From Acidimicrobiales bacterium (GTDB lineage: Bacteria > Actinomycetota > Acidimicrobiia > Acidimicrobiales > SZUA-35): DNA of 34,750 bases. Every line of letters begins with the position of its first letter. The first letter of the stretch is position 1. Below, one piece after another: positions 1-34,750 of the stretch. The position numbers and the translations under genes were made by a program. The stretch is from NCBI GenBank assembly GCA_013003535.1, contig JABDIY010000164.1, positions 1 to 34,750 of the forward strand, in the 5' to 3' direction. A model generated the notes under the pieces. The model saw only the letters and a program-made list of their open reading frames with translations, had not been told where the DNA came from and ran no database searches.

Positions 1-1
1 C

Positions 2-226
2 CCCGGCCAGGCCCCGCCAATTGCGGTGGCCGACGACACCGCTCCCGTGGTCACCGCGGTCGTTGAGCGGAACCGGGGTGGCCCCATCCCGTTCCTTATC
101 AGCGGAACCCGCTTCGTGCCGCTGGCATTCACGATCTTTAACGCCATTCTCTTTGCGATCTGCGCATACCTCATGCACATTCGTGACCGGCGGGAAATGG
201 CGATTCGCGCTCACGCCACAGCCTAG
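2..226 (+). CDS. C-terminal part of an unidentified single-span membrane protein (5' end outside window)
   Basis: The reading frame is open from the first bases of the window and stops at TAG 224-226, so only the last 74 residues are visible. They comprise a Pro/Ala/Val-rich stretch, then one clear hydrophobic segment of about 20 residues (from VPLAFTIF to CAYLMHI), then a short basic tail (RDRREMAIRAH). This fits a membrane-anchored protein with a small positively charged end. A GTG at 26 could start a 66-residue protein, but the frame stays open upstream, so a longer gene is equally possible. It lies 37 bp upstream of nuoA on the same strand and might be co-transcribed. I do not recognise the family. 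Confidence 0.5.
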   Translation, partial: PGQAPPIAVADDTAPVVTAVVERNRGGPIPFLISGTRFVPLAFTIFNAILFAICAYLMHIRDRREMAIRAHATA

Positions 227-263
227 GCTGCGGCTCCTTCGACCCCTTGGAGAACCCTGAACC

Positions 264-830
264 ATGAGTCAGTACCTACCTGTTCTGGCATTGTTGGTGC
301 TGGGTTTCATCTTTGGTTTCGTCAGCCTCATGGCGTCGAAACTCTTGGCCCCTCGCCGGGCAACGCAAGAGAAGATCGCACCCTACGAGTGCGGGATCAT
401 TCCCGGCCGTGAGCCCCCGCAACGGTTTCCCGTGCGGTTCTATCTCGTTGCCATGATGTTCGTGATTTTTGATATCGAGATCATTTTCCTTTATCCCTAC
501 GCCGTTACCCATCAGGCGCTTGGTCGGTTCGGCCTCATCGCCATCCTGATCTTCTCCGCCCTGGTGTTCGAGAGCTTCGTCTACCTGATCTCCAAGGGTG
601 CGCTGGATTGGGGCCCCCTCAATGCTCACGCTCCGCTGAGTACGTCAGCGTCTGAAACGGCCGGTGTCGGCATGTCCGATCCGCGGCGCACCAGCGCTTC
701 CACGGTCCGCCGAGTCGGAGCCGAGGGCCGGCTTCCACCCCGGGCTGCAACGGCCATTCCCGAGCCGTCGATGGCCGATCTCGAAGCTTCGCTCGTGGGG
801 ACTGGTCCGCCTTCAGGAGGAACGCACTGA
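264..830 (+). CDS. nuoA: NADH-quinone oxidoreductase subunit A, with C-terminal extension
   Basis: NuoA is a small membrane subunit of complex I at the junction between the peripheral and membrane arms. Residues 1-117 show the family pattern: a first transmembrane helix, the conserved loop with YECGIIP and the [24 protein letters not shown] region, and a third helix. The usual length is about 120 residues; this protein has 188. The extra 70 C-terminal residues are polar, rich in Ala, Ser, Arg and Pro, and match no domain I know. The ATG at 264 is preceded by GGAG at 249-252. The stop overlaps the nuoB start (TGATG), which indicates translational coupling. The second NuoA in this window (33207-33572) lacks the tail. 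Confidence 0.95.
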
Positions 831-1411
831 TGGGTCTCATCAAAGATGTCCAAGATCACGGTATGGAGGGGTTGGATCACAATGTGCTCACTGCTCCGTT
901 GGAGAAACTGGTCAACTGGAGTCGAGCTCGCTCATCTTGGCCGGCCACCTTCGGACTGGCGTGCTGCGCCATCGAAATGATGGCAACGGGCGGTTCCCAT
1001 TACGACATTGCTCGCCTCGGCATGGAAGTCTTTCGGGCCTCGCCCCGTCAAGCGGACGTGATGATCGTGGCGGGCCGCGTGAGCCAGAAGATGGCGCCCG
1101 TTCTCCGCCAGATCTATGACCAGATGGCCGAGCCCAAGTGGGTGATCTCCATGGGGGTCTGTGCCTCGAGTGGTGGAATGTTCAACAATTACGCCATCGT
1201 CCAGGGGGTCGACCAGATCGTCCCGGTCGACGTGTACGCCCCCGGGTGCCCGCCTGGCCCCGAGACCCTGCTGCACGCCATCAACACGCTCCACGAACAA
1301 ATTGAAAACGGCGAGCTCCTACGACGGCGCGACGCCGGGGCTGGCGGCATCACGATCGAACAGCTCGACGGGCAGGGCCTTCCAGAGCTGCTGACCATCG
1401 GAAGGCGTTGA
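830..1411 (+). CDS. nuoB: NADH-quinone oxidoreductase subunit B
   Basis: NuoB is the peripheral-arm subunit that binds the terminal 4Fe-4S cluster N2, which passes electrons to quinone. The four expected ligands are present: the adjacent pair Cys45-Cys46 in [10 protein letters not shown], Cys111 in MGVCASSGG, and Cys140 in APGCPPGPE. The length (193 aa) is normal, with a short acidic/Gly-rich C-terminal tail. The start overlaps the nuoA stop and is preceded by a perfect AGGAGG at 815-820. The one-base gap to nuoC keeps it in the operon. A paralog with a different loop around the third Cys lies at 33607-34110. Confidence 0.97.
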
Positions 1412-1412
1412 C

Positions 1413-1973
1413 ATGGCCGAAACCGTCACGGAGGAAGAAGTCACCGACGAGGCAGCGATCGAAGCTCCTCCCGAACGCTACGGTTTCCCGCTGACTTCCA
1501 GCCGAGGTCAGGACGTCATCCACCCGCCCCGGGACCAGTGGAAGGCAGCGGCCGAAGCGCTGTTCGAGGACAACTGGACCATGTTGGTGGACATCACCGC
1601 GGTGGACTACCTGAATTACGGCGCCGGCCGAGCCCTCCCCGCCCCGGTGAAACCAGAACGATTTGAGGTCGTGGCCAACTTCGTCCGTTTCGACACAGGC
1701 GCTCGGATCCGCATGCGGACCCAGGTTCCGGAGTCCGACCCGAGGATTGAATCGTTGTATGCCACGTTCCCCGGTTCGGATTATCAAGAACGCGAAACCT
1801 TTGACATGTTCGGTATCGAGTTCGTTGGGCACCCCGATCTCAGCAGGATCTTGATGCCGGAGAACTGGGTGGGCTACCCGCTTCGGAAAGACTTCGCCCA
1901 GGGTGTGATCCCGGTGCAGTTCAAGAGCCCTAATCAGCCACGCGATCGTTCCAGCAGGGAAGGCCGATCCTGA
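1413..1973 (+). CDS. nuoC: NADH-quinone oxidoreductase subunit C (30 kDa)
   Basis: NuoC is a structural subunit of the complex I connecting module and packs against NuoD. The C-terminal signature is clear: YQERETFDMFGIEFVGHPDL followed by RILMPENW and YPLRKDF. The N-terminal 25 residues are acidic and Glu/Ala-rich and lie outside the conserved domain. The length of 186 aa is typical for a separate NuoC, not the NuoCD fusion found in some proteobacteria. GGAAGG sits eight bases before the ATG, and the stop overlaps the nuoD start as TGATG. A diverged second copy begins at 34085. Confidence 0.95.
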   Translation: MAETVTEEEVTDEAAIEAPPERYGFPLTSSRGQDVIHPPRDQWKAAAEALFEDNWTMLVDITAVDYLNYGAGRALPAPVKPERFEVVANFVRFDTGARIRMRTQVPESDPRIESLYATFPGSDYQERETFDMFGIEFVGHPDLSRILMPENWVGYPLRKDFAQGVIPVQFKSPNQPRDRSSREGRS

Positions 1974-3301
1974 TGACCATCACACCTGACGAAACGGTCA
2001 CCGACCCGCCTAGGGCTTTGCGAACCCCGGAACCTGCCGGTGGCCAACTCCATCGTCTACCGAGGTTGAATTCGGTGCTCCGCATGAGCGAGGTGCAGGC
2101 GGCCGAATTGGCCGACCAACCCCTCGAGGACGAAAACGATCAAACGATGCTGGTGAATATGGGCCCATCCCATCCCAGCACCCACGGTGTTCTCCGGCTG
2201 ATGTTGGAGATGGATGGCGAGATCGTTCGCCGCTCCAAACCCATCATCGGGTATCTCCACACCGGGATGGAAAAGACGGGTGAGTCGCTCACATACCTTC
2301 AAGGCGGCACAAACGTCACCCGGATGGACTACGCATCCCCGCTCTTCAATGAGTTGGTATTTTCCTTGGCCACAGAACAGCTTCTCGATGTAGAGATTCC
2401 ACCCCGGGCAACGTGGATCCGGATGCTGATGTGTGAAATGAACCGGATCGCTTCCCACCTTCTCTTCATGGCCACCAACGGCATGGATCTCGGTGCGGTT
2501 TCCATGATGATCTACGGTTGGCGGGAACGCGAACAGGTTCTGCGCTTTTTCGAAAAAGTCAGCGGGTTGCGGATGAACCACAACTACATCCGTCCCGGTG
2601 GTGTTGCGGCAGACCTCCCCGACGGCTGGCGTGACGACGTGTTGTTCCTCATGGACATGCTGCCTCCGCGCCTCGAGGAGTACGACATCCTCATGACTGG
2701 TCAGCCCATCTGGCGCGAGCGCCTTCAGGGGGTCGGCGTCCTGTCACCCGAAGAAGCATTGGCGCTCTCGGTGACCGGCCCGGTCTTGCGATCCACTGGG
2801 ATCGCCCGAGACATTCGCAAGGACGAGCCCTACCTCGCCTACGACGAGGTCGATTTCGATGTGCTGGTGGGTTCCTACGGCGATTCTTATGACTGCTATG
2901 CCATTCGTCTGAATGAAATCCGCGAGTCCATCCGGATCGTGCGCCAAATCGTGGAAAACATGCCAAAGGGGGACTACCGGGTGCAAGACACCAAAGTCAC
3001 GCCACCGCCCCGGACCCGCATCGATGAATCCATGGAAGCCCTGATCCATCATTTCAAGATCTTTACCGAGGGCTTCAAAGTGCCTGAGGGCGAGGTGTAC
3101 GTGGCGGTGGAATCTCCCCGAGGTGAACTGGGCTGCTATCTCGTGAGCGACGGATCAGCCGTTCCTTACCGCATGCACATACGCGCCCCCAGCCTGGTCA
3201 ACCTCCAGTGTTTGCCCCACAAGATGGCCGACGGTCTGGTGGCCGACGCCGTAGCGAGCATCTCCAGCGTGGACCCCATCATGGGCGAGGTAGACCGATA
3301 A
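1973..3301 (+). CDS. nuoD: NADH-quinone oxidoreductase subunit D (49 kDa)
   Basis: NuoD forms, with NuoB, the quinone-binding cavity of complex I and is related to the large subunit of NiFe hydrogenases. The hallmark NMGPSHPSTHGVLRL begins at residue 62, followed by IGYLHTGMEKTGE and the later NHNYIRPGG and RTRIDESMEALIHHFK motifs. The C-terminus ends with the usual VADAVASISSVDPIMGEVDR. Starting at ATG 1973 (TGATG overlap with nuoC) gives a 61-residue leader before the conserved core. An internal ATG near 2084 (MSEVQAAELA) would give a more typical N-terminus, so the exact start is open. No cofactor cysteines are expected in NuoD. Confidence 0.95.
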   Translation: MTITPDETVTDPPRALRTPEPAGGQLHRLPRLNSVLRMSEVQAAELADQPLEDENDQTMLVNMGPSHPSTHGVLRLMLEMDGEIVRRSKPIIGYLHTGMEKTGESLTYLQGGTNVTRMDYASPLFNELVFSLATEQLLDVEIPPRATWIRMLMCEMNRIASHLLFMATNGMDLGAVSMMIYGWREREQVLRFFEKVSGLRMNHNYIRPGGVAADLPDGWRDDVLFLMDMLPPRLEEYDILMTGQPIWRERLQGVGVLSPEEALALSVTGPVLRSTGIARDIRKDEPYLAYDEVDFDVLVGSYGDSYDCYAIRLNEIRESIRIVRQIVENMPKGDYRVQDTKVTPPPRTRIDESMEALIHHFKIFTEGFKVPEGEVYVAVESPRGELGCYLVSDGSAVPYRMHIRAPSLVNLQCLPHKMADGLVADAVASISSVDPIMGEVDR

Positions 3302-3366
3302 ATGCCTCCACAGCCTCACGCCCAACTCAGTCTGTTCGCTCCGCCCGCAATTACATTGGTCACCAC

Positions 3367-3975
3367 ATGTCAAGACTGAACGAAGCCAACGTCGAACTCG
3401 CCCAAGAAATCATCGCCCGGTATCCGCGGCGCAAAAGTGCACTGATTCCGCTATTGCACGTGGCGCAGGAACAGAACGGCTACGTCACCACGGCTGCCAT
3501 GGAGCACTTGGCCGAGCTGGTCGGCATCACGCCGGCCGAAGTTTTGGGCACCGCCAGTTTTTATGAGATGTTCAAGTTCGAGCCTCAGGGCAAGTACATG
3601 GTGAATATCTGCACCAACATTTCCTGCCAGTTGCTGGGCGGAGAAGAGTTGCTGCATCACGCCGAGAAGACCCTGGGGATCCGGCCCGGTGGTACGACCG
3701 ACGACGGGTTGTTCACGCTGGAAGACGTTGAGTGCATGGCCGCCTGCACCGAGGCCCCGTGCTTGCAGGTCAACTACCGGCATGAGTATCGGCTCGACCA
3801 CGACGATTTCGACACGCTGATCAGCGAGCTTCGGTCTGGGAGTCGCCCTGACATCCCTGATCACGGAACGCTGGGTCTTGTCCGCCAACACATTCCTGAC
3901 GGCCGGATGGCCGGCATTGACTCCCCTGAGAAAACCGGATCGCCGGAGTGGTTCACCGCCCGGTCCTCCAACTAG
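3367..3975 (+). CDS. nuoE: NADH-quinone oxidoreductase subunit E (24 kDa, 2Fe-2S)
   Basis: NuoE is part of the NADH dehydrogenase module and binds the off-pathway 2Fe-2S cluster N1a. Ligands are Cys82 and Cys87 (CTNISC) and Cys123 and Cys127 (CMAAC), with the expected spacings in a thioredoxin-like fold. The N-terminal helical part includes RYPRRKSALIPLLHVAQEQNGY, as usual. The frame is open further upstream, into nuoD, but ATG 3367 (MSRLNEANVEL) matches the family start and leaves a 65-bp gap after nuoD. The ribosome site there is weak. At 202 aa it is about 35 residues longer than E. coli NuoE because of a polar C-terminal tail. Confidence 0.93.
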   Translation: MSRLNEANVELAQEIIARYPRRKSALIPLLHVAQEQNGYVTTAAMEHLAELVGITPAEVLGTASFYEMFKFEPQGKYMVNICTNISCQLLGGEELLHHAEKTLGIRPGGTTDDGLFTLEDVECMAACTEAPCLQVNYRHEYRLDHDDFDTLISELRSGSRPDIPDHGTLGLVRQHIPDGRMAGIDSPEKTGSPEWFTARSSN

Positions 3976-4001
3976 TTCGTACTTCGATTGAGAGCAATTT
4001 G

Positions 4002-5390
4002 ATGGCTACCAACACCTACGTGCCCCACGCCGCCGGATATGTCGACAACGAGGGCGTCAAGATCGTCTCCAGTCGATTCCAATATGAGGACAGCTACACG
4101 TTGGAGCGTTCGCTGTCCACCGGCGGTTACGAAGGCATGAAGAAGACGCTGCGGATGCAGCCTGCCGAGGTCGCCGCCGTCGTGAAGGATGCCGTGCTTC
4201 TGGGGCGTGGCGGCGCCGGCTTCCCTGCCGGTGTGAAATGGGGGTTCATGCCACCGGTGTGGCCTCGCTACCTGGTGGTCAACGGCGACGAGTCCGAGCC
4301 GGGCACCTACAAAGACCGGCTTCTCATGGAACGGGATCCTCATCAGCTGATCGAAGGCTGCATCATCGCCTGCTTCGCTTTGGGTCTCAACACTTGTTTT
4401 CTCTACGTGCGGGGCGAGATGCCTGTAGCCCAGGAACGCATCGCTGAGGCGCTCAACGACGCCTATGCCGCGGGTCTCGTTGGTAAGAACATCGACGGCA
4501 CCGATGTGAGTATCGACATCGTTCTCCACTGGGGTGCCGGCGCCTACATCGTTGGCGAGGAGACGGCACTGATCGAAAGCCTCGAAGGAAATCGAGGCAT
4601 GCCAAGGCTCAAGCCGCCGTTCTTCCCGGCGGCCAAGGGCCTCTACATGAAGCCCACGATCGTCAACAATGTTGAGACCCTGGCCAACCTGCCGTGGATC
4701 ATCACTAACGGTGCAGCCAACTTCAAGGAATACGGTTCTGAGAAATCCCCTGGCACGCGGCTGCTGGCGATTAGCGGTCATGTCAAACGACCCGGCGTGT
4801 ATGAAGTAGAGCAGGGCCGGGTTTCGTTCCGCGAATTGTTCTACGGCCATAACTTCTGCGGCGGAATCAAAGATGACAACGACCTCAAGATGTTCATTCC
4901 TGGCGGAGGCTCCGCTCCCTGGTTCTTTGAGGAGCAGTTGGATCTGCTGCTGGAGGCCGGCGACGTTGGTCCCGCGGGATCCATGCTGGGGTCCGGGGCG
5001 ATCGTCGTGATGGATCACACCACCGATGCAGTGAAAGCCTGTTTACGAGTAGTGCGGTTCTTCGCTCGAGAGAGCTGCGGCAAATGCACTCCATGTCGCG
5101 AAGGCACCAGCTGGGAAGAAAAGATTCTCCAACGAATCCTCGACGGTCATGGCCGGCCCGAAGACATCGACCTTCTGCTCGAGGTTGGAGCAAATATCAG
5201 CCCGAGCCCCTACCCGGTGGCTGCCGCTCCGGAGAGCGGGTTGGAGGCGGTACCGTTTCCTCCGAAGCAGACCACCATCTGCCCCCTTGGACCCAGCTCA
5301 GTGGCACCCATTACCAGTGCTATTCGTCGGTTCCGACCCGAATTCGAAGCCAAGATCGCCGCCGTGTCGCCGGTTGGTGCAGGAGCATAA
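4002..5390 (+). CDS. nuoF: NADH-quinone oxidoreductase subunit F (51 kDa, FMN and NADH binding)
   Basis: NuoF oxidises NADH, holds FMN and carries 4Fe-4S cluster N3. Visible motifs are the Gly-rich GRGGAGFPAGVKW nucleotide site, VNGDESEPGTYKDR, the GAGAYIVGEETALIESLEG segment, and the cluster ligands Cys359, Cys362, Cys365 (SCGKCTPC) plus Cys427 (TTICPLGPS). Cys365 and Cys427 are 62 residues apart, against about 41 in E. coli, owing to a Pro/Ala-rich insert near residues 398-420. ATG 4002 was chosen over an earlier in-frame ATG at 3948 because the earlier one lies inside nuoE. The stop TAA overlaps the nuoG ATG. Confidence 0.95.
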   Translation: MATNTYVPHAAGYVDNEGVKIVSSRFQYEDSYTLERSLSTGGYEGMKKTLRMQPAEVAAVVKDAVLLGRGGAGFPAGVKWGFMPPVWPRYLVVNGDESEPGTYKDRLLMERDPHQLIEGCIIACFALGLNTCFLYVRGEMPVAQERIAEALNDAYAAGLVGKNIDGTDVSIDIVLHWGAGAYIVGEETALIESLEGNRGMPRLKPPFFPAAKGLYMKPTIVNNVETLANLPWIITNGAANFKEYGSEKSPGTRLLAISGHVKRPGVYEVEQGRVSFRELFYGHNFCGGIKDDNDLKMFIPGGGSAPWFFEEQLDLLLEAGDVGPAGSMLGSGAIVVMDHTTDAVKACLRVVRFFARESCGKCTPCREGTSWEEKILQRILDGHGRPEDIDLLLEVGANISPSPYPVAAAPESGLEAVPFPPKQTTICPLGPSSVAPITSAIRRFRPEFEAKIAAVSPVGAGA

Positions 5391-7882
5391 TGACCGCCAC
5401 GGAGAATCCAGAATCGGCCAGCCCCGAAACGAACCCCGGTGTGCCTTTCACTCTCAATGGTGTTGAATTCCACGCCAACGACGGTGAGCTACTGATCGAT
5501 GCGGCGAAGCGCCACGGAGTCCACATCCCGCACTTTTGCTATCACCCGAGAATGACACCGGTAGGGATGTGCCGAATGTGTTTGGTGGAAGTCGATACGG
5601 GCCGAGGGGCGGGTCTTCAGCCGTCCTGCATGCTGCCGGTCACTCCCAACATGAAGGTGAACACCGAATCCGAACCAACCACGAAGGCTCAGGACGGAGT
5701 ACTGGAACTCCTGCTGATCAATCATCCGTTGGATTGCCCGGTGTGCGACAAAGGCGGTGAGTGCCCTCTCCAAGACAACGCCTACGCATTCGGGCCCGGC
5801 GAGTCCAGGTTCGTGGAGGAGAAGCGGCACTACGAGAAGCCCATCCCCATCAGCGATCTGGTCTATCTGGACCGGGAGCGATGCATTCTGTGTGACCGGT
5901 GCACCCGTTTCGCTTCAGAGGTCGCCGGCGATCCGCTCATCCACTTCATCGGTCGGGGTGCTCAAACCGAGGTCAATACGTTCCCCGAACACGAATTCTC
6001 CAGCTACTTCAGCGGGAACACGGTCCAGATCTGCCCGGTGGGTGCGCTCACCGCAAAGCCGTACCGTTTCGCCGCCCGCCCGTGGGATCTCAGCGAGACG
6101 GAGTCCACGTCGATGGTCGACAGTACCGGCGCCCGGGTGGCCCTGCACTCCAGTCAGGACCGTCTTGTTCGCATCCAGGGAGTGGATTCCGACGCCACCA
6201 ACTGGGGATGGTTGAGCGATAAGGAACGCTTCATTTACGAGGCCACTGATTCCCCCGAACGGCTCACCGAGCCGCTGGTACGGGATGGCAGCGGCGACGC
6301 CGTTCCCACCCGTTGGAACAATGCGGTGAAGCAGGTGGTGGAAGCTCTCGCCAGGCCGTCGGATCCCCGCCGCATTGGCGTGATCGGCGGTGCCCGCCTC
6401 ACCCTCGAGAGCCAATACGCGTGGGCCAAGCTCCTCAAAGGCCTGGGTGCGGTCGACAACATCGACGCCCAGTTGGGCGACGGTCTGCCCGCTGAGCTGG
6501 TCCTTGGCCTCCCCAAAGCAACGATCGACTCGGCCTGCCAGCCTGGCGGAGTAGTGGTATTGCTCGGCCCGGACCTCAAAGAGGAACTCCCCACCCTGTA
6601 TCTGCGGTTGCGCCACGCCATTCAGTTCGATGGGGTTTCCCTCGTGGAAATCTCGCCTCGGGTCACTTCGTTCGGTGACACGGTTGCAGCCCGGCTCAAC
6701 CCGTTGCCCGGTGCCACGGGACAGATTGCCAAGGCGTTGGCCGATGGCATGGTGGGCACCAGCATCGGTCGCAGTTCTGCCGAAGAACTCTCCGCAGCCC
6801 ACAAGCTGCTCATTTCAGACCGTCCCGTGACTGTCATTCTGGGACGAGGTAATTTGGCTGAGTCCACCGACATCATCGCCTCCGCGGTGGCGTCATTGCG
6901 GCGCGCGAATCCCAACGCCAAATTCCTCACCGCCCTCCGACGTGGCAATGTGCACGGCGCGTTGGAGATGGGTCTCACACCTGGCTATTTGCCCGGGGCT
7001 CAGCCCCTGTCGGCCGCGGTGGATGGCTGGGATATGGCACCGAGGTCCAGGGGTCTCGACACCGCCGGCATTCTGAAGTCGGCGGTAAATGGAACCCTGG
7101 ACACGTTGGTCCTTCTCGGGGCCGATCCCTTGACTGATTTCCCAGACTCGAAACTGGCTGCGGCCGCATTCGAGCGGGTCGGCACCGTAATCTCGGTAGA
7201 CACCTTCATGACCGCAAGCACCGGGCGGGCCGACGTGGTCCTCCCGGCGGCGATGTTCGGCGAGGTCGATGGAACATTCCTCAATCTCGAGGGCCGGATT
7301 TCCCCAGTGCAAGCAAAGGTCACCTCACCAGGACAGACCCGAGCTGACTGGATGATCGCAGCCGAAGTCGCCGCTGCGGCCGGGGGAGATCTGGGGTTCA
7401 CTACCCTGGCCGAGCTTCGATCCGATATTGCGGCCAACGTGCCTGGCTTCTCCGACGTCCATTGGGATCGCACTGGTCATGGTGCAGACGGCCCCGTGAT
7501 CACCGGTATCCGGTCATGGGAACCTACGCTCACCGAAACCGCACCGATCCCACCCGCCGACGACTACGGTCTTCGGTTGGTGGTTGATCGCAAACTTTGG
7601 GACAACGGAACGATGACGCTGGCCGCAGCTTCGCTGAAGGGCCAGGTAGGTGATGCGGTGATGAGCGTGTCCCCAGCCGACCTCGCTCGCCTTCGTATTC
7701 CGTCGGGAAATGAGGCGTCGGTTGCAGTGGGCGGCGGGGATGCTCGTACTGTGGTGGTGATGAGCGATCCCCGAGTGCCCGTGGGAGCCGCACATGTCCC
7801 GTTCCACCTCAACGGGGTGGACGCGTCAGACTTCCTTGTCACCGGGCAACCGGTGATCGACATCCGGATTCAGGCGCTGTAA
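5390..7882 (+). CDS. nuoG: NADH-quinone oxidoreductase subunit G (75 kDa), N7 cluster site lost
   Basis: NuoG carries most Fe-S clusters of the peripheral arm and has a C-terminal domain related to molybdopterin oxidoreductases. N1b ligands are Cys50, Cys61, Cys64 and Cys80. N5 ligands are His112, Cys116, Cys119 and Cys125. N4 ligands are Cys165, Cys168, Cys171 and Cys215. The fourth bacterial motif, C-x2-C-x3-C-x27-C for cluster N7, is present in position and spacing only: the four residues are Ser241, Asp244, Ala248 and Ser276. The subunit should therefore lack N7, as the mitochondrial 75 kDa protein does. The length is 830 aa. The ATG at 5390 overlaps the nuoF TAA, follows AGGAG, and is preferred to an earlier in-frame ATG inside nuoF. 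Confidence 0.95.
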   Translation: MTATENPESASPETNPGVPFTLNGVEFHANDGELLIDAAKRHGVHIPHFCYHPRMTPVGMCRMCLVEVDTGRGAGLQPSCMLPVTPNMKVNTESEPTTKAQDGVLELLLINHPLDCPVCDKGGECPLQDNAYAFGPGESRFVEEKRHYEKPIPISDLVYLDRERCILCDRCTRFASEVAGDPLIHFIGRGAQTEVNTFPEHEFSSYFSGNTVQICPVGALTAKPYRFAARPWDLSETESTSMVDSTGARVALHSSQDRLVRIQGVDSDATNWGWLSDKERFIYEATDSPERLTEPLVRDGSGDAVPTRWNNAVKQVVEALARPSDPRRIGVIGGARLTLESQYAWAKLLKGLGAVDNIDAQLGDGLPAELVLGLPKATIDSACQPGGVVVLLGPDLKEELPTLYLRLRHAIQFDGVSLVEISPRVTSFGDTVAARLNPLPGATGQIAKALADGMVGTSIGRSSAEELSAAHKLLISDRPVTVILGRGNLAESTDIIASAVASLRRANPNAKFLTALRRGNVHGALEMGLTPGYLPGAQPLSAAVDGWDMAPRSRGLDTAGILKSAVNGTLDTLVLLGADPLTDFPDSKLAAAAFERVGTVISVDTFMTASTGRADVVLPAAMFGEVDGTFLNLEGRISPVQAKVTSPGQTRADWMIAAEVAAAAGGDLGFTTLAELRSDIAANVPGFSDVHWDRTGHGADGPVITGIRSWEPTLTETAPIPPADDYGLRLVVDRKLWDNGTMTLAAASLKGQVGDAVMSVSPADLARLRIPSGNEASVAVGGGDARTVVVMSDPRVPVGAAHVPFHLNGVDASDFLVTGQPVIDIRIQAL

Positions 7883-9129
7883 TGGACCCTTACCTGCTCG
7901 ACGGCGTCGATTTCGGCGATGTCGTACTGTCGGTGGCCAAGGCCATCCTGGCCTTCGTCATCTGCCTGGTCGCCACCATGTTCATGGTCTGGTTCGAGCG
8001 CAAGGTAGTGAGTCGCCTCCAGAATCGGATCGGCCCCAACACCTCCGGCCCTTTCGGGATTCTCCAAACGCTGATGGACGGGATCAAGTTGTTCTTCAAA
8101 GAAGACAACATCCCTAAGGAGGCCGATCCCTTCGTCTTCCGCCTCGCCCCTTACTTGTCGCTCATCCCGGCATTTCTCACCTTCACGTTGATCCCCCTCG
8201 GCGGCGACTTCAACAACGGGAACGATGGGGCGGTCACGGTTTTTGGGCGGGAAACATTTCTTCAGGTCGCCGACCCGCCCGTTGGCATCCTTTTCTTTCT
8301 CGCCATGAGTTCGCTGGGAATCTACGGGATCATGCTGGCCGGCTGGGCTTCTGGCTCGAAGTATCCATTGTTGGGCTCGGTCCGGGCCTCGGCCCAGGCC
8401 ATCAGTTACGAGGCTGCTCTGGGGTTGAGTTTGGCTGCGGTTGTATTGGTGACTGGTGGTTTGAGCATGAACTCGATCGTGATGCAGCAGGCCGGTGAAG
8501 GCTTCGGCGGCATTATTCCCAACTTCAACATCATCGTCACCGGGTTCATCCCGTTTGCTGTTTTCCTCATCGCCGGTACCGCCGAGCTCAACCGGCCGCC
8601 GTTCGACCTTGTTGAGGCGGAGCAGGAATTGGTTGGCGGGTTTCACACTGAATACTCCGGCATCCGTTTCGCGTTGTTCTTCCTTGCCGAGTTCATGAAT
8701 ACGGTCACGATGGCGGCCATCATCGTGACGTTGTTCTTCGGGGGGCCGGCTGGTCCGGCCTTCCTGGGGTCCACATTGGGTTGGTTGACCGGCATGTTCT
8801 GGTTCCTTCTGAAACTGCTCGTATTTCTCTTTGCCTTTGTCTGGTTCCGAGCGTCGTTGCCTCGGTTCCGGTATGACCAGTTGATGTCCTTGGGATGGAA
8901 GCTTCTGATTCCGTTGTCACTGGGATGGTTGTTGGTGCTGGCCGGCATCCGTGTTGCCCGCAATGGCGACCTCGGCATCGCTGATTCGGCTTTCGGCGAC
9001 ACACTGATCGTGATCGGCGTTGCCTTCGCAATTCTGCTCATCGGTATGTATGTGCTCCGCAGCGCCATGACCAATGCCCGTCGGGACCGTCTGATAGCGG
9101 CGGGCTTCAACCCCCGGGAGGTCAACTGA
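7882..9129 (+). CDS. nuoH: NADH-quinone oxidoreductase subunit H
   Basis: NuoH is the membrane subunit that links the peripheral arm to the proton-pumping modules and forms part of the quinone tunnel entrance. Characteristic stretches are [32 protein letters not shown], the acidic loop [20 protein letters not shown] (which also contains GFHTEYSG just after), and many hydrophobic helices. The 415-residue length is within the range for actinobacterial NuoH, somewhat longer than the 325 aa of E. coli. The C-terminus ends in a basic tail ([18 protein letters not shown]). The start ATG overlaps the nuoG TAA by one base. Confidence 0.96.
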
Positions 9130-9130
9130 C

Positions 9131-9847
9131 ATGGGATATTTCGAGGGATTCGGTGTAACGCTCAAGCAGTGGGGGGTCGGTACAACCACCAAGGAATACC
9201 GCGGTGGCCGGACCAATCGCCAAGGCGAGATCAATCCCAAAGACCAAAAGGCACCAAAGCCGGAACGGGTCCACGGTCGCCACGTCCTGAACCGTTATGA
9301 GGACGGGATGGAGAAGTGCATCGGATGTGAACTGTGTGCCGGCGTGTGTCCCGCCAACTGCATCTATGTCCGCGGAAAGGACAACCCCGTAGAAGACCCC
9401 AAAAGCCCGGGCGAGCGGTACGGGTACGTGTACGAAATCAACTACTTGCGCTGCATTCACTGCGATCTTTGCGTTGAAGCGTGCCCCACCCAGGCCATCA
9501 CCGAGACCAAGCTCTTCGAGTTCTCCTTCACCAACCGCCAGGACGCCATCTACACCAAGGATGAACTCTTGGTCGGCGACGACGGCAAACCGCAAAATCT
9601 GCCTTGGGAAGACTGGCGGCCCGGTGAGGACGAGCACACCTCGGGGTGGATGCGGGCCACTTCCTCCTCCGGCAAGGCCAGCTTTCTGGGTACCACCAAC
9701 TGGAACGGCGAACTGGGCTACGGCGTCCGTCCCAGCGAACTCCCTCAAGATGAAAAAGACGCAAGTGTCACCCTGGCTGCGGCCGAGCACGACCATTCCG
9801 ACCACGACCATTCCGACCACGACCATTCCGACCACGGAGGCCACTGA
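9131..9847 (+). CDS. nuoI: NADH-quinone oxidoreductase subunit I (two 4Fe-4S clusters) with His/Asp-rich tail
   Basis: NuoI carries clusters N6a and N6b in a bacterial-type ferredoxin fold, relaying electrons toward N2. Two classical motifs are present: Cys63, Cys66, Cys69, Cys73 with a further Cys77, and Cys108, Cys111, Cys114, Cys118. A C-terminal extension of about 90 residues follows the ferredoxin core. It is acidic and ends in three exact repeats of Asp-His-Ser-Asp-His followed by Gly-Gly-His. That tail could bind metal ions, but no function is shown. GGAGG at 9117-9121 precedes the ATG. The stop overlaps the nuoJ ATG as TGATG. Confidence 0.95.
9791..9835 (+). repeat. Three perfect 15-bp tandem repeats encoding the NuoI tail
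   Basis: The unit GACCATTCCGACCAC occurs three times without a mismatch at 9791-9805, 9806-9820 and 9821-9835. It is in frame and encodes Asp-His-Ser-Asp-His each time. Because the unit is a multiple of three, copy-number change would lengthen or shorten the tail without a frameshift. The GGAGG just after the repeats (9836-9840) doubles as the likely ribosome site of nuoJ. Confidence 0.95.
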
Positions 9848-10425
9848 TGGTAGAAGTTATTACCTTCCTGGTGGCCGGGGCGATCGTGCTGGGCGGGGCA
9901 CTGGGTGTCATTTTGCTTCCCAAACCGGTACACGCTGCGCTCAGTTTGATTGCTTCATTCTTCGGCGTGGCGGTTGTCTTCATCATTCAGGAGGCTCACT
10001 TCTTGGCGCTGGTGCAAGTCGTGGTCTATGCGGGGGCAATCGTGGTGCTGTTCCTGTTCGTGATCATGTTGTTGGGGGTGGACACCGCGGACTCGCTTCG
10101 GGTCGAACCGTTGGTCGGTCAACGGTCGATGGCCATCCTGTTCGGGGTGCTCCTTCTCGCGCTCACCTTCGGCGGACTTTTCTTGTCGGGTCCCGGGGGC
10201 GAGGACGGTGCGGTGGCGCTCACCGGTCAGGAGTCTGTGATTCGCCCAATCGACGATCGTCCTCAGGTTGAACAGTTGGGGGAGGACCTCTTCAGCCGTA
10301 ACATTCTTGCGTTCCAAGCGACTGCGCTGCTGCTCACCATCGCCACCGTGGGAGCGGTTGTGCTGGTGCGCAACGAAGGTGGCGAAGACTTGGTCGTCGA
10401 TGAACCTGGTCTAGCGGCCGAGTAA
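9847..10425 (+). CDS. nuoJ: NADH-quinone oxidoreductase subunit J
   Basis: NuoJ is a membrane subunit lying between NuoA/H and NuoK; its third helix carries the flexible segment that changes in turnover. The protein has five predicted hydrophobic helices and the family stretch VQVVVYAGAIVVLFLFVIMLLG. It also has the usual hydrophilic loop (about residues 115-150) before a last helix. The length of 192 aa is normal. The ATG overlaps the nuoI stop and is served by GGAGG at 9836-9840. A 43-bp gap separates it from nuoK, the second-widest break inside the operon after the 65 bp between nuoD and nuoE. Confidence 0.95.
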   Translation: MVEVITFLVAGAIVLGGALGVILLPKPVHAALSLIASFFGVAVVFIIQEAHFLALVQVVVYAGAIVVLFLFVIMLLGVDTADSLRVEPLVGQRSMAILFGVLLLALTFGGLFLSGPGGEDGAVALTGQESVIRPIDDRPQVEQLGEDLFSRNILAFQATALLLTIATVGAVVLVRNEGGEDLVVDEPGLAAE

Positions 10426-10468
10426 CGATGTACTGGACTGCGATGCGTATCGAGCGAGAGGAGGGAAC

Positions 10469-10774
10469 ATGGAACTGACCGAGAGCTGGTATCTGGTTCT
10501 GAGCGCCCTGTTGTTCTCGATCGGTGCTGTGGGCCTCCTTATCCGGCGGAACCCGCTTGTGATGTTCATGTGTATCGAGCTGATGCTCAACGCGGTGAAC
10601 ATCACCTTCGTCACGTTCTCCATCTCCCTCAACGATTTGGCCGGCCAGTCCGCCGTGTTTTTCGTGCTCGTGGTGGCTGCCGCCGAGGTAGTGATCGGCC
10701 TGTCGATCGTCGTGGCCGTGCTGCGACGCACCCCTGAAGCAACCGCCGACGACATCTCGGCGCTACGGGGTTAG
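10469..10774 (+). CDS. nuoK: NADH-quinone oxidoreductase subunit K
   Basis: NuoK is a three-helix MrpC-like membrane subunit that takes part in proton translocation. The protein shows the family pattern, including LFSIGAVGLLIRRNPLVMFM followed by CIELMLNAVNITFV with its conserved membrane glutamate, and a last helix with AAAEVVIGLSIVVAVLRR, which holds the second conserved glutamate. The length of 101 aa is canonical. A perfect AGGAGG at 10459-10464 lies four bases from the ATG, the best ribosome site in the operon, so this gene may reset translation after the 43-bp gap. Confidence 0.96.
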   Translation: MELTESWYLVLSALLFSIGAVGLLIRRNPLVMFMCIELMLNAVNITFVTFSISLNDLAGQSAVFFVLVVAAAEVVIGLSIVVAVLRRTPEATADDISALRG

Positions 10775-10776
10775 CT

Positions 10777-13143
10777 GTGCTGGAACTCGCCTGGCTAATA
10801 CCCGCCGCCCCGCTCGCCGGTTTCGCATTTCTCGTCCTTCTTGGCCGCCGACTCGGTGAACCGGCGGCCGGCTGGCTAGCTTTCCTGGCTACAGCCACCA
10901 GCTTCGTGGCCACCGCCGTGGTATTCCTCGGGCTCGTTGCCGAGGACTTCGAAGAACGCTTCTTCATTCAGACCCTTTTCGAATGGGTACCGGCAGGGAA
11001 CTTCACCGTCAACGCCGGACTGCTGGTGGACCCCCTCTCCATCACCATGTGCCTGTTCATCACCGGTGTTGGTGCGCTGATCCATCTCTACTCCATCGGA
11101 TACATGCATGGCGACCCCAACTTCTCAAAGTTCTTCGTCTACCTGAACCTGTTCATCTTCGCCATGTTGGTCCTGGTTCTGGGCGACAATATGTTGATGA
11201 CCTTCCTCGGTTGGGAAGGTGTTGGGGCGTGCTCCTACTTCCTTATTTCGTTCTGGTTCACCGATTCCTCCAACGCCTCCGCCGGGAAGAAAGCCTTTGT
11301 CACCAACCGGATCGGTGATTTCGGATTCATGCTGGCCATGTTCCTGGTGTTCTCCACGATCGGTTCGATCAGCTACGCCAACATCCTGTCGTCAGCGCCT
11401 GGCCTCGCTACCGGTACAGCCACCGCGATCGTGCTGCTCTTGCTGCTCGCCGCTGCTGGCAAGTCGGCCCAGCTGCCACTCTATGTGTGGCTGCCCGATG
11501 CCATGGCCGGCCCAACGCCAGTCTCGGCTCTCATTCACGCAGCCACCATGGTGACCTCGGGCGTCTACCTGCTGACTCGAATGAACCCCGTGCTGGCGGT
11601 CGCTGACGGATGGGCTACCACCAGCATCGCGTGGGTCGGGGCGCTCACAGCGTTGTTCGCTGCCACGGTGGCTCTGGCCCAGAATGACATCAAGAAGGTG
11701 CTGGCCTACTCCACGGTCTCCCAACTCGGCTATCTCTTCCTTGCCGTTGGCGTAGGGGCCTACGTTCCCGCCATATTTCACATGGTCACCCACGCCTTTT
11801 TCAAGGCGTTGCTGTTCCTGGGCTCCGGCTCGGTGATTCACGGCATGAAAAACGAACAAGACATGCGCCGGATGGGCGGTCTTGCCAAGCTGATGCCCAT
11901 CACGGCCATGACATTCATTGTTGGCTGGTTGGCGATCGCTGGAGTTCCTCCGTTCGCTGGGTTCTGGAGCAAAGACGAGATCCTGCTATACGCATGGAAC
12001 GAAAACAAAGCCCTCTGGGCGGTTGGCCTCGTTACCGCCCTCCTCACGGCGTTCTATATGACCAGACAGGTGATCCTCACCTTCTTCGGCCGGACCCGGT
12101 TCTTCGATGCCACCGCCGAAGAGATCTACGGTGCATTCGATAACCGCCTCGCCACCGCCGGGGGAGGGGTTGCAAGCGCCGAAGACAATCTTGTCGCCGC
12201 TCATTCGGCGGTCGAGAAGGCCGCTGCCGATGTTGACAAACGCAGCCAGGCCGTGCAGGTGTCGGCCGAGAAACTGAACGAAGCCAAAGAAGCGTTGGCC
12301 AAGGTCAGTGCCGACGACGAATCCCACGCAAAACTGCAAAAGGCGCTGGACAAGGCCGAGAAGAGTGTTCCCAAGGCCTCTGAAAATCTCGCCTCCAGTC
12401 AGCACGGTCTCGTGCAAGCCAACAGCGGAGTTGACGAGGCCAACACCCAACTGGCCACCGCTAAATCCGCATTTGCGGCATTGCAGGCCAAACGCAACTC
12501 ACTAGCGCTGCCCGATGAACACGTCACCGCTCTATCCGAGGCTCCCGAGCTGGGTGATCTGCTCGATGAAATGCCCAATTCCTACCGGGAACGGCAGGAA
12601 TACCACCCCCACGAGTCTCCGTGGACAATGACAGTGCCATTGGTCGTGTTGGCCGGTGCGTCCGCGGTAGCAGGCGGTTTGAATCTCCCGTTCAGCAAGG
12701 ATCTGCACTTCCTCGGCCACTGGCTGGAGCCCAGCCTGTTTGCCAATGAGGCAGAACTCCTCGTGGCAACCTCCACCAAATGGGGGCTTGCAGTAGTAGC
12801 GATAGTTTGCGCGCTTGCAGCCATCGGGGCCGCCATTGCCGTGTACCTCCGCGGCCGGGCGGAGCCGCAGGTCATCGAGAGGGAACCTTTCGCCCGAGCG
12901 TGGTACGTGGATGAGACTTTCGCCCGAATCGCGGGGGGTCCTGGCCAAAAAGGCTTTGATCTGGCAGCGCTGTTCGACCGTCGGGTGATCGACGGCGCGG
13001 TGGACGGCGTTGCCACCGCGGCACGTGCGTTGGGCACGTCGATGCAGTCGCTCCAGACCGGGTTCGTTCGAAACTCCGCTTTGGGGATCGTGGTTGGTTC
13101 AGCTGGTGTTGTGGCCTGGTTCCTCGCGAGGTTGTGGCAATGA
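10777..13143 (+). CDS. nuoL: NADH-quinone oxidoreductase subunit L with large Ala-rich insertion
   Basis: NuoL is the distal Mrp-antiporter-like proton pump of complex I and carries the long lateral helix. Core motifs are present: IGYMHGDPNFSKFF, FLGWEGVGACSYFLISFW, the lysine region around GKSAQLPLYVWLPDAMAGPT, and the NDIKKVLAYSTVSQLGY helix. The protein is 788 aa, whereas NuoL is usually about 610-650. The excess is one block of about 165 residues (445-608) between FFGRTRFFD and HPHESPW. Removing it leaves about 623 residues, a normal NuoL. The start is GTG 10777, two bases after the nuoK stop. The stop overlaps the start of nuoM. Confidence 0.95.
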   Translation: MLELAWLIPAAPLAGFAFLVLLGRRLGEPAAGWLAFLATATSFVATAVVFLGLVAEDFEERFFIQTLFEWVPAGNFTVNAGLLVDPLSITMCLFITGVGALIHLYSIGYMHGDPNFSKFFVYLNLFIFAMLVLVLGDNMLMTFLGWEGVGACSYFLISFWFTDSSNASAGKKAFVTNRIGDFGFMLAMFLVFSTIGSISYANILSSAPGLATGTATAIVLLLLLAAAGKSAQLPLYVWLPDAMAGPTPVSALIHAATMVTSGVYLLTRMNPVLAVADGWATTSIAWVGALTALFAATVALAQNDIKKVLAYSTVSQLGYLFLAVGVGAYVPAIFHMVTHAFFKALLFLGSGSVIHGMKNEQDMRRMGGLAKLMPITAMTFIVGWLAIAGVPPFAGFWSKDEILLYAWNENKALWAVGLVTALLTAFYMTRQVILTFFGRTRFFDATAEEIYGAFDNRLATAGGGVASAEDNLVAAHSAVEKAAADVDKRSQAVQVSAEKLNEAKEALAKVSADDESHAKLQKALDKAEKSVPKASENLASSQHGLVQANSGVDEANTQLATAKSAFAALQAKRNSLALPDEHVTALSEAPELGDLLDEMPNSYRERQEYHPHESPWTMTVPLVVLAGASAVAGGLNLPFSKDLHFLGHWLEPSLFANEAELLVATSTKWGLAVVAIVCALAAIGAAIAVYLRGRAEPQVIEREPFARAWYVDETFARIAGGPGQKGFDLAALFDRRVIDGAVDGVATAARALGTSMQSLQTGFVRNSALGIVVGSAGVVAWFLARLWQ
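12109..12600 (+). other. In-frame insertion in nuoL encoding a probable alpha-helical coiled coil
   Basis: This segment encodes NuoL residues 445-608. It is rich in Ala, Lys, Glu, Asp, Ser and Gln, has almost no aromatic residues in its centre and no Cys. It reads as long amphipathic helices, for example AVQVSAEKLNEAKEALAKV and KALDKAEKSVPKASENLA. No hydrophobic span interrupts it, so it should form a soluble loop domain outside the membrane. Which side of the membrane it faces was not determined. The base composition looks like the surrounding gene. I recognise no family. Confidence 0.8.
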
Positions 13144-14795
13144 TGGTCTCCCAGACCGGACTCCTGTTTGGCGCCGAAGCGGCCGAGGCCGTGTCGTTCT
13201 CGTTGCTACCGGCCTTGGTGATCGTGCCGCTCCTGACGGCGCTGGTGATCGGGCTGCTCCCCAGCAGCCGTGGCGAGTATGCCCGCCTGACGGCGCTGGT
13301 TGGCTCCGCCGCTACCGGGGCACTCTCGGTCTATCTGCTGCTGGACTTCGACGCCAGCGATGGCGGCTTCCAGTACGTGGTAGCCCAGGACTGGATCGCC
13401 GATTTCGGCTTGTCGCTCCAGTTCGGCGTCGACGGGATCTCACTCTTCCTTGTGGTGATGACCGGCATCTTGTTCCCCGTGGGAATCCTCGCCACGACTG
13501 CCGAGCATCACCCCAAGGCGTACCACCTGTGGGTGATGGTTCTGATGGCGGGGTCCATGGGCGTCTTCATGGCGCTGGACCTTCTGCTGTTCTTCATGTT
13601 CTTCGAGATCGTGCTGGTCCCCATGTATTTCTTGATCGGGGGGTGGGGCCACGGGAATCGGGTCTACGCGGCGCTCAAGTTCTTCATTTTCACCATGGCC
13701 GGATCGGCGTTGATGCTCGTCGGCATCTTCGGCGTAGTGTTCCTCACCGCCCGCCAAACCGGGGTGGTCACATTTGATATACGGGCACTCGCCGAAGCTC
13801 AGGCGCTCACCGGGTTCGAATCTCGAGCAGTCCTGTTGGCGTTCGCGTTGGCGTTCGCTGTGAAGGTTCCGCTGTTCCCACTGCACACCTGGTTGCCCGA
13901 CGCTCATACCGAGGCCCCCACCATCGGTTCGGTCATCCTGGCCGGCGTGATGCTGAAGTTGGGAACCTATGGTTTCCTTCGGTTCGGGCTCTACCTCTTT
14001 CCCGAGGCCTCCTATGATCTCGCCCCGCTCTTCCTCACGCTGGGGGTGATCGGCATCCTGTATGCGGCGATTGTGGCCACCATGCAGAGAGATCTGAAAC
14101 GGCTGATCGCCTATTCGTCCATTGCCCATCTCGGATTCATCATGGTGGGTCTGTTCGCCCTCAACTCTCAGGGCATCCAAGGGGCCGTTTTTCAGATGGT
14201 GGCCCACGGCATCTCTACCGGCGCCCTCTTCATCCTGGTCGGTTGGATCTACGAACGCCGCCACACCCGTTTGATCGCTGAGCTCTCGGGGCTCCAGAAA
14301 TCTGCTCCGATCTTTGCCGGCGTGTTCACTCTCGTCATGCTGTCCAGCGTTGGCCTACCGGGCCTGAACGGATTCGTTGGCGAGTTCTTGATCCTGCTGG
14401 GCGCCTTCAACGATGAGGCCCGGTGGTGGGCGATCATTGGGACCAGCGGTGTCATCCTGGCCGCCCTCTACCTTCTGTGGGCTTACCAACGGGTGTTTCA
14501 TGGTGTTGCCGAGGGGGAGAACGCCACGATGGCGGACCTCAAGGTGTCGGAGTTCTTGTCCATCCTTCCGCTCTTGGCGCTGATCATAGGGATGGGTGTC
14601 TACCCCAAGCCGATCCTCGACCGGATCGAACCGGCCGTTGATGACCTCATCGCCCACATCGAGGCCAACGTAGACGGATTTGATGAGCCCGAACCGGATG
14701 TCCCCGCCGAACATGATCCTCGTGAGCTGTTGATCGAGGCGTTCCACGAGGCCGAAGCCAGCCATGCCGAGTCCGCTGAGGGAGAGGGGGAGTGA
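13140..14795 (+). CDS. nuoM: NADH-quinone oxidoreductase subunit M
   Basis: NuoM is the second Mrp-type antiporter-like subunit of complex I. Family landmarks are LQFGVDGISLFLVVMTGI, the FFMFFEIVLVPMYFLIGGWG helix with its key membrane glutamate, VKVPLFPLHTWLPDAHTEAP with the conserved lysine, and the RDLKRLIAYSSIAHLGFIMVG segment. The length of about 550 aa is slightly above average because of an acidic C-terminal tail (EPEPDVPAEHDP to EGEGE). Starts at GTG 13134, ATG 13140 or ATG 13143 are all possible. The two ATGs overlap the nuoL stop, as is usual in this operon. Confidence 0.95.
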   Translation: MMVSQTGLLFGAEAAEAVSFSLLPALVIVPLLTALVIGLLPSSRGEYARLTALVGSAATGALSVYLLLDFDASDGGFQYVVAQDWIADFGLSLQFGVDGISLFLVVMTGILFPVGILATTAEHHPKAYHLWVMVLMAGSMGVFMALDLLLFFMFFEIVLVPMYFLIGGWGHGNRVYAALKFFIFTMAGSALMLVGIFGVVFLTARQTGVVTFDIRALAEAQALTGFESRAVLLAFALAFAVKVPLFPLHTWLPDAHTEAPTIGSVILAGVMLKLGTYGFLRFGLYLFPEASYDLAPLFLTLGVIGILYAAIVATMQRDLKRLIAYSSIAHLGFIMVGLFALNSQGIQGAVFQMVAHGISTGALFILVGWIYERRHTRLIAELSGLQKSAPIFAGVFTLVMLSSVGLPGLNGFVGEFLILLGAFNDEARWWAIIGTSGVILAALYLLWAYQRVFHGVAEGENATMADLKVSEFLSILPLLALIIGMGVYPKPILDRIEPAVDDLIAHIEANVDGFDEPEPDVPAEHDPRELLIEAFHEAEASHAESAEGEGE

Positions 14796-16387
14796 TGTTG
14801 GCCCAAGTTGCCACTCCTGAAGTTCCGTGGTCGCTCCTGTGGCCGTTCCTGCTGATGGCGCTCGGAGCCGTTGCGTTGGTGACGATCACGTCGCTGGTGA
14901 CAGAGCTTCGGACCCGCCAGTTTCCCTCGCTCTTCACGATCGCCATGGCGGTCGGAGGCGGGGCATCCCTTCCCTACATTTGGGGGCGAATTGGCGAAAT
15001 CCCGGAACGGCGCATCCTGGTCCTCGACGGGGCGATGAGCATCGACTATTTCACGATCGTCGCGGCCGCCATTATCCTCTCCGCGGTTGTATTTGCCGCG
15101 ATCTTCCTGGACGACTATCTCCGCCGAGAAGGCCTGGATGGACCCGAGTGGTACGTGCTCATCATGTTGTCGGCCTCCGGCGGGTTGATGATGGCTGCGG
15201 CGGAGGATCTGATCGTCACTTTCTTGGGTCTCGAGATTCTATCAATCGCCGTTTATGTGCTGGCTGCGCTCCACCTGCGCCGCGCCGAAAGCCAGGAAGC
15301 CGGCTTCAAGTATTTCGTACTCGGAGCGCTGTCATCGGCATTCTTCCTTTACGGCATCGCCTTGGTGTATGGCGCCACCGGGAGCACTCGCCTCAGCGAA
15401 ATCGACGCCGCGCTGTTCGCCACCAACGCCCGGGGACTCGTCCCGGCCGAGGACTCGTCGATGATCTTGGCGGGAATGGCGCTCCTTTTGGTGGGTTTCG
15501 GTTTCAAAGTCTCGGCTGCTCCCTTCCATCTGTGGACGCCGGACGTCTATCAGGGCGCCCCAACCCCTGTGGTGGGATTCATGGCCTCGGCGGTGAAGGT
15601 GGGTGGCTTCGCCGGACTCCTGCGGGTCTTCCTCGCCGGGTTTGGCCGCCTGGGTGATGACTGGCGTCCGGTGGTCGGTGCCATGGCGTTGTTGTCGATC
15701 GTGATCGGTTCATTCCTGGCCATTCGCCAAGACAACGTGAAGCGCATGCTGGCCTACTCCTCCATCAGTCACGCTGGGTTCATCCTTATCGGCCTTTTCG
15801 CAGCGGGTTCCCGAAATGCCGAGGTGGCCCAGCTCGGAACCCGTTCTGTTCTGTTCTACCTCTTCGCCTACACGGTGATGGTGGTCGGCAGTTTTGGAGT
15901 GGTCACCCTGGTTGGCGGTCGCGGCGATGGAAAGCACGATCTCAGTGATTACGCCGGCCTCGCCCAGCGCAGCCCGATCCTGGCGGGGTTTTTCCTGGTG
16001 CTGTTGTTCGCCCAGGCTGGCATTCCTTTTACCAGCGGCTTCCTTGCCAAGTTCGGTGTCATTCAGGCGGCGGTTCGAGACGAGGCCTATGTACTGGCCG
16101 GGGTGGCGATGGTTGCCGCAGTAGTGGGTGCCTACCTCTACCTGAGGATCATCAAGACCATGTTCTTCAGCGATGGCGCCCACACGGTTCCGGTTGCCGC
16201 CGCCCTCGATACCAATGTTGAGGCCACTCCAGACGGAGCGGTCATCGCGCCGGACGAGCAGATCTCGCTCCCACCCGCCGCTGTGGCCGCCATCTTGGTC
16301 GCAGTTGCGATCACGTTGTTGTGGGGGTTTGCCCCGAACATCGGCGGCGACATCCTTCGGGACGCCGCCGCCACCTTCCTGCGCTAG
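14795..16387 (+). CDS. nuoN: NADH-quinone oxidoreductase subunit N
   Basis: NuoN is the third antiporter-like subunit, next to NuoK. Motifs include FLGLEILSIAVYVLAALHLR, followed soon by SQEAGFKYFVLGALSSAFFLYG, then KVSAAPFHLWTPDVYQGAPTPV and RQDNVKRMLAYSSISHAGFI. The length of about 530 aa is typical for actinobacteria. ATG 14795 overlaps the nuoM TGA as TGATG and follows a purine-rich GGGAGAGGGGGA. A GTG three bases upstream is an alternative. This is the last gene of the first complex I operon. A gap of 184 bp follows before the next coding region. Confidence 0.95.
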   Translation: MLAQVATPEVPWSLLWPFLLMALGAVALVTITSLVTELRTRQFPSLFTIAMAVGGGASLPYIWGRIGEIPERRILVLDGAMSIDYFTIVAAAIILSAVVFAAIFLDDYLRREGLDGPEWYVLIMLSASGGLMMAAAEDLIVTFLGLEILSIAVYVLAALHLRRAESQEAGFKYFVLGALSSAFFLYGIALVYGATGSTRLSEIDAALFATNARGLVPAEDSSMILAGMALLLVGFGFKVSAAPFHLWTPDVYQGAPTPVVGFMASAVKVGGFAGLLRVFLAGFGRLGDDWRPVVGAMALLSIVIGSFLAIRQDNVKRMLAYSSISHAGFILIGLFAAGSRNAEVAQLGTRSVLFYLFAYTVMVVGSFGVVTLVGGRGDGKHDLSDYAGLAQRSPILAGFFLVLLFAQAGIPFTSGFLAKFGVIQAAVRDEAYVLAGVAMVAAVVGAYLYLRIIKTMFFSDGAHTVPVAAALDTNVEATPDGAVIAPDEQISLPPAAVAAILVAVAITLLWGFAPNIGGDILRDAAATFLR

Positions 16388-16571
16388 GCCCCGTTCGTGC
16401 AACAAGAACGAGGCGATTGGTTGGGCAGGCAAGGCAGGTAAATCAACTTGCTCAAGCTGGGGTTGCAGTTGTCGATACGAATCGCAACTTCTCTTGAAAG
16501 CTGCGTCTCGTGCGTCGCTTCCTGTGTTTGAGCGCTTTGTGAGGAGTCAGCCCAAGCTCTAGCGTTGGTTC
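16388..16571 (+). other. Intergenic gap after nuoN, no gene seen
   Basis: The 184 bp between nuoN and the molybdopterin oxidoreductase hold no credible reading frame. A weak inverted repeat CGTTC/GAACG (9-nt loop) starts about 16394. A second imperfect hairpin, TTGtCGAT-ACGA-ATCGCAA, lies near 16467-16486. Neither has a T-run. They could mark the end of the nuo transcript, but I cannot call a terminator or a promoter with confidence. Confidence 0.3.
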
Positions 16572-18833
16572 ATGACCGATCGCACTGCCTTCCGCACCTG
16601 TCCGCTCTGCGAGGCCGGGTGCGGATTGGAGATCGAACTCAGCGCCACGCCCGATGGCGGTGAAGAGGTGAGGCGCATCCGCGGCGACATGGACGACGTC
16701 TTCAGCGCTGGCTTCCTCTGCCCCAAGGGCTCCACCCTCAAACACCTACATGAGGACCCAGACTGGCTCCGGGAACCTCAGATCAAACGGGACGGCCGGT
16801 TCGTTCCGGCCACCTGGGACGAGGCATTCGAGGCTGTCGCCGCCGGGCTCAAGCCGGTCATCGACCAGCACGGTCGGGACGCGGTGGCGATCTATCTAGG
16901 GAACCCCAATGCCCACAGCTTGGCACCGATGTTCTACAACCGGACCTTGATCCGCGCCATGGGCACTCGCAACCGATTCAGTGCCTCAACAGTTGACCAA
17001 CGGCCAAAGGAGATCTCCGCCGCCATGCTGTTCGGGTCGGTCACCGTGCCGGTCCCAGACCTGGACAGAACCGATTACCTCCTGGTGCTCGGGGCCAATC
17101 CGCTGGCCAGCAATGGGTCGCTCTGTACCGCCCCGGACTTCCCGGGTCGCATGAAACGAATTCAAGAACGGGGCGGATCTGTTGTGGTTGTGGACCCGCG
17201 GCGCAGCGAGTCCGCTGAAGTAGCAGATCGGCACCTCGCCATTCGACCAAACGGCGACGCCTACTTTCTGGCTGCACTTTCTCATGAGCTGCTGGCTCGC
17301 GGTGCGGCGCCAGGACGACTGGCGCCGTTCACCACCGGGTTGGACCGGTTGCCGCAGTTGTTCGCCCCGTTTACTCCCGCAGCGGTAGTAGGTCGTACCG
17401 GGCTCACCGTCGCGCAGGTCGAACGAGTGGCCGATGACCTGATCGCCAGTCCCACCGCCGCCGTCTACGGGCGGATCGGTACCACGTGTCAGGAGTTCGG
17501 AACGCTGAGTAGTTGGCTTGTGGACGTCGTGAACCTCCTGAGTGGCAACCTCGATCGTGAGGGCGGGGCCATGTTCGCAACGGGGGCAGCTGGCCAACCC
17601 TCGACTCAGGGCGAGCCCGGCAAGGGCCGGGGCTTCCGAATGGGACGCGCGGTGAGCCGGGTTTCGGAACAGCCGGAGTGTTTCGGGGAGTTCCCCGTAA
17701 CCGCGTTGCCGGAGGAGATCGAGACGCCAGGAGACGGCCAGGTGCGGGCCCTGGTGACGGTGGGGGGAAACCCGGTGAGCTCCAACCCCAACAGCGGACG
17801 CCTCGATGCGGCCATCGAAGGCCTGGACTTCATGGTCAGCGTTGACCCCTACATCAACGAGACCACTCGCCATGCCGACGTGATCCTGCCGCCTCCCTCG
17901 CCGTTGCAGAAGCCCCACTATGACCTCGCTCTCCTCAACTTCGCTGTTCATAATGTGGCGAACTACTCGCCGCCCGTTCTGCCGTTGGAGGAGACGCAAA
18001 TGGACGAGGGACAAATTCTCCTTCGCCTCGCCGCAGTCTTTCTCGGCGAGGCTGCCAGTGGGCCGGCTGCCGCAGAAGCGGTGGAAAACCTGGATATGGC
18101 GACGGCTACCGGCATGGCGAGCGGAGCCGTGAAGGACGGTTTTGGCAAAGTTGCCGATCGCACTGCAGAAGATTTGCTGGAGGCCGTCGGTGAGCGGACG
18201 GGAAGCGAACGCCTGTTGGACATCGCGCTTCGGACCGGACCATTTGGAGACGGCTTCGATCCTGACAGTGGAGGGCTTTCCCTCAACACCCTGGAGACCA
18301 GTCCCCACGGTGTTGATCTCGGCCCGCTGGAGGCCAACCGCCTCCCCGGGATCCTTCGCACGGAGAGCGGGACAATCGAACTTCTGAACGATCAGCTGCT
18401 CAGTGAGATCGCCCGCCTCACCGAACTGTTGCAAGAAGAAACTCCGGAAATGGTGTTGGTTGGCCGCCGCCACGTGCGGTCAAACAACTCCTGGATGCAC
18501 AATGTGCGGGTTCTCACCAAGGGCAAGAACCGCTGCACGATGCAGATCCACCCCCAGGATGCCGAGCGGTTGGGAATCAGCGATGGAGCAGCCGCCAGGG
18601 TGATCAGCCGGGTTGGTGAATTGGTGATCGACGCAGAGTGCACTGATGTCGTGCGACCAGGGGTGATCAGCATTCCACACGGGTTCGGACAGAATGCGGA
18701 AGGTGTGCAGTTGCGGGTGGCCTCGGAATACCGAGGGGTCAACACCAACCTCGTGACCGACGAGTACCTTCGCGATCCGATCAGCGGCAACATCGCTCTC
18801 AACGGCGTGCCCGTGACGGTGGCACCGGCCTGA
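16572..18833 (+). CDS. Molybdopterin (bis-MGD) oxidoreductase, DMSO reductase superfamily, substrate unknown
   Basis: The N-terminus has a 4Fe-4S site of the formate dehydrogenase/nitrate reductase type: Cys10, Cys13, Cys17 and Cys50 (FLCPKGS). Pterin-binding motifs follow, such as LVLGANPLASNGS, VVVVDPRRSESAEVAD and VTVGGNPVSSNPN. The C-terminal molybdopterin-dinucleotide domain contains LVGRRHVRSNNSWMHN and HPQDAERLGISDGA. Aligning NRFSASTVDQ by eye with the selenocysteine region of E. coli FdhF puts Asp142 at the metal-ligand position. Asp serves there in NarG-type enzymes, so this is probably not a Cys/Sec formate dehydrogenase. There is no Tat signal, so it is likely cytoplasmic. The 753-aa protein stands alone with no partner subunit beside it. 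ATG 16572 follows an in-frame stop at 16560-16562. Confidence 0.88.
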   Translation: MTDRTAFRTCPLCEAGCGLEIELSATPDGGEEVRRIRGDMDDVFSAGFLCPKGSTLKHLHEDPDWLREPQIKRDGRFVPATWDEAFEAVAAGLKPVIDQHGRDAVAIYLGNPNAHSLAPMFYNRTLIRAMGTRNRFSASTVDQRPKEISAAMLFGSVTVPVPDLDRTDYLLVLGANPLASNGSLCTAPDFPGRMKRIQERGGSVVVVDPRRSESAEVADRHLAIRPNGDAYFLAALSHELLARGAAPGRLAPFTTGLDRLPQLFAPFTPAAVVGRTGLTVAQVERVADDLIASPTAAVYGRIGTTCQEFGTLSSWLVDVVNLLSGNLDREGGAMFATGAAGQPSTQGEPGKGRGFRMGRAVSRVSEQPECFGEFPVTALPEEIETPGDGQVRALVTVGGNPVSSNPNSGRLDAAIEGLDFMVSVDPYINETTRHADVILPPPSPLQKPHYDLALLNFAVHNVANYSPPVLPLEETQMDEGQILLRLAAVFLGEAASGPAAAEAVENLDMATATGMASGAVKDGFGKVADRTAEDLLEAVGERTGSERLLDIALRTGPFGDGFDPDSGGLSLNTLETSPHGVDLGPLEANRLPGILRTESGTIELLNDQLLSEIARLTELLQEETPEMVLVGRRHVRSNNSWMHNVRVLTKGKNRCTMQIHPQDAERLGISDGAAARVISRVGELVIDAECTDVVRPGVISIPHGFGQNAEGVQLRVASEYRGVNTNLVTDEYLRDPISGNIALNGVPVTVAPA

Positions 18834-18864
18834 AGCGCGCCATGATTCCGGACCGGCTGGCTAC

Positions 18865-19308
18865 CTAACCGCTCGATCGAACCCACGATCGAGGGCCAGG
18901 GCCGGCTTGCCCCCGCCGATCGTCAGGGTTGGCGATCCAACACACTTCGAAGGACAAACAGCCGCAGCCTATGCAATTGGTCAAGCCGTCCCGCAGCCGC
19001 TGCAGTTCCGCCGCCCGCTGATCGATCCGCTCGAGCCATTTACCGGACAGTTGCTGCCAGTCTTCAGGCGAGGGGGTGTGGTCATCAGGGAGTTTGGCAA
19101 GTTCCTCCCCGATCTCGTCGAGGGTCAGCCCAATTCGTTGCGCAAAGACGATGAACGCGATCCGCCGCAGAACCGAGCGGTGGTACCGGCGGTGACCTGA
19201 ACCGGCTCTCGTTGAACGGATCAAACCCCGGTCTTCGTAGAAGCGGAGGGCCGAAGACGCCACCCCGCTGCGCTTGGAAACCTCACCGATCGTCAGTACC
19301 GAATCCAT
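18865..19308 (-). CDS. soxR: SoxR, redox-sensing MerR-family regulator
   Basis: SoxR is a dimeric transcription activator with a 2Fe-2S cluster that is oxidised by redox-cycling compounds. Residues 4-72 form the MerR DNA-binding domain (LTIGEVSKRSGVASSALRFY, then EDRGLI and GHRRY). A dimerisation helix follows. The cluster site is exact: Cys112, Cys115, Cys117 and Cys123 in CX2CXCX5C, with the SoxR-specific CIGCGCLS. The chosen ATG (19308) gives 147 aa, the usual size; longer upstream frames would run through its own promoter region. It is divergent from the SDR gene with a SoxR box between them. As in many actinobacteria the likely targets are local genes and not soxS. Confidence 0.93.
   Translation of the reverse strand: MDSVLTIGEVSKRSGVASSALRFYEDRGLIRSTRAGSGHRRYHRSVLRRIAFIVFAQRIGLTLDEIGEELAKLPDDHTPSPEDWQQLSGKWLERIDQRAAELQRLRDGLTNCIGCGCLSFEVCWIANPDDRRGQAGPGPRSWVRSSG
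18872..18893. terminator. Hairpin between convergent genes, possible bidirectional terminator
   Basis: A perfect 8-bp stem CTCGATCG/CGATCGAG with a 6-nt loop lies 38 bp after the stop of the molybdopterin oxidoreductase, inside the last codons of the convergent soxR. There is no T-run on either side, so it would be a factor-assisted or weak terminator at best. The position suits separation of two converging transcripts. Confidence 0.35.
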
Positions 19309-19333
19309 GATCCAAGGATAGCCAAGTTTTCGC

Positions 19334-19364
19334 TTGACTTCAAGTTCACTTGAACTTGTAGTTT
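19334..19364 (+). promoter_or_regulatory. SoxR operator and MerR-type promoter of the SDR/QueA-like operon
   Basis: The 18-bp box CTTCAAGTTCACTTGAAC (19338-19355) is a dyad that keeps the inner TCAAGTT and ACTTGA of the E. coli soxS box (CCTCAAGTTAACTTGAGG). It sits between a -35 TTGACT (19334-19339) and a -10 TAGTTT (19359-19364) with a 19-bp spacer. Overlong spacers of this kind are the hallmark of promoters activated by MerR-family proteins. The direction points to the gene at 19399, 35 bp downstream. Control of soxR itself from the same box is possible. Confidence 0.85.
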
Positions 19365-19398
19365 TAGACGAAACCCTACCGAAAGAACAGGAAGAATC

Positions 19399-20121
19399 AT
19401 GGTGAATGACAGAAGTATCCGCGGCCTCCGGGTCGCAGTGACCGGTGGTACATCGGGCCTGGGACTGGCGCTCGTCCGATTGTTGAGCGCCGAGGGAGCA
19501 GCGGTAGCTTTCGTCGCCCGCACCGACGCCGACGTCGAGCGCGTGGTGAATGAAACCGGTGCGGTCGGAATCGTGGGTGACGTGAGCCAAAAGGACGACA
19601 TCTATCCGATCGCGTTACAGATAACAGCCAATCTCGGTGGTCTGGACATCTTGATCAACAATGCATCGAGTCTCGGCCCGGTGCCGCTCTCTCCCCTCGC
19701 CGACACCGACTGCGAAGATCTCGAAGAAGCGCTCCGGGTCAACGTGCTCGCTCCTTTTCGGCTGACCAAAGCGCTGTATGGATCGCTAGCCGTGTCCGCT
19801 CGCCAAGGTCGAGTACCAACGGTGGTCAACATATCCAGCGACGCTGCCATCAACGCATACCCAACCTGGGGTGCATACGGGGCGAGCAAGGCGGCCCTTC
19901 GCCATCTCACGGCAATCTGGGGTGAGGAATCCAACGACACCGGGATTCGGTTCATTTCGATCGACCCCGGTGACATGGACACTCCTTTGCATGCACTTGC
20001 GGACCCTGATGCTGACCCTGCCACCCTGAAACGCCCGGCTGATTCGGCGGCAGAAGTAGTAGATGCGATCCAGGCGGTCCGCCGGACGGATGGGTTCAAC
20101 GCTGTCGGTGTCCGACCATGA
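19399..20121 (+). CDS. Short-chain dehydrogenase/reductase, predicted SoxR target
   Basis: This is a classical SDR of 240 aa, predicted to be a soluble NAD(P)-dependent oxidoreductase. It has the Rossmann motif TGGTSGLG (residues 15-22), NNAS at the end of beta-4, the active-site serine in NISSD, and Tyr160-x3-Lys164 (YGASK). The substrate cannot be read from the sequence. The ribosome site AGGAAG lies just before ATG 19399. The gene is the first after the SoxR box, and its stop overlaps the start of the QueA-like gene, so the two should be made together under redox stress. Reduction of a quinone or other reactive carbonyl would fit SoxR control, but that is inference. Confidence 0.9.
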   Translation: MVNDRSIRGLRVAVTGGTSGLGLALVRLLSAEGAAVAFVARTDADVERVVNETGAVGIVGDVSQKDDIYPIALQITANLGGLDILINNASSLGPVPLSPLADTDCEDLEEALRVNVLAPFRLTKALYGSLAVSARQGRVPTVVNISSDAAINAYPTWGAYGASKAALRHLTAIWGEESNDTGIRFISIDPGDMDTPLHALADPDADPATLKRPADSAAEVVDAIQAVRRTDGFNAVGVRP

Positions 20122-21305
20122 TGGCCGCCACCGGTCCCAACCGAAACGTGGGAAAGCTGCTGGTCGTTTCCTCCGACGGGCATATCCATGACCGGGATCG
20201 TTCGGCCATCGCGTTGCAGTTCAGCCCGGTCGACCTGGTGATCGCCAACGACGCCGCCACGATCCCGGGGAGTCTTCACGGGCAACACGAGACCACTGGT
20301 GCACCCATCGAGATGAGATTGGCCGGCTTCGTTACCGTGGGTGATCCAACTCGATACATCGCCGTGGCATTTGGTGAAGGCGACTACCGGACACCAACAG
20401 AATCGAGGCCCCAGCCGCCCACCTTCAGATCGGGGGACCGTCTGCGGTTTGGGCCCCTGCGCGCCGTGGTCGAACAGCTCCTGGATCATCCCCGACTGGT
20501 CCAGATCAAGTTCTGCGGTGATGCGCTACAGGTCCGTACCGGGATCGCTCGGCACGGCCGGCCCATTCAATATGCTCACGTCTCCGGTGATCTGGCGCTC
20601 TGGGACGTGTGGACCTCTGTTGCCGCTGAACCGTTTGCGTTCGAGGCACCATCGGCGGGGTTCGCCCTCAACTGGCAGACTCTCTCGCAATGGAAACGGC
20701 GTGGTATCGGGTTCGAAACACTCACCCACGCCGCCGGCATCTCCTCCACCGGTGACCCCAAGCTGGATGAGCGATTGCCGTTGGACGAGCCGTACATCAT
20801 TCCTGTGTCCACTGCAGCAGCAATTGCTCACACCCGATCAAGAGGCGGGGCGATCGTCGCAATTGGGACTACGGTGGCGAGGGCGCTGGAGTCCGCCGCG
20901 GAATATGACGGATCAGTTCGGGCAGGAAGCGGAATCGCTCGCAATCGCATCGGGCCCACAACCGAGCTCCTGGTGATCGACACCATTCTGACGGGCGTGC
21001 ACGAACCAGGCGAAAGCCATTTTGAGCTCCTACGGGCCTTCACCACCGACTCGGTGCTGCAGCGAATCCATCACGTTGCCACGAAGCGCCACTACCGAAC
21101 GCACGAGTTCGGTGACTCCATACTCATCGAACGGCACACAACGCGGGGAGGCCAAACGAAACCCTCACCCGCCCGAGGCAGCAGAGTCCCCTTCGGGATT
21201 GGCCACGAGGTCATCCATGGGGTCCTCGAGCCAGCCATCGGGCAGCGCAACAACTTGAGGGCCACGGGTATGACCGCGAGCGACTCGTCGATTCCCATCC
21301 GGTAA
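20118..21305 (+). CDS. Diverged QueA-like protein (SAM:tRNA ribosyltransferase-isomerase family)
   Basis: QueA adds the epoxycyclopentane ring of queuosine from SAM to preQ1-tRNA. Recognisable family stretches are LVIANDAATIPGSLHG, KFCGDALQVRTG near the middle, RGGAIVAIGTTVARALES, TELLVIDTILTGVHEPGESHF and YRTHEFGDSILI. Regions that are near-invariant in QueA are altered: the APTAGLHFT segment reads APSAGFALNW, and the LHVGxGTF segment reads LTHAAGISSTG. This is therefore a paralog whose reaction is uncertain. At 395 aa it is longer than QueA (about 345-355), partly because the last 47 codons run antisense into dusB. ATG 20118 overlaps the SDR stop. No other queuosine gene lies in the window. 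Confidence 0.8.
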   Translation: MMAATGPNRNVGKLLVVSSDGHIHDRDRSAIALQFSPVDLVIANDAATIPGSLHGQHETTGAPIEMRLAGFVTVGDPTRYIAVAFGEGDYRTPTESRPQPPTFRSGDRLRFGPLRAVVEQLLDHPRLVQIKFCGDALQVRTGIARHGRPIQYAHVSGDLALWDVWTSVAAEPFAFEAPSAGFALNWQTLSQWKRRGIGFETLTHAAGISSTGDPKLDERLPLDEPYIIPVSTAAAIAHTRSRGGAIVAIGTTVARALESAAEYDGSVRAGSGIARNRIGPTTELLVIDTILTGVHEPGESHFELLRAFTTDSVLQRIHHVATKRHYRTHEFGDSILIERHTTRGGQTKPSPARGSRVPFGIGHEVIHGVLEPAIGQRNNLRATGMTASDSSIPIR

Positions 21306-22313
21306 CGCAACGTCGGGCAACTCCGCCAGGAGGTCATCGAGTTCAGCGAGGGAGTCGATGCGGCCCAACCGACCGCGGATTTCGCCGCCGAGCGGGTATC
21401 CCTTCAGATACCACGAGGTGTGTTTGCGAAACTCCCGGACCCCTTTGTACTCACCGAACCAGGCCACTAGTTCCTTGGCATGTTCGGCCATGATGAGTTT
21501 GACCTCGTCGGTTCGGGGCATCGGCGGAATGGGCTCGCCGGCAAATGCCGCATCGAGGTGAGCAAACAGCCACGGCCGGCCGAGACAGCCCCTGCCAATC
21601 ACCACACCGTCGCAACCGGTCTGTTGCACCATGGCCAGCGCATCATCCGCTTCCCAGATGTCGCCGTTTCCATACACCGGGATTTCCGTGGGCACGGTCT
21701 CGCGAAGTTCGGTGATCTTGGACCAGTCCGCACTACCGCTGTAGAGCTGGGCCGCCGTCCGGCCGTGGAGGGCCACCGCTGCCACCCCCAATTCGGCTGC
21801 AATGCGCCCGGTGTCCAGATGGGTCTGATGGTTCGCATCAATTCCGACGCGAAACTTGATCGTGACAGGAATCGGACCGGCGGCCGCCACCGCAGCCCCA
21901 ACGACCGCGCGAAGAAGTTTCCTTTTGTACGGCAGGGCGGACCCGCCACCGTTTCTCGTGACCTTACGGACCGGGCAGCCGAGGTTCAGGTCGAAATGGT
22001 CGATTCCTTCGGTGTCGATGAGCTTGCGAATCGCCTCGCCCACCACCACAGGATTCACGGCCGCCAGTTGAAGGCTACGTGGCGACTCATCGGGGGCGAA
22101 CTGGGTGAGCTTCATGGTTTTGGCGTTGCCCTCGACCACGGCCCGGGCCGAGATCATTTCACTCACGTAAAGCCCACCCCCATACCGCTTGCATAACCGC
22201 CGAAACGGCGCGTTGGTGACTCCCGCCATCGGGGCCAGCACCACCTGCGGGCGATTCCCGGGTGAAAAGAGGGCAGCTTCGGTCACGGTTCCAGGATAGG
22301 AGCCCCACGCCAC
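21165..22313 (-). CDS. dusB: tRNA-dihydrouridine synthase (DusB-like)
   Basis: Dus enzymes use FMN and NADPH to reduce uridines in tRNA D-loops. The TIM-barrel start VVLAPMAGVTNAPFRRLC, the catalytic cysteine Cys113 in NLGCPVRKVTRNGGGSAL, FRVGID, ALHGRTAAQLYSG and the phosphate-binding NGDI and VIGRGCLGRPW motifs are all present. The 382-aa length suits actinobacterial DusB, whose C-terminal tail (GPQVVALPDGWLEDP) also looks normal. ATG 22313 is used; a GTG nine codons later (before TEAALFSPG) is a plausible alternative. The last 141 bp overlap the convergent QueA-like gene. Two tRNA-modification-family genes are thus neighbours, perhaps by chance. Confidence 0.93.
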   Translation of the reverse strand: MAWGSYPGTVTEAALFSPGNRPQVVLAPMAGVTNAPFRRLCKRYGGGLYVSEMISARAVVEGNAKTMKLTQFAPDESPRSLQLAAVNPVVVGEAIRKLIDTEGIDHFDLNLGCPVRKVTRNGGGSALPYKRKLLRAVVGAAVAAAGPIPVTIKFRVGIDANHQTHLDTGRIAAELGVAAVALHGRTAAQLYSGSADWSKITELRETVPTEIPVYGNGDIWEADDALAMVQQTGCDGVVIGRGCLGRPWLFAHLDAAFAGEPIPPMPRTDEVKLIMAEHAKELVAWFGEYKGVREFRKHTSWYLKGYPLGGEIRGRLGRIDSLAELDDLLAELPDVALPDGNRRVARGHTRGPQVVALPDGWLEDPMDDLVANPEGDSAASGG

Positions 22314-22362
22314 GCCCGGGAGCCCTCGGTGCTCAGGCCTTCAGTTGGCGAAACATGGTGGT

Positions 22363-22404
22363 TCAGTCGACGTCGAGGTCTCAGTCGACGTCGACGTCGA
22401 CGTC
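22363..22404. repeat. GTCGAC-rich short tandem repeat at the 3' end of the pseudo-receiver gene
   Basis: Two adjacent copies of TCAGTCGACGTCGA are followed by further GTCGAC units. The second copy and its extension encode the Asp-Val-Asp-Val-Asp-Val-Asp end of the minus-strand protein. Each copy starts with TCA, a TGA stop on the minus strand in that frame. Slippage could vary the acidic tail length in 6-bp, in-frame steps. Confidence 0.8.
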
Positions 22405-22923
22405 ATAGCCGTGATCCCGTCGACCGTCTCGACGGCGTTCGGCAAAGACCTTCGACCAGTCTTGTTTCAGGCGGCGGTCGATTCGGCGCCGCTCCGGAGC
22501 CGCCACGGCTTCGGGATGCTCCTTGACCGTCGCCACTGCAGAGAGAGCATCGGCCAGAGAGTCCGGATCGCTGAGAGAAACGGCGAGGTAGACCTCGGGA
22601 ATCGACTTCAGATGTTTGGGGTCATACGTGGCGATCATGACGATGTGCGTGTCGGGACTTTCATGACGGATTTCGCCCACGACCTCACTTCCTCGCAAGC
22701 CGGGCGAATCGTCGCCGAGGACCAGTAGGTCGGGACGGAGTATCCGGCAGCTGTCCACCGCCATCACGGCGTTGGGTACCTCGCGAACGATCTCAAACTG
22801 ACCGTGCTTGTGCACGATCTGGCGAGCCGCAACCGCTGCTCCCGGGTCTGAAATGGCGATAACGGCCGTGTAGACGTTTGAAGTCTCCATCAGATGACCT
22901 ATCGGCACGCTGACCCTCAGCAT
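22381..22923 (-). CDS. Pseudo-receiver (response-regulator-like) protein with acidic repeat tail
   Basis: Residues about 16-130 read like a CheY-type receiver domain: VYTAVIAISDPGAAVAARQI, then RPDLLVLGDDSPGLRGSEVV, HIVMIATYDP and SLSDPDSLADAL. By eye the phosphoacceptor Asp is replaced by Gly (VLGDDSPG instead of LLDxxMPG) and the conserved Lys by Ser, so normal phosphorylation is unlikely. No DNA-binding output domain follows. Instead there is a very basic region (PERRRIDRRLKQ, FAERRRDGRRD) and then an Asp-Val repeat ending the protein. The start may be ATG 22923 or ATG 22890 (METSNVY). It lies 67 bp upstream of dusB on the same strand and is divergent from glgB. A role in glycogen control is only a guess. 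Confidence 0.7.
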   Translation of the reverse strand: MLRVSVPIGHLMETSNVYTAVIAISDPGAAVAARQIVHKHGQFEIVREVPNAVMAVDSCRILRPDLLVLGDDSPGLRGSEVVGEIRHESPDTHIVMIATYDPKHLKSIPEVYLAVSLSDPDSLADALSAVATVKEHPEAVAAPERRRIDRRLKQDWSKVFAERRRDGRRDHGYDVDVDVD

Positions 22924-23001
22924 TAACTCTCAATCCCCGCTGGCGCGAGAGTGGGTACTTTGGGGGAGGTGGAGCCGGTGTCACCGGCGTAACATTGCCG
23001 G

Positions 23002-24891
23002 GTGACCTTGATTCCGGAGTCTGATCGGTGGATGTTCAACGAAGGCAGCCATGTTCGGCTGTACGAGGTGCTTGGTTGTCAACCCTTGACAGCGTGGTCT
23101 GATCCCGGCCGCCGGTTCGCCGTGTGGGCCCCGTCCGCCCGATCCGTTGCCGTGTCCGGAGACTTCACCCAATGGGATGGAGCCGCGTCACTGCAATTGG
23201 AGCCGCAGGCATCCAGCGGCATCTGGGCGGGTGTTGTGCCAAACGCCAAAGTTGGGGACCGCTACAAGTTTCGCATCGAGACCGAACAGGGGTTTGTTGT
23301 GGAGCGGGCCGATCCACTCGCGTTCGCCGCCGAACTGCCGCCCCACACCGCTTCGGTCGTCACGGACCTGTCCTATGACTGGAGCGACGCTGCCTGGATG
23401 AAGGATCGCTCGGTCACCCAGCGATTCGACAAACCCATTTCGATCTACGAGATGCATGCCGGGTCGTGGCGACACGCCGAGGCCTACCGCAGCCTCACCT
23501 GGTCTGAACTGGCCGAACCCCTGTCGGATTACCTCACCGAGACCGGTTTCACCCACGTGGAACTGCTGCCCATCATGGAGTATCCGTTCTACGGCAGCTG
23601 GGGATACCAAACCACCGGGTTCTACGCCCCAACGGCTCGGTTCGGCCTTCCAACCGACTTCATGGGCTTCGTCGACGCACTGCATCAACGCGGTATCGGC
23701 GTGATTCTGGATTGGGTGCCGAGCCATTTTCCATCCGATGATTTCGCGCTTGGTCGCTTTGACGGCACGCCGCTCTATGAGCACGGCAACCCCATGGAGG
23801 GGTGGCACCCGGATTGGAAGAGCTACGTATTCAACTACGGTCGACACGAGGTTCGCTCGTTTCTCACCTCCAGTGCCCACATGTGGATGGACCGGTATCA
23901 CGTAGACGGGATTCGGGTCGACGCGGTGGCCTCCATGCTCTACCGCGATTACTCCCGAGAAGAGGGGGAGTGGATCCCCAACGTCCATGGCGGCCGAGAG
24001 AACCTCGAAGCCATCGGATTCCTCCAGCAGTTGAATCAGAGCCTTGGTGAGAGGTTCCCCGATGCGATCACGGTGGCCGAGGAAAGCACCGCTTTTCCCG
24101 GTGTCACCCGACCAGTGTCCAGCGGAGGTCTCGGCTTCGATTACAAGTGGGACATGGGGTGGATGCACGACACGCTCCAGTATCTCGAACGAGATCCGAT
24201 CCACCGGCGGTACCACCACAACGAGATCACTTTCCGCTCCATGTACGCCTTCAGCGAGCATTATGTGCTGGGTCTGTCACACGACGAGGTCACGCATGGG
24301 AAAGGTTCGCTGGTCGCCAAGATGCCCGGCGATCCCTGGCAGCAATTTGCCAACTTGCGTCTGCTGTATGGCAATCAATGGATGAATCCCGGCAAGAAGC
24401 TGCTGTTCATGGGTCAAGAATTTGGCCAGGGTCCAGAATGGAATCACGATCACCCCGTGGCTTGGAGCCAACTGGAGCTCCCTGAACACTCGGGGATCCA
24501 GAAGTGGGTAGCCGCGCTGAACCAGTTGTACGCCTCTGAAGCTGCGCTTCACGCAACCGACACCCTTGCTGAGGGATTTAGCTGGGTGGTCTTGGATGAT
24601 GGCGAGAACAGCGTTCTGGCGTGGTTGCGAGAGGCCGACGGCGAACGCCCAGTTCTGTGTGTGCTCAATCTCACCCCGATTCCCCGAGAGGGGTACCGCT
24701 TGGGAGTTCCGCAGGCGGGCACTTGGGAATTGCTTGCGAACTCCGACGCAGAGATTTTCGGCGGAACCGGCGCCCTAGCCGAGGCCCGCTGGGAGGCCGA
24801 TGGCCACGGAGCCCACGGTCGCGCTCAGAGCTTGGTCATTGATATCCCCCCACTCGGAGCTGTCGCTCTCGCTCCGGTCAAAACCACGTAG
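23002..24891 (+). CDS. glgB: 1,4-alpha-glucan branching enzyme
   Basis: GlgB makes alpha-1,6 branches in glycogen. An N-terminal CBM48 domain (FAVWAPSARSVAVSGDFTQW) precedes a GH13 barrel. Visible motifs are EMHAGSWR, GYQTTGFYAPTARFG, LDWVPSHFP, and the catalytic residues Asp307 (DGIRVDAV), Glu360 (AEEST) and Asp428 (LSHDEV). FMGQEFGQGPEWNHD and a C-terminal all-beta domain follow. The protein has 629 aa, shorter than the 728 of E. coli GlgB, as expected for forms with a single N-terminal module. The start is GTG 23002, 78 bp from the divergent pseudo-receiver gene. No other glycogen gene is in the window. Confidence 0.94.
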   Translation: MTLIPESDRWMFNEGSHVRLYEVLGCQPLTAWSDPGRRFAVWAPSARSVAVSGDFTQWDGAASLQLEPQASSGIWAGVVPNAKVGDRYKFRIETEQGFVVERADPLAFAAELPPHTASVVTDLSYDWSDAAWMKDRSVTQRFDKPISIYEMHAGSWRHAEAYRSLTWSELAEPLSDYLTETGFTHVELLPIMEYPFYGSWGYQTTGFYAPTARFGLPTDFMGFVDALHQRGIGVILDWVPSHFPSDDFALGRFDGTPLYEHGNPMEGWHPDWKSYVFNYGRHEVRSFLTSSAHMWMDRYHVDGIRVDAVASMLYRDYSREEGEWIPNVHGGRENLEAIGFLQQLNQSLGERFPDAITVAEESTAFPGVTRPVSSGGLGFDYKWDMGWMHDTLQYLERDPIHRRYHHNEITFRSMYAFSEHYVLGLSHDEVTHGKGSLVAKMPGDPWQQFANLRLLYGNQWMNPGKKLLFMGQEFGQGPEWNHDHPVAWSQLELPEHSGIQKWVAALNQLYASEAALHATDTLAEGFSWVVLDDGENSVLAWLREADGERPVLCVLNLTPIPREGYRLGVPQAGTWELLANSDAEIFGGTGALAEARWEADGHGAHGRAQSLVIDIPPLGAVALAPVKTT

Positions 24892-24972
24892 TCCCCCTTC
24901 ACTCCACAGCCTGAGCCCGGAGGCCGTTGCGTGAACTGGCGTACGAGGGACGATGCGTGTATCACTGGAGCC

Positions 24973-25764
24973 ATGGCGAAGGCGAAGAAACTCAGCAGAC
25001 AGCGGTACGAAAAAGAACTGGACCGGCTGCAGTTCGAGTTGGTGAAGATGCATGAATGGATCCGCCAAGAGGGTTTGAAAGTGGTCGTCGTGTTCGAAGG
25101 CCGCGATGCGGCCGGCAAAGGCGGAACGATCAAGCGCATCGCTGAGCCTCTCAACCCCCGCGTGGTACGGATCGTTGCACTCCCGGCTCCGACCGAACGC
25201 GAACAGACCCAGTGGTATTTCCAGCGGTACGTGTCTCAGCTGCCGGCGGCCGGGGAGATGGTGATCTTCGATCGCAGCTGGTACAACCGGGCTGGCGTGG
25301 AGAAGGTGATGGGGTTCTGTACCGAGGCGGAATACAGGGAGTTCCTTCGGTCGGCCCCAGAGTTCGAGCGAATGCTGGTCCGGTCCGGGATCGTGCTGAT
25401 CAAGTACTGGTTTTCGGTTAGCGACGAGGAGCAGGAACGCCGCTTCCGGCGTCGACTCACCGATCCAACCAAGCGATGGAAGTTCTCACCGATGGATCTG
25501 GAATCGCGGAATCGCTGGGTGGAGTACAGCAAGGCGAAGGATGCGATGTTCGCCAGCACCGACATAAAACAGGCGCCGTGGTGGGTGGTGGAATCGGACA
25601 ACAAGAAGGTCGCCCGTTTGAATTGCATCAGCCACCTGCTCACCCAAATCCCCTATGAGGACATTGAGCATCCCGAGATCACGTTGCCACCGGTCGGTAG
25701 GGAGGCTGGATATGTTCGTCCCCCTATCACCGACCAGACCTTCGTGCCGCCCATCTTCGAGTAG
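24973..25764 (+). CDS. ppk2: Polyphosphate kinase 2 family protein
   Basis: PPK2 enzymes move phosphate between polyphosphate and nucleotides, usually favouring nucleotide phosphorylation. Walker A is GRDAAGKGG (residues 43-51) and the Walker B region is VIFDRSWYNRAG with Asp100. Further family motifs are YFQRYVSQLPAAGE, RSGIVLIKYWFSVS and KRWKFSPMDLESRNRWVEY. ATG 24973 gives 263 aa, typical of single-domain PPK2; an in-frame GTG at 24931 would add 14 residues without homology. It lies 81 bp downstream of glgB on the same strand, so carbon and phosphate storage genes sit together. Confidence 0.93.
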   Translation: MAKAKKLSRQRYEKELDRLQFELVKMHEWIRQEGLKVVVVFEGRDAAGKGGTIKRIAEPLNPRVVRIVALPAPTEREQTQWYFQRYVSQLPAAGEMVIFDRSWYNRAGVEKVMGFCTEAEYREFLRSAPEFERMLVRSGIVLIKYWFSVSDEEQERRFRRRLTDPTKRWKFSPMDLESRNRWVEYSKAKDAMFASTDIKQAPWWVVESDNKKVARLNCISHLLTQIPYEDIEHPEITLPPVGREAGYVRPPITDQTFVPPIFE

Positions 25765-25802
25765 GCGCTATCTGTCAGTAGACGGTTGACGACCGGTTGA
25801 CG

Positions 25803-26834
25803 CTACTTGCCGTTGTAGAGGTTGTTGTTCACGAATTCGTCGTTGGCGGCAACCCACCGTACGACGCTGCCTCGGTTGAGCTGGCCGCTGTCCAGGAGAC
25901 CGAGCCAGTAGTTGAAGCCTTTGGCGTCGGGCTGGCGACCTAGAACGTTCTGGTAAAGGATTTCGAGGTAGCGGCGATTGTCCACGCTGCCGTAGGTGTT
26001 GATGAACTCGTCGCTGACGGCGAATTGGCCGCTGATCGCATCGATCGAGTAGCCGTGAGCGTTGACACCGATCCAGTAGTTGGCGCCGTTGATTCCGGCC
26101 TCGCGATCGAAGAATGCCAGATACAGCCGCAATACGTCCGCCTGCTTGGTGGTGAAGTCGCTGCGGGTGATCAGGGCTTCGATGGTGTCGGCCGGCGTGT
26201 AGGCGCCGATGGGACCGTTCTGGGGGACAGGAGTAGAATCTTGGCAGTTGTAATCGTTGTCGGTGAAGAAGGAGTCAGGCTGGGGTTGTTTCGGCGTGAG
26301 GTTCTGTGAGATTGCGCCATCGGAATTGCTGATCCAGGCGATCGCCCATGATGTGTGCCCGATGCAGTAGACGCCGACCGAGGCTTGATTGGCGTTGACG
26401 GCGAGCATGATTTGGCGATGTCCGTCGGATTCATTCCACTGGTTCACCAATGCGTTGGTGCTGCCGCCCGAAACACTGGAATAGCGGGCGGCCAGGATTT
26501 CGGCCTCCACGAAACCTTGGTTGCATGAGGCCGGATAGTGGGCTAAACGAGCGCTAGCGGCGTTTTCACTTGCAATGCACTCGAGGTAGCCCTGGTAGTC
26601 ACCCCAGTCTTTTTTGGCCAGTGGGGCCAGACCGTAGATGTCGGAGCGGAGTCGGTTGATCGTGTCCAGCATTTCGGGTTCGGCATCATGGGCCCGGGCG
26701 ACGTTACCAGTGAAGAAACCTGATGCGCCCGCAGGGGATACGCCCATAACTGTTGATCCGAGCGCCACCAAGATTGCCAAAACAGCGGCGAGTGTGGTGT
26801 TGGAAATGGCAGCAAACGGGGATCGGAGCGTCAC
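25803..26834 (-). CDS. Secreted CAP/SCP-domain protein with C-terminal DUF4214 domain
   Basis: The N-terminus is a Sec signal peptide: a short basic start, a hydrophobic core (TTLAAVLAILVALG), and a likely cleavage after AGA near residue 38. Residues about 50-190 resemble a CAP (cysteine-rich secretory protein/PR-1) domain: MLDTINRLRSD, ENAASARLAHY, NQWNESDGHRQIML and a late SWAIAWIS. From about 215 two DUF4214-like units follow, with LYLAFFDREAGINGANYW and LYQNVLGRQPDAKGFNYW. DUF4214 domains are found in surface and secreted proteins of marine bacteria; their role here is unknown. It is convergent with ppk2, 38 bp away. It is probably transcribed alone. Confidence 0.85.
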   Translation of the reverse strand: MTLRSPFAAISNTTLAAVLAILVALGSTVMGVSPAGASGFFTGNVARAHDAEPEMLDTINRLRSDIYGLAPLAKKDWGDYQGYLECIASENAASARLAHYPASCNQGFVEAEILAARYSSVSGGSTNALVNQWNESDGHRQIMLAVNANQASVGVYCIGHTSWAIAWISNSDGAISQNLTPKQPQPDSFFTDNDYNCQDSTPVPQNGPIGAYTPADTIEALITRSDFTTKQADVLRLYLAFFDREAGINGANYWIGVNAHGYSIDAISGQFAVSDEFINTYGSVDNRRYLEILYQNVLGRQPDAKGFNYWLGLLDSGQLNRGSVVRWVAANDEFVNNNLYNGK

Positions 26835-26895
26835 AGATTGTTCTTCGGCAGGTCAACCGGCCCTTCCGTATAGGGCATTTTACCTAGTCCCAGGG

Positions 26896-28929
26896 TCATG
26901 CAGGCTCATGGTTCTCGGTGCTGGTTGGAGCGCTGGTAATCCAGACCAGGTTGTCATGGAAGACCGCGCCATTTCCGGTGTCGGAATCCTCTTCCCGGAC
27001 GGTTGCGTTTACGAGCTGGGGTCCCCACCCTTTGGAAATCGAAGCAACACCGGCCCTGGCGATCACGTCATCCACGATCAACTGTGCAGTGAAGCTCCCT
27101 CGATTATTTCCAACAGAGACTCGCTGACCGGACGCCAATCGGTCCCGAGCGGCGTCGGAGGAGGAGATGATGACCGGTGGTTCGTTCGTTCGATCCAATG
27201 TCTTCGCTGTTTGTGAGAACACCGTATTGATGTGCCAATCGCTCCCATTGGCCACAAGTTCATACCCCCCTGTCCCGTCTGTGGGTTCCTTGAGACCCCG
27301 CCATTCCGGCAGTCGGCTCAGCCCGTCACGCTCTGCTCGGTCGCTGGCGAAGGTGAAGGTTCGAATCGGCGGCGGCTCCGGCAGTCGTAGCCAGCCGGTT
27401 TTGCGTAGAGCGTCAAATGTGAGTCCGGCGCTTCGGAATTCATCGGTCTCCATCAGGGCCCGGGCGTAGTCCTCTTCGGTCGCTTGCAGTGCGGGGTCGG
27501 CGAAGGCTGAATCATGGCGGGTCAATGCGATAGCGAGACGCCGATAGATCTCGGTGTGAGACAAGGCTTCCCCTGCTGGTTCTACAGCTTTTTCGTTCCA
27601 GTGGAGGTAGTAGTGGCTGAAACTGTCGTTCATCTCGTGCTGCTCATGCTGCATCGATGAGGGCAGGATGTAGTCCGCAAACGCCGTGGTGGGGGTGGGA
27701 AAAAGTTCGATGGCCACAGTGAGGAGATCGTTCCGAGCCAGTGCCCGCTGAACGCCGGTGGAGTCCGGGTTGGACACTACGGGATTTGCCCCGCTGATGA
27801 TGATGGCTTCAACCGGTGGGTCGGCGTTCTCCAAAACGTCCACCAGGTTGGTCATGGCAAATCGGCGGGTAGGGCCAGGGGCTAATGTGCGCATCGCGGC
27901 GGCTTCATGGTTGGTGGCATAGGCCGGCGAGGTGCTGTACACCAGACCGCCCCCCCGGTGCTGATAGGAGCCGAGCATGCCCGTTAGGCAGCTCACCGAA
28001 CGGGCGGCTTGGCCGCCGTGGGCATGGCGTTGCATACCTTGACCGAGTTTGATCGCAAGGGGCCGCCGTGATGAGACGATCAGATCGGCGACGGTGTGCA
28101 GTTGTTCCACCGCGAGGCCGCAGACCTTGGCGCCGCGTTCGGCGGGCCAGTGGTTGAGAAGCTCGGAGAACTCTTCCCAGCCTTCGGTGTTGTGTTGGAG
28201 CCATTGCTCGTCTTGTCCGCCCCGGTCTCGAACCAGACGGCACAGCGCAAGCGCCAGAGCGCCGTCGGTTCCCGGTCGAAGTTGTAAATGATGATCTGAT
28301 CTCTGGGCCGTTCGCGTGCCAACCGGATCGACTGAGATGATGATGGAGTTGTTCGCTCGCGCCTTTTCGATGAAGGGCCATAGGTGCTGATTCGTGACAA
28401 GCACGTTGGCACCCCAGAGCATGATCACGCCAGCGTGAACGATCTGTTCCGGGTCCATGCCATTGGCAGGACCTTGGCTGTAGCTCAGGCCAACATGTCC
28501 GCTCACCGAACAGATCGAGATCGAGTGTTGGCTGGCCCCCAACAGGTTCATGAGCCGAACCCCCGCAGGTAGCCCGGCTCCTTGGATGAAGCCAACGTTG
28601 CCCGTACCGGTGAACGGCCAGATGGCTTCACCCCCACACCGATCGCGTACCTCGATGAGCCGAGCGGCGATGTCGGAAAGAGCGTGTTCCCAAGTGACCC
28701 GCTCGAACTCGCCGGCGCCTTTGGGCCCCACTCGTTTCAGCGGATGCAGGATGCGAAACGGGTCGGCGGCATAGTCCAGCCAGGGGTTCACTTTCTTACA
28801 CAACCCGCCGTCGGTGAACGGATGATCGGGATTACCGCGCAGCTTCACCGCTTTCCCGGCATCAACCGTAACAACCCAACTGCAGCCGTCGGGGCAATCC
28901 AGCGGGCAGGCGCCGATCACTTCGTGCAT
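26896..28929 (-). CDS. Second molybdopterin oxidoreductase, DMSO reductase superfamily
   Basis: The 677-aa protein begins with a 4Fe-4S motif, Cys8, Cys12, Cys16 and Cys44 (ACPLDCPDGC, GLCKK). Later motifs include LWGANVLVTNQHLWPF, ISGANPVVSNPDSTG and the C-terminal dinucleotide-binding domain with RLASGQRVSVGNNRG. It has no Tat signal, so it should be cytoplasmic. The residue that ligates molybdenum cannot be named safely; the region is SISICSVSGHVG. It belongs to a different subgroup from the enzyme at 16572-18833, judging by the Cys spacing (C-x3-C-x3-C instead of C-x2-C-x3-C) and weak likeness elsewhere. It lies 56 bp downstream of the amidotransferase pair on the same strand, so co-transcription is possible. 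Substrate unknown. Confidence 0.88.
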   Translation of the reverse strand: MHEVIGACPLDCPDGCSWVVTVDAGKAVKLRGNPDHPFTDGGLCKKVNPWLDYAADPFRILHPLKRVGPKGAGEFERVTWEHALSDIAARLIEVRDRCGGEAIWPFTGTGNVGFIQGAGLPAGVRLMNLLGASQHSISICSVSGHVGLSYSQGPANGMDPEQIVHAGVIMLWGANVLVTNQHLWPFIEKARANNSIIISVDPVGTRTAQRSDHHLQLRPGTDGALALALCRLVRDRGGQDEQWLQHNTEGWEEFSELLNHWPAERGAKVCGLAVEQLHTVADLIVSSRRPLAIKLGQGMQRHAHGGQAARSVSCLTGMLGSYQHRGGGLVYSTSPAYATNHEAAAMRTLAPGPTRRFAMTNLVDVLENADPPVEAIIISGANPVVSNPDSTGVQRALARNDLLTVAIELFPTPTTAFADYILPSSMQHEQHEMNDSFSHYYLHWNEKAVEPAGEALSHTEIYRRLAIALTRHDSAFADPALQATEEDYARALMETDEFRSAGLTFDALRKTGWLRLPEPPPIRTFTFASDRAERDGLSRLPEWRGLKEPTDGTGGYELVANGSDWHINTVFSQTAKTLDRTNEPPVIISSSDAARDRLASGQRVSVGNNRGSFTAQLIVDDVIARAGVASISKGWGPQLVNATVREEDSDTGNGAVFHDNLVWITSAPTSTENHEPA

Positions 28930-28985
28930 GTATCAAGTGTGCCGTACGGGTCCGTCGTTCGGGGTACCTGATGAGGCTGCAAAAA

Positions 28986-29714
28986 CTAGTGGTGGGTTAG
29001 GCGCTCGGTTCGGTACGTTCGGGCCTGATCTACGAGCCACCCGAAGAGCGGGTCGTGATCCCGAGAATCGAGCATTTCGGGGTGCCACTGAACAGCCAAC
29101 ACGGGGAGTGTCTGATGCTCCAACCCCTCTACAACGCCATCGCTGTAGGCGGTTGCAACGAGGTCTTTGCCGAGGCGATCGACGGTTTGATGGTGGAGCG
29201 AATTCACCATGAGCTGGGTTCCATAAAGCTGGGCCAGCGACGAGTCGGGAGCAATTGAAATGGAGTGGGCCAGAGCCGCTGACGAAATGTCGTAGCGGGC
29301 GTGTTCTGGCACATTTTGGTGGAGTGAGCCCCCCGCTGACACATTGATCAGCTGAAGTCCCCGGCAGATCCCCAGCACTGGCACTGCCGCACGCTTTGCC
29401 GCCTCCATGAGATCCAGCTCGAATTGATCTCGAACCGGCTCCGGCGGAAAGGCGTCGGTCTCCGAGGGAGCGTCGTATCGAGAGGGGTCGATGTCTGCTC
29501 CTCCGGACAAGAGAATCCCGTCCAGATGCCCCACATAGGCTGACGGGTCAGCCTCCATGGGAAGATTGACCGGCAGGCCACCTGCGGCCAGAACCCCCCT
29601 GGCATAGTCGGCGTAGTACCAGTCGCCAGAGAGGTGCTGCAGGTTGTCGGCGGTGCCGATGACTTTCGCGGCCAGCTTGCGACGACCGGTGAGACCGATG
29701 AGGGGACGGGTCAT
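28986..29714 (-). CDS. Gamma-glutamyl-GABA hydrolase-like peptidase C26 (PuuD-like)
   Basis: This class I glutamine-amidotransferase fold resembles PuuD, which releases GABA and glutamate from gamma-glutamyl-GABA in putrescine breakdown. It has the start PLIGLTGRRK, the SGGADIDPSRY loop typical of the family, the nucleophile Cys117 in GICRG, and His211 and Glu213 in QWHPE. The chosen ATG 29714 overlaps the upstream gene's stop by four bases (ATGA). A longer frame starting at 29777 would lie inside that gene. The length is 242 aa. No other puu gene is visible, so the substrate may be another gamma-glutamyl compound. Confidence 0.88.
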   Translation of the reverse strand: MTRPLIGLTGRRKLAAKVIGTADNLQHLSGDWYYADYARGVLAAGGLPVNLPMEADPSAYVGHLDGILLSGGADIDPSRYDAPSETDAFPPEPVRDQFELDLMEAAKRAAVPVLGICRGLQLINVSAGGSLHQNVPEHARYDISSAALAHSISIAPDSSLAQLYGTQLMVNSLHHQTVDRLGKDLVATAYSDGVVEGLEHQTLPVLAVQWHPEMLDSRDHDPLFGWLVDQARTYRTERLTHH

Positions 29715-30481
29715 GCCGACACTCGTGGTGAGGGCGGCGAAACGAGCGCATGGGCCCCGCTGATCTCGAGGAACCAATCAACCAATTCCTTGCATTGTTC
29801 CCGGTTGCGGGCCTCGTGAGTACGTACATCGGCAAGAACTTCGTCGGCCTCTTGTCCGTATTCTGCGAGGTAGTGTGCATCGGCACTGGCGAGCCACTCC
29901 TGAACATGAGCCACGTTGACCTCGGGGTGAAACTGGGTTCCAACCATCGAGCCGATCGTGAACAGCTGCGGGCCATTGTTGGTCTCGGCCAGAATCGTGG
30001 ACCCGGGCGGAGCGGTGAAACGATCGTGGTGCCACTCCATCCACGGGCCGGGACCGATCGGGTTGGTGACGCCGTCGACTTCGGAGAGTCTGAACCAGCC
30101 GATTTCGGTAGTCGGGGAAACCTCCACCCTCCCACCCAGGGCTTCAGCGATGAGTTGGCCGCCGAAACACACGCCGAGAACCGGTTGTCCGGCTGCGAAC
30201 GCCTGGCGAATCAAGGCGAGTTCCTCATAGACCCAGCTGCTGATTTCGTCTTTGTTGGTCAACGAGCGGACCGATCCCATGATCGCGACCACGTCGTAGT
30301 CCGCAAAGCTCGGAAAGGGCACAGCGCTGTTCGGACGCTGGTGGTCGGCTGTGACCACATGGGTCGTCACCACATACCCGCGCTCCGCCAGGCAAATGGC
30401 GATCTCACCGCCTGGCCCGTCTGCTTCGTGAGCGATGATCAATGCGGACACGTTCGCCGCGCGGTTGCGTTGTGGTTCCAT
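29711..30481 (-). CDS. Class I glutamine amidotransferase-like protein (GMP synthase-type GATase)
   Basis: The 256-aa protein is a stand-alone GATase1 domain. Its catalytic triad is visible as Cys105 (GVCFGGQLIAEALGG), His185 and Glu187 (GTQFHPEV). It has the ENG-type loop region IMGSVRSLTNKDE and an acidic/His-containing C-terminal helix region. Such proteins hydrolyse glutamine or gamma-glutamyl bonds; the partner or substrate is not clear. It is the first gene of a minus-strand set with the PuuD-like hydrolase (ATGA overlap) and probably the second molybdopterin oxidoreductase. It is divergent from the ferredoxin gene across 161 bp. Confidence 0.88.
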   Translation of the reverse strand: MEPQRNRAANVSALIIAHEADGPGGEIAICLAERGYVVTTHVVTADHQRPNSAVPFPSFADYDVVAIMGSVRSLTNKDEISSWVYEELALIRQAFAAGQPVLGVCFGGQLIAEALGGRVEVSPTTEIGWFRLSEVDGVTNPIGPGPWMEWHHDRFTAPPGSTILAETNNGPQLFTIGSMVGTQFHPEVNVAHVQEWLASADAHYLAEYGQEADEVLADVRTHEARNREQCKELVDWFLEISGAHALVSPPSPRVSA

Positions 30482-30544
30482 CGATTGTCCAATTGCTTTG
30501 CTACCAAACGATGCCCGTTTGCGAAACCGGATTCCAGGCGACCT

Positions 30545-30574
30545 TTGGCATTACTCTGGGTCCAAAGTTAGTGT
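30545..30574 (+). promoter_or_regulatory. Candidate promoter for the ferredoxin/CoA-transferase operon
   Basis: TTGGCA (30545-30550) and TAGTGT (30569-30574) are spaced by 18 bp and would start transcription about 60 bp before the ferredoxin ATG. The 161-bp region between the divergent amidotransferase and ferredoxin genes holds nothing else clear, apart from a short GGGG-AGAG-CCCC-like element near 30591-30602. This is a pattern match only. Confidence 0.35.
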
Positions 30575-30642
30575 ACTGAAGGTCTAACCAGGGGAGAGCC
30601 CCAATACGCCTTCTGACCGACAATGAGGAAACCGAAGAGCCA

Positions 30643-30840
30643 ATGGTTCAACTGGCGATCGACGCTGGTGTGTGCATCGGCGCCGGGCAATGCGAGATGG
30701 TGGAACCGGAGTCGTTCATCGTGGATGACCACACCGTGATCGCCCGACTCGTCGGGCCGTCCGAGTTGCCGAAATCTCGCGCCGAACACGTGGTGGAACG
30801 GTGCCCCAGCGGGGCGATCTCGATCGTGCGCAACGCCTGA
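30643..30840 (+). CDS. Small ferredoxin, 3Fe-4S type
   Basis: The 65-aa protein has three cluster ligands, Cys11, Cys17 and Cys54 (VCIGAGQC and ERCPSGAI), the pattern of 3Fe-4S ferredoxins that often serve cytochromes P450 in actinobacteria. The position that would be the second Cys of a 4Fe-4S site is Ala or Gly. It has the usual acidic surface and the PxSF turn. No P450 or ferredoxin reductase is in the window. The stop overlaps the start of the CoA-transferase (TGATG), so the two proteins are made together, which is not the usual partner for such a ferredoxin. Confidence 0.9.
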   Translation: MVQLAIDAGVCIGAGQCEMVEPESFIVDDHTVIARLVGPSELPKSRAEHVVERCPSGAISIVRNA

Positions 30841-31997
30841 TGCCTGCCCCCCTCGATGGTGTTCTCGTTGTGGCTTTGGAACAAGCCGTCTCCGCCCCCT
30901 TTGCCACCCGTCAGCTGGCCGACCTTGGCGCTGAGGTCCTCAAGGTCGAGCGCCCTGGTGAAGGCGAATTCGCGCGGCACTATGACACGGCCGTGGGAGG
31001 AACCTCGGCCTTCTTCGTATGGGCCAACCGCGGCAAGCAGAGCATCGAGCTGGACATCAAGAATCCCGCCGATCGGGCCACACTCGACCGCCTGATCGCC
31101 GGTGCCGACGTCTTCATCCAGAACCTGTCAACCGCGGCCGCCGGTCGGTTGGGGTTGCTGGCCGACCAGCTACGGGCAACAAATTCCAATCTGATCGCCT
31201 GCGACATTTCGGGCTATGGCCAGGGCGGACCCCGGACAGACGACAAGGCCTATGACCTCGCCATTCAGGCCGAAGCTGGTGCCATAGCACTCACCGGCAG
31301 TGCCGAGGCCGTCTCGAAGGTGGGTTTCTCGGTGGCCGACATCAGCTCGGCGATGTACGCCTTCTCTTCGATCCTTGCTGCCCTGTATCGGCGTCAAGCT
31401 ACGGGTCAGGGAGCTTCGATCGAGGTGTCGATGTTGGAGAGTCTGGCCGAATGGACCGCCGCCCCAACCTATGCCGCCGTCGGGCGGGGCACCATCCCGC
31501 AGCGGGCGGGCCATCGCCACGCCATGATCGCTCCGTATGGCATGTACGCACTCGCCGATGGCCAGATCATCATGATCGCAGTGCAGAGCAACCGGGAATT
31601 CGTTTCGTTCGCGCACAATGTGCTCGGTGATGCGGCCCTGAGTGACGACGTGAGATTCCGCAACAATGACGACCGAATCGCCAACATCACCGCTCTCGAG
31701 ACCGTGATCAACAAAACCTTCGCTTCGGTGCCGGCCGAGGAGATCCGGGATCGGCTTCGGCGTGGACGAATAACGCATAGCTCGGTTCGGGATCCGCATT
31801 CGTTGTGGCACCACGAGCAACTTCGTGCTCGCGACCGCTTCATGACCGTGACCACCCCAACAGGCGAGGCCGAGGTGTACCGGCCACCGTTCAATATCGA
31901 TGGCGTTCCTGCACCGCTCGCCACGATTCCCGCCCTCGGCGAGGACGCCACCGGTCTGGTCGCTCGTCTCCTGAAACGGGCCAAACATGATACGTGA
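30840..31997 (+). CDS. Class III (CaiB/BaiF family) CoA-transferase
   Basis: Class III CoA-transferases move CoA between an acyl-CoA and a free acid through an aspartyl intermediate. The protein shows the family start LDGVLVVALEQAVSAPFATR, followed by LADLGAEVLKVERPGEGEFAR, then NRGKQSIELDIKNP and FIQNLSTAAAGRLGL. The likely catalytic residue is Asp167 in GFSVADISSAMYAFSSI. The 385-aa length is normal. The start is ATG 30840, overlapping the ferredoxin TGA; earlier in-frame starts lie inside the ferredoxin gene. The acyl substrate cannot be predicted. Confidence 0.92.
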   Translation: MPAPLDGVLVVALEQAVSAPFATRQLADLGAEVLKVERPGEGEFARHYDTAVGGTSAFFVWANRGKQSIELDIKNPADRATLDRLIAGADVFIQNLSTAAAGRLGLLADQLRATNSNLIACDISGYGQGGPRTDDKAYDLAIQAEAGAIALTGSAEAVSKVGFSVADISSAMYAFSSILAALYRRQATGQGASIEVSMLESLAEWTAAPTYAAVGRGTIPQRAGHRHAMIAPYGMYALADGQIIMIAVQSNREFVSFAHNVLGDAALSDDVRFRNNDDRIANITALETVINKTFASVPAEEIRDRLRRGRITHSSVRDPHSLWHHEQLRARDRFMTVTTPTGEAEVYRPPFNIDGVPAPLATIPALGEDATGLVARLLKRAKHDT

Positions 31998-32104
31998 GCG
32001 GTCGCATCAGATCTCTGCTGACGGTGGCGAGACCATGCTGGCCCTGTTCAACGATCAAACACGACGGTTGAATGCAGTCTTTCACGCCCGCTGGTCGGGA
32101 ACCA

Positions 32105-32118
32105 CTGACTGCAGTTAG
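32105..32118. promoter_or_regulatory. 14-bp palindrome upstream of the HisRS-like gene
   Basis: CTGACTGCAGTTAG is self-complementary apart from one G-T pair and is centred on ACTGCAGT. It lies in the 152-bp gap between the CoA-transferase and the HisRS-like gene, 32 bp before GTG 32150. It could be an operator, but a chance palindrome is not excluded. The rest of the gap shows no clear promoter. Confidence 0.25.
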
Positions 32119-32149
32119 CGGTGAGCAGAGAACGTGTCATCCTGATTGG

Positions 32150-33085
32150 GTGAGCGACGCCCTCAAACATCCTGCAGTGGAACGACTCCTGAAGTCGCCG
32201 GCAATCCGTCGTACGCTTGATCTTCTCGCGTCGGATTTACCTGGGGCTGATGCCACTTCGGTGCTCTTGGACGCGATGGCACAACGATCTGCCAATCTTG
32301 GTGCCGCCGATGTGCTGGCTCAATACCGTCGCGATCGCTTCGTCGCTCCGGCGGCCGTTGACCCCATTCGGGTGGCGAGGCTTCAGCTCCACGCCCTGGA
32401 GTTCCTTACGCCGGATTTTGTGCCGGTGGAAACCTCACCTCTAGCGCCGCTGGGAACGCATTCCGTTGTTGCAGGTGTCCACCAAAACAACGTTGTGTCA
32501 ACGGTTCGGATGACCGAGGTTGCTGCGGACCCCACCAATCAGCTCGCCTTGGAGGCCGCCGTGCGCCGGAGGCAGCAACTTTCCGACAACGTAAGGTCTG
32601 GCGAGCTCGTACGTCTTTGTTCAGTGGATCGCGTGGTGCGGGCCCAGTTGTTTGCCGATGCGCGATCCTTCGCTCACTTTTCGCTCTTGGGTCTGCTGGT
32701 GGGAGGGCGCGACCGGGGGAGCGGTCGATTCGAAGCGGGTGCCCTCGCGGAGATTCTCGCAGGGTTGACCGGCTTCGTGACCGAAGCAACTGGTTTGAGG
32801 TCTCAGATCGCCCTTTCTGACTTCGATGGCGGCTTCCACGCCGTACTTGATGAAGTTTCCGAGCGCCTGGGAACGGGCCGCGTCAGATGCTCGATCGACC
32901 ACGACCGTGAGCTCGGTCGCGGGTACTACACCAACGTGTGTTTCAAGTTGTCGGTTGAGGCGGACGGCGAACTGCTCGAGGTTGGTGACGGCGGATCCGT
33001 AGATTGGGCCACTGCGCTGTGCCAAGACAAGAAGGAACGTCTGCTCATCGGGGGATTGAGCCTCGAACGGCTGGCTCTGATCTAA
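32150..33085 (+). CDS. Class II aminoacyl-tRNA-synthetase-like protein (HisRS/HisZ-like core), orphan
   Basis: I see a distant resemblance to the catalytic core of histidyl-tRNA synthetase and its paralog HisZ. Near the end, RGYYTNVCFKL looks like the HisRS RGLxYYTGxxFE motif, VGDGGSVD resembles GGGRYD, and LLIGGLSLERLALI resembles motif 3 (GxGxER). In the middle, the stretch from LCSVDRVVRAQLF to HFSLLGLLVGGRD could be motif 2. No C-terminal anticodon-binding domain follows, so tRNA charging is unlikely. HisZ-like regulation or another aminoacyl transfer is possible. GTG 32150 gives 311 aa; an in-frame ATG at 32072 would add 26 residues of unlikely sequence. It stands between a CoA-transferase and the second nuo cluster. 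Confidence 0.55.
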   Translation: MSDALKHPAVERLLKSPAIRRTLDLLASDLPGADATSVLLDAMAQRSANLGAADVLAQYRRDRFVAPAAVDPIRVARLQLHALEFLTPDFVPVETSPLAPLGTHSVVAGVHQNNVVSTVRMTEVAADPTNQLALEAAVRRRQQLSDNVRSGELVRLCSVDRVVRAQLFADARSFAHFSLLGLLVGGRDRGSGRFEAGALAEILAGLTGFVTEATGLRSQIALSDFDGGFHAVLDEVSERLGTGRVRCSIDHDRELGRGYYTNVCFKLSVEADGELLEVGDGGSVDWATALCQDKKERLLIGGLSLERLALI

Positions 33086-33206
33086 TTCGAGGCGCCCTCG
33101 CCGGGCATGAAGCGAGCAATTGCCTCGAGTGCGGCAACGTTTTGCTCTCCATGTAATCTCGCTACATCTTGGGTACGGGGCGGCGGTCCAGCTACGCTCA
33201 AGCGCT

Positions 33207-33572
33207 GTGTCAGAGTTCTTACGCCAGTACCTTCTGGTTGCCGTTTTCGGGGGCCTCGCTTTCGGGCTCGTCGCCGCCCTTATCGGTGCCGCGTCGTTGT
33301 TCCGACCCAGCCGCCCCAGCACCGGCAAAGTGGAGAACTATGAATCCGGCGTAGATCCGGTGGGATCCAGTTGGAGCCAATCCCAGATCCGCTATTACAT
33401 CTTTGCCCTGCTCTTCGTGATGTTCGACGTTGAAGCGGTCTTCATCTTTCCGTGGGCGGCAAGACTCGAAGCTTTTGGCTTCTTCGGTCTTGTAGAAATG
33501 ATGATCTTCATCTTTATTCTCGCTCTCGGCCTGGCCTATGCCTGGCGAAAAGGAGTCCTTCGATGGGCATGA
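33207..33572 (+). CDS. nuoA2: Second NADH-quinone oxidoreductase subunit A
   Basis: This 121-aa NuoA has the three-helix pattern with [12 protein letters not shown] in place of the YECGIIP seen in the first copy. Next come [20 protein letters not shown] and AVFIFPWA, then a last helix and the short end [11 protein letters not shown]. The Cys that often sits in the first loop is Ser here. It lacks the 70-residue tail of the NuoA at 264-830. GTG 33207 ([10 protein letters not shown]) is preferred over an earlier in-frame ATG at 33120 because it gives the standard N-terminus. The 121 bp upstream show no clear promoter. It starts a second complex I cluster. Confidence 0.9.
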
Positions 33573-33606
33573 CACCAAGGGCGTGGCGCGCGGAAGCAGG
33601 GCAATA

Positions 33607-34110
33607 ATGGGTCTCGTGGAATCAGGGAAGATCCCCAAGCCGCTCACCACGTTGCTGAACATGAGCCGGAAGTATTCCCTGTGGGTGTACCAGTGGGGCC
33701 TCGCCTGCTGCGCCATCGAAATGGGTGCCGCCTTTGGATCCCCGCGATATGACGTGATGCGACTAGGTGTCATTCCGCTGCCGGCCAGCCCTCGTCAAGC
33801 CGATTTCGTGTGCGTCTCTGGCACTGTCACCGACAAGATGGCTCCAGCCGTTCGTCGCCTGTACGAGCAAATGCCCGAACCCAAGTACGTCATCAGCATG
33901 GGGTCCTGCGCTAACTGTGGCGGTCCCTACTGGGACAGCTATTCGGTCACCAAGGGCGTGGACCAGATCATTCCCGTGGATGTGTACGTGCCCGGCTGCC
34001 CGCCCCGCCCAGAAGCACTTCTCGAAGGGATCGTCCTACTTCAAGAGATGATTCAGAACGAGGACATGGCCGAGAAGTGGAAAGGTGATCCTCTTGCCAT
34101 CGTCCACTGA
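33607..34110 (+). CDS. nuoB2: Second NADH-quinone oxidoreductase subunit B
   Basis: The N2 ligands are complete: Cys34-Cys35 ([10 protein letters not shown]), Cys101 (MGSCANCGG) and Cys131 ([12 protein letters not shown]). The loop after Cys101 reads [17 protein letters not shown], with an extra Cys104, where the first copy has [16 protein letters not shown]. This marks it as a separate lineage and not a recent duplicate. ATG 33607 is used; a longer in-frame start at 33538 would overlap nuoA2 and add an atypical N-terminus. The length is 167 aa, 26 shorter than NuoB1 because it lacks that tail. Confidence 0.93.
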
Positions 34111-34750
34111 TACCGAGACCGCGGACGCACCGGTGGCGGTGGATGAGGCTCGCTCAGCGCTGCTCGAAGCGATGCAGGTCGAACTCGGCGATGCCCTGGT
34201 CGAGTCCCATCTCAACCACGGCGTCGATCTCACCGTCCGGATCGCCAAAGGTGCGTGGACCGATACCGCCAGTTACCTTCGCGACCGTCAGCGTTTCCGG
34301 TACTTCGGGTTCTTGAGCGCAATCGACTGGCTCCCGTCCCCCTATGGCCGGTCTATGGACGCGGTAGTGGACGCCAAGCCAGCTTCGGCCGAATTCGGCA
34401 GTGCCGAGCCGGGAGATGATGCCGAGGCCGTAGAAGATGCCGAGGCCGAAGTAATGGTGTCGGGCTTGGCCGGTGGCGATACCAGGTTCCAGCTTCTGGC
34501 CCGGGTTTTCAGCCTCACCACCAATCTCGGGCTCACCTTGAAATGTGACCTTTCGGATGACAGCCCAACCGTCGGGTCCTGGGTCGCCAGCTATCCTGGC
34601 GCCGAGTGGCATGAGCGGGAAGCGTGGGAAATGTTTGGCATCACCTTCACCGGTCACCCCGGGCTCCGCCCCCTCTACCTGCCTGGTGACTTCGAGGGCA
34701 ACCCCCTCCGCAAAGACTTTCCGCTTCTGGCTCGCATCATCAAGCCGTGG
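34085..34750 (+). CDS. nuoC2: Second NADH-quinone oxidoreductase subunit C (3' end outside window)
   Basis: The frame runs from GTG 34085, which overlaps nuoB2 by 26 bp, off the end of the window: 222 codons with no stop. TTG 34094 is an alternative start. The C-terminal signature [20 protein letters not shown], then LYLPGDFEG and NPLRKDFPL, is unmistakable. Between about residues 96 and 130 there is an acidic Ala/Glu/Asp-rich insert, partly built from a 13-bp direct repeat (34418-34430 and 34436-34448), absent from NuoC1. Whether this is NuoC alone or a NuoCD fusion cannot be seen. Confidence 0.9.

Follow-up and report, generated by a model that had tools for sequence, protein, structure and literature searches.

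The usual picture of bacterial complex I is that of a minimal machine of 14 subunits with closely conserved core membrane subunits. In mitochondria, the matrix-side PD-bulge is built of NDUFB9, NDUFAB1-beta, NDUFB4, NDUFB6 and NDUFB8, and its contacts include residues of the ND4 TMH13-14 loop (PMC8762328). In bacteria, the 94-residue G-loop of E. coli NuoG is a lineage-specific insertion (PMC8357420), and DabA2 of the DAB2 complex, where DabB2 is NuoL-like, has a "finger-like" helix-loop-helix (PMC13144422). Like the G-loop, the NuoL arm reported here is an insertion that one lineage has in a core subunit of complex I, so its kind is known, but this instance was undescribed in the open-licence papers that we found, as far as the accessible portions of the PMC literature searched go (including PMC8357420, PMC10212512, PMC8762328, PMC13144422, PMC7419157 and PMC12361115).

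The window, which is the whole stretch of DNA analysed, comprises 34,750 nucleotides of contig JABDIY010000164.1 from an Acidimicrobiales bacterium. It holds a complete nuoA-N operon in the usual A-N order, with nuoL between nuoK and nuoM (the coordinates of nuoA to nuoK are mechanically listed open-reading-frame starts, unrefined):

264-830, plus strand: nuoA
830-1411, plus strand: nuoB
1413-1973, plus strand: nuoC
1973-3301, plus strand: nuoD
3208-3975, plus strand: nuoE
3948-5390, plus strand: nuoF
5084-7882, plus strand: nuoG
7882-9129, plus strand: nuoH
9131-9847, plus strand: nuoI
9847-10425, plus strand: nuoJ
10469-10774, plus strand: nuoK
10777-13143, plus strand: nuoL, distal antiporter-like complex I subunit, 788 aa (Pfam, TIGR01974 and NF005141 matches)
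13134-14795, plus strand: nuoM
14792-16387, plus strand: nuoN

NuoL scored 661.2 bits against the curated model TIGR01974 (cut-off 407.5) and 680.8 bits against NF005141/PRK06590 (cut-off 556), and Pfam matched Proton_antipo_N, Proton_antipo_M and, weakly, Proton_antipo_C. E147, K229, H254 and K399 are present in their usual motifs and were invariant across 23 aligned NuoL sequences; we take them to be the charged or histidine residues of TM5, TM7, TM8 and TM12 that have functional roles. For comparison with relatives, 26 loci were named, 23 of which had a NuoL frame and 22 of which entered the full-length alignment (the truncated L079 was excluded), and the insert alignment was made from 16 of these loci.

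The motif FFGRTRFFD begins at NuoL residue 436 and HPHESPW at residue 610, so the extra block consists of residues 445-609. The Pfam antiporter matches end at 424 and resume at 605, and phmmer alignments to NuoL/ND5 chains in the PDB break at about 441-443 and 605-609. The initial annotation, which had put the block at 12109-12600 between the two motifs, was right to within one codon, and its statement that the protein has normal NuoL length without the block also held, since 623 aa remain. It had further stated that this loop is short in characterised NuoL, and indeed in the four solved chains whose alignments flank the block only 0-13 residues separate TM13 and TM14, namely 3 (8e9g), 13 (6hum), 0 (4he8) and 6 (8qby), compared with 165 here; E. 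coli 7z7r aligned on the N side only. The short loop of the solved homologues is therefore not matched by this NuoL, but it is a variable feature and not a defining one. Among the rows listed from a 198-genome phylum sample, only this NuoL had a profile match cut at position 450, and the excess over profile length was at most about 44 aa in those listed rows that span most of the profile. The block had been called Ala/Lys/Glu-rich; it is rich in Ala (22%), Glu and Leu make up 10% each, Lys reaches just 7%, and the net charge is -10. A PDB sequence search with the insert alone gave no significant match to a solved chain (best E 0.32). The features of the insert are as follows:

12109-12603, plus strand: inserted domain, NuoL residues 445-609, between TM13 and TM14 (Pfam and phmmer splits, motif positions)
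12115-12300, plus strand: helix 1 (arm 1), residues 447-508 (AlphaFold2, heptads)
12301-12324, plus strand: tip, residues 509-516, KVSADDES in the window (alignment, AlphaFold2)
12325-12489, plus strand: helix 2 (arm 2), residues 517-571 (AlphaFold2, heptads)
12490-12603, plus strand: C-terminal base, residues 572-609, with a (V)TA motif and short helices 593-598 and 601-608, then HPHESPW

AlphaFold2 was run on single chains. For the insert (17 sequences), it predicted helices at 447-508 and 517-571 with a mean pLDDT of 90.2 and a pTM of 0.72, and the block-mean pLDDT was 94-98 over most of both arms. The full-length NuoL model gave the same two helices (helix 2 as 515-575) at a pLDDT of about 72-88. 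Disorder without helices had been named as the outcome that would speak against a helical domain, and two long helices were instead predicted with high confidence. With a rise of 1.5 angstrom per residue, the two arms, each some 55-62 residues long, would extend about 80-93 angstrom (about 8-9 nm). Foldseek of the insert model against the PDB returned generic hairpins only, none of them reaching E 0.001, such as the colicin E2 receptor-binding domain and HP0958 (rmsd 3.2 and 2.4 angstrom, respectively, over 122 columns).

The sequence periodicity agreed with the models. The best hydrophobicity period was 3.52 for arm 1 and 3.50 for arm 2, and equally high values were found in 7/2000 and 0/2000 shuffles, respectively. 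The a/d positions 19 to 72 and 85 to 138 mirror each other about the tip with a paired sum of 157, although the layer farthest towards the base (19/138) is weak, since half of the rows have Arg at column 138. For every one of the 44 inserts scored, the best heptad-segment pair outscored all 40 shuffled versions of that loop. An Alacoil has Ala at every d position and a tight helix spacing; here Ala was commonest at d in most layers, an Alacoil-like feature, with columns 26-68 and 92-127 mostly Ala, column 54 basic, and the end d columns 19, 85 and 134 Phe or Leu. The tip has an A/S-rich family consensus followed by D-D-G.

The two arms also changed length together. Both arms of row L014 differ in length from those of related rows by exactly 7 residues, and one genus of family f27 is longer by exactly 14 residues in each arm; such exact paired changes were seen in two alignments, and other length classes include linker changes. 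Tip-to-base arm lengths co-varied across 16 length classes (r = 0.88), with G000 representing f1/172 and G320 representing f27/182; automatic tip placement was wrong in G001, G003, G267 and G111 and was left uncorrected, but the class representatives were other rows. With a second method based on heptad segments, the end points of which are noisy, the lengths of the two arms were uncorrelated (r = 0.15). Two of four loops without the anchor motif, both from f54, were recovered and used in the heptad and arm-length analyses; the loop recovered for G041 has 14 aa, and G054, with its 664-aa frame, was scored as having no coil. The f34/f27 loop set was without L200, L201 and L153, and loops extracted at less than 100 aa (5 from f34, 1 from f27) were dropped. 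On these models and heptads, and on the loop topology given below, the block very probably forms a rigid antiparallel coiled-coil hairpin that sits cytoplasmic-side on the distal pump NuoL, which bears out the earlier proposal of an extra protruding helical domain there.

How widely the block occurs had been left as a check, and profile searches placed the NuoL insert in Acidimicrobiales, the order of the window, and in no other group among the genomes searched. In the search of 396 phylum genomes, order members included, 10 genomes matched, but only the window and G069 matched inside NuoL; G038 and 7 genomes from outside the order matched at places where no NuoL motif was present. Within the order, 28 of the 30 matching genomes matched inside NuoL, and the other two loci (L057 and L061) had no NuoL motif. 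The window's family had the insert in 30 of 37 genomes, lacked it in 3 and could not be judged in 4, and divergent versions were found in six further Acidimicrobiales families. The insert is also carried by L146, L183, L195, L198 and L199, and L184 gave no match. The NuoL-core tree, from which the fragment G320 was excluded and which was without L029 and L031, fits one gain and several losses of the insert, as far as such a tree can tell. G018 has no coil but retains the C-terminal base.

Selection on the insert was estimated from 8 pairs and was purifying (pN/pS 0.17-0.69). An origin of the block by chance or assembly error was ruled out, because it recurs in many independently assembled genomes and is under purifying selection. 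More broadly, a low-complexity or disordered expansion, or an artefact of gene fusion or assembly, might have been suspected from the Ala-rich composition and the weak Pfam matches to unrelated coiled coils and F420_ligase (all below the cut-off when the window insert was searched alone), but such an explanation is extremely improbable given the high-confidence predicted helices, the many independent assemblies, the conserved motifs and the purifying selection. A tolerated insertion without a partner, that is, an Ala-rich coiled coil expanded in a permissive loop and kept since it folds well, is less improbable than this. The TM13-14 loop is variable across the order (9 to 70 aa in members without the coil, often acidic and His-rich), the coil is missing in several lineages nested among carriers, and at the protein level the insert evolves roughly 3- to 5-fold faster than the core of NuoL by dN ratios, all of which would fit. 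However, the insert length is constant in 22 of 28 complete f1 sequences, selection is purifying, heptad changes are matched between the arms, and two families have a conserved face on one side only, which together make a purely tolerated insertion unlikely.

That face lies on the distal half of the hairpin:

12217-12297, plus strand: distal half of arm 1, residues 481-507, conserved c/g face (f1 and f34 conservation)
12334-12414, plus strand: distal half of arm 2, residues 520-546, with Lys at c and small residues at most g positions

In f1 (all 28 rows, near-copies kept and one f24 row included), surface positions were more conserved in the distal half than in the basal half (1.76 vs 2.57 bits, 0/20000 permutations), and within the distal half the c/g face was more conserved than b/e (1.02 vs 2.39 bits, 0/20000), a difference that 2486/20000 permutations reached in the basal half. 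Family f34, tested separately (20 of 23 aligned rows after near-copy removal), gave the same one-sided picture, with c/g vs b/e at 0.81 vs 1.98 bits in the distal half (0/20000; basal half 13842/20000) and surface positions at 1.39 bits distal vs 1.82 bits basal (245/20000). The conserved distal face is rich in lysine, and the lysine ladder stood out clearly in f1 and f34, whereas f27, f24 and f54 did not show it clearly; the arm-1 g positions of f34 are charged and not small. Since the arm surfaces differ in detail between families, a docking role may not extend to all carriers. Part of the conservation at c/g might be due to salt bridges within the hairpin instead of an outside partner, and lysines on both arms of the conserved face make plain face-to-face self-pairing less likely, judging from the alignments. 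The general form of the earlier suggestion, that the domain makes a contact, thus finds a conserved face fit for it.

The initial annotation had asked for the topology of the loop and had listed a cell-envelope component among possible partners. The TM13-14 loop has the same parity as helix HL, for which a cytoplasmic-side position is published, and most basic residues of the window NuoL lie on the side of this loop (a positive-inside pattern); ND4 TMH13-14 loop residues are among matrix-side contacts in PMC8762328. The loop was accordingly assigned to the cytoplasmic (N) side, which makes contact with the outer envelope unlikely, and apart from the protruding shape nothing was found in favour of an envelope or periplasmic partner, so we regard that contact as highly improbable.

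Alternatively, the hairpin might fold down and brace complex I or the membrane, its lysine face turned down onto the cytoplasmic surface of NuoL/NuoM or onto anionic lipid heads, like a second lateral helix. The arm begins on the same side as HL, its conserved face is lysine-rich, and its length could allow it to reach over NuoM. But a brace should be conserved along the whole arm, and here the conserved surface is the distal half; several f34 positions are invariably Lys or invariably Arg and not just basic; and a brace might show in NuoM/NuoN, yet no length change of these or any other Nuo subunit was seen to follow arm presence when A-N lengths were compared by eye in 33 operons (the window and 32 loci, several incomplete and with estimated starts). 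We therefore consider bracing rather unlikely.

For an accessory docking arm on complex I, a putative role, we put the chances at about even. Conserved motifs in the TM13-TM14 loop of NuoL would anchor the hairpin, which would stand on the cytoplasmic face of the distal pump, and the conserved face of its distal half would be a docking surface that holds a partner, either another respiratory complex or a cytoplasmic protein, against complex I. Such an arm would organise or tether complex I rather than join proton pumping; the arm is missing from some close relatives whose nuo operons are otherwise normal, an argument that pumping does not depend on it. As predicted, one branch of the Acidimicrobiales has a rigid arm in the terminal pump, on the side where mitochondria attach accessory subunits. 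If it docks a partner, it would be a simple, genetically separable case for complex I tethering, supercomplex arrangement or regulation, and the natural relatives without the arm, such as genus g5 of f1 and genera g151, g391 and g394 of f34, could serve as controls; if it does nothing, it shows the permissiveness of the TM13-14 loop and suggests a site for tags or probes.

Compared with known systems, this NuoL resembles NuoL/ND5/Nqo12 (Mycobacterium complex I, 8e9g chain L) in its core antiporter domains, key residues and operon order, and differs from 8e9g chain L by the long TM13-TM14 insertion. Like the G-loop of E. coli NuoG, the arm is a lineage-specific insertion into a core Nuo subunit, but the G-loop is compact, belongs to the peripheral arm and touches neighbouring subunits, whereas the NuoL arm is predicted to be free-standing and lies in a membrane subunit. 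DAB2 also has a helical hairpin associated with a NuoL-like subunit; that hairpin is amphipathic, membrane-inserting and part of DabA2, while the one here is predicted to be a soluble coiled coil within NuoL. The likeness to the colicin E2 receptor-binding domain and HP0958 is one of shape only, with 12% and 11% identity and no evidence of kinship. Like the mitochondrial PD-bulge, the arm adds mass on the N side at the ND5/ND4 end of the membrane arm, although the bulge is made of separate accessory subunits and the arm is one hairpin within a core subunit. More tentatively, and we hold this as a doubtful possibility, the lysine-rich distal face may clamp one specific partner that is acidic, such as a neighbouring respiratory complex, a regulator in the cytoplasm or an acyl-carrier-type protein, and the arm would then be the functional equivalent, in one piece, of the distal bulge on the matrix side of the mitochondrial enzyme.

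The nuoA-N operon was complete within the window, and the core of its NuoL scored well over cut-off against NuoL models, with the match broken by an extra block.

10777-13143: nuoL, open reading frame of 788 amino acids
12109-12603: inserted block of NuoL (residues 445-609), 165 residues breaking the NuoL model match

The block lay between FFGRTRFFD, which starts at residue 436, and HPHESPW, which starts at residue 610, and among five solved-chain alignments the same stretch had 0-13 residues in the four chains aligned on both sides. This confirmed the presence of an insert in NuoL, as the initial annotation had claimed, but the Lys-rich part of its "Ala/Lys/Glu-rich" label did not hold, since the composition was Ala 22% and Lys 7%, with a net charge of -10. 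In a search of 198 phylum genomes, 179 had some NuoL-model match and 141 a match over cut-off, and among the matches listed only the NuoL of this genome broke at profile position 450.

The coiled-coil-like helical character first ascribed to the block was borne out by prediction. AlphaFold2 with the insert and 16 relatives gave two long helices, 447-508 (arm 1) and 517-571 (arm 2), with block pLDDT mostly 94-98 (mean 90.2, pTM 0.72), and the full-length NuoL model had the same two helices at pLDDT of about 72-88 together with the membrane helices expected of NuoL. Column hydrophobicity had a period of 3.52 in arm 1 (7 of 2000 shuffles as high) and 3.50 in arm 2 (0 of 2000). With the heptad register assigned by eye from alignment columns, whose numbers are the residue numbers less 435, arm 1 had its a/d positions at 19, 23, 26, 30, 33, 37, 40, 44, 47, 51, 54, 58, 61, 65, 68 and 72, and those of arm 2 were 157 minus these, which made 16 mirrored layers about a 12-residue tip. 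The layers were imperfect at position 54, which was Lys or Arg in all rows having a residue there, and at the outermost basal position 138, which was Arg in half of the rows; at the other d positions Ala prevailed, and at the a positions Val, Leu or Ile, an Alacoil-like pattern.

Evolution gave the strongest support for the hairpin being antiparallel. Arm lengths changed in a matched way in two events, each seen in one multiple alignment: each arm was exactly 7 residues shorter than in relatives in locus L014, and exactly 14 residues longer in genus g80 of another family of the order, f27. Tip-to-base lengths of the two arms gave r = 0.88 over 16 length classes, with a tip finder that failed in four rows, and a heptad-segment method gave uncorrelated lengths (r = 0.15), although by that method 44 of 44 inserts outscored every one of 40 shuffles of their own loop. 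Foldseek with the insert model matched hairpins of a generic kind, none of them significantly related, and searching Pfam and PDB with the insert sequence gave no homologue. The antiparallel coiled-coil hairpin is well supported by prediction and by sequence evolution. Four g80 loci (L142-L144 and L155) had an N-V-P-x-A-E stretch in both arms (NVPVAE, NVPIAE, NVPTAE) with a proline inside each, possibly as matched kinks, and the window's own family (f1) had a conserved proline in arm 2 only (residue 532).

By helix count on the AlphaFold model, the TM13-14 loop that carries the insert and the lateral helix (HL) were on the same side of the membrane, and the basic residues outside the insert numbered 18 in HL-side loops (8 in the HL segment) and 4 on the opposite side. 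Published work has HL running from TMH15 to TMH16 along the cytoplasmic side and the beta-hairpins on the periplasmic one (PMC7419157), and it puts ND4 TMH13-14 loop residues among the contacts of the matrix-side distal bulge (PMC8762328). The arm is therefore expected to project into the cytoplasm, which argues against the cell-envelope contact that had been offered as one option.

The 26 named loci encoding insert relatives were all from metagenome-assembled genomes, labelled Acidimicrobiales, Acidimicrobiia or Acidimicrobiaceae, or in wider terms Actinomycetes/Actinomycetota, and by these relatives the window's genome is placed in the Acidimicrobiales. In 37 f1 genomes, the window's own included, the insert was present in 30 (gene split over contigs in G023, G026 and G034) and the coil absent from three (G008, G018, G024), and four (G004, G028, G033 and G035) could be scored neither way; FFG-to-SPW was 181 residues in 22 of 28 complete f1 sequences. 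The insert profile matched 30 of 298 genomes of the order, 28 of them within NuoL, and these 28 included divergent versions in families f24, f27, f34, f40 and f54; f13 (G048) had a shorter version. Judged from match spans, 30 of 51 f34 genomes had the insert, 18 did not (genera g151, g391 and g394) and three could be assigned to neither; in f27 it was visible in 14 of 19, and four of the remaining five were not scorable. No NuoL-borne insert was found outside the order among 396 phylum genomes sampled, order members included.

G018 kept both base motifs, which root the insert in the loop, in an entire loop of 70 residues without coil, and the match pattern of G690 (f27; L156, G690:C336:1699-3195), with base motifs present and most of the coil apparently missing, suggests another such NuoL. 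In a tree of 58 NuoL cores with the loop left out, all 43 rows with loops of at least 110 aa belonged to a single clade of 48 rows (support 97/96), which also held five rows without coil. The coil label required four changes on this tree, which had a midpoint root only and a long branch in G054, and one gain with three losses would fit. Coil-less NuoLs of the order (L094, L096, L099, L100, L101, L137) often had acidic or His-rich low-complexity loops of 43-67 aa at the same site, which is a different kind of loop growth, and one f27 NuoL (L150, G303:C55:21949-24267) had an in-frame TGA stop, which may reflect a pseudogene, a sequencing error or recoding.

The arm is missing from close relatives that share the operon, so complex I as such does not need it. 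No companion length change was seen to follow the arm in other Nuo subunits of the operons compared. The insert is under purifying selection and therefore kept: pN/pS over eight pairs, with dS saturated in several, was 0.17-0.69 in the insert versus 0.05-0.24 in NuoL residues 1-444, but the insert protein sequence evolved at roughly 3 to 5 times the rate of the NuoL core.

Conservation was uneven along the hairpin. At f1 non-core positions the distal (tip) half was the more conserved, at 1.76 bits against 2.57 bits for the basal half (0 of 20000 permutations). The c/g face of the distal half was in turn much better conserved than its b/e face (1.02 against 2.39 bits, 0/20000), a difference that the basal half did not show (2486/20000). 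A separate analysis of 20 non-redundant f34 rows gave c/g 0.81 vs b/e 1.98 bits in the distal half (0/20000), no difference in the basal half (13842/20000), and a surface of 1.39 distal vs 1.82 bits basal (245/20000). In an antiparallel coiled-coil pair the g sides of both arms lie on one face, and in both families the c positions of this face had conserved lysines on either arm, and the g positions of arm 2 had small residues; arm-1 g positions were for the most part Ala or Asp in f1 versus Lys or Glu in f34. Arm-2 consensus sequences compared by eye in heptad register (f1 columns 83-99, f34 columns 74-90) agreed at 10 of 17 positions, four of them lysines. Because the conservation sits on the distal c/g face, lysines included, in both families, we hypothesize that the distal half serves to dock a partner, which would probably be acidic. 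The c/g conservation could partly serve salt bridges inside the hairpin, but the opposite e face was unconserved, which argues against these as the full explanation. The lysine ladder of the putative docking surface was not seen in f27, f24 or f54, so the partner or function may differ there.

The window's own genome also encoded a second NuoL-like protein (L088, G000:C163:11330-12466; 830-aa open frame) with a short TM13-14 loop and about 49% identity over residues 79-442, and similar paralogues in many of the f1 relatives searched suggest a second complex-I-type cluster. NuoA (264-830) was 188 aa, and curated NuoA models covered residues 1-117 only, so some 70 aa extend it at the C-terminus. 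A long NuoA was also the rule elsewhere among the operons compared, with or without the NuoL arm: most were 145-193 aa, and that of G053 was 117 aa. After nuoN, on the same strand, 16572-18833 encoded a molybdopterin oxidoreductase akin to formate dehydrogenase/nitrate reductase subunits, with no NCBIfam model over its cut-off.

A description of this NuoL insertion was not found in the open-licence papers searched. A genome survey of complex I from 2025 (PMC12361115) removed hits of unusual protein length, and such filtering may be one reason why these NuoL forms go unnoticed. The window NuoL shares the defining features of the family that were tested and carries one extra domain. Like the E. 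coli NuoG G-loop (PMC8357420), the arm is a lineage-specific insertion into one of the core subunits, and by analogy it resembles mitochondrial complex I's matrix-side distal bulge in place but not in make-up.
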